Below, piece after piece: positions 1 to 64,000 of a stretch of DNA of 64,000 nucleotides. This DNA is from Symmetrospora coprosmae (Eukaryota; Basidiomycota; Cystobasidiomycetes; Symmetrosporaceae), in assembly GCA_008802785.1 (NCBI GenBank), contig VUYT01000012.1, positions 1 through 64,000 on the forward strand. Reading direction: 5' to 3'. Position 1 is the stretch's first letter, and every line of letters starts with the position of its first letter. The notes beneath the pieces were generated by a model. It was not told the origin of the DNA, made no database searches, and was given only the letters and a program-made list of their open reading frames with translations. The translations under genes and the position numbers were made by a program.

Positions 1-282
1 CGGTTAGCCCCGTGGCCTCTCAATTTGACCCAGTGTCGTACACCCACGGCACCAGTGAAAAAGGGCGGGAAATCCGCATGGGCCGGCCATTTGCTCGAGG
101 AGAGGTCGTCTTGCATCAGTGTGTCTCGCGACAGAACTCTGCACCGGCCGGCTGATGTGCAATCTCTCCGAGCCTGCTGTGTGTGCAAGAGGGCCGCACG
201 CCAAAACGGGTTCAAGCAATGGAAACGACAACAAGACGGCATGCAGCAAACCCCCCAAACAAGATGGAAACTGCTTCTGTCG
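1..282. other. 3' flank of LYS4, no gene seen
   Basis: No reading frame here resembles a known protein. The stretch is probably the 3' untranslated region and downstream flank of the homoaconitase gene that ends at 283. Confidence 0.5.
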
Positions 283-2756
283 TTAAATGCGCTCGCGCAC
301 CCACCCTTCGAGTCCACCCGCGAGCCACACTTCCTGTACGGACTTGCCGACGCTTCGGCCCGGGTACGTCTTTACCTGCCCGTCCTGCTGGGTGATCTCG
401 ATGGTGCCTTCGCCCGAGTCAACCCTCAGCTTCCACTGCGGCTGCACTGTGAGCTCGCCATTCTTGCCGCCCTTGTTCCGCTTGCCCTCGGGCGTGAAAA
501 GCTGCGTCATCTCTTCGACAAGCTCCGGGCACTCCAGGCAGATCAGGCCATTGTTGATACTGTTCCGCTTGAAGATGTCGCCAAATGACCCAGCAATGAC
601 TAGCGGAATGCCGGCGTTGCGCAGTGCCGTCGCGGCCTGCTCGCGAGAGCTGCCCGTGCCAAAGTTGTAGCCAGAGATGAGGACGAGACCCTGCCCGTCG
701 CGGGACGTGTATGCGGGCGCAACGCTGTCCGTCGAAGGCTCGGAGGTCCCAGGCCGCTGGGAAGCGACCAGTGACGCAAAGCCTGGATCGTAGTTCTCCA
801 TGACGACCTCAGATTGGCGCAGAGGCGTGATGTCGTCCTGATATGTGTACTTGCCCGGGTACAGCGCGTCCGTTGTCAGGTTGTCCTCTGGGCAGAAGAG
901 CACAGTCCCGGTGAATTCCCTGGGAAAGTTTGGCAGCAAGGCCTCGTCGGCAGCCGATGAAGCAGCAGCTGGCGCGGAAGGCCCCTTGGAAGCCTCCTTG
1001 AAGTACTCGATTTCGATGCTGGGCGCGCTCGAGCCGAACTCGCCGAGCAGTGCTTCCGGCCCGCAGATCCTGCCCGCGACAGCCGATGCGGCAACCACTG
1101 CCGGGCTAGCGAGGTAAGCCTGGGCCTTCGGACTGCCCATTCGCCCCTTGTAGTTCCGGTTCGTCGCAGAGATGCCGACCTCGCCATCCTCCAACAATCC
1201 TGTTCCCAGGCCAATGCATGGCCCACACCCTGCAGGCAACACCTTTGCGCCTGCATTCACCAACGTTGCCCAGTCGCCTGATGCCTCTGCCTCCGCCTGC
1301 ACGACTGACGATGCGGCAGCCACGTAGAACTCGACACCGGGTGCGACGCGCCGGGGCCCGGCACTCGGGCCTGACGCTGGTGCGGATCTGAATATGTCGG
1401 CGGCCGCGGCTAGGTCAGACGCCCTCGAGTTGGTGCAAGAGACGAGGTACGCTTTATTGATCTTGATGTCGCGTTCATAGAGCGTCGACAGCGGTGTCGA
1501 CACCTTGACGCTGTTCGGCCCAGAGACGTGGGGAGAGAGGGTGGCGAGGTCGAGTGTGAGGTGTTTGGAGTAGAAGGCGTTCGTGTCGGCGCGGAGAGGG
1601 TTTTTGGCGAGAGCTTCTATCCGCTCAGCGGTGAGGCGCGGATGGTGCGCAGAGTGAGAAGGTGAAGATCCGAACTTGAACTTCTGGAAATCCAGCTTGC
1701 GGAGGTGTGATTCGTACCAGCTGAGGAGGACGTTGTCAACGGGGAAGACGCCCGCCAGCGCGCCCCACTCGGTCGTCATGTTGGCGATGGCGAGGCGCTC
1801 GTCGACGGTCAGGTGCTGGACACCGTCGCCAGTGAACTCGATGCCGCAGTTGAGCACCTCGTCCTTGTTGAAGTTGCCGCAGAGGGCGACGATAATGTCC
1901 TTGCCAGTCACTCCCGGCGCGAGCCGCCCAGTCAGGCTGACCTTCACAATGGGCGGGACTTGCCACCAGGTCCGCGACGTTGCCCAGAGAGCCGCTCCGT
2001 CTGTCCGGACTGTGGGCGTTCCCACGCATCCGACGCCTCCGTACATGTTCGAGTGTGAGTCGGAGGCGCTGAATGGCACGCAGAAGCTCTGTCAGGCAGC
2101 TGGACGCGAGGGGTTGCCACAGGCTCGTTTTCGGTTTCGAGGCGCAACTCACACAGTCAGCAAGCCCGGAAAGGCATAACCCTCCTCAATCATAATCTGA
2201 TGCCCTATCCCTCTTCCAGCAGGGTAGAAGTCGATGCCATGCTTGTTGGCGAACGCTTCAATCTTGCTGTACTTTTCCAGGTTCTTGCTTGACTTGTTCT
2301 GGACGTCGTGGTCGAGGGTGAAGACGAGCTGGCGCGGGTTGTTGATCTTGCTCGCTCCTATTGACTTGAATCTGTGACATGCAAACGACGGATGCGCATT
2401 AGCCTGTGCCGGATTGGACGGTCGCTTGGTCGCTCGCTCGCTCGCTCTCTCTCGGATCCGGCCGAGTCGGCGGCGGCAATGGCCACGCCAAAAAAGCAAG
2501 CGCACTTGGAAATGACGGGACCAGTGTTGTCGTGGGTCATGACGTGGGCTGGGCGGATTGTGACAAAGTCGCCAGCCCTGACGGCCTTGCCTTGTGGCCA
2601 GTCGACGGCATGCTTCTGGACGACCTTTTCAATGTATGTCTGCGGGAAGGACGAGCTCGCTGGGGTGGATGTAGGAGTGGCCAACCCCCTGCGCGATGAA
2701 GAGGGTCCTCCTCGGCGCAGGCAGTGGGCTGCCAGTGAGGAGCGATGTACGAGCAT
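283..2756 (-). CDS. LYS4: Homoaconitase, mitochondrial
   Basis: Predicted to convert homocitrate to homoisocitrate in the fungal alpha-aminoadipate lysine pathway, in the mitochondrial matrix. Three exons: 2756-2506, 2371-2153 and 2068-283, joined at GT-AG sites, give 751 residues, slightly long for the family. The Ser/Arg-rich N-terminus ([15 protein letters not shown]) looks like a mitochondrial presequence. Aconitase-fold landmarks include [11 protein letters not shown] near residue 158, the first Fe-S cysteine in SCTNSRASD near 367, the Cys pair in [11 protein letters not shown] near 440, and the swivel-domain motif [16 protein letters not shown] near the C-terminus. Homoaconitase is preferred over aconitase because of the block [20 protein letters not shown]. 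It diverges from CSN3, with 170 bp between the two start codons. Intron 1 contains a CGCT-rich simple repeat. Confidence 0.95.
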
Positions 2757-2926
2757 TGCCTGTGTAGTGATGCTGCTGCTGCTGCTGCTGTGATGGTGCG
2801 AGGGGAAAGCAGCAGTGGAGCGAGATGTGGGAAATCACGCCCCTCTTCTGCCGGGGGGTCGGCGGCGCGTCTCTCGTCTCCCCTCTCGCTGGCACCGACT
2901 CGACTCGAAGTTGCGTCGACCAAAAG
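2757..2926. promoter_or_regulatory. Shared promoter, LYS4/CSN3, with CTG repeat
   Basis: The 170 bp between two divergent start codons must hold both 5' untranslated regions and both core promoters. It contains about six CTG triplets at 2771-2790. No clear TATA box is visible. Confidence 0.6.
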
Positions 2927-5282
2927 ATGGCAGAGGGCAGCAACAGCACAGCAGCGCCTTCAACGTCCTCAGCTCCATTCCTTCCGCCTTCCCTCATGGC
3001 AGCAGCAGCTGTTGGCGGCGGCGGCGAGGCGTTGGGAGGGGCAGCAGCAGGGCCGTCAGCGGGGTCCTCCGCGTCACTGCCCGCAGAGGCGCAGGCTCAG
3101 GCTCAGGCTCAGGCTCAGGCACCGCTGGAAACGGCAACGACATCAGAAGCAGGGATCACACCAACGACAGCAATCACAGAGACGTCTCCCTCAGCTCCTA
3201 CTGGCCGCGTGACACGCTCCGGGAACGCCCAGTCGGGGAGCAATGGCAATGGCCACAGCAATGCGAGCGGGTCATTGTCGTCGTCATCTGCAACGAACAA
3301 CGAGAGCAGCACCGGGCTCGAGAGCATCGACAGCATTGTCACTGCAATCCAATCGATAGCCTCGAGCGTCGGCTCGTCCGACCCGGTGACAGCCTACACT
3401 CTCATCAGCCAGTCCCTCCTCCCCGCTCTAGCAACGCTCGAGAAAGACGGCCTCCAGGGCGGAGTGCCGGCAAGCATGGTCTTTCAGTCTGCAATGAGCG
3501 GCAACAGGGACCCTCTACTGGTTCTCATGGAGCAGCCTTACCTCACCGGGAACGGCGTTGGCTTTCTCTTCATACTGCAAGTCCCCATTGCCCTGTCCAT
3601 GCGAGTCTGACAACCGCCACATAGCAATCTGACAACTGTCCGCCTCTCCCCCAATCTATAGCCTCGCACGATGCCAAGCAGAGGGAGCCAGTCCCAACCT
3701 CCTCGTCCCCATCATCATCGAGTTCATCAAAGTCGCCGACCCGCTTCAGCTGAGACTCGCCTCTGGAAAAGGTACGCTTGAGAAGCCATTTGCAGTGACT
3801 CGACAATACCTGATTGGGCTTTCTCCTACGCGCTGTTCGCAGTCGGCCTGCTCGCGCTCTGGTTTGCCCACTTCTGCGCCCCCCAGCCTGACATCTGCAT
3901 CGAGCCTCTCTACACGCTTCTCCGCAAGCTGCAAGGAGATGGGACGACGTCGGACAGCCACCACTACCTTACCGCCGTGCACCCAATCCTCATGCTGGCG
4001 TCGCTCCGAGCCGGGCAGTTTCAATACGCAAATCACCTGGTACAGAGCCATCCAGTCAGCGAGGTCGATCCGAGGGTGAGCCAGGGCAGTCCTGCCTGCC
4101 CGATGCGAGCGCGCAATTGCTAACACACGTGTTGCTGGTCGTGCTCGAATCAGGTCTTCCCGGTCACGTACCAGGACAATCTTAAATATCACCTGTACGC
4201 GGGCACGATCAGTGCCGTCCTCTCCAAGTACGAGCAAGCCATCGATCTTCTCGAGACAGTACGTTTGGCGAGACTCGGCGCTGTAGTTGCGCCCACCCGT
4301 CTAATTATCCGTGTCTTTTGTAGGCCGTTACTGCCCCTGCACAGTCCAACGCGACTTCGATGCTCCAGATCGACGCCTACAAGCGCCTGATTCTGGTCCA
4401 GCTGCTCGCAAACGGCAAGGTAGGCTTACCCAAGCGATCGTATCGAAAGTGATACACGAAATGCTGACCCACTGCTCGTGCGGGCACATTTGACCCACTG
4501 CTCGTGCGGGCACATTTCGCACTCACAGACATCCTCTTTACCGAAGTACACCTCGAGCCACCTCCTCCTGACCTTCAAGCAGCTCTATGAGACGTCCTAC
4601 ACGGAGTTTGGCCGGACCTACCACTCTCTCGATCGCGCCAAGCTGTACAAGCTAGCTGACGAGCACCGGAAGGTCTTCGAAACGGACGGAAACTTCGGTC
4701 TCGTCCAGCGAGCTCTCCAAGCGATTCCTGCGCAGGCCATCAGCAGGCTCAAAGACACGTACAAGGTCGTCGAGATCGAGGAGGTTGTCAGGCTCTTGCG
4801 CTTGCACAGACCTGCCGGACAGACCAGCGACGAGGGACAGCCGCCCGCGTTCACCGAGCTCGAGGCTGCAAAGTCTTATGTCGAGCACACGGTGCAGGAT
4901 CTGGTGAGTCTTCATGGGCGCTGCGCGTTCGTTGTGTGGAGAGCTTGCTGACATGTGCATACCGCAGATTGCCCAGAGGAAGCTGGCAGCGAGCATCGCC
5001 CCACTCCCATCCGACCCGTCGAAGCGCTACCTCGAGTTCCGCCCCACGCCCCTTTCCACGACAGACGCCTCTGCCGCCCTGCAGCGCTCGCTCGAGAACC
5101 TCGGGAGCACCCAGTGGTCCGTCACTTCGCTCGATAAGCGCATCTCGCATTCGCGCGACTTCCTCAAGAAGGCTTACGAGGCGGTCCCTGCGTACCGAGC
5201 CGGTGCGGACGGCATGGGCTTCCTCGGTGGCTTCGGAGGAGGCGACGAGGACATCATGGATGACAAGGTCATGATGCTGTGA
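2927..5282 (+). CDS. CSN3: COP9 signalosome complex subunit 3
   Basis: Subunit of the COP9 signalosome, which removes Nedd8 from cullin ubiquitin ligases. Seven exons: 2927-3576, 3662-3771, 3843-4075, 4154-4258, 4324-4419, 4529-4903 and 4968-5282, 627 residues. The N-terminal 100 residues are low-complexity Ala/Ser/Gln, including an AQ dipeptide repeat from a GGCTCA hexanucleotide at 3090-3120. CSN3-like helical repeats follow (for example LLVPIIIEFIKVADPLQLRL), then a PCI/winged-helix region (SLDRAKLYKLADEH; IAQRKLAASI). The acidic tail GGGDEDIMDDKVMML ends the protein. The ATG at 2927 is the first in frame that leads into this sequence. Intron 1 has a GC donor, since only this junction keeps frame. 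Intron 5 contains a 26-bp tandem duplication. Confidence 0.85.
4465..4516. repeat. 26-bp perfect tandem duplication in CSN3 intron
   Basis: Two identical adjacent 26-bp copies, 4465-4490 and 4491-4516, lie within CSN3 intron 5 (4420-4528). The second ends 12 bp before the acceptor AG. Perfect identity suggests a recent duplication. Confidence 0.95.
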
Positions 5283-5553
5283 CGTAAAACGCACTTGACA
5301 GAAGAAAAGAAAAGAGAGAGGGATCACGTCGCGATGGGCGACCACCGCAGAGCAAGAGTTGCCTACCCAGTTCGGCAACAATGCTGCCAATATCGACGGC
5401 ACAGGATCAGCGAGCGTCACATTAAACGAGTTGAAGTACCAAATGTAGCAAAGTCCTCTCTTCGCCCCCGATCGTCCTCATTCGCATGTGAAGTCTCCGG
5501 CGCTCGAAGGAAGCGAAGCTGTACTCGCTACATCGCATCTGCCGTTCAGCTAC
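5283..5553. other. Convergent intergenic, CSN3 and oxidase copy 1
   Basis: 271 bp between two convergent 3' ends. It holds untranslated regions only; no conserved reading frame was seen. Confidence 0.5.
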
Positions 5554-7183
5554 TCACGGCAATAGATCCTGTCCCTTCGCCAGACTGTCCAGATCGAGCG
5601 GCAGGAGCACTGAATCGCCTCGGTCCTCCTTCTTCTCCTTCCGGGGTCGCGCATGCGACCACGCGTGCTGCAGGTGTGGTGCAAGCGTCCCCTCGATGGC
5701 CTGAACCATCAGATCGCCCATGACAGGGAGGAACTGTTCGTAGAGGTCAGCTGTACCCTTAAGGCTGCGATGTATGGCAATGCACGTACCTTGAAAGCAT
5801 GGCCGGAATCGCCTGTGGCCAATAAGAGTGACTGATAGCGAGGATGCCGGTCGATGATGAAATCGCAGTCGGTGGAATCGGCGTACCTACGTTCACTTAC
5901 TTCAGCACAATGGCGGTTTCACTAGCGGTCACTGCTGATCCGTGCTCACCAGCATAGACGCGTGCCCGCGAAGGGCTTCTTGGCCAGTGCCGGATAGACC
6001 TTGGCCAACGCTTGCCTCAATGCTATAACCGACGCTTTAGGTATCTGCTCATCTAGTGATCCTCCGAAGTGCCCTGTCCGCGGCGTAGAGACGAAGGTGT
6101 TGGCATCGGCTAACGATGGCTGCTCGTTCGTGTACCCGCGGTGATGGAACGCGAATTTGACGACGTTGTCGGAATTGGGAGGAAAGGAGTAAAACCCGGT
6201 CTGCATGTCAATGTATACGGGCTGTGTTGCCGTTAGACTTCACAGTCAGCGCATTACGTGAGGGCCAGGGTGCGACAGCTTCGCTTACTGTGCGGGAGTA
6301 CTCGTCTGCTTCTTCCGCCGTCAGCTGTATGGTTGCGAGCACCTGGCCTGTAGCGGTGACTGCATCCTTGAGCTCGGGAAAGACGGCGGGCGACCAGCTG
6401 CCAGCAGCGAGAATGACCAGATCATCGGCGTAGTACTCTTCGCCTTCCTTGAGCCTAGCGCCCCGCACGTCGCCATTTTCGATGATGAGCTGGTTGACTT
6501 GGCCGGCCGCGAAGGACACCCCGGCCTCTCTGCACTTTTGCGCCATTGTATCTAGAGCTCCGCGAGAATCAGCCCAGCCAGATGCCTTGTTCGAATATGC
6601 AAGAGGCGGGCGGGTGACGCCATGCCTTGGCGTCTTCAGCCCGAGGGCGGCTTCGAAAGACTCGTCGGACTGGAGGTCAACAGGTCCGCTTTCTTGACGG
6701 CCAGCTTCGAATAGTATTTGCTGCGTGTTGCGGCTACCCGTCAGATAGGCTTCCCCGTGCGAGCCAAGCTCGGAGGAGGCCACGATGACTGCCGAGATGC
6801 AACTCAGGCAAAGGCCAGACGCTTCTAGAGGATGTTCCACGCGCTTACTGCCACTCTTGTGGAAGTGCTGCTTCCAGTCTTCATCCATATTCTACTTTTC
6901 CAGTGCTGCAAGAGCCAGCTCCGCATACGTCGGGTCGGCATAGTCTCCGCGGACGATCTTGTTCAAATCACTTGAAGCGGCATCCTGCCCTGGAGGCGAC
7001 GAAGAGCGGTCTGAAGAACGCGAATTAGGGTGCGCTGTCGATAGTCATCAAGTGCGTAGCCGGAGCATCACCTATCACCAGCACGCGTTCAGGCGTCAAG
7101 CGGTACATTCCCTGCGCGAGCGCAAAAGCTGCCGAAAGGCCGAAGACTCCCCCGCCGACAATGACAACGCCGTAGTTTGACAT
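5554..7183 (-). pseudogene. FAD amine oxidase (fructosyl-amino-acid/sarcosine oxidase-like), in-frame stop
   Basis: Flavin-dependent amine oxidase family (amadoriase, sarcosine and saccharopine oxidases), expected to oxidise a secondary amine and release H2O2. Six exons: 7183-7072, 7010-6849, 6788-6289, 6221-5950, 5886-5790 and 5733-5554, 441 codons including the stop. The Rossmann FAD motif is VVIVGGGVFGLSAA at residues 6-19. Other family blocks are LVILAAGSWSPAVFPEL and, near the end, FLLATGDSGHAFK-type sequence (SLLLATGDSGHAFK). Codon 77 (6894-6892) is TAG where tryptophan would be expected: the context reads ALEK-stop-NMDEDW, and copy 2 stays open through the same region. All splice sites and the rest of the frame are intact, so this is a recent nonsense allele, a readthrough gene or a sequence error. 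The tail lacks a C-terminal SKL peroxisomal signal. It is the downstream member of a head-to-tail pair. Confidence 0.8.
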
Positions 7184-7399
7184 CTGGGAGAGAGGCTTGA
7201 TGAGAAGCGGAGAAGCGGGAGCAGGGATGGCAAGAACGAGGCGGTCTGTGCGCATGCACGTGATCTACCGAATTCGAAGTCGATGAACTCCCATCATATG
7301 CTATAACTCAACAGATGCGTCGCTACAGCGACCGTTGTCTGCAACCACATTGCACCTCACATGCTGGCGGAGACTCTGGCATACCGGCTGATACGCGCC

Positions 7400-9138
7400 T
7401 CAGTCGGTGCGCAGCAGGTCCTCCACCGTCGCAAAGCTCTTCGTGTCCAGGACGCCCTGAACAGAGGTTCCGGTGAATCTGCTGTGCTTGACTCTGTCCT
7501 TCTTGATAGACCATGTCTCCTCCAAATGAGCTGGCAGCTTGCCCTCGATAGCTTGGACGCAAAGCTCGCCCATAATCGGGGCGAACTGGAATGGCGATCA
7601 CGAGGTAAGCTGGATCCACCTGGACTCATAGTGAGGTATCTCACCTTGAAGGCATGTCCCGAGTCGCCAGTCGCGAGGAAGAGAGACGGATACTTGCCGT
7701 GGTACGAAATGAGCCGATCGCTATCGGCCGTGTCACTGTACCTACGAAGCGCGAGATCAAGCAACCACCGATTTAGCGGGACTCTGCTTCCGCAGTGCAG
7801 ATTATTTCACTCACCAGCACATCCTCGTGGAGGCTACAGGCTTCTTTGCGAGGTCTGGCCACACCTTGCTTAGTTCCGCTCGGAGCTCGGCAAGGGCCGT
7901 TCTGGGGATGTTGTCATCGGCTGTACCATAGTGAAGCTTAGTGCGCGGGATGGATACTGAGACTGGGTCGTTGTATTCCGATGTCACGTCCTGAGCATTC
8001 GTGTAGCCAATGGCGTGGACGGCAAATTTGACGATCCTCTCGGGTGTCGGCGGAAAGACGTAGAAATCGTTGCGGAAGTCCAGATAGACAGGCTGACGAA
8101 GGAGGAGCGTCAGCAGCAGCTCACGTCGCTAAAGCAAAGTGAGGAGCGCACCGCAGATTTGTATTGCTCGTATTCCTCAGGCGTTACCTCGACCGTTGCA
8201 ATGACTTGACCGGTAGCTAGCGCGTCAGTAGCGAGCTCTGGAAAGATCGAGGCGCTCCAGCTTCCAGCGGCTAGAACGACCAGCTCGCTCGCCCGGATCT
8301 CCGCTGCGTCAGGTCCGGTCAGCCGAGCACCTCGGACATCGCGTATGCCGGACGCTGTAGTCTCGATGATGAGACTGTCAACGAGTCCAGCTTGGAAGCG
8401 TACGCCAAGAGTCCGACACTTTGCGGCTACCGCCAGCATGGCGTTCCTTGCAGCGCTCCAGCCGCTGTGCCCGTTGAAGTAGGCCAATGGAGGCAGGCTG
8501 CCAATGTTGACCTCGGGGAGAGCTCGCAGTGCAGCGCGGTACCCGACAAGACTGTCGATCTTCACGGGTGGGGCGAAGGTGACGCCGCTCTTGCAGAGCT
8601 GCTCCAGCAAGTCGAAACTTGCCTTCACGCCTTCTGCTCCTGCACAAGGTACTTCCGACGAAGCGATGACGACTGTAGCAGCACCGGTCAATGTGTGGAC
8701 TGTAGGCCATCTCTGCGATGTGTGCACGCACTTCCGCTCTTGGAGAAGTAGGGTGCCCAGAACGGGTCGTTGATCCATCGGTCAATGGACCTGACTCCCA
8801 GATCAGAGTACGTCTTGTTGGCGTACTCGCCGCCGCGGGTGATCTTGTTGATATCGCTTGACGCCGCATCGAGCTCTGGCGGGTTTGCCGACCGGTCTGA
8901 TGGTAGATGGCTGAGCGTCTGCGCGTGCCAGTGCCCAAAGTAAGGCTCACCAATGACCAGGATGCGGCTAGGATCGTGAGCATACTTGCCCTGCGCGAGC
9001 TCGAGGGCAGTCGTCAATCCGAACAATCCGCCTGCAGCGAATCAGTCAGTCTCAGTCATTACTTTCGAGGCGCAAGTCAGTCCCTTCGGCACCTCCGATA
9101 ATGAGAACGCCGGCATGAGCAGCGTTGGTTGATGACAT
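7400..9138 (-). CDS. FAD amine oxidase (fructosyl-amino-acid/sarcosine oxidase-like), copy 2
   Basis: Paralogue of the gene just downstream, same strand, about 216 bp away. The first exon 9138-9093 encodes MSSTNAAHAGVLIIGG. Splicing to 9031 restores the FAD-binding GGGLFGLTTALELAQG. The rest shares exon structure with copy 1: DAASSDINKITRGGEY, then WINDPFWAPYFSKSG, then LVVLAAGSWSASIFPEL, then LFLATGDSGHAFK and the C-terminal FATVEDLLRTD. No internal stop was seen. The block FLATGDSGHAFK plus GELCVQAIEGKL is typical of fungal amadoriases and related oxidases. The substrate cannot be read from sequence; fructosyl amino acids, sarcosine, pipecolate or saccharopine are possible. No peroxisomal tripeptide ends the protein. 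Confidence 0.85.
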
Positions 9139-9950
9139 ATCGGCTTAGCTGGATAGACGGGTCCTCGAAAGACTTCAAGCGACACTGATCAGTCGTCAGT
9201 CGAAAGCGAAGTGCCCGGAACCGCGCCAGGAGCGACGCATCGTCAAAACCGTTCGACATGCGATAGCGGAAGTGAAGAACATCGGGGTGTTGCCGTGCAG
9301 CGGAGCGGAGTCGGAGGTAGCGGAAGCGGCTCTGCTTCTCCTCCACTGATCGCATTCACCTCACTGGCACATGGACTCGCACCCCGATTGGGCGGTCGTT
9401 CACCTTACTGGCACATGGAGTCGCACCCCGATTAGGCGGTCGTTGCCTTGTTGACAGCGCTCGGGCGTCAACATCTCCTTCGAAAGGGACTTGCAGGCAT
9501 GCTAAGAAAGAAGCCAGAGCAGTTCCCTCGGACGTGGTCCGGTGTCTCCGCTAGAGCCCTTGAACTGACGGAATCGAGCGTCCTGGGCTGCAAATACTGA
9601 TGACTGAAACACATCATGCAAGCTGCACCTGCATCCGCCAGAACAAGACCGCGGCTCTGTGGCTGCTCGGCGGCTGTGTCATTTGTCCTTCAGGTGGCGA
9701 AACGAACTCGCGCTTGCCCTCGATCACCCCGGGCTCGCTAGAAAGACTTGGCTTGGCACAGAGCAGGGATCGCTTCTCGAGAATCCCCTTCTCCCTTGTT
9801 TCCCTCTTCCTTCTCCTCTGCCTCACAAGGAATCTCATCTCTCTTCTCTCCCGGAACTACGACTGCTCTCCGTCTGCATAATCACATCATCGTCGTCTCG
9901 TCGTTCACCTCTTCGTTATCACCGGCCTGCAACATTCCAGCACGAACATC
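9139..9950. other. Intergenic between oxidase copy 2 and MFAG-like gene
   Basis: 812 bp between two divergent genes. It contains a 44-bp tandem repeat at 9357-9444 and a pyrimidine-rich stretch near 9780-9850 before the next start codon. No conserved open frame was recognised. Confidence 0.5.
9357..9444. repeat. 44-bp tandem repeat, two copies
   Basis: Copies at 9357-9400 and 9401-9444 differ at three positions. They lie about 220 bp upstream of the oxidase copy 2 start codon, in its putative promoter. Confidence 0.9.
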
Positions 9951-11453
9951 ATGACCCGAAGCACCAAGATGACGGTTGCCGTCTCGGCTCTGGCCGTTGC
10001 CACCATGGCTGCAGCTCAGACTACCATCCCACTCGCTCAGAAGCGATTCGACTACGTGAGTCCCGCATTGACGCGTGTGCTTTCATGCATCGGTGGCGGG
10101 GCTGGAGACTGACGCAAGAAGTATCGCCTCTACAGCCTGATGGGATCCCTTACCAGGTCGACACTGACACTGGACCCCGTGGTACCCAGCAGGGCTACAA
10201 CGTGAGTGTTTGTGCTCTCATCGTTGACCTCGTTGCTGGCCTGTAGTGGGAATCGCTTGAGGGGCTTGGCATAGCGGAGGCTAATGCGCGACATGCCTTC
10301 GTTTTGCAACGCGACAGCGATGCAACGCAACTACAGAGGGCCCAGAGTCGATGTGCCAGACTGCGTTCGTCAATACCATCGAGGACTTTTGTGTGAGTTC
10401 TCCATCGTCTTCCATTCCCGCCACTCATCACTTTGGCTGACATCACGACATGACACTCGCAGCTCTGGGCCCCGCCTGAGCCGAACTCAGTCGTCGGTGA
10501 CACTGAGGGAGAGATGGTTGCATGGTGCACCCAGCCCGGCCGTGGCACCCGCCTCATCCCGGAGGGAGCCCTCAAGGGTGTCCAGTTCACCGAGGCCCCA
10601 GACTACATCCAGGTCGTCGGTTACATCGACCAGACTCAGATCAACATCGTAGCAGGTGACTACGGAGGAGAGATGGACCCGCACGGTGCCGACCGACGAG
10701 GCAACCCGCTCGGTGGTCTCCTGTTCTCCCAGAACACCGGCCGCGGGGCAAACGCCACAGGCAACTCTACGGAGTGGAGACAAGTCGTGCAGTGGCACAA
10801 CTTCATGGGCGCGGACATGTTCTGCATCAAAGCCTGCAGAAGTGGTGAGAGAGTACGTGTTTCTATCGTTCCGTGACGTTTCAGGGTGTCCAGAGGTGTT
10901 GACGCGTCGATCTCCGCAGGACTGGCAATTCTGCGAGCACATCTTCGACCGAATTGGATGCTACTACAACGCACCTGCCGACTATGCCAGCATCAACGGT
11001 ACATTCAGTAGCTGCGAGTCGGAGAACCAGCTCCCGCCCGGCCACTATGTGGTCGACGGCGAGACCCGCACCTACACCCAGCCGCCCGAGAGCCTCGGTG
11101 TGATCTCGACGATGCCTTACCAGCCCAGCATCCCAAGCTCGAGCATGTGCACGACTTACTCGTCGGCCGAGCTCTACGGCAGCCTTCCTGCTGGTAGCGC
11201 CGCCACCTCGGCTGCGGAGACCACCGCGGCTGCTGGTGCCACGACCGCGGCCTCCGCCGCCGCGTCTACCAGCACGGCCGCCCCATCTGCGTCTCGCGGT
11301 GTCCCCGCCAACAACGCTGCAGCCCGCGAGAACAACGCTGCGCCGACCACCGGGTCCGGAACTGGCGCCGCCTCGATGGGCTCCATCGTCTCTGGCTCCG
11401 TTGTCGGCCTCGCCGCCATGGCCGCTGGCTTTGCCATGCTCTTCCAAGCATGA
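9951..11453 (+). CDS. Macrophage-activating-glycoprotein-like GPI-anchored protein
   Basis: Basidiomycete-type secreted surface protein of unknown molecular role. Five exons: 9951-10055, 10136-10201, 10318-10392, 10463-10852 and 10920-11453, 389 residues. Residues 1-22 (VAVSALAVATMAAAQ) form a signal peptide. The core has many cysteines and the blocks CNATTEGPESMCQTA, FCLWAPPEPNSVVGDTEGE, GDYGGEMDPHGADRRGNPLG, WHNFMGADMFCIKACR and FCEHIFDRIGCYYNAP. The last 100 residues are Ala/Ser/Thr-rich and end in a hydrophobic tail (VVGLAAMAAGFAMLFQA), as expected for a GPI signal. These blocks match what I remember of the fungal MFAG1-type proteins; the name is historical and gives no fungal function. 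The 3' flank has an 11-bp AT-rich direct repeat near 11518. Confidence 0.8.
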
Positions 11454-12711
11454 CCTTGCCGATAGTCTGTCCTATGTGACCGAGCAATCAGTTCCCTCAC
11501 GACCTCTCTTTCCCTGATATTTATCGATATTTATCGCAGCAGCTCCCTCGTCGCTCGGATCTCACTCTCGCTTATGTCTTTCGCGCACTAGGCATTACTC
11601 GTAATGGACATTATTGCTGGCAATGCGTCTGACACATGGGTCTATGCCATTGATCTGGTTGCCCTGCCTGCAGTGACATGATAGGCCCCACCGCAGGGAG
11701 TGGTCGCGTTGTGCTCGCGTATTATATGCGGGCCCCAACGCAGCTCGCATCTCTCTCCCTTGCATCGAGCTCCTCCTATCTCATGACTTGGGAGTCCCCG
11801 TATACGGTGTCTTCGCACAGTCGACATGACAAGCAAGTGACTCCTTAATCTAGCAGCGCAGTGCAGCCCGCCTTCTCCTCTCTCTCGAGCTCCCTCCGCA
11901 GGCGGCGCGGATGGCGGCGAGCCATCGCTGGAAGTGGCCTCCTGATTGCCTCCCCTAAACCTAGATGCTCCGACAAACGGCAAGACGTGCTGACACGCGG
12001 ACAAATCACATGCTTCGGACTCGCCATCCGACACGCTGAACCGTTGAGGCGTTGTCAGACGGGTGTGCCCTGCTGTCGCCGTCGAAGGCTCCTGACCGAG
12101 TTTCTGGAGGCACTCCCTCAAGCTTTCGCAGCGTCGACGAAGATCAGCGGCCGTCAACCGGGCGGCTATGTATGGTCGCAGCGCAGCATCAAGCAATCTA
12201 TCAACCCGTTGCCTGCACGTTGCTGCGGCACGACAGGGAGAACAGCCGTGTGCCACGACCGAAGCGGGGCCAGTTCGTGTGGCGTTTCTTGCCTGACGAC
12301 GACACCTCCGTCCTCCCCGACCTCGAGGATCCGGATAAGAGGCTTATGCACGAAAAAGCGGAGTCCGCGTCGGGGACAAGGAGACAGGGACGACAGCGAG
12401 GGCGGCTTTTCGGGCATTCAGGGCACGTTCACACCGCTTTCGAGATGGGCCGCCTTTCTCTCCCTTCCCTTCCCTTCCCCTCCCTTGTCCTGTCCAATAA
12501 CAATTCCCCATTCCTCCTTTGTCCAGTTGTTGTTGCTTCGCTTTTCACGTACGGACGTCCTTTCGGCCGACTTCCCCCCATCATCTTCTCGACTTCCTCC
12601 GCTTTCCCTCCTGCGTTCCTATCATTCCCTTGTTGCGCTGTCTGAGGGGAGCTCGAGCACGCTCCAACACCCAACGCTTGCCAATCCCGTCTGCCTCTGG
12701 CCCCGAAAATC
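11454..12711. other. Intergenic upstream of HSF-type gene
   Basis: About 1.26 kb. Open frames on both strands are compositionally arbitrary and resemble nothing known. From about 12420 to 12660 the plus strand is strongly pyrimidine-rich, consistent with a basidiomycete promoter or 5' untranslated region of the following gene. Confidence 0.5.
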
Positions 12712-15420
12712 ATGGATGCCGTTGCGGGGTCTGCATTCTGTGAGTCCTGCCTGACCCTTTGTCCTGGAGGCCACTAACCGGCGAACGGACCTTGTGGTGC
12801 CCGGGTGCCGAGACCGAAGCGGAACAACACGCGCTGACGTTCCCCTCTCTCTTGCTCCCACCCGCTCCCTCTGCGCTGTTCTCCTTCGCTCGCACTCTGA
12901 CCGAACCGACACAAACAGCGATTGATAGCAGGCGGGAATCCAGGTGAGCGAGCGATACTTGGGGGTGGCCGACGTAGGGGAGGAAGGAAGGGAGCAAAGT
13001 ACGGCTCCAGCCCGCGACAAGCACAGCTGACGCATCGGACATGGGCATCTTTGGATCAAACGCAGTGCCACCACTGCCGAATACGACTGCGGGTACGATC
13101 TGAGCCGCCGGAGTAGCAGCTTCTCCACCTCATCTTACGAGATCAGCCAAGGGTCGAGCTTCTACAGTGGACCTCAGTTCCAGCATCAGCAGCAGTACGA
13201 GGTAATCGACCCGTACGCGCAGTTTGTGCAGTCACCTGTGCCAGAGCCGTCGTTCCCGGGCTCCTTGCAGTGCACCTCGCTCCCCACCTCGCTGCCGAGC
13301 CACCTGTATCCTCAGCAGCACCGCTTCGGCTCAATGGACAGCAGCAGCGGGCACCGAGACACCAACAACATGCCGCACTACCGCGTCTTCAGCAATGACA
13401 GCGACAGCTTGTCTGACCCAGAGAACTCGTCGCCCGTAGTACATCAGGCTCTCCCCATCGCAATCAACAATGGTAGCTGTAGCAACGACTCGTGCACAGC
13501 ATCCGACTCTGGCTTCGAGCTCCCAACATCGTACAATGCCGGGAGCTATCACAATCACGCACCGGCTCCCATCGAGATCTCGCCTCTCGTGAATGGTCAC
13601 CTACAGCCGCTCTCCCTCGCTGACGCGGGGATGCACAGCGGCGGTGGAGCCGCTGCATTCGGACCTGCCAGCGCCGAGTTGCGCTCGCCGAACCTCCCAA
13701 GCAGCGGCGAGTTTGCTTCGCCTAAGCGGGTCTACATCCCTCCTCCTGCGAGCATCTCCACTCAATATCCTCCGTATTACTCGAACAACGGCGGCCACAG
13801 CACGACCCGTCAGGCCACTGCACCGCCTCCTGCGTCTTCCACGGCAGGCAGCAGCTCTACCATGCCCAGCGCCACCTCGTCAGTAGGCAGCTACTCGACA
13901 CACAATCCGCCTACTCCCGGACCCGAATCGGCTCCCGCCCAGACCATCGAGTTTGGCGGCAAGTCTACGTTCTCGCCAATGGAGGCCAGCAGCATTGCCT
14001 ATGGCCAGCCGCCCCAGACTGCTCCGCTGCCATTCACAAGGCGCAGCTCTGCCGACGATGCGCCTGCTGGCTTTCCGCATCACCATCAGTACAGCAGTAG
14101 CGCGTCAAGCCAGCACTTCGGTGCACCTCCCATGTCGGCACATCCCACGATGCTCTCGCAACACTTCCAGTATGCGCACTATCCCTACGGACCATCGAGG
14201 CACCCTTTTTCCAGCAGCAATAGTCAGGGAGGAGGGAGCAGCGGATCGACTGCCAATCCGTACGGCAGCATGCAGAGTAACGGGAGCAACGGGTCCTACT
14301 TCTCCGACTATGCCGCGGGCGGCTCAAGCGGAGAGTGTGAATACGATCAGTCAAACCGAGGACTACCACCTCCTTCCGCGGCAGCATCCGTCTACTCCTC
14401 CTCATACCCACTGTCTCCCTTCGACTACAGAACTCCCTACAGCGCAGGCGCATTGGGCGGCAGCTCGACGAGTCCCCCTTCGTCCTCCTTGTTCGAGTAC
14501 GGCAAGCAGAAGGGTCACCAGCGCACCCTGCCACCCATCCGTACGCACCAGCTGCAGCAACAGCAGCATGCGCTCGGCGAAGAGCACGAAGACGAGGACG
14601 AGGAGTTTGATGGCATACCTTCTACATCATACGCCAACGACTACTCGTCACCCAAGATTAGCGCTGCAGCGGCCGCAAGGCTCCTTGACCCTGCACCCAT
14701 GAACCCGACCATGAACCTTGACGATGAGGTCAAGACCATCGAGGCGGCGTCGGGTGCCACCGCATTCGTCAGCAAGCTCTGGTTCCTCCTCTCCCAGCCG
14801 CAGGAGTTTGGCGAGTACATTCGATGGACCGCAAAAGGCAAAGGGTTCATCCTGTCCCACCGTGAGTGCTTCCCCTAATTTGTTCACAACTCAAATGAAG
14901 CTGACGCTCATCTCCTGCTTCTGATCAGACTCGCCGACCTTTGGAGTAGCTATCCTGTCTCGCTTCTTCCGTCACTCAAACGTGAGTGTTAATGTGACGA
15001 GATCTATGACTGCTCTTTGCTGACATAATACGCCGTTCCAGGTCGCCTCCTTCATCCGTCAGCTCAACTTGTACAAGATGGTGCGAATGTCACAGCTGGC
15101 ACTCCTTGAGGACCTCAATGACAGCGGCGGGCGGATCGACGGGGAGCTCACGCACACTGGTTTCTCGCATCCACATCTCCAAAGGGGGCACCCGGAGCTC
15201 TTGCACAGGATCAAGCGTGAGTCCACTTTGCAAGTCGCCTTGTGCTGTGCATTTCCATGCCGACACTCCCGGTCTCACAGCCCAATCCGGTCGGAAGAAG
15301 GGCAGCAAAAAGGACGCCAAGAACAGCCAGAGTGCATCAGAGCAGTCGCCCATCTTGACTTCGACGTCACCTGGCAAGAAGAACAGGACTTTCTCCCAGC
15401 CCGTTGCCATCTACCGGTAG
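12712..15420 (+). CDS. HSF-type DNA-binding transcription factor with C-terminal DBD
   Basis: Likely sequence-specific nuclear transcription factor. Six exons: 12712-12739, 12919-12943 (25 nt), 13066-14861, 14929-14981, 15042-15216 and 15281-15420, 738 residues, every junction GT-AG and in frame. Residues 1-570 are low-complexity Ser/Pro/Gln/Tyr-rich, with an acidic run (EEHEDEDEEF) before the DNA-binding domain. The HSF domain spans about 580-692: TAFVSKLWFLLSQP, FGEYIRWTAKGKGFILSH, then ILSRFFRHSNVASFIRQLNL and GFSHPHLQRGHPELLHRIK. A short basic tail (SGRKKGSKKDAK) follows. No leucine-zipper trimerisation repeat is evident. The gene is probably a regulator of the Sfl1/Mga1/Hsf-like class rather than the canonical heat-shock factor. 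The short first two exons were chosen because they alone reach an ATG in frame. Confidence 0.8.
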
Positions 15421-16188
15421 CTTCACCGCCTCTTGTGGCCAACAATCGGATACCTTTGGCCACCGTTTAATTCACGCTCGGCAACGGAGCAAGCTGTGCT
15501 ACTCCATTCTAGCATCCCCTCTGTTCCCCGACAAATCTTCCGTCGTCCCGTGTCTCCTCCGCGTCTCCATTCGCTTTCTTCCTCAGTGCTCCTAATCTTT
15601 GGGTCATATAGTTGATCTCCGCTTGAAGCTCTGCGCTCCCTGTGCATAGAGGCCTCCCTTTCTCGATTTACATAGTCGATACCCTCTCCGTTTCTCCTTC
15701 CTCCGTACAGGCCCAGCCAGCGCGCGCCTCTCGATACATAGCAATAGCAGCAGCGGCGCTCGCTAGACAGCACATAGGTCTCAAAGGCACACAATAGCAA
15801 TAGGCGCCCTTCGCTGCGCGCGTACTCGTTGTTGTGGCTTCTCGGAGGCCCGTTCTGCCGCAGATTGCGCTGTTCCTGCCGTTCTACCGCTCTCGATGGC
15901 GCTCTCGTTCCCATCATGCTCACCTCAAATTCCGTTGGCTGCGGCACAGACAGAGCATGGAAGCAGACCGATCCTGAAGAGAGGCAAATGTGGCGTACTA
16001 CTGCTGCGTTACGGAATATGTCCAAGACCTGCTATGCACACGGCGAGCCCATTACGTGCAGGCTGAGCTGCAATTACCGAATGATAGGGTATAGACGAGC
16101 CCGAGCCAGGCAATACGAGGTCGCATGCGCAGTGAGGGAGATGCTGCACCTCTGTACGCTGGGAAAGAATCCGAAATGGGGAAGGAGG
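15421..16188. other. Convergent intergenic, HSF gene and CFEM gene
   Basis: 768 bp between two convergent 3' ends. No conserved frame, RNA gene or repeat was recognised. Confidence 0.5.
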
Positions 16189-17462
16189 TCATGCTCCGAA
16201 GGCCAATGCCGCGCAGAGCAGCGTGGCCATGCCGACGACAAGGGTCGCTGGCCGTGCCATAGCTACGGAGGCAGCACTGACACCGGTAGCATTGGCGCGC
16301 TGTGTAAAGAGCGCAGTGTCAGTAATATGTCACTGCCAAAGCGAGGGAGAGGGGCTGAGGCACTCACTGCGCTCGCTAGTTCGGCATCGTCGACGCTGGG
16401 TGAAGGATCCGATGGCTGCGAGGTGCCTGACGTCGTTGCTCTCGATGTGGTCACTACGGTAGACATGCCGCTCGTCGAGGCGCCCGTCCCGCTTCCGGTC
16501 GTTGCCGTACTTGCGCCCGAAGAGGCTCCCGTTGTCGTGCCCGTCGTTGTGGGGGCGGTCGAAGGCAGCGAGGATGTGCCGGTCGAGGCGCCACTTGTGG
16601 TCTCTGTCGCTGTGGTCGCTAGCGAGCTTGTACCTGTGGTGCCGGTCTGCGTTGCAACGGAAGACTGGGACGCCTCAGCTACGGAAGCCACGGAGGCAGC
16701 TGCTGATTCTGTAGGACAATAGAAAGGAACACCAACGTTAGCACAGGCACTGCAGTGGCTTGCAGAACGAGAAGCAGCACAAGGCAGAACAACGCACGTT
16801 GTCCAGCGCTGGGCGCGTTGCAGAAGTTGGAGAAGAGCGTCTGCGCTGTTGCAGCTTGGGAAAAGCCTGGGACGCAGTTATCCGAGAGACACCTGACAAA
16901 TGACATCAAGCCGTGTGCGTTCAGTCAGCGCTCAAAGCTCAGGTACAGGAGTTCCCGCCACTTGGTCGCTTGCTGGGGGTGCGCACGCGCGCGCACGGGA
17001 CTCACGTGTCGTAGGCTCGGCGGAAGGTGCCTGTGCTGCAGAGACAGGAGACATAGTCTGCAGACGTGCTGTCGCAGCCTGGTGGAGGGAGGGCGACAGT
17101 AGGAGCATCCTGTTCATCAGCACCACGCCCCTCTCTCTGCGTCGTCGACCAAGCATTCTTGACGCACCGACCGCGAGTCCAGGGTCAGCCGCCTCCTGTA
17201 TCTTGCGGGTGATGCACAGGGTCGCGCAGGCTGTGGCAAGCAGTGCAGTAGGGGACAGTTCAGCACAAGGTCAGAGTATATCGAGGTGGCACATCCACCC
17301 ACCTGGGGCATCTGCTGGGAATTGGCGACGCTGAAGCTGCTGCTGTCGAACAGCCGCTGCGGGCTGGGTTGCGGCCGCGGACCCGACCAGGGCGAGGAGG
17401 ATGACGAGCGTCCTGGCAATGCGGGCGTCGAGCAGCGGCATCGAGCGGTGGTGTGCGTCCAT
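16189..17462 (-). CDS. CFEM-like GPI-anchored secreted protein
   Basis: Extracellular Cys-rich domain protein; CFEM proteins of fungi act in haem uptake, adhesion or virulence. Six exons: 17462-17303, 17230-17168, 17057-17006, 16892-16798, 16708-16368 and 16299-16189, 273 residues. A signal peptide (LVILLALVGSAAATQP) leads into ACATLCITRKIQEAADPG, VSCLCSTGTFRRAY and CLSDNCVPGFSQAATAQTL ending NFCNAP. The spacing matches CFEM, but only seven cysteines are visible where eight are usual; the one expected before the VSCLC block is missing. A 120-residue Ser/Thr/Gly-rich stalk follows, then a hydrophobic tail (LVVGMATLLCAALAFGA) consistent with a GPI signal. Exon choices were fixed by frame and by the cysteine pattern. 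Confidence 0.75.
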
Positions 17463-18349
17463 GATGTATGCTGACTCTGCGCTGTGGACGCTCTTTACAC
17501 CACTCTTCTTCTGATGGAGGACTTTGCTGGCTGGGAGGAATGCGAGTAAACAGGAGGCTGGTCGACGGGACAGGCGGGCGGACAAGGCGGACAGGCAGGC
17601 AGGGGGGTCTGACGAGGTCCGTGCGCGCGTCTTTGACGAGTAAACGAGTGTGCGTATATGTATGAGAGCAAATGTCGAATGGCCTGATCAGAGATCTCGC
17701 TGGATGCGCAGCAATGCACCTCTTGAGTATGGAGTCAAGTCGGCCCTCCCTCGTCAGTTCCAGCTCGGAGCGCCCTCCTCGGTGAACCTCCGAGGAACAA
17801 GGGAGAGGCTCCGACCCAGGCTCGGCCTGACCGCGAAACATCGTGCGTATCATATGCGCGTTGACTGCCATGCGTCCATCTGCTTCCTGTCTACAGTCTT
17901 GAAGTCCTGTCAGATCTTCATCGCTCTGCTCTGGCCGCGCACGTGCAGGCGATCATAGACGCGTCGCGAGGTCAGGTACAATTCGAGCATAAGAGCCCCG
18001 GCAGTTTTGCCTGAGAGCCTCAGCAATGTCATTGTTGTTGTTGTCGCCAACAGCACCCGCTTTCGATTGCAGATAGGGACAGCATCGGATCCAAGTAGGC
18101 AGCCAGGTGAGGCGACAACGTTTCATGAGTAGGGCTAGCTCCAAGCCGCCCGATGAGACAGGCATACATCCTGGCTAGTAGCGATGCAACAGGGCTGAGC
18201 CGCGTCGCGCCGCGCCGCTGCGCTCCTTACCATTGGATGAAGGCCCTGCGAAACGTAGGGTTGTCGATCAACGATCAGCGGATATCAGCCTGCGCAACGT
18301 GGACCACTCCGTATTGCGCAAGCACCCACCACCTCATCAGCTTGGCTAG
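17463..18349. other. Intergenic upstream of CFEM gene
   Basis: 887 bp between the CFEM-like start codon and the cyclophilin stop. No conserved frame was recognised; it probably holds the CFEM promoter. Confidence 0.5.
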
Positions 18350-19635
18350 TCACAGCTCCGCGCGGACAGTCTCGCCAGACGTGGCGCCGCTCTTGACGTC
18401 GTCAGCAGCAGCGGCTTCCACAGGGAGCTCGCCGGCTTTTGCAATGAGGACGGGCTTGAGCGGCTTGTCGCCTCGCGCCTTGGGCACATTCTGGATCGCG
18501 TCGACGACCTCGTAGCCCTCGAGCACCTTGCCAAACACGACGTGCTTGCCGTCCTGTCACACGGGCCAGGGTGCCTTGCACGTCAGCCCGCTGTCTCGGC
18601 AACTACCACATGCGAACGGATGGACACGCACAAGCCACGAAGTGACGGCCGTCGTGATGAAGAACTGCGAGCCTGGATAGAGGAAGTATCGCCGTCAGCG
18701 GTCTTCAAAGGCAGTTTCACCGATTGGAACTGCCGCTAACCGTTAGTGTCCTTGCCAGCGTTGGCCATCGAAAGGAGGGCCTTAGTGGTGTGGCCTGGTC
18801 CGGGGTCAGACAAAGAGATGTCGAACAAAGTCAGCCCTTGTCACCACTTCCACCAGTCTGCTTGAAAGCCAGTGCATGCCACGCACGAATCTTGAAGTTC
18901 TCGTCGGCAAACTGGGACGAGCAGGGGTAGGGCATTGCAATGGACACGTCGATTAGCACTCCTACGGCCTTGCAGTGTGCGAACCCGAAGAGCGTGCTCT
19001 GTCGTACCTTGTTGCCGTAGATGCTCTTGCCGCCGGTGCCGTCGCCGTTAGTGAAGTCGCCTCCCTGGATCACTGCAGTCGGGCGAAGAAGCAGACACGC
19101 GCTTTAGTCCTATCAGCCGAGAGATACTTTGCACAATGTTAGCAGTAGTCGGACCCACTGAAGTCCTTGATAACACGGTGGAATCCGGACCCTTCAAAGC
19201 GGAACCCTTCCCCCTTCTCGCCGGCCGCGAGCGCGCGAAAGTTCTCGACTGTGCGGGGGACAGTCTTGCCGTACAGGCCCATGGTGATTCTGCCGAGCGA
19301 CTCTCCGCCGTGCTGGCGGGCGAGGCGGGGGGACGTTCAGGATGAGCCAGCCAGGCACGCGATGAGGGGGTTTGGGCAGCGGGGACGTGGCAGCCAGGGC
19401 CGTATAGCGCGAAGAGCACGAGAGAAGAAGAAGGAGGATGATGGTGGAGTGAGCACTGTGTAACGACATCCTAGTCTCAACGCTGGATGGAGCAAGTCCG
19501 CACCTCAATGTCAAAGTAGACCTTGTGCGTGATGACGGGCCCGCGGGGCTCTGCGGCCTGCGCGGTCAACGCGAACAGGCCAGCTGCGCCTGCGAGGAGC
19601 AGCGAGGACGATGCGAGGAGCGAGGAGAACTTCAT
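18350..19635 (-). CDS. Peptidyl-prolyl cis-trans isomerase, ER cyclophilin B type
   Basis: Catalyses proline isomerisation during folding, probably in the endoplasmic reticulum. A signal peptide starts the protein ([20 protein letters not shown]). The cyclophilin fold then reads [13 protein letters not shown], spliced to [20 protein letters not shown], then [12 protein letters not shown] and [45 protein letters not shown] and [20 protein letters not shown] follow, with five or more introns. The catalytic Arg (FHRVI), the Phe-Met-Gln-Gly site and the Trp of the cyclosporin loop region (SWLDGKHV) are present. A roughly 40-residue extension follows the domain and ends in RAEL, not a standard HDEL or KDEL retention signal. 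The ATG chosen is the one that opens the signal peptide. Confidence 0.9.
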
Positions 19636-19905
19636 GACGACTGGAGGGTTGTGTGAGTGGGTTGCTGTATGGGATGAGTTGATGCCAAAGGTCGGACAGA
19701 GGCGGACAATCTCGCAGGATGGCCTCTCTGGCAAGCTCGCGGCTGTCCCCGCTGGCGCGCCTAACCGCTTCTGGTTGCTCGCGAGGGCGGTCAAGCAAAA
19801 GAGGCAAGACAGGCTATGGCACGCTCCTTCTCTATAACAACACCCTTGCTGGCAACCGGCCCAACTAGTCCCATCTCTCTCTCTGCGCGTCCCGCTCGCC
19901 AGCTC

Positions 19906-21756
19906 TCAATAGATGAAAGCCGCATTCTCGTACAGATCCAGCATCGGATTCGTCCCATCCTGTAGCGCAGTCGCCTCTGGCTCTCCGTACCTTTCCAGGA
20001 ACTGCCGATGGCTGAGCACCCTGAGTCCCCGGTTGTTGCTCCAGCCAAGCCCGATTCCAGCGGACTTGTCCCTGCTGCTATTGCTCCTTCTCGGTAGCAC
20101 GCGGCGCTCCGCCTGCTCTCCCTCTGCCCCGTCTTGCTCCAGCTCATGGTCTTCGTGCGCCATGACATTGTCGTACATGTCGCGCAAGAAGCGGAAGTCC
20201 GTCGGGAAGAAGATGTCAAACCAGCCCTGCGAGACAAGGTATGTCGAGCAGGTGACGCTCTGCCCTTCGTAACGCGTCTGCACGACAGGCGCCATCCTGC
20301 CCGGAATTGTGTCGGGAAGATAGTCGAAGTCGCTCATGAGGATGCGGTGATTCAAGAAGCGCGATCGGAGCTGCTGCAGGAGGAGCAGCGACTTTGTGGG
20401 GAGAAAGTCCGGCGGCGAGAGATTGGGCGATAACGGTAGCGAAGAGTAGAGCTTCCGCACTGCTGGGTGGCTCGCGAGGAAAGGGTGCAGCGAGGTGTGT
20501 GCGTACTTTGACCCACGCCGGATCTCGCCGCGTATCCGCAGGAACTGCCGGATGAGCGGGTCGCTCACGGGCTGGTACACCTCGGAAAAGTCGCCCCGGT
20601 CGTCGATCTCGACCATGCACTGCAGAGGCGTGTTGTCGTCCACCTTGTACCGGACAATGTCGTGCGAGAGGTTGTCGAGCACCTCGAATGCCAAGAAGAA
20701 GCACGGGTCCGTCACGGTCCGGTTCCAGTCAAAGATGCTCTGCTGCACGACCGTCACTCGCTCAGAATGCCCTGCCTTCTTCGCCCGCGCTTCCTGCAGC
20801 GCTGCGAGCTGGGCAGAAATTTCAATGGTGTGGTACCGCGTGCGCTTGTACACCTCGGGCTCCTCGGCTCGCAGGAAATCGAGGATCCCGGCCATCAGCG
20901 AACCGTTTCCTGCTCCAATTTCGAAGATGTTGAGGTCGTTGTAGGGGTATAGCGTGAGCTTATACTCGGTTGCAAGATGGTGTGCGACCGCTTGTGCGTA
21001 GTACGGCTGTCAAGGGTTCGTACGCGGTGCGGTCAGTTTCGCACCACAATCAAGCGAGGGAAGGTCGCATACCTTGAAGAGCTCGGTAGGAGTATGCCAG
21101 ACCTGTCGTCCCAGCCCTGATGTCTTCTCGTCTGCGTCCTCGAGCAGGCCATACGTCTCCGCAACGGTCCTGTCCCAGTCGCTCATGTTCCGCATGCTGG
21201 CAAAGTCAAAGCCCTGCCTCCGTCGCCTCCCTACTGCCTTTGCCTGCTTCTCTGCCTGCTCTACTGACGAGTGCATCTGCGCAGACCCTCCCGCCGTGAT
21301 GGATGTGGCAGGCCCTGCCGTTTCCTGCATGACGTCGCGCAGCTTCTGCGCGTCCACCACGGCATCTGGATCAAAGATGACGGCTTGCTTTGGGAAATAG
21401 CCATAGTTTGGGTTGTACAGGCTGTCGTCGATAAAGTCCCGTGCGAGCATGCGCACTTTGCGGGGTGGTGACGTGTGCCGCTTGAGGTCGTTGGCCGTCA
21501 CGGTTGGGTAGCCCGCTCTCGCGGCCGCGTCGACGGGCGTGGGGTCGAATGGGTTTGGGTTGAAGTTGTAGCGGACCTCCTCGCCGTCTTCCTTCCCGCC
21601 TTTTGCGCTGCCATTGCTGTTGCTGCTGCCGCTGCTCCCTGGAGGACGTCGCGCACGGACGCGCTGGGCGGCCGGTGAGCTCGAGAAGGGTCGTCGTCGT
21701 GCATGGTGCCTGGACGAAGAGGCCGCAGCCGTCAACGCTCTGCGGGACGATGACGC

Positions 21757-21789
<33 letters not shown>

Positions 21790-21834
21790 GACTGCGACTG
21801 TGGCCATGCAGGTGCAAGGCAGCAATTGCAGCAT
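19906..21834 (-). CDS. NDUFAF7: NDUFAF7/MidA-type SAM-dependent methyltransferase, mitochondrial
   Basis: In animals NDUFAF7 symmetrically dimethylates an Arg of complex I subunit NDUFS2 and is needed for complex I assembly; the same role is inferred here. Two exons, 21834-21073 and 21006-19906, give 620 residues. The N-terminus is Ala-, Ser- and Arg-rich (ALTAAASSSRHHARRRPFSS), as a presequence would be, and includes an 11-Ala run from a CTG/CAG repeat near 21760-21790. The SAM-binding motif is FEIGAGNGSLMAGILDFL. Upstream PNYGYFPKQAVIF and WHTPTELFKPYYAQ, and downstream ILMSDFDYLPDTIPGRMAPVV, fit the MidA family. An in-frame upstream ATG at 21912 is possible, but the 21834 start gives a better presequence. 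Confidence 0.85.
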
Positions 21835-22002
21835 GCTGCTCGCTCTCTTGCATGTGGGGGCTGAGGGAACCTGATTGTGCTGGCTGTTCTCGGTTCCTCC
21901 CTCTGACGGCATCGCAACTTTCGCTCTTCCTCCTCTCGACGAGACAGATTGGAAGGCATAGCAAGCTCAGGAGCAAGGACACAGACAGGCAGTGACAGTA
22001 AC
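21835..22002. promoter_or_regulatory. Shared promoter, NDUFAF7/RRP4
   Basis: 168 bp separate the start codons of two divergent genes, so both core promoters must lie here. No obvious motif was recognised. Confidence 0.55.
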
Positions 22003-23207
22003 ATGTTCAAGATAACAACACCGCGCCCTGCGCCCACACCGGCATACTTGCTCGCAGCCGAGCAGAATGCCCGAGCTGAGGAGGGAGACATGGACCTCGA
22101 CACGAATGAGACGGATCCGTCAATGACGAGCAACGCGGAAGCAAGAGTTGCCATCCCAGGAGAGACAATAGCCAACGCGCAGGAATGGATGAGGTGCGCT
22201 GCAGAACGGAAGCAGCTGGAATCGCAAAGACTCGACTTTCTCCCAGCGGTTTCTGATGACTTTGGGCCTACGCTCTTGCCCACGTCGCTCGCAGAGGCCA
22301 CGGCACCTACGTGTCTGGAGGTGCCGTCGTAGCTTCCGTTGCCGGACAAGTCGAGCGTGTCAACAAGCTCGTGTCTGTCCGACCCATCCGAGCCAAGTGC
22401 GTATCGCGCAGCTCGCATCTTTAGCGCAAGGTGGACCAGCCGGACTGACCCGTTTTCGGATGTCCCCGCAGGTACCGCCCACAAGTAGGAGATCTCGTCA
22501 TTGGCCGCATCACCGAGGTCGGTCCTCGCCGCTGGCGGGTCGACGCAAACGGCCGCCTCGACGCCGTCCTCATGCTTTCATCGATCAACCTGCCCGGAGG
22601 AGTACAGCGACGCAAGCTCGAGTCCGACGAGCTGCAGATGCGGACGTACTTCCAAGAAGGCGACCTCCTCGTCGCTGAGGTGCAGGCCGTCATGTTCGAA
22701 GGAACAATGTCACTGCACACGCGCTCGCTAAAGTACGGCAAGCTGCGCAACGGCACGATTGTCGTCGTCCCATCTACGCTCGTAGTCCGCCTCAAGTCGC
22801 ACTTTCACACACTCGCGTGCGGCGTCGACCTCATTCTCGGCTTGAACGGCTATATCTGGGTACAGGCATCGACTGCTACCGGCGGCAGCGGGAAGGCAGA
22901 TTCTGCCGCTTCCGCCTCAGCCGGTGCCATGGAGGACGAGCGCGGAGAAGGGTCGGCCTCGATGGCAATCTATTCATCCAAGAATGATGCCATCAGCTCA
23001 ACCGCCCGAGCTGCCATTGACAGAGTGGCCGCTTGCATCACCATCCTGGCTCGGAGCTCGGTCATCATCACCGATGTCAATGTCGAAGAGGCGTACGAAG
23101 CGAGCATGGAGCTGCGAGGCGAGGACGGCGAAGACATCGAAACCGACCAGCTGTACCGGGAGGACGCCACTGCAGGCATTCTCGCAGCCATCGCCGCCAG
23201 GAACTGA
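22003..23207 (+). CDS. RRP4: Exosome complex component RRP4 (EXOSC2)
   Basis: S1/KH cap subunit of the RNA exosome, in nucleus and cytoplasm, for 3'-5' RNA processing and decay. Three exons, 22003-22193, 22295-22396 and 22472-23207, give 342 residues. The N-terminal beta domain contains RGHGTYVSGGAVVASVAGQV. The S1 domain contains PQVGDLVIGRITEVGPRRW, LPGGVQRRKLESDELQMR and FQEGDLLVAEVQAV. The KH domain contains CGVDLILGLNGYIWVQ. A low-complexity insertion (about 30 residues, Ala/Ser/Gly/Glu) follows the KH core. Splicing at 22193 and 22396 restores these motifs exactly. Confidence 0.92.
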
Positions 23208-23913
23208 AGCCCGCGGCCCGGCATAACAGGCCAGGCTGAAGGGAGGTCTGTCTGCGCCAGGATCCAGACCCATTGGACACCTCGCCGCGTCACAAGCATG
23301 CGGTGATGCAGGGAAGACCGCTGCTACACGCACTGCCATAGCTGTATTGCGTCTATGCTACAGCATTACTGCTACTGCAGGCACTAGTCGGCTATCGGAC
23401 AAATAAGCCGGACGAATATCATCTGGCTGCACGGAGGTGGCAGCAAGGATGCGCTGAGTCAGACCAACTGGTCAGAGCATACCCCGCTGGTTTGGCGGCA
23501 GGTCAAGGCTAGCTGCAGAATAGCGAAGAGAAGGGCCAAGGTGGAGGCAAGAATTACGTTGGAGAGGCGCAAAGGGGCCAAGGGAGTAGTGCGTCAGGCC
23601 GCTGTGGGGCATCGTGACTGGCGAAAGAAGCTGATAGGGCTTGGCCTTCCAGCCGGGCGGGAAAGTCGAAGGCACTGAGGGAGATGTCCAGCCGGGGATC
23701 GACAGCAATTACGATGGAGATTGAACGAAGAAAGAAGGATGTATCGATTTGCTGAACTGTCGAAAATGATTACGGCCAGGTCGGACGGGTTGGCAGCCAG
23801 AGAAGGGCAAAGGCCTGAATGAAATTAGGCAGAAGCACCGCTGAGGCTCAGAGGCGGCACATCTGCACACCCGCCATCGAAGACAAGGACCGTCAGCCCG
23901 CGGCTTTACTCGA
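23208..23913. other. Convergent intergenic, RRP4 and velvet gene
   Basis: 706 bp between two convergent 3' ends. No conserved frame was recognised. Confidence 0.5.
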
Positions 23914-25494
23914 CTAAATGCGAACGAACGCGAGTACGGCTCTAAACGCACAGATTGTCAAACCTTGACGATGAAAATGACGTGTCAGATCCGTCACAAT
24001 GGGCGTGGTTCCTGGGAAGCGAGCTAGCGGGACAGTCTCGAACGATTCCGAAACAGCGGAAGCGAGAGCTGGCGAGCCAGGCAGGCTGAAAAGGGCAGAC
24101 GCAAAGAGTGGACGCGTAATCAGCCCATGCTATCGGGAGCGGATCATCCCAAGCACCACACGCACGCTTCGATGAGAGTGAACTTCATCCGATACCGGCC
24201 AACCTGGCGGACACTGACGTCCCAGAACACGAAGAAGAGGCCAGGCTGTCCATCGACGTCCTGCGATTCGACTGCACTATATGCTCGCGTGCCGCAAAGC
24301 ATTGCCAACGGATTCGATGGTCGGATCTGGCCATCCTCGCCGTTCTCCTGGACGACAAAGTCGATTGCCGGTCCCGCGGCTTGATCTGCCTCTGCGCCTT
24401 CTGCTGCGACGAGTGAACAGCTGCAGACGAGATAGGGAAGATTTTGTACGCTGATGCCCACCCACAGCACGGCAGATCAGCGTCTACCTCAGCTACCCTG
24501 ACCAATGACGCCTACTTTGGGCGACTCACATCTGGCGATATGGCACCTCTCGCCCGTCCTGATCCAGAGCGCGAAGCTGGAGAATCGGACTCGGGACAAT
24601 GGGCAGACGGTTCAGAGCGGCTGGACTGAGGCCGGCCGCCGCTGCAATGCCAGACTGTTGACGGATAATGAGCTCGTAGCGGAAGCTAATCAAAGCAGGC
24701 AGAGTCAGCGACAGGGGAAAGAGGTACCAGACGTGGCAACATCACCCTCACTTAGGGGCATCTGCCGACGTGCGCAGGGTGTTTGGGGTCTCCTGAGCCG
24801 TCAATCCTAGGCCGCCGCGTCGCCGTGAACCAGCGGACGAGGTATTGGAATGCGGCGAAGAGCCACGAGAAGAGGCTGAACCACGCGAGCGCTCCGCCCT
24901 CATCTGACTGGACGCCGAACCAGGCTCTGCTGTCACATGTTGCCTCGGCGAGCTCTCGGCGTATGGGAAGTCCGGCAGATCTTTCGCAATGGAAGCGAGC
25001 GACGGCAGGCGAAGCATCTTGGTGCCTCTCGAACTGGATGGCCCGGGTCCTGTCGATGGCCTACTTGGACCACCTTGACTGGACGGCCGGACGGCTGCAT
25101 GAGGTATGTCGCTCATGGCCGCCAGGGACGTATCTGAGGACGCCTGCCGCGTATGCCGAGGTCGGGTTTCCGAGAAGCGGCGAGCGAGTGGCTCGGAATG
25201 CGAGGTCGGAAGCGAAGGCGACAACTCGTCTCGCAGTGCTTGCTGTCCTGAGGAGGTGAGGATTGGGTCGGACGGCCGCCGGAAGGAAGCAGGATAAGGG
25301 TCGGCAGTTGCAGCGTGAGCTGTCCTGCCGTGCCGAGTCGCCGAGGATGATGCGGTCGAAGGGCGCCGAGCGTGCCCCTGATTGTCTTGCTGTTCCTGGG
25401 ATGCTCTCCGCCCATGGCTCCGCTCGGGTGGCAGTGCGGGCGGAACAGCTGGCGCACCCGCAGAGGATCCATTTCTGCTGCTTGAGGGTCGCAT
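23914..25494 (-). CDS. Velvet-domain regulator (VelB/VosA-like)
   Basis: Velvet proteins are NF-kB-like DNA-binding regulators of fungal development and secondary metabolism. Four exons: 25494-24752, 24685-24530, 24450-24166 and 24085-23914, 451 residues. Residues 1-248 are Ser/Pro/Arg-rich and probably disordered. The velvet domain runs from NFRYELIIRQQSG through LNRLPIVPSPILQLRALD, IVQNLPYLVCSCSLVAAEG, GQPGLFFVFWDVSVRQVGRY and RMKFTLIEA to LARFPGTTPIVTDLTRHFH. The last block matches the usual FPGM-SxLTRxFxxQG end, so the domain is complete. Which velvet clade it belongs to cannot be decided by eye. The exon 3 acceptor at 24450 was chosen because other acceptors hit a stop. An alternative, non-ATG upstream frame exists and was not used. 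Confidence 0.8.
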
Positions 25495-28240
25495 CGCGTC
25501 TGCACTTGTCGGTGGCGTCGCAGGTATGGTTGGCGGATGCGCACAGATGGGTGCCCAATTCCAGATATCTAGGTGCCTCTGCAGAGAGACTTGCACAAGT
25601 TCGTCAATCCGAAGGCTCACTCTTGGGTTGGCAAAGAGGCAAGCAACGCAGTTTCTGTTTGTCCTCACCTGCACTTTGGGTGCGGGAATAGCTTCCCCCT
25701 CTGAGCAACCCTGACGTGGATGCGGGTGCTCTCGTGGGACGGGGTATGTGCGCCCGCCCGTTGGCCCGGCACGACCCACAACAGGCGTTCCGAGGACGAA
25801 GGGAGATCAGTGCGCCGCCTTTTCCTGCGGGCAGGATTGGGTTTGGGTTTATTGTTGTGTGCCGGTGATGACAGGCAGGGGCGGAGGATGCTGTACCTTT
25901 TTGCTCGACGCACAGAGATCTGCTGCCGGGAGTTGATGAGGAACCGGATTTCGGTCGAGTTGCCCGTGCAGGCAGGCGTGACGTCAGCAATGGAAGCAGT
26001 GTGTTCGCACGCGGTTGAAGACGAACCTGGAAGATGCGCTCTTGCAATTGCTTGAACGCACAGTGCAAGACCAACCTCAATGGGAAATTCTGACGTGCAA
26101 GATGAGCTCGAGTGTACGTGTGGTCGTTGACGTGAGTGTGGATCGTCCTGGAATTTAAAGTTTGAGTTGCCCGCTCGTTTGCCTCCGTCTTGTGGTAAGT
26201 TCCCTCCAGGAAGGCGCGTGGCTGATTCGGCTGATTGTGCGGGTCCAAAATCGCTCAGCCCTCGGATCTCTTTCCTGCCCAACTCCGGTCCTCGACCCGC
26301 AAGCAAGACATGTTGGCAGACTGACCTAGCTACGTGTGTATATTGCTTCGCTGTGTTCTGTGGTAGGCCGTTTGCTAGATGGAGCCAGCTGCGTGCTGCT
26401 GTGCGAACTTGCGAAGGCCGGATCTGGTGCCGAGGAGCCGTCGAGGTCGAAGTTGGCCGGAAGGAGAGCTGCAATGCGGAACGTAAGGCACATACAAGGC
26501 TTTGTGGTTGAGCGCTTGAAGTGTGCCTCCGGCTTTATGAGCTGTCGACGTCGATCTGTTGCAGCTGCACTCGCGTTTGTCGAGCTCGGCGCGCGGTGCG
26601 GGAATGAAGACCTCTTTGCTTTGCGAAGCGGCCAAGAGATTCGAGGTGAAGACAACCCGTCTGTTCGCCAGACGAAGGCGCAGACCCACAGGCAGAGATG
26701 CGGTTTCAGTAGATATTGCAAGGATGTCATAACGCGGGGCAAATTGCATCGCGGAGGAAAGACTGACGGCGGCCACGAGGAATGCGGTCGACCGACCTCT
26801 GTCAGCAAGCAGGAGTCTGAGATCCCCAATATTCTGCTCACACAGGCACCCTGCTCCGTGCCGTGTGCGAACTGCTGTCAAGTACGCGGCCGCCCGCCGC
26901 CGCGCCCGCCGCGCGTCGCTACCGTATCGTTTGCTGCCTGGACCTGTCCAACGGCACGCGACAGCTTCCTGACGTGCAGGGTCCCCGACGTGCAGTGAAG
27001 GAGAAGTTGCGGGTCCGCAGAACGAATGCCTGTGGATGTGCGAGCGAGGCGACGCGAGGCCGAGGGTGGGTGGGCCGATGCAGCCGCGGAGAGGTGTATG
27101 AATTAGTCACAAAGTTGCGGGATGCTTTGTTCGCACTCTGCCACGCGAGCACAGTTTACCGACCTCGCCTTCGAGGTCACTCGGAGAATGCCGAGGAATG
27201 CAAGCAAAGCAAGCAGGCGAGCTCGAGGGCTCTGCACGCGATGGCCCGGGCTGGTCTCTCGCTCTTGCCAACTCCAAACTGGAGTGAGACGTCGGAGTGA
27301 TGGCACCACGATGCCCGGCTGAACAGCTCAGATGCCAGTTCGAAAGCCTGCGTCGAGATGTGCGGGGCCAACGAGGCGAGACTCAAGAGGTTCACCGAGA
27401 GCGAGGACCACCGAGAGCGGGGACAACCAGGAACGACAGGAGAAGAGCGCCGCCAGGTCGCCAGCGTTGAGTCGCAGATCGTTCCAGTGCAGGTCCGGCT
27501 CGCTGGATCGTCTGTTCAGCGGGAGCCTCGCCTCGAGTCGCTGCCACTCGTTGCCGCCTGTCAGGCTCCTGCCAAATGGTCAAGATACGAGAGCCGCTCA
27601 TTGCATCAGCACTATGCAGCGAAGAAGCTTACGCTCATCGCAAGCCTGCTCGTGAATGCGCCTCCCTCCGCCGCAGATGCGAACGCTCTGGACGCGCAAA
27701 GCGGCGCTTCAAAGCGCATCCTGACGCTCACCTTGCTGCCTTTTGGGAAATGCCCACGAGTGCAAGCTGATGGCGCACCGAGACAAGCAGACGCAGAAGG
27801 TTTCGTTCGCAGCGCTGGAAGGCTCAGCAGCTAGCGCAGATGGGCATCTCCGTGCGCGAGGCTAGCGTGCGGGAGCCTGGCGACGAGGGCAGACCGCTTG
27901 ACGTGCAGGAGGTGTCTGGATGGTCAGGACAAGATGAGGGCGAGGGCAAAGAGCCCGATGACAAGCAGACGCCATTAACGGGGACACAACTGAGAAAGCC
28001 AATCGGCCTCCGAGCCGTCCTGACTACGTTGCACCGGGTCGGATGTGACCCCTGTCGGACCCCCCTTACAAGCCACGCGAGCCGGACGTCAAGCGGGAGC
28101 TCCTGCGCCTTGTCATCTATTGCGAATTCAGCGTCACATGCGGAGTTGAGTGATGTTTGAGCAGCATAGCCGGGACCTCGTGCGCAGTTACACTACGATA
28201 CATGAAACTAGATAGACGGCAATGGGAAAGTGCAGACTCG
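25495..28240. other. Long stretch without recognisable gene, upstream of velvet gene
   Basis: About 2.7 kb between the velvet start codon and the TIM23 stop, the longest gap in the window. Several open frames of 100-270 codons overlap on both strands, but they lack conserved motifs and look like chance frames in GC-rich DNA. It could be an extended velvet promoter or 5' untranslated region with introns, a noncoding RNA, or a fast-evolving gene. Confidence 0.5.
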
Positions 28241-29327
28241 TCAGACGAGTTTCGGCTTGATGGTTGACCAGAGCGCAGCTCCGGCTGGGTGTAGCAGAGA
28301 AGGACATTACTGATCTGGTCCAGCTCGCATGTCGCATGAGAGACAAGACACTCACCGGTCATGCCTGCTGAAGCAATGAACATTGGTCGTACGCCCGCCG
28401 TGCTCTTCCAGATGAGTCCTGTGGAAGCGCCCGCGAGCATGCTGCCGTAGATGTCGTGTCTTCCGCGGTACTTGTCCAGACTCGAATTGACACCATTGTA
28501 CAGCAGCGCTGTATGCCGTAATGTATGAAAGCAGTCTCAGTAACGGCTTCGATCTGGCTGTACGGAAAATCCAAAAGCGACAGTGCTGACCGAGGACTCC
28601 CGCGTTGTTCCCGACAAAGCTCCCTCGCCGCGTAATGCTGTTGAGCACTGTATTCAACCGCACCCTGAAGTTGGGCGACTTCAGTGCGGATGCTGCTGCT
28701 GATGCGCGTGTCGTCGACGCAGTGGCGGCTGATGCAGGGTTGGTGGAGGTGGAAGCTGCTGTCGCCGCTGCCTCTGGTGCCGCTGTCTTCAACGTCGAGG
28801 ATGTCGAGGCGGCCACTGCTTCTGCTGCCTGCTTCAGGGCAGGCTGTGATGCAACTGCAGCTGCTGCTGCTGCAGATGGCGCAGGTGCTGCTGCTGAGGC
28901 CATGGGTATCCGTCTGGATCTCAGAAGACCCTCGCGGAGGCCCCAGAGACCGCCTGCAGTCAGGCCTGCGGTCGACAATGGTACAGTCAGACGCGTTCAG
29001 CGTCACAAGGTAGCTTCGAGCAGCATCAAGCTCACCAGCGAGGTAGGTGGTTCCCGTTCCATAGCAGAGCTCGTCACTCCAGCCTCGGGTCGGCACGACC
29101 GTCTGTCCGCCCTCGAGGTCGTTGAGCTTTGCATCGTCTAGGCTCAGATAGTCGAGATCACCATCGTTTAGGCCTGCGAGCGGATGCAGCGATGCGACGC
29201 CCGAGAGGAGCTGGTTGGCGTTGGGAGCGAGAAGCTCATCCTGCGGCGAGGGCGACGACGAGGCGAAGCGGGCGCCTCGGAGGAGATCGTTGGCGCTCTG
29301 CGGATCGGACGAGCTCGTGCTGGCCAT
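28241..29327 (-). CDS. TIM23: Mitochondrial import inner membrane translocase subunit TIM23
   Basis: Channel subunit of the TIM23 presequence translocase in the inner mitochondrial membrane. The N-terminal 100 residues are hydrophilic (intermembrane-space receptor part: LDYLSLDDAKLNDLEGG). The Tim17/22/23 core follows: GTGTTYLAG spliced to LTAGGLWGLREGLLRSRR, then NFRVRLNTVLNSITRRGSFV, LLYNGVNSSLDKYRGRHD, SMLAGASTGLIWKSTAGVRP and the short last exon ending STIKPKLV. Between TM1 and the RLNTVLN block lies a roughly 77-residue Ala/Ser/Thr-rich segment that yeast Tim23 lacks. The start at 29327 opens MASTSSSDPQSANDLL. It diverges from ZIM17 with 239 bp between start codons. Confidence 0.9.
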
Positions 29328-29566
29328 GTCTGAATGGAAGAAACGTGCGATGGATGCTGCTTTGGTCTCCCGTTGGTGTAGTCGATGCAGAGCCGACGTT
29401 GCTGCTGCCTCTCTTTGGTGCTGGGCTGTCCCCGTGCTCTGACGCGGAAAAATCCAGAAGGCGGACCGGACCGGGGTGGCTCTGGTTTCCGTCGACCTCG
29501 TCGTACGCAGCAGTACAGGAGAACTGCGAGCACGCCACCACACACTATCTCGCATTGCTGCCAGCC
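29328..29566. promoter_or_regulatory. Shared promoter, TIM23/ZIM17
   Basis: 239 bp separate the start codons of two divergent genes for mitochondrial import. The interval must hold both core promoters. No specific factor site was identified by eye. Confidence 0.6.
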
Positions 29567-30451
29567 ATGTCCGCTTCTACTGCGCTGCGCTGGGCTCTTC
29601 CCTGCCGGACAGGGCTCGTCTCGCTCGAGAAGCTCTCCGCGTCATCAGCAGCACGGGCTAGCAGAGAAGCACGAAACGGCATAGCAGCATCGCGGCCATA
29701 TTCTGCACACACGCCTATCCATCGGCAATCTGGCGTCCTGGCAGATCTAGCGGCCAGGAGCAGCATTCTTTCGAGCCCGCAAGTCACGCAGCCTTTCTCC
29801 GCATCGGCAGCCTGTAGATCCTGCTCCGCCAGGCTGGCATCTTCTTCCAGCGCCTCCTCCCCCTCCTCCTCGGCTGCCTCCCCACCTCCCTCATCTCCTT
29901 CCACGTCACCAAGCCCGTCGGAAACGTCATCACCAGCTTCAACGCCACCGCCTCCTTCGTCGAGCGAGCAGGCCAATCCGCACCAAGAGGACGATCCCTT
30001 CTCGTCGGCTGCCTCAGAGGAGCTGCTACAGGCACCAGGCACCTCAAAGGCCAAAGGGCAGCCTATCGGGAAGATCGAGCGACGTCTGAGCATCACTTTC
30101 ACCTGCACCGTGCCCGACTGCGGCGAGCGTTCGTCCCACGAGTTCTCGCGGCAGGCGTACGAGAAGGGCATCGTCCTGTGCCAGTGTCCCAAGTGCGAGA
30201 CACGGCATCTCATGGGTGAGTTCTCTCGATGTATCCACCCCTTGCTACCCTCCGAAAGTCTGGACTGACTTGGACATTGCATTTTTTTAGCGGATCATTT
30301 GGGCTGGTTCGACAGCGATGATCTCACCCAGGGAGGCAAGTACAGGACAGTCGAGGAGCTCCTTGCAGCCAAAGGAGAGCACGTTTCTCGGGCACGAGTG
30401 CTGGCAGACGGGACTGTTGAGGTGGAGAGCGAGAGTGACAGTGACAGGTAG
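29567..30451 (+). CDS. ZIM17: Mitochondrial zinc-finger chaperone of Hsp70 (ZIM17/TIM15/HEP1, DNLZ)
   Basis: Keeps matrix Hsp70 soluble and functional during import by the TIM23 motor. Two exons, 29567-30215 and 30291-30451, 269 residues. The first 80 residues are basic and Ser/Ala-rich (presequence), followed by a Ser/Pro-rich linker. The DNL zinc finger reads LSITFTCTVPDCGERSSHEF, then AYEKGIVLCQCPKCETRHLM and, across the intron, ADHLGWFDSDD: the Cys4 pairs CTVPDC and CPKC and the HLGWF motif are intact. Acidic C-terminal tail (EVESESDSDR). It converges on PMS1, with 118 bp between stop codons. Confidence 0.92.
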
Positions 30452-30569
30452 AGGGACGCTCCGCTGCAACGGACCTAGCACAGCTGACAACGGCAGCAAG
30501 CAACTACGTCGGCGTTCACCATCATGTAGCATATCCTCCATATTCCTCGCAAGCCACCCGATCACCTGC

Positions 30570-33500
30570 TCATTCTCCGCGCCGCAATCTGGCCCAGCTC
30601 GCCGCTTCGATGCAAAAGCGCGAGTTCCGAGGCGGAGTCTGCAAGTTCTTGAGCCAGCGCATTGTGTTCCTGCCATGCGGACAATTCCACGGTTGGTCCA
30701 TCGTGCCCATATGTCGGACTATGCTCGTCATCTGCGAGGTATTTAGCACCCGGCCGACCATGACGCTGCTGCGGCACGCGAGCATAGCGAACAGTTTGCG
30801 GGTTTTAGACGGGCGGCTGGACGAAGCTACGCGCGTGAGCGGCGCACACTTGGCAAGTCGAGGAACACAGCGTACTCACAGCATGCCTGAGCCAGTGTGG
30901 TCTCTAAGCAGGAACAGCAGCTCCTCGAGATCTGTCCGATGCAAGTGTCAGAATGAGCGACCCCGGCCTAACGGTATCACTGGCTGCACCTACCATCGAT
31001 CGTGAACTCGGTCTTTTTTGTGGCCTTGGCGACTGGCATTGCGACAAGCTTGATCCGCTGTCCCGATGGCGCATCTTCCTCGACCTCAATCTCGAATCCG
31101 TTGAAGCGCAGCACGTCTTCGTGTTCGATGGCCAGTAGTTCGTCCGATGCCGTCAGGTTCAGCTCGCGTGGCCTGTAGGATTCGAGGTGTCAGTCGGGGT
31201 CGAGCCTCTACGTGACAGCCGGCGACACTGACCGGATAAGCCGCTGCGAGTCAATCTTGGTCACCAGCTGGAGTCGCTCAAAGTTGTACTTCTCGTCCGA
31301 AGCGTGCTGGCTGTGAGCCGGTAACAGACAGTGTCAGATGGCTCGCACCATCCCGCCGCTCGGCCCAAGTGCATGCACTGACTCGATGATCATCAGGTCA
31401 TCATGTCCGCCTGTCTCCCGAGCTTTGCCCTTCGCATGCCGCCGTCGAGCAATGATGAACGCCAGGTTGAACTGCCCAACAATTTCCATTTCCGCAAAGT
31501 CGGCCTTGCTGACGAGGCGCGAGAGGGCCTGTTCCGCTTGCTGCGCATTGTGCGAGATGCCTGCAGCTTCCAAGTCTTCGTCTTTGTCATCGCCTTGGGC
31601 ATGCTCACCATCGTGTGCACGGGGACTGCCCTTGCCGCTCTTGGACCTGGCTTCCACACGCCGGCGTAGACGAGCCATGTCGATTTGGACGCTTCCCTCG
31701 CTCTCATTCGCCGGCTCCTTGCGATTATCCGTCCGGACCACGGTGGGCGTCTCGGCTTCCGTCTGGCTCATAATGCTCTCATCAAGGACACCAGAGCTTG
31801 CGTCGGTTCGTGCTGTTTGCTGTCTGCTGCGACCTGGGATTGCCGGTCCTCCAGGCGCGTCGTACTCTTCCGCCTCGCTCAGCCTGTCCCCGAGCTCGGT
31901 ACTCGCGGCCATCCGGCCGGTATGCATCAGTGTGGCTGCTTCGATCTCGTCTCCCTCCTGCTCATCCATCTCTGCTTCTTCTTCGTTGTCTTCTTCGTCC
32001 TGCTCCAGCTCGATTTCATCGTCGTCCTCGTTGTCCTCCAGCTCAATGGCACTCTGCGCGGTCGCAGCCGGAAGGGCCGGGGTGCCGGCTGCAGCGAGCG
32101 TCCTGAAGTGGTTTCGGTCCAACAGCTGGTTGGACGTGGACGGATCAGCGGCAGTCCTCGCCTTCTTGCGCGTTGCGCCATGCTCCACGGAGCGGGATGA
32201 GCCGATCTGCAGATTCCAACTTGCACCGCGGGTGTCGAGGGTCATCTGCAAGCTCTTTCCCTTCGGCGCGGGTAGTCCGGTACTGTTGTAATCATTTTCT
32301 GGCTCTGGTGACGGCGAGCTGACTTCGGCAGCGGTGAACTGGGGACCGTCTTGATCTCGTTGGCTGTACAGGCTCGAGGCCGGCGACAGAGACATGGCAG
32401 TGTCCGCTGCGGCCCCTACTGGTCCATCTTCGTGCACATCGAGATCAGATTGGTCGCCTTGACCTGGCTCTTCGATCCCTGCGTCAGTTGCCTCCTCCTC
32501 CAGTTGAGGAGTATCCTCGTCTATCGCTGCGCTATCGACAGTACGCGATCTCGACCGCTCGATCAGGCCATTGCCCTCATCGTCTCCTTCTCGCGGCGTT
32601 TGCGGGCGCGACGACCCCGCCGAGATTGACCCGCTTCTTTCACTCGATTGCCGTGTTCGCGCCTGTGTCTGCGCCTCTATCTTCGCCTGCAGCCCGTTTT
32701 GAGGAGCGACCGCTGTTCCGAGTCGTCCGGTCCGCGTAAGGTTCGCACCGTCCGCGGCGTAGGTCGAGCGGTAGGGCTGAAACAGCGCATCGAGGGCGGT
32801 CTTCAGCGCGTCTACGAGGTTGCGCTCGGAGTGGAGGAATATAGACCGCTTGTCTGGTGAGACGTTCACGTCGTACGAAGAGGTGGGTAGCTGAAAGTCG
32901 GCAACTATGGATGGGAGATGGTTCGGGAGGTAGCCCTTGTACACTTCGTTGAAGGCCTTTGAGATGGCCTGCGGTCAGATCGTGCGAGTCAGCGATAGTG
33001 CATCGGATAAAGGGATGAGCTGCTCGGGACCGCACCTTAGTCTCGACAGGCCGGCCGTTGATGAAGAAGAATTGCCGGTCCGAGCTTGTGCGCCCGCTTC
33101 CTGCAACTGGCTTCGAGATGAGGCCCGTCACGCGCACCTGTGTGGTTCTGAGAACCCTGCATCAGCACAGCGCAAAAGCTCATGGTTTTTGGCTACAATC
33201 TGCAGAAACGCACAGGTCCGCAACTCCGGCCAGCTTTAAGACCCGCTTCTCGGCCTCAACGTCGAGCGTGATATCGAAGTCCATCAGAGTCAAAGCCGCC
33301 TTTGCCGTAAAGAGGATCGCATAGTTCTCGCGAACATTCTTGCCGTCGGTCTTGAACATGCTCTGGACCGGCTTCTTGCTGAGCATGCGGCATGAGGGCT
33401 CAGTACGAGTCCTCCTTGTCAAGTCAGGCAGGGGCGGAAGATCGCTCGAACGCACGCCAGTTGATTCGTGACGGACAAGCGGACGCCTTCACTGATCAAG

Positions 33501-34357
33501 CCATAGGCCTGTATCAGGGTAGTGGCGTTATTGAATTGCTTCTTGCTGTTGCGCTCAAACTCCTTCCTGCGAACAGGAACGCTGCCAAAGAGATTGGAGA
33601 CTTGAACAGTCGTACCTTTCTGCAAGAGCAGCAGAGACGCGCGTCAAGTCATCGAGACGACCCGGAAGGAGCAGCCTCGGCATTGCACCTACCGGTCTGG
33701 CTACCTTGCCGGAGGACGAAAGCAGTTGTCCTCGGCGGTCGAACGTCAGCACGCTTCCCATGGGAGCGGTAGCCGCGGTCGCTGTGATGATTGTGACGTC
33801 GGCAAGCTGACACAAGCTGCTGAGCGCTTCCCCGCGAAAGCCAAAGGAAGCGACGTCGAGAAGGTCGTCATAGCTGGCCAGCTTGGATGTGTGGCTCTTG
33901 AGGGCTGCGGACGGGACGAGCAGGGTCGACACCAGGCTCAATATTGTCCTCTGAGCAAACGCGCGAACGCACCGACAGTCGCGTGGTTCTCCTGCTCGAT
34001 GCCACTGCCGTTGTCGACGACCTCGAAAGAGGTGGTTCCATATTCCTTGAAGCGGACGTCTGTGCGTCCCCAGCCGAGATGGTACGTGAGGCGAGTCATG
34101 AATGAGCCACCAAGCTCCTGCACCTGCTGAACGATCCTGGGCGTACCTATGTTCGTCGCTCCGGCATCCAGGCTGTTCTCGACGAGCTCCTTGACGGCTG
34201 TCGACAGGTCGGTGATGACTTGCCCGCTGGTGATCTGGTGGACGCTGCTAGCATCGATGGCTGTAGATGAGTGTGTATAATCAGCGCTGCGGCCACGGCG
34301 AACATCTCTGTCATGCGGAAGCGCGTCGGCTCGCTCACCTCGTATGGCCCCGGCCAT
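30570..34357 (-). CDS. PMS1: DNA mismatch repair protein PMS1 (MutL-alpha, PMS2-like)
   Basis: MutL homologue that pairs with MLH1 and nicks DNA in mismatch repair, in the nucleus. About ten exons. A short first exon (MAGAIR at 34357) splices to [20 protein letters not shown] and [18 protein letters not shown]. The GHKL ATPase continues with [29 protein letters not shown] and [19 protein letters not shown]. The transducer domain ends [11 protein letters not shown] and [16 protein letters not shown] long acidic, Ser-rich linker follows. The C-terminal endonuclease motif [12 protein letters not shown] matches DQHA(X)2E(X)4E across the junction near 31390/31310, and [11 protein letters not shown] near the end matches the CPHGRP zinc-site motif, so nicking activity is expected. 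Confidence 0.93.
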
Positions 34358-34884
34358 TGCGAGTTCAGGCCCGGTTGTAGCGCTACCGGAGCAGCAGAGG
34401 AGCTGTACCTAGGCTCGCCGGGTTCGCATGACCTCGCTAGGCGAGCTGTTGTTGTTGTCGCTTACTCGAGCAGGTGACAGAGGAAGCGAAGCGACCGACC
34501 GGTGCATGCGAGGGACGGACGCGACGAGCACCCTATTGGGGTCTGCACGAGCAGGAAAAAGACCTGTCCCCTGGTCGCTGGGAATGAGCGTGCCGACGAG
34601 CATAGAGTGTACGACTAGCACCGAGGTGTGCAAGCCTCTACAATGCGCAATTCGCAGTATCTGCGAACCGCTGGACCTCCGCGTGCGCAACCTCGACAAC
34701 TCACGTGATCCGCCACATGGTGACCTCCGATGGCGACTTCGCTTACTTTGCCCTTTGACTTGCTGCCTTGCAAGCTGCGTTGGATCATCAGTACCACCTC
34801 TGTTTCTCTTCCTTTGCTTCCCTTACTCTCCTTCCCTTCTCCTCCCAGTCTCCCTCGCTCTCCTCTGACCCTCCAAACCACAGC
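34358..34884. promoter_or_regulatory. Shared promoter, PMS1/CYS3
   Basis: 527 bp between the start codons of two divergent genes. The 110 bp before the CYS3 start are pyrimidine-rich (34785-34875), a common fungal core-promoter feature. Confidence 0.5.
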
Positions 34885-36745
34885 ATGGCACCACCTACCG
34901 GTACCCGCGTGACCACGGAGTCGGAGTTGCGCAACGGCAATGGCAGCAGCACTGGTAATGGCAGCAGCGGCAACGGCAGCACAGCAGCCAGACACCTTTT
35001 CTCCACGCGCGTCATCCACGACGGCTCCCAAGCGAGCGAGGAGACCGGGGCCGTCATTCCCGGCATCAACCTGTCCACCACGTACAAGCAGACCGCAGTA
35101 GGCGTGCACAAGGTGCGCCCAAACTCTTGTGGACACCGGCGTATGTCGTAGCGTCACAAGCTGATATGCGCAACACAGGGCTTCGAGTATACGCGCTCGC
35201 TCAACCCCAATCGCCTGGCTTTCGAGACTGTCGTTGCCTCGCTCGAACTCCCCGAAGCCGTCTACAAGCCCCAAATCTTCTCCTCCGAAGAGCGCACTGC
35301 ACCTGCCAACCTTCCTTCCGCGCTAGCTTTCGCTTCTGGGAGCGCCGTCACGCAGGCGATCGTCTCCTCTCTCGTCAAGAGCGGCGGACACATCATTTCG
35401 GTCTCGGACGTCTACGGAGGCACGTACCGGTACCTCACCAAGGTTGCGCCGACAGCTGGAGGAGTCAGGACCAGCTTTGTCGATATGAGCATCGACGAGC
35501 GAGAGCTGCGAGCAGAGGGGAAGGACCTGGCAGCACACCAGGCGGCACTGGAGGAGAGGATCGAAGCGGCTTTTGAGCTGGAGACACAGGTGAGTCCTCA
35601 ATGAGAGAAGAACGGGCAGCGTTAGGTTCGGTCTTGCCAAGCTGACTTCGCCTCTACCCGCGCGGCTGTGCAGCTCGTCTGGATCGAAACGCCGACGAAT
35701 CCCACCCTTCGGCTGGTGGACATTGCACTGGTTGCCAAGATTGCACACAGGCACAATGCTGTTGTGGTGGTTGACAACACTTTCCTCTCGCCTTACTACC
35801 AGAGACCGCTCGAGCTTGGTGCAGATATCGTAAGTGGCGGCTCACGGTCGCGCAGGCGCACGTTGGCGCAGGTGGTCTTGCCACGTTGACCGGTCGCTTT
35901 TCCAGGTCACCCATTCGGTTACGAAGTACCTCAACGGGCACTCAGGTTAGTGCTTTCGCAGCTGTTTGGTCCATCGAACTTGCACAAACTGATGGATCCC
36001 TTATGCCGCCAGATGTCATCATGGGCGTCCTTGTCACGCCTCGGCAGGACCTCCTTTCCAAGCTGCGTTTCTATCAGAATGCAGGTGGCGCCGTGCCATC
36101 CTCCTTCGACTGCTGGCTGGCACAGCGAGGATTGAAGACGCTGGCTCTGCGCATGGTCCAGCACGGGCTCAACGGCCTCACTCTCGCTCGATGGCTAGCA
36201 AAGCAAGACTGGGTGAAGGAGGTCATCTACCCGGGCCTCGAGGGCAGCGAGAGGAGCGTGACGCGGGCGCTGGCATGGAGGCAGCTAAGCTCGACGGCGA
36301 GGGAGAAGGTGGAGGAACTGGGGTACAGCGAACACAGCGGGTTTCCGTACGGCGGGATGGTCAGCTTCAGGCTCGACACGGGCCGAGCGAGAGAAGCGTC
36401 AGCGGAGGCGGCGAAAGTGTCATCGGATTTCCTGGCGTCGCTCCACCTCTTTACGCTTGCGGAGAGTCTCGGCGGTGTCGAGTCGCTAGCGGAGTGAGTG
36501 CGGACGGAAGGGCAGCTCTGCGGACACATCTGGCAGCCGAAGAGCGAGTGACTGACGTGCTTTCCCATTTTATCTGGCTCGCCTGTAGGCTGCCCTCGCT
36601 CATGACGCATGCTTCGGTTTCGGCAGAGGATAGAGCCAAGCTGGGCATTGACGACGAGCTCGTCAGGCTCTCCTGCGGCATCGAGGACGTGCGCGATCTC
36701 GAAGGGGACCTCCAGGCTGCAGCCCGCAAGGTGCTCAAGCTATAG
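34885..36745 (+). CDS. CYS3: Cystathionine gamma-lyase (trans-sulfuration PLP enzyme)
   Basis: Cleaves cystathionine to cysteine, 2-oxobutyrate and ammonia in the cytosol. Six exons: 34885-35112, 35179-35589, 35674-35829, 35906-35945, 36013-36493 and 36589-36745, 490 residues. The first 45 residues are low-complexity Gly/Asn/Ser. Cys/Met PLP-enzyme blocks: [76 protein letters not shown] and [20 protein letters not shown]. The PLP lysine lies in [13 protein letters not shown]. The C-terminus holds [20 protein letters not shown] and [17 protein letters not shown]. Gamma-lyase is favoured over cystathionine gamma-synthase by the typical fungal CYS3 pattern, but the two are close relatives. Confidence 0.88.
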
Positions 36746-37014
36746 TAGATCTCGTTTCTCTCGCGGCCCCATATCGCAGCTGAGTAGAGGAGAGCGCATC
36801 GGTGCTGCTGATAGAGGAATGTGCCGCAATGCATCGCTTTATCGTGCTTGCGTAGTGTGGTTATGTCCTTGATGGCATACTTATTGTCCGGATCAGACGC
36901 CGGGCCGCCCGCCACATCCTGCGTGCGCGCATCACGAGACTCGGCAGCCGCTCCACCCGGCTCGTCCTCTTTCCTTACCCGACACAGAGCAACCTTGCAG
37001 GGAACTCAGGTGCC
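36746..37014. other. Intergenic, CYS3 to alanine aminotransferase
   Basis: 269 bp between two genes on the same strand. It is likely the CYS3 3' region and the ALT promoter; nothing else was seen. Confidence 0.45.
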
Positions 37015-38991
<1,977 letters not shown>

Positions 38992-39219
38992 CAGAACGAC
39001 ATATTCTCGTTCCGCCTTGTGGCTTTGGGAAGAATGGCTGCCTCATCGCTTGAATGGCTATGCACTGCTACCCGCATTGACGGAAGCCCACCAATCAACG
39101 TGTACAGAATAATGACTACCACATCCTGCACAAATAGTAGTCGTCATAGACCAGAGAGTATGTAACGTAAGGGTATCCACACGGCTTGCTATGCATCCAC
39201 GGTATCAACTGCGGCGGCA
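38992..39219. other. Convergent intergenic, ALT1 and dynein intermediate chain
   Basis: 228 bp between convergent stop codons. No additional feature was seen. Confidence 0.45.
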
Positions 39220-41814
39220 TCAACGGCCAACCACGTTCTGGCTCTGCATGCCGTTCAGGGTCCGGCGCAGCAGATCCCACTCGTTCTCGCGCGGCACAGC
39301 CATCGAGCCAATGTCGTACACGATGACTTTGCCGTCGCTGGCGCCAATGGCGGCGTGCCGGCCGTCTCGGCGGTCCCAGGCGAGCTTGTTGAGGCCGCGC
39401 TTCTGCCCTGAGTCGTTGACGATAGTCGAGACGGCGGGGACCTGTAGCATCGTTTCACATCAGCCGCGGCGCAGATGCGGACATTTGCAGCACAGATCTT
39501 TGACACACCTCCGTATCGATGTTCAGATTCCACAGATCGAATTTGCCAGACGCGTCGACCGAGCCAAACAGCGCTGGATGTGCCGGGTGCCAGCGCGCGT
39601 CGAGAACATAGTCGTTTGCCTCTTCGAACGTATAGAGCGGAGGAATCCCGCTGTTCGCTGCATTAGCAGCTGCAGATCGGCTCGATGCAGCGCTGTGCCC
39701 AGTCGCGGCACTCCTGCCAGCCACAGACGATGTTGCGGTATGTGCGCCCTTGCTCCTCCAGAGCTTGACGGTCCAGTCCACGCCGCAGCTGAGGAAGAGG
39801 TCCGAGAAGTCTATGGGCCCAGCGAGCGGATGATAGTCGATTCCGAGGACGGGGCCAGAGTGCGAGCGGTACGTCTCGCCCTGCAGCAGCCCTGCCTTTG
39901 CGCCCGCGCGATCGTACCGGTTCGCAGCGTAGATGTTGCCCTCCTCCGTCCCGACGAGCAGCGTGGCCGTCTCGTTCCCGGCAAACGCGAGGCTCGTCAC
40001 GCTCACTTCGTCCGTCTTTGCGTGCTGCGGGTGCACGAGCTCGAGCGTCTCGTGCGGCCGCGCGAGCATGTCGAGCGCCCACGAGCAGATTGTCCCGTCC
40101 GTCGAGGCAGATATGAGGTTGTGCGCATTCTGCGTCCCCACGAGGGCGAGAGAGTACACGGGGTGCGTGTGCCCTGCGGCGCTGAGAGGAGACTTGAGGA
40201 CAGGAAGGGACTTGGCTCGCGTATCCCAGATCAGGATCTGCCCTGCGTAGGTCCCGCCGATGATGAGATTGGGGTGGAAGGGCGAGAAGGCGACGGAAAG
40301 CACATCGGACTGGAGAGCGCAGGTCAAAGCAACAACTTGCGGAGTCAGGGAGTTGCAGTCGGAGTCTGGCGAAGGAAGCTGATGCCCACCTGCGAATGAA
40401 AAACGAACTCCGGCCTGTCGACAAGGTGCAGGTTCCAGACGCATGCAATGCCGTCCGGATCCGATGCACTCATGGCATTCTTGTTGTAGGCGGTCACGCA
40501 CAGCTCTGGGTACTTGGGGGACCAGTCGAGGGAGGTGACGGACCTGTTCCTGCACCACCGCTCGTCGTAGAAGGCACAGGTGAGCTTGACGCGCTTGCCC
40601 TTTGCGGCTGAGCCTGCGTCCTCGCCGTCGCCGTCGCCGATGGTGTAGTCGCGCAAGTAGTCGTAGTCGTCATTCAGGGCGCGCTCGACAAACTTGCTCG
40701 ACGTGTCGAGGAAGCTCTGGAACTCGTTGGACGCCAGGATGCCAGCTAGGTCGGACGAGGTCAGCGCCTCGTCGCGCTTGCGCTCGGCTTCCCGCGCGCG
40801 CTGCTCCGCTTCGAGGCGGTCAATCTCCTTCTGCATCTCGATCTCTCGCAGTATCCGCGCCCGGATCTCGGCCTCGGTGGCAATGGCTGTCTTGGCCAGT
40901 GCAGCCTCGACATCGTCTGCATCGTCCTCCTCATCGTCAGAGACCTGTCCGGTGCCGGTCGAGATGCCACGCCGCCGGTCGGAGCTGCGGTCATTCTGCA
41001 GTGGGAGGGTCTGAATGGCCTTGTCGTATGTCGTCGGCTTGGGCTTGGGCGGAGGTAGAGGTGCAGCGGCGGGTGCAGCCGACGTATCGATGGACCTGAG
41101 CAGAGGCGTAGGCAAGTTCAGGAGTAGTGAGGTAACAGTCAGCGTCTCTGCAACAAGGGTCTGAGGAGGCAGAACATTGCCTCACCCTCGCGACGCTAGT
41201 TCCGATGAGGACGCCTCTCCGACGACGCTGCCAGCCGAGCCCGCTCCAGCGGTCTGTCCAGTCACCGCATCCCCATCCCGACTCGCTGCGTCTCTGTCGC
41301 TCGTGGTGGTCGTTGCTGTTGCTGCCTCGCTGAGCCTGCTCGTTCGCCCACTGGCAGTCACGTTCCCCGCGGCTGTCGGCCCAATCCGTGCAGTACCCGG
41401 CTCCCTTGGGGAAGCTCCAGGACTGACGAGGGCGCTACTTGCGGACGCGCTGTTACTGTTCCCCAGCAGGCTCGAGACGAGCTCATCGAGCTGAGCGCGC
41501 GTCGAGGGTCCCCGTTCGCGCTCGGCCCCGGCGGCTGGGGTCTGCGACAATTGACGAGCATCAGCTCTGCCCCTCGCCTCGCCAACTCAGCAGCTCGCAT
41601 AGCACATCAGAAAGAAGAGCGGTGACTCACGCTGCGCCCGCTGCTCTTTGTCTCTGCGAGCGTAGCCTGCCGCTCTAGCCTGGCCCGCTTGAGCTCTGCG
41701 AGTTTGGCCTTCTTCGCCTCGATTTCGGCCTCTGCGGGAGCGGGGCAACTCAGGCATCAAGCGGCTGCATGTGAGCGTGTTCTGTGTGATTTACGCACTG
41801 CGCCGCGACTCCAT
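39220..41814 (-). CDS. Cytoplasmic dynein 1 intermediate chain
   Basis: Scaffold subunit of the cytoplasmic dynein motor, linking heavy chains to light chains and dynactin. The first exon encodes MESRR and splices to KAEIEAKKAKLAELKRAR, a charged helix that binds dynactin p150. Linker exons are Ser/Ala/Thr-rich. TYDKAIQTLPLQN matches an LC8 light-chain recognition motif (KxIQT). A helical acidic segment (EAEIRARILREIEMQKEIDR) is followed by WD40 repeats: VTSLDWSPKYPELCVTAY, VLSVAFSPFHPNLIIGGTYA, GQILIWDTRAKSLP, LISASTDGTICSWALDML, CGVDWTVKLWRSKG and LFGSVDASGKFDLWNLN. The C-terminus is TLNGMQSQNVVGR. There are at least six exons, and the largest WD40 exon lies roughly between 39500 and 40320. 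It diverges from the next gene with only 150 bp between start codons. Confidence 0.92.
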
Positions 41815-41964
41815 GGCTTTTTGCTGCGGTCTGGGCAGTATATCTGGCTGGCTGCCAACGCGTTGGAAGCCGAGACGAGAGCCGTCACAGAGAGGGGCGC
41901 GTGTACTGTATCATATCGCCTCTCCTCCCGACGCGTTCACCATCAACTGCTGCCTGAGTCGCGC
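41815..41964. promoter_or_regulatory. Shared promoter, dynein intermediate chain and small basic protein
   Basis: Only 150 bp separate the two divergent start codons, so transcription of both must start within it or within the coding regions. Confidence 0.5.
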
Positions 41965-42513
41965 ATGATGGCAGTCATCACACGCGCAGCTTCATCTGCG
42001 ACAAAGCAGTCGACCTCCAAACGATGCGCGAGCAGTAGCAGCAGCGCTCTCGCCGCTCCTGAACGCGCCGCCCCAGCAAAGAAGGCGAAATCGACGTCAT
42101 CCTCCCTCTCGTCTGCAGCAGCCCGTCCGGCCTCCTCCTCGCAGAGGCGGAGGAAGGAGAAAGCACAAGCGCACGACGACCCAGCCCACGTCACGCGCAC
42201 CTCCGACGGCCACTTCATCGTCGTCAACAACCGCAAGTGGCGCGCGACGGACCCGCTCATCCCAGAGGCGGAGCTCGCCCAGCTCAAGCATCACCTCGCC
42301 AAAGGGCGCAGCGGGACGCGCGTCGCAAAGGATAAAGGCAAGGAGGAGGCCGACGCCGCCGTCAAGTGCGCTAGGCGGCGCACGGGCATCGCAAAGCATG
42401 GCCTCGGCGAGAGGGGCAAGCCCGAGTGGTGGAACGACTCGGAGGAAGGGAGGAGGACACGCTGGGAGGACGCGCTGAAAGAGCTCGAGGAGCTTGCGGA
42501 GGACGACGTTTGA
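41965..42513 (+). CDS. Conserved small basic protein, unknown function
   Basis: Intronless, 182 residues. The first 65 residues are Ser/Ala/Lys-rich with a possible nuclear signal (PAKKAKSTSSS) and a basic stretch (SSQRRRKEKAQAHDD). The core is THVTR-like in layout: VTRTSDGHFIVVNNRKWRAT, DPLIPEAELAQLKHHLAKGR, then RRTGIAKHGLGERGKPEWW and an acidic helical end (WEDALKELEELAEDDV). The pattern of a short beta strand, NxRKWRATDPxIPE and a helix occurs, as I recall, in small uncharacterised proteins of fungi and bacteria; I cannot name a function. Two adjacent ATGs (41965 and 41968) could both serve. Confidence 0.7.
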   Translation: MMAVITRAASSATKQSTSKRCASSSSSALAAPERAAPAKKAKSTSSSLSSAAARPASSSQRRRKEKAQAHDDPAHVTRTSDGHFIVVNNRKWRATDPLIPEAELAQLKHHLAKGRSGTRVAKDKGKEEADAAVKCARRRTGIAKHGLGERGKPEWWNDSEEGRRTRWEDALKELEELAEDDV

Positions 42514-43276
42514 CAGCAACATCATGAGTACTGGCGAGCTGCCCGTCAAAGCCCGGTCACACAACGCCCGCAAGAGCCGGACCCCTCTGGATTAGAGTAT
42601 TGGAAATTGGAAACAGTCCTTCATGCACGCGCGAATGCCTCAGCAGGACAACAGAGCTATTATGGTCTACCACGGACCAGGCGGAGACTTGTGCACCGGC
42701 GGCTTACCGTCCAACCCGTCCAATGCCTCTTCGGCCTGCGTAGAAGAGGGCAGCTAGGACGGCCTCGCGGAGAGATCGTTAACCCAGGGTGCAGCGCAGG
42801 AGCCTTCGCGGCCAGGATCGGCTAGTCCTGCCAGGCCTCTGACTGTCTTGTATGTGCCTACGATCTCCGCGAGTCTGTGCAGGCGAGGTATACCATTTGC
42901 GACAGCCAGGGTGCTGGAAGCTAGACGAGCCTGCAGATCTGCCTATATCGCGCGCGAGAGGCTGTCCGACAGGACGCACGCTTGCGTGCGTGGGTTGATG
43001 GCATCCCGGAAGGCAGCCACAGTATCGCCGCTGCGGGTCTGATTGACGTCCAGCGTGGTTGCGTCGGAGGAAGCTTGCGGCCCGCTGGACACTGGTCGAA
43101 GTCCGTTCCTAGCGCGCGCCGGAGAAGGCGTGCACAGTTAGCTGCCTGTACTGAGCTGAAGGAGACGGTAGGGATCAGCAGAATCCCTCGACAGCCGTTT
43201 GGAGGATGCATTTCCGCTCACAATGGCGGTCCGGGCGACGACGTATTCCTGCCACTACATCCCCGAGACTACGGGC
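42514..43276. other. Intergenic before SOM1-like gene
   Basis: 763 bp without a recognised gene. An 18-bp near-palindrome lies at about 42973-42990 (8-bp perfect arms, 2-nt loop); it may be a terminator-like hairpin or chance. Confidence 0.45.
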
Positions 43277-43664
43277 TCAGTGCTCGGCGGGCAAAGACAG
43301 GGGGATATCGTTCCATCTCTTGCCCGTGGTGGACGTCGCGTCGCTGGAAAGGGTCGCCTCTCCCGTGGCTTCGTTGACCGTGGCGAACGGCGTCACCTCG
43401 AAAGATCGCCCTGCGCATCTGTGCATCGCAAGGGCACAGGTCGCAGGCTCAGCCTTGAAGCGGGATGGGTGTGAGTGTGAATTCGTAGAGTAAGCAGACT
43501 GACACGGAGAAGACGCGCCAGAAGGGCTTGCAGTCGATGCGGACGTTCGGGACGTAGGTGCAGGTGTGCTGCTGCATCGCGAGGAGGGCGCACTCTGGGC
43601 TCGAGATGTCGATGGGCGTGTTGAGCGCTGCCCGGCGCGCCATGTCGGCCTTGCGGGTGCTCAT
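43277..43664 (-). CDS. SOM1: SOM1-like mitochondrial inner membrane peptidase factor
   Basis: Two exons, 43664-43504 and 43418-43277, encode 100 residues. The cysteine layout is SPECALLAMQQHTCTYVPNV, RIDCKPFWRVF and, across the intron, SVCAGRSFEVTP. The pattern C-x8-C, CKPxxRxF, CAG..E.T is what I remember for fungal Som1, a small protein required for the Imp1 subunit of the inner membrane peptidase. The rest (EATGEATLSSDATSTTGKRW) is hydrophilic. The donor is GTCAGT, chosen because it joins FSV to CAG in frame. There is no predicted membrane span. The name is from pattern memory and should be treated as probable. It sits opposite SAH1 with 233 bp between start codons. Confidence 0.6.
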
Positions 43665-43897
43665 GAGTATGTTCGGTACAGTCTGGGCTATCTGTGCAAT
43701 GCTGCTACTCGTATACAGTAGAGTACTGTCGCGAGGGCGGAAGAAGCGTGCGGCCGTCCCACTGTGCAGGCACGTGCATGAGTCGCGCCCGCTTGGGCCC
43801 TCCGCTTCTCCCATCGGGCAGGAAAGTCGCAGCTGTGGCCTCCCCCTCTTTCCCCCATCCACCCATCCCATCCTGCATCACAGACAAATATACAGAC
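43665..43897. promoter_or_regulatory. Shared promoter, SOM1-like/SAH1
   Basis: 233 bp between divergent start codons. It contains a pyrimidine-rich block before the SAH1 start (43842-43880). Confidence 0.5.
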
Positions 43898-46237
<2,340 letters not shown>

Positions 46238-46730
46238 GCGCCGCTCGCGCAAGATCGGGTCAGTCCCCATTATTGGTGAGTTGCTATGGACCGACAGGTT
46301 CGAAAATCTAGATTCAAGCTGACCCGGCCGTCTTTCTGCTGCACAGTAGTCCCACCATCGTTCTCCCGTGATTTCGTGTATTTCAACATTTACACTCGTA
46401 CACAGTGTCCTGGCCTTCGGTCTCTACCTGTCAAACGCTTCGGTTGTCGCCTCTCTAGAGCACACACCGAGCTGCCTTGTAGCCTACCGCAAAAGGACTT
46501 GAAAAAGGAGACGCTTGTCTCAGCTTCAACCGCATCATACCGTGTTGGCCCGCAGCTGTGACTGGCTTGTTCAAGCGCCGACTCTGCTCCGCCCTGCTTA
46601 CGTGTCCGCATCGCGATGACATCGCATCTTGCGAGCAGAGTGCCAGATCCGGGTTGCCACCACTTAGGGTCCAGATGCGCAGGTCTGGACAGCCACCTTG
46701 CTCATTGCATGTACACATTGCACACCCTTA
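46238..46730. other. Convergent intergenic, SAH1 and KHDC4-like gene
   Basis: 493 bp between convergent stop codons. No conserved frame was recognised. Confidence 0.5.
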
Positions 46731-48537
46731 CTACAATCCAGGCGGAGGCGGCATATTGCCATACTGCCCTTTTGCTTGTCTTGACCTATCCTCCCCTCCA
46801 TAGCCCTGATTGTAAGGCGACCCCGCATAGCCCTGTGCCGGAGGCTGCTGGCCGCCGTACGAGCCCTGCGTGGGCGTTCCATATGCGTTGACACTCGAGT
46901 GCTGCTGCGCGGCAGCCGTCGCGGGCGTTGGGGCCGCAGGCTGCGCGGGGGGCTGCCCATCGCCAGTGTACCCCTGCTGCTGGTAGTAGAGCGCCATTTG
47001 GGCATAGTAGACGATGGTTGCGGGGTCCTGCGAGTGACCCGCGTAGAATTGGAGCAGCGTGACGTCGATGGTCGGTGCGAGCGCTTGCGCCTGGGCGATG
47101 ATGTCGCCCGGCGGTCCAGAGGGGGAGCCGGCGGTGGGGGCTGGAGGAGCGGGAGGGTCGGCACTGCCTGGCGGCGGGGGAGGAGCAGATCCGTCGGGCT
47201 GCAAGGCGAAGGGAGACTAGTGTCAGAAAGGCCATGAGGAAGCGAAAGAGAGAGACGGAGCACACGCACCGGAGGAGGCGGAGCGGTGGCTCCTGGCGGC
47301 GGAGGCGGGGCGTTGTACGACGGCGGAGGAGGGGCATAGCCCTGCTGGTGGTGCTGCTGCTCGCCCTGCTGCCACTGGTCGAGCACAGCTTTCGCCTTTG
47401 CCCACTCCTCCTTTACAACAATCAGGAGGTCTTCCGCGAGCTCCTTTGCGCGGTCGACCATGATCTGCTCCGGGCCCGAGACGTGGACGTGCATGGGCTC
47501 GTCGCTCTCCCTGCCCGTCTCGTTCTCGACAAACCCGCTGCCCATGCCCTTGATCTGGACGCGCGCGGCCGTCTCGTTCTGAATGTACTTTACGAACAGT
47601 CCCTGTGGCCCGACAATCTTTGCGCGGACGTTGAAGTTGCGCAGGGGCTGGAGGCCGATGGGCAGCTTCTCCTCGGGCCACTTGCGGCGCTCGCGCGGGC
47701 CCTGCTCGGCCAGGCGCGCCTCGCGCTCCTCGCGCGCTTTGGCGCGGAAGTCCGTCACGAGCGGGGCCATCTCCATGTCGAGCAGCTCCTCGATGGCGGC
47801 CACGCCCTTGTCGAGGATCTCCTGCGACGTCGCAGAGACGTGGATGTAGAGCGGCGGATCCTTCTCGGTCGCCTTTGTGCGGTCCGGCAGCCATGTACCC
47901 TTGGTGACGACCAGGGCGCCTGTGTTGGCTTTGACCTGGATGCAAGGAAGCAGGAAGAGAGTCATCCCGCGGATCCGTCAGCTTTGCAGAAGTGGCAGCA
48001 AGTGCAGTCTCGGGAGCAACGCGCGCACCTCATCTTGGGTCGATCCGCGCGTCAGCAGGTACCTGTTCCTGCTGTCGTTGATGTCAATGTCCTTTGTAAA
48101 GGTCCCTTCGTCTGGGTGGTCCTTCTGGCCTGCAGGACTGCCCGAGCCAGACTGATTGGGCTTTGCGTACTGTGGAGGCGAGAGCATGGGGGAAGGGACG
48201 GACAATGGCAAAGATCATCAGCAAGGCCAGGCCCTGTCTTGCTTCCCGCATTCCATCGTGGCTTGCCCACCTGAGCAGCAATTCTGGCAGCAGCGGCAAC
48301 GGCAGCGTCGGCCGCGCTCAGAGCTGGGGCTGGTGCGTCCGAGCCATTCGCTGGAGGAGCGGCGGCGGCGGCAGATGATGGAGCGTCTTGGCCATTGGTC
48401 GTACCCTCCAGCTTTGGCTGTTTGTTCTGTTCTGAAGCAGCTGCAGCATCGTTCGCCCCTGCTCCTGCTCCTGCTCCTCCTGCGAGTCCATCATCCTCCT
48501 GATCCCACTTGCGCTTCCTGACCTCGGTGGTGGACAT
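46731..48537 (-). CDS. KH-domain RNA-binding protein, KHDC4/BLOM7-like
   Basis: Predicted RNA-binding splicing-associated protein. It starts MSTTEVRKRKWDQEDDGLAG (Lys/Arg-Trp-Asp start common in this family), then Ala/Pro-rich linker. The first KH-like module contains FTKDIDINDSRNRYLLTRGS, TQDE, then VKANTGALVVTKGTWLPD and LYIHVSATSQEILDKGVAAI. The second, SF1-type KH domain contains RNFNVRAKIVGPQGLFVKYI, QNETAARVQIKGMGSGFVE and PMHVHVSGPEQIMVDRAKEL. A Pro/Gln/Gly/Tyr-rich tail ends NMPPPPGL. This differs from true SF1/BBP by having two modules and no zinc knuckles. Introns interrupt the N-terminal part, the linker and the tail. It diverges from eIF5 with 682 bp between starts. Confidence 0.82.
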
Positions 48538-49219
48538 CCCTTCGCTGTCCTGCTATGCACGGCAGATGCACGCAGATGTCTGTCCTGTCTTGGACTGCTG
48601 CCTTTGAATTGGCCTCGAGTTGTATGGTTGGAGTAAAGTGGACGAGTGTGTCTGCGTGTCCTCTCCATTGCAGCTTTCCTCCTCCGAGCCAGTTCTCACC
48701 TGTGCCACAGTCTTTGCCGTTTGCTGCCTCCCTCGTCCTCTGCGGCTGCCTGCCTGCCTTTCGACCGACCGACCCACCCGCCGCCGACAGACTGACAGAA
48801 GGACGACAAGCAGAGCGAGCTGATTAGTGGACAGAAGAGACAGCAAGCAGCAGCCAGCCAGCCAGCAGCACCTCCAATTCAAATCAGTCATCATCCCTTC
48901 CTCCACCCAGGGCCGCGATCTGCATCCCCTTAGTCTGGGAGAGCCTCCGGACAGTCACAAAGCAGCAGCATCCTTGGAGCGCAGCCGTGAGCAGCGAGCG
49001 GCATCGGTAGCTCGTCGCTCCATCTGGCTGTCATTGCTGAGCAGGTCTATCCGCTTCTGCTCCCCCAGCTTTCATGTCGTTGCCCCCTTCACAATCTTGT
49101 CCATCAGTCACCATCGCCGACCTGCACCATCCGAGTCGTCCCCAAGCAGCTCCAGCTAGCATACACCAGCGTCAGCGTCACCTCTCGTACACCTAAGACT
49201 CTCTTCACACCAGAACATC
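48538..49219. promoter_or_regulatory. Intergenic and shared promoter, KHDC4-like/eIF5
   Basis: 682 bp between divergent start codons. It contains runs of CCAGC/GCAGC repeats around 48835-48870 and a pyrimidine-rich zone before the eIF5 start. No separate gene was recognised. Confidence 0.5.
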
Positions 49220-50655
49220 ATGGCGGGCATCATCAACATTGCCGGGTCCACCGGCCAGAACGCTTCAGACACGTTCTACCGCTACAAGTGCGTGCTGGCG
49301 CGGCTTGTCCGTGTCCCATGCGCACATTCGCTAAGCATGTAATCTGACTGCGCCATCGCAGAATGCCCCAGCTCCTCGTCAAGGTCGAAGGGCGCGGGAA
49401 CGGCATCAAGACCGTCATCCCCAACATGGCCGACATTGGAAAAGCGCTCGCTCGCCCCGCCTCGTACCCGACAAAGTTCTTTGGGTGCGAGCTAGGTGCG
49501 CAGACGACCTTTGACGAAAAGAACGAGCGCTACATTGTCAATGGCGCGCACGACGCCGGACGGCTGCGCGAGCTCCTCGCCACCTTCATCGACAAGTTTG
49601 TCCTCTGCGCGTCGTGCAAGAACCCAGAGACGGACCTGTACATCACAAAGGACCAGACCATCTACCGCGACTGCAAAGCGTGCGGGCACCGCGCCGACGT
49701 CGACATGAAGCACAAGCTCACCACGTTCATCCTCAAGAACCCGCCCGAGAACGCTAAGAAGAGCAAGTCCTCCAAGAAGGGCAAGGGCGACAGAGGCGGG
49801 AGCAGCAGCAAGAGCGGGGCCACGTCGCCAAAGGCAGAGGAGGACGATGGCGCCATCGAGGCCGGGTCGGACGACGAGCTCACCCGAAAGATCGAGGCGG
49901 GCGCGGCAGACATTTCGGTCGATACGAAGGAGGGGGACGAAGGGTGGAGCATTGACACGTCCGCTGACGCCGTCAAGAACCGCCAGCGCGCCCTGCAGGC
50001 CGGCGTCCAGTCGCTCCTGCAGAGTGGCGGGAACGGCGGGGACGACGACGAGGATGAGGACAGCCCGTACACGGCCTTTGAGGCGTGGGTCGCCAGCGAG
50101 GCCCGCGACGGCTCTGCCTCGGACGTCGACATCTACAAGAAAGCCGCAGAGATGAGCATTGAGAAAAAGTACAAGACGCTTCAGTACCTGGTCCAGGGCC
50201 TCTTCACGCCTACGACTATCCTGTCTGGCGAGGAGGTCGAGAAGCACGCCCCGCTCTTCAAGAAGCTCATCAATCTCGCGGGCGATAAGGGCACAGAGAA
50301 GCACCTCAAGTCCGTCCTTGGCGGCATCGAGGTCTTTGTTGGCCTCCTCCACCCGGATCTCATTCAGGACAAGACCGTCTCCAAGATCCTCATGAACTTC
50401 TACCAGGCCGACATTCTCGACGATGAAGAGCTGCTCAAGACTTGGTGGGTCGCATTCCGCCCCGCGTGCTTCAGGTAGCACTTGCTGATAAGGGATCCCG
50501 TCTGCAGGGCCTCGCACGTCTCGAAAAAGTACGTCGACAAGACGGTCTGCAAGAAGGTCAGGCGCGCCGCTGCGCCTTTCATCGCTTGGCTCGACGAGGA
50601 CGAGGAGAGCGAGAGCGAGGAGGATGACGGCAAGGACGAGGCCGACTCGGCCTGA
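49220..50655 (+). CDS. TIF5: Translation initiation factor eIF5
   Basis: GTPase-activating protein for eIF2 during start-codon recognition. Three exons: 49220-49287, 49362-50444 and 50508-50655, 432 residues. The N-terminal eIF2-beta-like domain contains the GAP arginine context [40 protein letters not shown] and a Cys4 zinc finger ([12 protein letters not shown]... DCKACGHR). A Lys/Ser-rich then acidic linker leads to the C-terminal W2 HEAT domain: [40 protein letters not shown] and [20 protein letters not shown], ending in an acidic tail ([20 protein letters not shown]). The end of exon 2, intron 2 and exon 3 were copied into two downstream tandem units. Confidence 0.95.
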
Positions 50656-50777
50656 GCGCGCTGGATCACACGTCGATCGCTTGGCTTCTTCTCGTTGTGA
50701 TCGTTTCCATCAAACCCATCTCGCATTGTTGAGTAACTAGTTTCAGAGCAACTTGGTACCGCATACACGCATCTCAA

Positions 50778-52069
50778 TCAGGCCGCAGCTACCATCCTTC
50801 GCATGCGGGCATTCGCTGCGGCACCCTGGGTCAACGAAGCCTTGCTCGTCGGAGGCTTCGTAGCTCGTCCCGCTTGGATAACTTTGGGAGCGCTTGCAGT
50901 GATCTGCCGCCTGCGAGCGGGTATGCCAGAGCCGGGCGTTGGCAATATTCGCGGAACGATGCTCTCAGGCACAAGCGGGCCATTGCTCGCCTTGGCAGGA
51001 CCCGGCCTTTGGACAGGTCTGCGGCCGGGAGGCGCGCCCAAACGCAAAACCTCGACGACAGGTCCCGGAGCTGCCGGTCTGATGGTGGGCGGTCCCGCTG
51101 AAACACCATCTCTAGCACGGCCGATAGATGCACTCGGGGCAGCCTTGAGTGGTAATGACGACATCTCTCGAGAGCCCTGAATGGGCAGCCTGTTTGGGTG
51201 CACCGCTGCTCGGCTCGATAAGATTGGAGGTCCTCCCAATGCCGCCCGAGCACTGGCTGGCGGATTGCCCAATGTGCTACGAGCTTTGCGCACGTTGTTC
51301 CCGCCCTGATAGGGCCTGATCTGGGCCCCGTCGCCAAGAGTCGAATTCCCGTAGTGATCCTGATTGTACCTGGCCCAGGTGGTGCGAGGATCGCCGCCGG
51401 TGCCAGATCCGCTAGTCTTGTTGTCGCGATCTCTCCCAGCGGTCGGGCCTACAGTGGCAGCAAAGGCTCTGCTCCCAGGGCGTCGCCCTTCCATTGCAAG
51501 ATAGACATAGCCTGCAGCCGAAGTCGAGTCGCGGACGCGCTGTCTTGAAAGCCCATAACGAGATGATCTAACGCCAGCACATAGCATACCAGGTCCGTAC
51601 TCAGCGACGGGAAGGTCTGTGGTGTTGGCGGCTGTCTTAGCCCCGTCACAACGGGGACCCATGCTGGGCAGTTTGGCGGTCTGTCTGCTCCTGTTGGTGC
51701 AGTCGCTTCAAGATTACCGGCAGATGTCCGATGTAGATCAGAGCCTGTCCGGAAGTGCGCTGGGCCCTGACTGAGGAGGTCGAAATGCACTTGTCCAGTA
51801 GTAAGCAATACCTTGTAGCATCTCTCGCGCGGATATCGCGGGAAGGGGACAGGCTGGTCGTGGATGTCCCTGACAGGATACCAGTGGTCGCGATCACCGA
51901 CGCGACGCTTTACCCGTAGAACCCCCACATCGGAGCGACTCGCAGGCTCGAAGACGCCGGATTCGCAATCTGCACCCCATACCCAGAACGAGATGCTCTC
52001 GCCTCCTTGGAGCCTCGGCGGCGGGGATGGCGTACTTCTACTAGGTTCCGTGGGATGGAATACTGGCAT
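50778..52069 (-). pseudogene. Unknown family, paralogue A, apparent frameshift
   Basis: First of three tandem paralogues of a family I do not recognise. The N-terminal domain (about 190 residues) has ISFWVWGADCESGVFEPASR, HWYPVRDIHDQPVPFPRYPR, ERCYKVLLTTGQVHFDLLSQ, TSAGNLEATAPTG and WVPVVTGLRQ. The reading frame changes within roughly 51510-51550, between LALDHLVM and GYVYLAMEGRRPG, where paralogues B and C are continuous (YWLALNSF and WVLLAQE in B). The second part is basic and Pro/Ala-rich, with GPAKASNGPLVPES, QAGRATKPPTSKAS and the end RMRRMVAAA. The protein has no signal peptide or membrane segment. The shift may be a real inactivating indel or a sequence error. It converges on eIF5. Confidence 0.7.
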
Positions 52070-52519
52070 GACGAGATGTGGTGTCTCGAGGCAGCAAGGC
52101 TGAGCAAGGAGGAGATCAGATGCGTTTAGAGGGTCTCGGGCTGGAGATGGAGAGAAGGGGGTGGGAGAGGATGAATGGAGCTCGAAAGTTCGCCGTCACC
52201 GTATGCTGGAGGCTTTACGCTTGAAGCGGAGCAGAGAGCGTCCCTGGACATCAGGGAGCGTATTTGTAAGCCGACCCTGCATCGCCTCGACCGCCCAGGT
52301 GCCAGACAGACAGAGAGATGCCGTGAGAAAGCATCCTGACCCACGGAGAACCCTGGTGAGAGACGGTGGCAAATCAGCTTGTCGACCTAGTGCATCGCCC
52401 GGACTGCTAGGGATCTGGTAGACTGGTCAGACCATGCGACGTTGCACTTGACAACCGACTTCAAGCGTTCGCTGCATGCGGCAATGACGTTGCAGCCGCA
52501 CGCAAGCTTCAAGCGGGGT

Positions 52520-52741
52520 CTTGCGATGCTCGGGACTTGGTGAGTCGCATGTCCATTTCGTGTCTCTGCTAGCTCTTGTGACGGACAGTCACATCTGCAG
52601 TTGTAGGGCCGGCTTCGCGCATTTTCGAGGACTGGCAGGACTGCCTGCAGGAGCGTCAGGCGCGCTTCATCGCTTGGCTCGAGAAGGACGAAGAGCGGGA
52701 CGAGGAGGATGACGGCAGTGACGAGGCCGATCTGGCCTGAG
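52520..52741 (+). pseudogene. eIF5 3'-end fragment, copy 2
   Basis: A block like the end of eIF5 exon 2 and its donor (GGGACTTGGTGAGTCGC near 52537) is followed by an intron-like stretch ending in CTGCAG. An exon-3-like segment follows that can be read as RFIAWLEKDEERDEEDDGSD and ends LA-stop at 52738-52740. The part matching YVDKTVCKK is degraded while the acidic tail and stop are kept. The intron is retained, so it arose by DNA duplication, not retrocopying. No start codon or upstream eIF5 exons exist here. Confidence 0.8.
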
Positions 52742-52859
52742 AGTACTGTATGACGTTGATCGCTTGACTTGTTTTGTATTAGTCGTTTCCATCAAATTCA
52801 TTTCGCATCGTTGAGTAATCAGTTTCAGAGCTACTTGGTATTGCATACACGCATCTCAA

Positions 52860-54116
52860 TCAGGCCGCAGCTGCCATTGGTCGCAATGCGGGCGCGCGGG
52901 CGTTTGCTGCAGATTCCCATGTTCGTGATGCCTTGCTCGTTAGAGGCTTTGTGATTCGCCCCGCTTGGACACCTTTAGCAGCGTTGGCAATCGTGTGCCG
53001 CGGTCCCACGGGGATGCCGGAGGCGGGCGCTGGCAATGTTCGCGGAACGGTGCTCTGGTGCACAAACGAGCCTTTGCTCGCCTTGGCAGGACCCAGGCTT
53101 TGCACAGGTCCCCGGCTGGGAAGCGCGCCTTGACGCAAAGCCTTGACAACAGGGCCCGCAGCTGCCGCTTGTATGGCGGGCGATCCTGCTCTGTTGAAGT
53201 GTGTGGAGCCTTGAGTAGATCTACCCGAAGCACCTTTGGGTGGCATGGACGCTCGCACTTCGGAGCTGGCAAGAGACAGCACTCTGTTCGAGGGGATCGG
53301 TGCTTGCTTCGATGTCGGGACAGCTGTGTTGGCTGCTCCTCGCATAAGGCTGTTGAGCTTGCGAGTTGACTTAGGCAATAGAGCGCGAGCTGTGCGCGTA
53401 TTGCCGCTGCCCTGGACTGCTCGGATAGAATCGCCAAGAGTCGAGTTGGAACAGTCATTATACCGAAGCCAGGTATCGCGGTAGTAGGTGTCTCCGCCAA
53501 ATGCTCCGCTACTGTCACCGCCTCGGCCTTCTCCTCCAGCAGGATCTGCCCGAAAGAGCCTGCCCGTCGCGGGTGGCGCCTCCTGTGCCAGAAGGACCCA
53601 TGTGTAGCGCGTGTTCGCATTCCAAGTGAAGGAATTCAGTGCCAGCCAGTAGCCTAGAGAGTCTTGGGATGTGTCTGGAAATCGCGCGGCGGCGTCTGAC
53701 GATATGGGGTTCGTGATCACGGGCAACCAATCGTGACGCGTCGGCAACCTGTCTGTGACAGTCGACCCAGCTGCCTCGAGGTTCCCGTTCCACGTGCGAC
53801 GTAGTTGGCCGCCTGCACGGTAATGTGGTCGTCCCTCTTCAAGCAGCTCGAAGTGTGAGTTGCCGAAGGACAGTATCACCTTGTAGCATACTGAACGCGG
53901 ATCGCGGGGAAAGTAGACAGGCTGATGGTTGTCGACGTGTTCGACCGGATACCAATAATCGCGCTGGTCGACACGGTGCTTGACATGTAGAACGCCGTTG
54001 CCTGAGCGCGCAGGTCCGAAGGGCCCAGCTGCACACTTGGCACCCCACACCCAGTAGGTGACGGTAGCGCCGCCTGCCGGTGGCGGTGTTGCGGTCAAGT
54101 CCCAGGACACTGGCAT
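52860..54116 (-). CDS. Unknown family, paralogue B, intact
   Basis: Intronless, 418 residues, the complete member that best defines the family. N-terminal domain: TYWVWGAKCAAGPFGPARSG, YWYPVEHVDNHQPVYFPRDP, RSVCYKVILSFGNSHFELLE, EGRPHYRAGGQLRRTWNGNL, HDWLPVITNPI and SLGYWLALNSF, then TWVLLAQEAPPATG. The C-terminal half is Ser/Arg/Pro/Ala-rich and basic, with GPAKASKGSFVHQSTVPRTL, GVQAGRITKPLTSKAS and the end ALRPMAAAA. There is no signal peptide, membrane helix or known catalytic motif. Being Trp-rich, the N-terminal part is probably a small beta-rich domain; the tail is probably disordered. Function unknown; cytosolic or nuclear location is an inference. Confidence 0.75.
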   Translation of the reverse strand: MPVSWDLTATPPPAGGATVTYWVWGAKCAAGPFGPARSGNGVLHVKHRVDQRDYWYPVEHVDNHQPVYFPRDPRSVCYKVILSFGNSHFELLEEGRPHYRAGGQLRRTWNGNLEAAGSTVTDRLPTRHDWLPVITNPISSDAAARFPDTSQDSLGYWLALNSFTWNANTRYTWVLLAQEAPPATGRLFRADPAGGEGRGGDSSGAFGGDTYYRDTWLRYNDCSNSTLGDSIRAVQGSGNTRTARALLPKSTRKLNSLMRGAANTAVPTSKQAPIPSNRVLSLASSEVRASMPPKGASGRSTQGSTHFNRAGSPAIQAAAAGPVVKALRQGALPSRGPVQSLGPAKASKGSFVHQSTVPRTLPAPASGIPVGPRHTIANAAKGVQAGRITKPLTSKASRTWESAANARAPALRPMAAAA

Positions 54117-54434
54117 GACGAGGTCGGCTGCTGATAGGTAGCGACGCGGCGCGAGCAGGTAGTCCGGGGCGGTTCAGCTCCAAAGCTCGGATAGGATCAG
54201 ATCGACCCCTGAACTAGCTTTCGTTCTATTGAAGGCTCTGTGCTTGAAGCAGAGGAGAGAGCATGCAGCGAGTCAGGAGCGTATTTGTATCTCTAGGCTA
54301 TGCATCGCCTCGACGGTCTGCTTGTTCAGACCGAAAGCTGCCGTGAGACAGCACTGGGATGACCTTCGCATCAGACGGTGGCCAGCGAGCGTGTCGTCCT
54401 TGTGCATCGCCATTGCCGCAAAGAGAAGGTCTCA

Positions 54435-54610
54435 CGCTGCTCAGGACTTAGTACGTCGTGTGGCTGTTTCGTAACTCCGGTACCCCTCGCTGATGAGCAG
54501 CCGCATCTGCATTTGCAGGGCTGGCTTCGACAATCTAGAGGGTTACGTCGACAAGACGGTCTGCACGAAGGTCAGGCGCGCTGTTGCGCCCTACATTGCT
54601 TGGCCCCGTA
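54435..54610 (+). pseudogene. eIF5 3'-end fragment, copy 3
   Basis: The exon 2 end (GCTCAGGACTTAGTACGTCG near 54437) and intron-like sequence to TTGCAG at 54520 are followed by an exon-3-like segment reading GYVDKTVCTKVRRAVAPYIA and W. It then diverges; the acidic tail is lost. Copy 2 kept the tail and lost YVDKTVC, so both derive independently from a fuller source. Confidence 0.8.
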
Positions 54611-54694
54611 TCAGATCACTTGACCCGTCTCTTATCTGTCGTTTCCAACAACCATATCTCCTTGATCGACCAGGGCCCTTTAGATGCATCTCAC

Positions 54695-55762
54695 TTAAGC
54701 CACTGCCATCATCCTAAGGCCTAGGGCGCGGGTGCGTACTAGAGGACCATTGAATGACAACGGCTTCTGAGGTCGCCCAGCTTGGATACCTGGTGGAACG
54801 GCCGCACTGGAACGATGCGGGCCAGCTGGGACATCGGTGCCCGACGCTGAAGATAGTCGCGTGTCGGTCTTTCGGAGAAGAAGCGGGCCGCTGCTCGCCT
54901 TGGCAAAATCCGAACCCGCACCCGGCTTCTGCCCAGGTTTGCGGTCCTGAGGCATGCCTGAACGCAGAGCGGCGATTGGAGGTGCCGGAGCTGCCGGCTT
55001 GTCGGCAGGCAGTCCTGCTACAATGCCGCGCTGCTCATTATTCCTCCGAGTCCAGTTGCCAGGTGTCGATCCACTGTTGTTGTCCGAGGTCCCGATGCGG
55101 CGGGTGCCGCGAGCATTGCTGTGCCCGCCAGGCGCTCTCCTCCAGCTGGCCACGGAGCGCTCTTGCCAGTAATGCACCTCAGCAGGGTAGAAGAGACTGT
55201 TCGACGTTCCTGGCCGTCGCGCTCGTGCCAGAACCACCCAGCCTGCGGGCTTGAGCACCGCACCCAGGGCGTAGCGGTCCAATGCCAGCCAATAGCCTAC
55301 GGAAGTCGACGGAGCGGTCGGGAAAGGCTCCGAGCCTCCCACCCCATGACGCCCCGTCACGACGGGCACCCAATTGGGACACCCTTGCGGCCTTTGTGCT
55401 CGCGGCGGCGCGATCGCTTCTAGATTGCCTGAAGATGTCTGGCGAAGCTCGCTGCCCGTACGGTAGATTGCTTCGCTTTCTTGGAGAAGATCAAAGTGCG
55501 CTCTCCCGGTCCACGACCCCACCATGTAGCATACCGAGCGCGGTTCCAGCGAGTAAGGGACAGGCTTGTCGTTATACTTGACGTCATACCAATTGTTGCT
55601 GAACTTGACACGTAGTACTCGCATTTCGGCACCACTCGCATCCTGTAGGATACGAGCTTGGCACTGTTCACCCCATGCCCAAAAAGAGACACCGTCTGGG
55701 CCGACAATGGGTGACCGACTGGGCGACGCTGTTCTTGGTTCAGTGTTCCAGGACACTGGCAT
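54695..55762 (-). CDS. Unknown family, paralogue C, shorter
   Basis: Intronless, 355 residues. N-terminal domain: VSFWAWGEQCQARILQDASG, VLRVKFSNNWYDVKYNDKPV, RSVCYMVGSWTGRAHFDLLQ, LRQTSSGNLEAIAPP, CPNWVPVVTGRHG and TSVGYWLALDRYALG, then GWVVLARARRPGTSNS. The C-terminal region is shortened and more diverged but keeps FAKASSGPLLL, GIQAGRPQKPLSFNG and the end ALGLRMMAVA. It is the most diverged member, suggesting the oldest split or relaxed constraint. Shared start MPVSWN/MPVSWD supports the start at 55762. Confidence 0.72.
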   Translation of the reverse strand: MPVSWNTEPRTASPSRSPIVGPDGVSFWAWGEQCQARILQDASGAEMRVLRVKFSNNWYDVKYNDKPVPYSLEPRSVCYMVGSWTGRAHFDLLQESEAIYRTGSELRQTSSGNLEAIAPPRAQRPQGCPNWVPVVTGRHGVGGSEPFPTAPSTSVGYWLALDRYALGAVLKPAGWVVLARARRPGTSNSLFYPAEVHYWQERSVASWRRAPGGHSNARGTRRIGTSDNNSGSTPGNWTRRNNEQRGIVAGLPADKPAAPAPPIAALRSGMPQDRKPGQKPGAGSDFAKASSGPLLLRKTDTRLSSASGTDVPAGPHRSSAAVPPGIQAGRPQKPLSFNGPLVRTRALGLRMMAVA

Positions 55763-56401
55763 GTCTAGAGACCCGCTGTTTGTAGACAGCTAGGGTTGTG
55801 CGGGTGGTCGGTGTCGGTCGGATTCAGCTGGAGTGAAGGGGAGACAGCAGACTGCTGCTAGGCTTTGAGTGGCTATCGTTGCTGTGTAGGCAAACTTGGA
55901 AGGAGCGGAGGAGAGCGTCCATCGAGTCATGCAGCGTATCGATATCTCCCCCAGGCATCGCCTCGATGGTCCAATTGCGCTGACAGCAAAGTGCCGTGAG
56001 AAAGCGTCTCCGGTAACCCTCGGCAGGATCGGTGGCGAATTATCATCTCCCCCAATGTGCATCGCCCGGACCGCAACGTATTCCGTAGGTCGGTCAGACT
56101 ATGAGGCTTGGCGACTGTCGGGCGGCTCTATAATGCCCGGTGCATGTGGCATGTTGTTATTGCAGCTGTCAGCACTTTCAAGGCAGGAGTCAGGTCATCA
56201 CGGGATATTGTGCTGTGTCCGATCTGTGCCTGTGAAAACCGTCAGTGCAGGCTGTAGTGCGAGTCGTCTGTATTGCAAGACTGAGAGACATGTAGCTACA
56301 CCCTCGACTGCAGCCCTCGAGCGGATTCACCCTTTTCCTGCGGTTTCTGTTGCTGATCTGACCATCTATGAGCGCGCGCCGCGGTCCTTGTCTTAAGGCG
56401 A
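55763..56401. other. Promoter of paralogue C and edge of duplication
   Basis: 639 bp. The part to about 56190 matches the upstream regions of paralogues A and B; similarity stops where the eIF5 fragment begins in the other units. The rest holds no recognised gene. Confidence 0.6.
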
Positions 56402-57965
<1,564 letters not shown>

Positions 57966-58441
57966 GTTGGGCAAGTTGGTGATATGTAGTGATGGATGGA
58001 TGGGCTGGTATGCGAGTCTGGGTGAGTGAGAGTTGGCGGAGAGGAGGGCATAGGGGGAGCGCGAGAGAGGCAGGCCCAGGGGAGGAGCAAGGCGGGCGCG
58101 CACAAACGTCGGGACACAAGCGGCAATTTCTCGCTTCCACACAGGACAGCAAGGCGAGTACAATGCAAGGCGAGAAGGCTGACATGCATAACACTCTACG
58201 TTTGCGCAAAGCGAATGCGAATGGTCCGCGTCCTAGCCGATGTTGCTCCTTTCCCGTGTGAAAGGGACGTGTCACCGGCAAAGGTTGAATGACTGCATTG
58301 CAGCGCGGACCACAGATTTACATGGGTAAGCTAGGTAATAAGAGTGAAACGGCGCTGTAGAAGGACAGATCAGGCTATGCAAGAAGCCGAGAGCGAGAGA
58401 CGTGAGATGCCAAGCTGGAAAGCAGACGCGCCAGGCGCTAA
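57966..58441. other. Intergenic upstream of SDR gene
   Basis: 476 bp, promoter of the SDR gene and 3' region of the next gene. Nothing else was recognised. Confidence 0.45.
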
Positions 58442-59298
58442 TCACTCCAGTCCTGCCTTCGGTACAGACAGCAGCTTATCGAGGACCTCCGAGTTCGTGT
58501 CCTTAGCCGACATGATGACGACGACCTTGCCAAACCTTGGATCTTCCATCGTGCAGACGGCAGAGTCGAACTTGCTGTCATTGCCCAGGCACGCATTCGC
58601 AGCTGCTGACCAGAAGTTGAACAGCAACGCGCTACTGATCTGGAACTGCTTGTTGCCTCGATTGTAGCTGGACAGATGTACCGAGTCAGCACTCTCTGCA
58701 GCGGCGAACGCGTGCTGTTCAAAGTGATCCTGCGCCATGCAGAGGCACGACTCACACAGACATGCCGCAGTTGCCTGACTGGAACTCGCCGTATGCTCCC
58801 TTCTTGGCCTTCAGAATGTTGTCTTTGATCCAGTAGTTGCTGGGTCCAGATGCGCAATCGTTCTGTTGAGGGTTGAAAGGCGGTGTCAGCCGCTCCGCTG
58901 GCGTGTACCAGGTGACAAGTTCAGGCACCCACCAGCTTCGGCTTGGCAAAGCCCATGGTTCTCTACGGACAATGCTGACCATCAGCCGGCTGGCCAGTTT
59001 GCAGCATACGTTGACAAGCCCATAGGTCACACTCACGCAGACCCGCTTGTCCAGCGCGCCGCCCGCCAGTTCCTTGCATTTGAGATCGCCAATAACAGGC
59101 ACAGCAGCTCTTGGTTCCAGTTCAAAATGGTCGCGTAGCTCGAGATCATGCGCTGGCGCAGCCAGAACTGGACACGCCGTCGGGCTCTTTAGCTTCAGAT
59201 GCGCCGGCAGTCTGATGCGCCGGCAGTCTGATGCGTATCTGCGACATCAACGTACCAAGGGATCCCATCAGGAGCGTTAGTAATGGAGCTAGAAGCAT
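58442..59298 (-). CDS. Small secreted protein, unknown function
   Basis: Starts with a probable signal peptide (MLLAPLLTLLMGSL, 59298). A donor GTACGT then splices into an exon read as LKLKSPTACPVLAAPAHDLE, then FELEPRAAVPVIGDLKCKEL and AGGALDKRVC. A further segment reads WVPELVTWYTPAERLTPPFN, NDCASGPSNYWIKDNILKAK and YGEFQSGNCGMS. The last exon holds YNRGNKQFQISSALLFNFWS, NACLGNDSKFDSAVCTMEDP and KLLSVPKAGLE. Several cysteines suggest disulfides. A 16-bp duplication at 59198-59229 lies at the start of exon 2 and creates two tandem acceptors; only the outer one keeps frame. Intron positions in the middle are uncertain. I do not recognise the family. Confidence 0.55.
59198..59235. repeat. 16-bp tandem repeat at a splice acceptor
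   Basis: Two perfect 16-bp copies, 59198-59213 and 59214-59229, plus a 6-bp third start. Read on the minus strand each carries an ATCAG acceptor. Confidence 0.9.
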
Positions 59299-59740
59299 GT
59301 TAGAGAGTGTAGACGGCGTCTGATCGGGGTGTCTTGGTGACCTAGCGTGTAGGTGGACAGGTCGTGGCAAGGGCAAGCCGGCCGGCGTAGATAGGCTGTC
59401 CCTGCGATGAACGCCGAGTTGGCTTCAAGGCACCGTAGTCCCCTTGAATGCTAGCAGCGGGGCTTTGCCGCGTGACCTGATGCGTCGACGCCGGATGGAT
59501 CTGGCAGTGAAAGGGTCCTGCGCGGCGGATAAGGCCGTCAGGCATGGATAGCGATGGTTCCTACAGCCAGGGCAGCATGCCGGTCAGCTGGACGAGCTGG
59601 CAACCAAAGTAGAGCGTCATCGAAGAGCAATTGGGCGGGCGTCTTGTGTGTAATTGGACCGGTCCGAGCGCATCTGATACGATCTCCATGGCCGGGCGCA
59701 TCCCAGGAGGTTGTCTCTGCTACCAGTACGCAAGCACGGC
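59299..59740. other. Intergenic between secreted protein gene and VPS51
   Basis: 442 bp between divergent start codons. No conserved frame was recognised. Confidence 0.45.
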
Positions 59741-60659
59741 ATGAAGGCCAGTCCAATGCAGCGTAATCCGTCAGCGACCAGTGTGCGGACGTCAGTATCT
59801 GCGGCGACGAGCGAGACGAGCGGGCGCGGAGGAGGTAGTGGAGGAGGAGCGGGCAGCGCGACTGCCAGGACCAAGAAGAGCAGCCGGGCGCGGGACCTGC
59901 TCAGGGACTACTATGGGCTGGCAGGCGGCAGCAGCGACAGGACAGCATCATCATTGCCGAGTGTGGGCGAGGATCCGCTGAATCTCGGTATGTCGCACTG
60001 CGCTGCTGAGCGCAAGAGGCAAACAGGCGGGCCTGACGTTCGGGTCGCGTCCTGTGGGCATAGACTCGCGCTCATTCTCCTCGCGCAGCTACGTGCAGCA
60101 GCTCCTCAATACCTCGACGCTGCCTCAGCTGCTCAAGACTTCTGCAGAGCTTTCATCCTCCATCGCGGACCTCGAGAACGAGCGCCAGAGCCTAGTCTAC
60201 AATCACCACCATGAGCTCATCGACGCGAGCGTCACCATCAGCAAGATGAAGGTGCGCGCCGAGAGCCTCGATACGACCCTCGAGCAGCTCAAGTCTGGGC
60301 TCGCCAGGTGCAGCGAACTGGACAGCGGCCTCCGCTACGGTGCAGGCGCGGCTGGACCTCCGTCTAGCCAGGATGACAGTGGCAAACAAGCCGACGAGCC
60401 AGACTGGGATCTCGTCCTCGGTACAATGCTCGACCTGCCGCTCAGCATGCAGGCTGCTAGCAAGGAGGAAGCTCTACGGTTGTGGGGCACGTACGAGCCC
60501 GTGCTGCGCAAGTGGAGAGACGCCCGCGTCGAGGGCATCGAAGACATCGAGAGCGACTGCAGGGAAGTACTAAACGTCAAGACAGGGGGGGAGGCACTAG
60601 CCGTTTCGTCCGCCACTACACGCCGGCGAAGCGGCAGTACCATGACGATACGTCCATGA
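59741..60659 (+). CDS. VPS51: VPS51, GARP/EARP tethering complex subunit
   Basis: Subunit of the GARP complex that tethers endosome-derived vesicles at the trans-Golgi. Two exons, 59741-59987 and 60064-60659, 280 residues. After a Ser/Gly-rich N-terminus comes RARDLLRDYYGL and, across the intron, EDPLNL-DSRSFSSRSYVQQL. LNTSTLPQLLKTSAELSSSI, ADLENERQSLVYNHHHELID and SVTISKMKVRAESLDTTLEQ follow, all typical of the Vps51 N-terminal coiled-coil region. The last 25 residues (after DCREVLNVK) look unlike the family. A run of seven G at 60585-60591 lies there, and another frame stays open to 60982, so the true C-terminus may differ. Confidence 0.82.
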
Positions 60660-61722
60660 AGCCCCGCCGTGCGGTACAGTTGCGGCTCTGGCAGGAAGCC
60701 GATGCGCACTCGCTTCTGCGCTTTGCGTCCACCAGATCGCTACAAGCTGCCGTCCGGCCTGGATCGCCGACACAGGAATTGGACCTCATGATGCAGACTG
60801 CTTCAGGACAATGCGGGCCCGAGAGGGCGGCTGGCTACGGGCAGTTGCTTGGGAGCCTCTGCTCGGAGTCGGAGCGCGACTTGGGGTCGAGGCGGCAAGC
60901 CAATGCAGCCTCTGTACCGGTACATGGTTGTAAGTTCTTGGGCAGCTTCATTGCTTCTATTCGGGAGCAAGCAAACGACTGAACCTTATAGACACCTGCA
61001 CGATCTCTGATGAAGCATCGGTCCGTTTCTGAAGTCAGCAAGGCGGCACGGCGACTTGGGAACAAGTGCTGCCGGAAGATCTTTGCCGCTCAGGACATGC
61101 GCATATGCTGCAGACTAGGACTGGTTCGTTTCACACAGGGCCTTTGCTCCTGCGCTTGACGATGGGACGGTCTCCTCTGCTTACTTGAGTACATGTGCAG
61201 CGCGCACGTGCCCTTGTGGCCGACCTCACCCGATAGAGTCGCCCAGAGTGTCGTTGTCACCTCCATATTACAGCTCTGCCATATTGCTCTCTATCACGTA
61301 GCAATATTCATCTCGCCTCTCCTCTCCGCTGGCCGGACATCCTACATACTCGTACAGCTCGATCGCACTGAAAAAGCTTGTCGTTTCGGCCACTCTACGC
61401 GTCCTCGGAGAAGTGGGGTCCAGCTCGACGCGACTCTGCCCCACCCGCTAGCCCAGCTCAAAAGGTCTAACCGCAATCAGGCTTCCCGAAAGGCCGGACA
61501 GCCGCTGGCCAGGCCGACCGGGCTGTGGGTGCCAAAGCCCAGGTTGCTGATGAAAGATAATGCCAGTTGCCGCACACGAGGTCTTGCGGCCTGTGAGCCT
61601 TTACGGACCATTTTCTTCTCGCTGTCCTGGGCCTGTCTCGACAGGTCTGCTCTGCCCGTCTGCTTTTCTCCAGTCTACAGCTTTTCTGGCAGGATAGCAG
61701 CACATAGAAGCAGCTTGACACG
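60660..61722. other. Intergenic between VPS51 and DUF6533-like gene
   Basis: 1.06 kb. The first 320 bp are open in a frame that could be part of VPS51 (RAVQLRLWQEADAHSLLRFA), uncertain. The rest shows no recognisable gene. Confidence 0.45.
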
Positions 61723-63423
61723 ATGCTTACCTCTCTGCCTGGATACATCGAGTCTGGGGCCATCCACAATGTGCAGACCGTCTATGCCGTCATGCTCTCG
61801 GTGCGTCCGCAGTCTACACCGTGCCTGGCCCTCGACATACCGGAGAAGCCTGCTGACACGCGACATTGCCCACCGCAGCTCTCGTACTTCATCCTAGTCT
61901 GGGACTGGCTGTCCAACCTGCACAACGACTGGGTGTTCATCCTCAAAGCCAAGTCCACGACCCACCCCCTCCTCTCCCTCAAGCCATGGTTCCTGCTCTC
62001 GAGGTGGGTCAGCACAGCTGCGTCGCCGATTCAGAGTTCCGGCTTACATTGGTACTGCACAGGTACTTTACTCTCTTCTGGTGCACCTTCGTGGTCATTA
62101 CGTATGCTCTGGTCGGTCGCCACCCGAATGTCTGTACCTGGTTTCAGTACTATCCATACGGCTACAGCATCATCATGCTGCCTGCGCACCTGGTCATGAT
62201 CCTGAGGTGGGCATCGTCTTCGGCATCGCTCGACGCTCCTGGGCTGATGTCCGCTTGCGTATTACCATTCAGACTCTACTCGGTCTACGAGAGAAGCACA
62301 AAGGTTCTCATCGCTCTTCTGGCGCTGGCAGTAGTCGATTTTGCCATCCAGATGGGCGTGAACCACTTGGCGACCTGTACGTGCCAGTAACCGGCCCCGC
62401 TCGTATCGCAGTGAGATTGACACTCTCCCCCATTCAGCCGTACTGCTTCAGAACTACAACGAGACAGCAACCTGCTTCACCTACCCCACAACGGCTGTCT
62501 TCAGTCTCGTCTTCATCTCGCCGGTCGTGTTCCACCACATTCTCCTCGGCATGACCCTTTGGAAGTCTGCCGAATACATCAAGAGGTCCGGGCAAGGCGT
62601 CGGGCTCAACCCCATCTTGCACGTCATTCGAAGGGACCACATCCTTTTCACCCTCGCCATCTGCCTAATCAACTTCACCAACCTGGTGCTGAGTTTGCAG
62701 CCTGGGTCCTTCCCGTACAAGCTCGTGCGTGACCGTCCTCCATGGCTGCGCGCCCGCTTTACTAATTGTCTCTGCCCGCTTGTGTAGATCAATCAGCTGC
62801 CAGCTGCTGCATTCACGCAGATCTTCCTGGCAAAGATCGTCTTCAGCCTGAAAGCAAGCGCAAAAGCATTGGACGGCAGTCATGTCGACGTCGGCGCCTC
62901 GCCCGCTTCTAGCGGTCTGAGCAAGAGCAACGGCAACAGCAGTGGCTCAGGGACCGCAGTCGGCTCCGGCAATGGGACTGGTTCGAACGGCTCGCGGGGT
63001 CACAAGTCGATGTACTCGGGTGCGACCGCCTACGACATGGACGTCAAGACCTCGCCTCCAGCCAGTCCGCGAGGTCACTCGCGTCGTCCTTCGGCTACAA
63101 AGGTCCAGCTGCCCCATACTTGGCCGATTCAGGAGGAAGGGCCGACGCCTCTCACGCGCCTCCCACCGCCAGTCAGCCGGACACCGCCGTTCAGCTCGCT
63201 GTCTGTGCGGAGTCACTCCTTGTCGGACCAGCCGCACCATCAGCGAGGCCGCTCGGTCGACGAGATCCTTATCGGCAGGCAAATGTACACGGTAACGAAT
63301 GGCGATTCGCAGGAGGAGCAGCATATGCAGGAGCAGGAGCCAGAGACGTTCCTGTCTGTAACGCCGGACCCAGAGCAGTCGAGGCCCGTGAGCCAGAGCT
63401 CGCGTATTGGATTGGCTGTCTAG
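61723..63423 (+). CDS. Seven-helix membrane protein, DUF6533-like
   Basis: Basidiomycete-type multi-pass membrane protein of unknown function. Six exons: 61723-61800, 61879-62003, 62063-62206, 62273-62376, 62438-62724 and 62788-63423, 457 residues. The N-terminal block SYFILVWDWLSNLHNDWVFI with LKPWFLLSRYFTLFW recalls DUF6533 (x-YDxLLTLxxEV...W...K-x(n)-RY). Hydrophobic segments follow: YFTLFWCTFVVITYALVG, YGYSIIMLPAHLVMIL, VLIALLALAVVDFAIQMGV, AVFSLVFISPVVFHHILLGM and ILFTLAICLINFTNLVLSL. The last 180 residues are a Ser/Gly/Pro-rich cytoplasmic tail (SGSGTAVGSGNGTGSNGSRG) with possible phosphorylation sites. All exon phases agree. Confidence 0.75.
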
Positions 63424-63750
63424 AGTGTATGCGTGGCGTAAAGACGAGGAAATCGACGAAACACGTACAGCAATGTATCGACTAGACGCAAGCGAGGCAA
63501 ATGGACGCCATCACGGAGCAGCGGACCCGAAAGCGGAGATTGGCCCAAAGCGGCCGCAGCCGACGCCTCTTCTCCTCTAACTGACCGTTTCACGAAGATT
63601 AGCGGCGGTGCGGCAGCCTTTCTGCGTGCGCAAGAGGGGTTTTGTCCGCCCTAGGAGCTTGCAGCATGTACCGACAGGTGACTGACAAAGGCTCGGATGG
63701 CTTCAGCAAGCCCACACGGACTCTCCGCGACTTCCGCCCAAATAAACGAA
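63424..63750. other. Intergenic before last partial gene
   Basis: 327 bp; no feature recognised apart from probable 3' region and promoter. Confidence 0.45.
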
Positions 63751-64000
63751 ATGGCGACCTCGCCTCAATCCATGGGAGATCTCGTCTTCAACACACCAGA
63801 GCTCCTTCTTCTGTTCGCAGACGAGCTACAGCAGGCAGACCTGGCTCTTATGATCGGCATCAATCGCGAGTCCCGCACAACGATTGAGACCGTGATCTAC
63901 CGCGAGCCAGCGTTTGGTACACCTCCCTACAAGGAAGAAAAGTTTGAGCTCCTCACCCGAACTCTGGACGGCAACGTCGAGCTGCGAAAGCTAGTTCGCA
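63751..64000 (+). CDS. Partial gene, possible F-box-like protein
   Basis: Open from ATG at 63751 to the window end. It reads MATSPQSMGDLVFNTPELLL, LFADELQQADLALMIGINRE, then EPAFGTPPYKEEKFELLTRT and LDGNVELRKLVR. The layout (short acidic-hydrophobic segment, then xLLTRTLxxNxELxxLVR) resembles fungal F-box/leucine-rich proteins, where a similar phrase precedes the repeats, but the window cuts the gene. Family assignment is tentative. Confidence 0.45.
   Translation, partial: MATSPQSMGDLVFNTPELLLLFADELQQADLALMIGINRESRTTIETVIYREPAFGTPPYKEEKFELLTRTLDGNVELRKLVR

Follow-up and report, generated by a model that had tools for sequence, protein, structure and literature searches.

We describe here an array of three paralogous genes, C, B and A, which most likely forms a three-copy orphan family that arose when a unit of about 2 kb, with the 3' end of the convergently oriented eIF5 gene in it, was duplicated in tandem. 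Clear protein-level constraint is found only in the N-terminal ~165 residues of the encoded proteins, while the remaining tail is open but lacks codon-specific constraint. The array lies in a 64-kb window (the whole stretch of DNA that was analysed), which is eukaryotic and constitutes the start of contig C3 in a genome of 20,053,935 bases and 77 contigs. Compared with the initial annotation of this DNA, the eIF5 relics between the copies, a common upstream module and a frame break in A are new.

The three ORF regions initially annotated were reproduced at their coordinates, all on the minus strand (Table 1). They are flanked by the 3' end of eIF5 (about 50655, plus strand) on one side and, on the other, by a partial short-chain dehydrogenase-like gene on the minus strand. 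Paralogue A had been presented as one paralogue spanning 50778-52069; this span is, however, split over two reading frames, with the N-terminal domain in an ORF of its own and the tail in another frame. The junction offers many formal GT/GC-AG intron candidates in silico, none of which is preferable to another, and the break may be an intron or a frameshift, both being compatible with what is seen. Scanning 20 ORFs around the array against Pfam gave matches for nine, none of them to a mobile-element or viral family, and no structured RNA reached the Rfam gathering scores over 49000-57600.

Table 1 Features of the array and its surroundings (window coordinates; N-domain, N-terminal domain).
Feature	Position	Strand	Description
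Paralogue C	54695..55762	-	355 aa, single open frame; N-domain about residues 1-171; basic tail 172-355, pI 11.9
Paralogue B	52860..54116	-	418 aa, single open frame; N-domain about residues 1-165; tail 166-418, pI 11.7, charge about +23
Paralogue A, N-domain frame	51449..52069	-	206-aa ORF
Paralogue A, tail-homologous stretch	50778..51512	-	Frame other than that of the A N-domain; candidate tail
eIF5	49363..50655	+	PF01873, E 1.5e-33; convergent neighbour and source of the relics; coordinates start after the first exon, which lies further upstream; last exon read by comparison with P0002
Short-chain dehydrogenase-like gene, part	57204-57539	-	Three related Pfam matches, two under their cut-offs
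eIF5 3'-end relic downstream of B	52527..52773	+	68% over 264 columns to 50432-50690
eIF5 3'-end relic downstream of C	54436..54604	+	71% over 171 columns to 50430-50590; 61 columns inside at 90%
Upstream module of A	52279..52399	-	GGCGATGCAC ... TCTCACGGCA ... TCGAGGCGATGC
Upstream module of B	54302..54411	-	
Upstream module of C	55955..56066	-	

The paralogy of A, B and C is well beyond chance. B matches the N-terminal part of A with an E value of 1.4e-40 (49% identity), the tail of A with 3.4e-34 (47%) and C with 1.4e-26 (39%). Of the seven motifs which had been reported as common to the three copies (W-x-WG-x2-C, R-x2-CY-x-V, HF-x-LL, GNLEA, W-x-PV-x-T, AKAS-x-G and QAGR-x2-KP-x-(T/S)), every one is found precisely three times when the window is translated in six frames, with a single instance in each copy. 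The proteins contain no strong hydrophobic stretch: by a hydropathy count, used here instead of a trained predictor, the 19-residue Kyte-Doolittle mean peaks at 1.43 over the whole sequences and does not exceed 0.49 within the first 40 residues of the three N-termini, in line with the earlier statement that no signal peptide or membrane span is seen. By the same measure, none of A, B and C shows the N-terminal hydrophobic stretch expected of the signal peptide of a secreted effector-like protein. The tails of all three are strongly basic (pI 11.7-11.9, net charge about +18 to +26). Unconstrained GC-rich DNA also translates to sequence rich in Ala, Arg, Pro, Gly and Ser, so the tail composition may mean nothing.

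The history of the array can be read from the eIF5 fragments downstream of B and C. These relics comprise the last exon of eIF5, complete or in part, as well as its last intron and roughly a dozen bases of the preceding exon (exon limits inferred from P0002), and both stop at nearly one eIF5 position, 50432 and 50430. Comparison of the window with itself shows that the DNA of B and A is 76% identical over 571 columns (52636-53190 versus 50538-51099), running from the tail frame past the stop into the eIF5 3' end, and that the flank of C matches the last exon of eIF5 over 61 bp at 90%. Since the similarity of the A and B tails carries on at 76% through the 3' flank into eIF5-derived DNA, much of the likeness of the tails reflects the history of the DNA rather than conservation of the protein.

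Thus the copies are adjacent and homologous, lie on one strand and repeat a common unit, as expected of a tandem array. On the simplest reading, eIF5 and a converging gene X stood in the ancestral order, and a unit of about 2 kb that begins inside eIF5 was then duplicated in tandem twice, with the full eIF5 retained only in the leftmost unit. We regard this origin of the array as highly probable. Identity is uneven along the units, which suggests later exchange between the copies.

Codon-level analysis separates the two parts of the protein. In the N-terminal domain, the identities at the three codon positions (A-B 0.62/0.69/0.45, A-C 0.59/0.67/0.52, B-C 0.55/0.65/0.49) follow the pattern of protein constraint, and pN/pS in the read frame is 0.51-0.67 in all three pairs, as opposed to 0.83-1.28 over both shifted sense frames. 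Antisense values range from 0.55 to 1.49, and the low ones (0.55-0.72) belong to the antisense f1 frame, which has its third position in common with the read frame. The dN/dS ratios of the N-terminal domain are 0.24, 0.41 and 0.35, against 0.59-0.73 for the tail; in several pairs dS approaches saturation. Consequently, the description of the family as fast-evolving suits the tail and is less apt for the N-terminal domain.

In the tail, the corresponding identities (A-B 0.65/0.66/0.61, A-C 0.58/0.51/0.53, B-C 0.51/0.50/0.53) present no pattern of constraint, and pN/pS in the read frame (0.76-0.95) lies among the values of the five remaining frames (0.76-1.10). The read frames contain no stop in 244, 253 and 184 codons compared to 74 stops over 15 other frames, an absence which is partly a selection effect because the tail frames were picked as long ORFs. 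The tail is likely translated, bearing in mind that its frames were chosen for openness. A common basic tail had been proposed in the initial annotation, and it is indeed present in all copies; its conservation as a protein is not borne out, given the lack of codon-specific constraint and the similarity that runs on into eIF5-derived DNA.

These results bear on whether the ORFs are genes at all. Chance open frames in duplicated non-coding DNA would account for the low third-position GC, the unconstrained tail and the frame break in A; non-coding DNA is plainly part of the duplicated unit, too. We nevertheless consider this explanation very improbable, as the N-terminal domain displays frame-specific constraint in all three pairwise comparisons, 13 of its 15 alignment gaps have lengths divisible by three (as against 15 of 23 in the tail) and the upstream blocks are conserved.

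Base composition has to be weighed in several directions. GC at the three codon positions of the tail is nearly flat (B 0.62/0.65/0.56, C 0.66/0.65/0.60, A 0.63/0.66/0.59), and the third-position GC of the array (0.56-0.64) lies below that of eIF5 (0.85) and of an aconitase-family gene (0.76). Such flatness tells against an old ordinary gene and, in the tail, is what one would expect if the gene had emerged de novo from non-coding DNA by the eIF5 3' end and had then been amplified, the tail being former non-coding sequence that is hardly selected. On the other hand, other long ORFs in the window, which are putative genes, likewise vary rather little between positions (0.55/0.63/0.63 and 0.59/0.58/0.65). 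The absence of codon-specific constraint in the tail, the lack of detectable relatives in the protein database and the position of the array in a gap between two conserved genes are likewise consistent with a de novo birth, yet the N-terminal domain is already under clear purifying selection and an ancestral non-coding state is not in evidence, the comparison being confined to one genome. We therefore hold de novo birth to be unlikely.

We then consider how widely the family is distributed. With B, C and the N-terminal part of A as queries, no further credible copy was found elsewhere in the 20.05-Mb genome. Two matches of the A N-terminal part, on contigs C44 (E 0.048) and C47 (E 1.06), were rejected as chance, each having one in-frame stop and a longer ORF opposite; from translations read by eye, these opposite ORFs resemble a urease-accessory-type GTPase and a carboxylesterase. 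A weak match of C on contig C60 (E 0.15), restricted to the tail, was set aside; the closer comparison at these three loci covered the N-terminal part of A.

Searched against 5.8 billion proteins, B retrieved only P0001, which is its own sequence, and a profile of the three sequences added only P0122, a protein of 306 aa from an ENA contig of 2373 bases that agrees with C at 302 of 309 columns (98%). This search is word-based (shared 5-residue words, 7993-7994 candidates scored), so that distant homologues can escape it. As a positive control, eIF5 from the same locus matched 4402 proteins in the same database. Among the best 120 of these 4402, one was 99% identical (from a JGI contig), 21 were 66-78% identical and 98 were 52-57% identical; the nearest named relatives among the matches listed, at 53-57%, we take to be Agaricomycetes from their genus names. 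By this distribution, the DNA likely stems from a basidiomycete-like lineage that is sparsely represented among named genomes. At least five of the relatives at 66-78% (P0008, P0009, P0011, P0019 and P0021) have a longest contig of 27-321 kb. The word-based search did not find the array family in the database relatives of the organism in which eIF5 is present. Within the limits of that search, with P0001 and P0122 as the only sequences retrieved, the family has no homologue in public databases outside the lineage, and among the titles listed for orphan genes, de novo genes and eIF5 none deals with this locus.

The isolation of the family, together with a codon-position composition that differs from that of eIF5, could point to delivery of the gene by a virus or mobile element. 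This we judge to be a very slight possibility: patterns from the three-sequence alignment matched 72 times in viral contigs and 44 times in prokaryote genomes, none of which was confirmed as a relative, the N-terminal domain of B had no match in plasmids, and the Pfam matches of the surrounding ORFs speak against such an element.

Searches of domain families were equally negative. Neither B, C, the N-terminal part of A and the A tail nor, taken separately, the three N-terminal domains had a credible match in Pfam, and the same holds for PHROGs and NCBIfam. With E values admitted up to 10, the three libraries gave one line only, CbiJ, which we rejected: it was seen with the N-terminal part of A alone, one of three members (E 0.22 and 0.17), at 11.5 bits against a cut-off of 28.6. 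Profile matches in the PDB were to three designed toroid repeat proteins, dTor (E 2.1e-9, 5.8e-7 and 0.65), in which no single stretch passes, and are discarded as a repeat artefact. With single sequences, the PDB search yielded no match for the N-terminal domain of B and no credible match for that of C (one at E 1.2).

Structure prediction adds little. The AlphaFold models are poor (mean pLDDT 41.8 and 47.5, from 3 and 4 input sequences), and only the second of them (mean pLDDT 47.5) was submitted to Foldseek and VIA-align, which returned nothing usable. The models predict, with low confidence, that the N-terminal domain consists mostly of beta strands. The proposal of an unrecognised, apparently lineage-specific family in three tandem copies stands as far as sequence goes, with near-identical database sequences only and no match of the N-terminal domain to a characterised family in the libraries searched; models of this quality are too poor to decide against a known fold.

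This leaves room for an ordinary old protein family, with fold and function known elsewhere, that has diverged past sequence detection. The paralogues are just 35-50% identical to each other, the word-based search can miss distant relatives, the profile was built from three sequences only, and the conserved Trp, Cys and His residues look like those of a real folded domain. Set against this are the domain libraries, which give no credible match even at permissive E values, the PDB profile matches confined to designed proteins, and the nearly flat composition of the array. On balance, we consider an old family somewhat unlikely.

A common module lies upstream of each copy. Three longer blocks, GGCGATGCAC, TCTCACGGCA and TCGAGGCGATGC, are invariant across A, B and C at about 186-330 bases 5' of the ATG. 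By column shuffling, the three invariant runs of at least 9 columns have a P value of 5e-5, and runs of at least 8 columns a P value of 0.001. Two paired patterns of the module have three exact matches each in the whole genome, one per copy, while reversed-pattern controls have none. In addition, GGCGATGCA occurs five times in the window, always inside the three upstream flanks, and none of 100 shuffles reached five. The module is likely a promoter element which would keep the copies co-expressed.

Tandem duplicates in which part of an adjacent gene has been copied along are a general kind. The array resembles them in that each unit holds one gene beside the end of a convergent neighbour, and differs in that the duplicated gene is an orphan and the relics are uneven, with the 90% stretch embedded in one of about 71%. 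For fungal taxonomically restricted (orphan) genes, the review PMC12684174 names duplication as one route of origin. The array is like the genes described there in having no detectable homologue beyond the organism and near-identical sequences, and in that its function is not known; it differs from that account in that relics of a named neighbour, eIF5, record the duplicated unit, and in the upstream module common to the copies, which has no exact match elsewhere in the genome. The same review describes BSC4 of baker's yeast as a de novo gene; where the gene would be expected, its related species carry a disabled site interrupted by premature stops (PMC12684174). Both are orphans, but BSC4 has the disabled site in related species whereas the array is read here in its own genome alone. 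The array thus consists of taxonomically restricted genes in tandem, a known kind, with a readable record of their duplication.

As to function, each product would be a soluble protein with no evident signal peptide, combining a folded N-terminal domain with a basic and probably disordered tail. The N-terminal domain may provide a specific contact, while the tail may bind a polyanion (RNA, DNA or ribosomes) by charge and not by exact sequence. The copies would be co-expressed through the common upstream module, their partners may differ, and A may now yield only a form with the N-terminal domain. Suggested by charge alone, this binding role is doubtful; the whole explanation, an orphan family from a ~2-kb eIF5-containing tandem duplication whose products are small binding proteins with a basic tail, is the one we somewhat favour.

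A bolder reading would be that the domain has no ancestor in known families and was born beside eIF5 in one little-sampled basidiomycete-like lineage. Purifying selection, the gain of a promoter module of its own and amplification at the site would have followed, with the eIF5 fragments recording each step. We think this improbable; if true, transcripts through the eIF5 fragments would be antisense to the eIF5 mRNA. The origins of orphan genes are usually hard to trace, whereas here the pieces of eIF5 make the duplicated unit, its breakpoints and the uneven exchange readable. Orphan genes are common, and in this case a single related genome across the eIF5 locus makes it testable whether the family was born de novo or has lost its detectable homology.

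Copies of the 3' end of eIF5 lie downstream of paralogues B and C, and we find that the two relics retain different parts of the gene: in the one near B (52527-52773) the final part of the last exon survives, with the acidic tail still readable in frame, while the one near C (54436-54604) preserves the first half of that exon, including 61 columns at 90% identity.

Codon tests on the regions encoding the basic C-terminal tails of A and B favoured no frame. The alternative-frame ORFs overlapping these tails resemble each other by eye.

We also scanned 20 other ORFs of the window against Pfam (E <= 1e-4), and 9 of them gave a match. The 550-aa open frame had none at this threshold.

Open frames in the window
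Feature	Positions	Strand	Basis or length
Aconitase-family	283-2079	-	Pfam
Open frame	13226-14878	+	550 aa
Methyltransf_28	19906-20895	-	Pfam
DNL zinc finger	29129-30268	+	Pfam
DNA mismatch repair C-terminal domain	31334-32944	-	Pfam
Aminotransferase I/II	37602-38615	+	Pfam
Adenosylhomocysteinase	45531-46055	+	Pfam
KH-domain BBP-like	46664-47965	-	Pfam
Alternative-frame ORF overlapping A tail	50831-51337	-	168 aa
Alternative-frame ORF overlapping B tail	52940-53620	-	226 aa
Short-chain dehydrogenase-like	57204-57539	-	Pfam
Vps51/EXO84/COG1	60054-60659	+	Pfam

Finally, eIF5 and A are converging genes, with about 120 bases between the end of eIF5 and the stop of the A tail frame (50655-50778); because their ends lie so close, their 3' untranslated regions may overlap.
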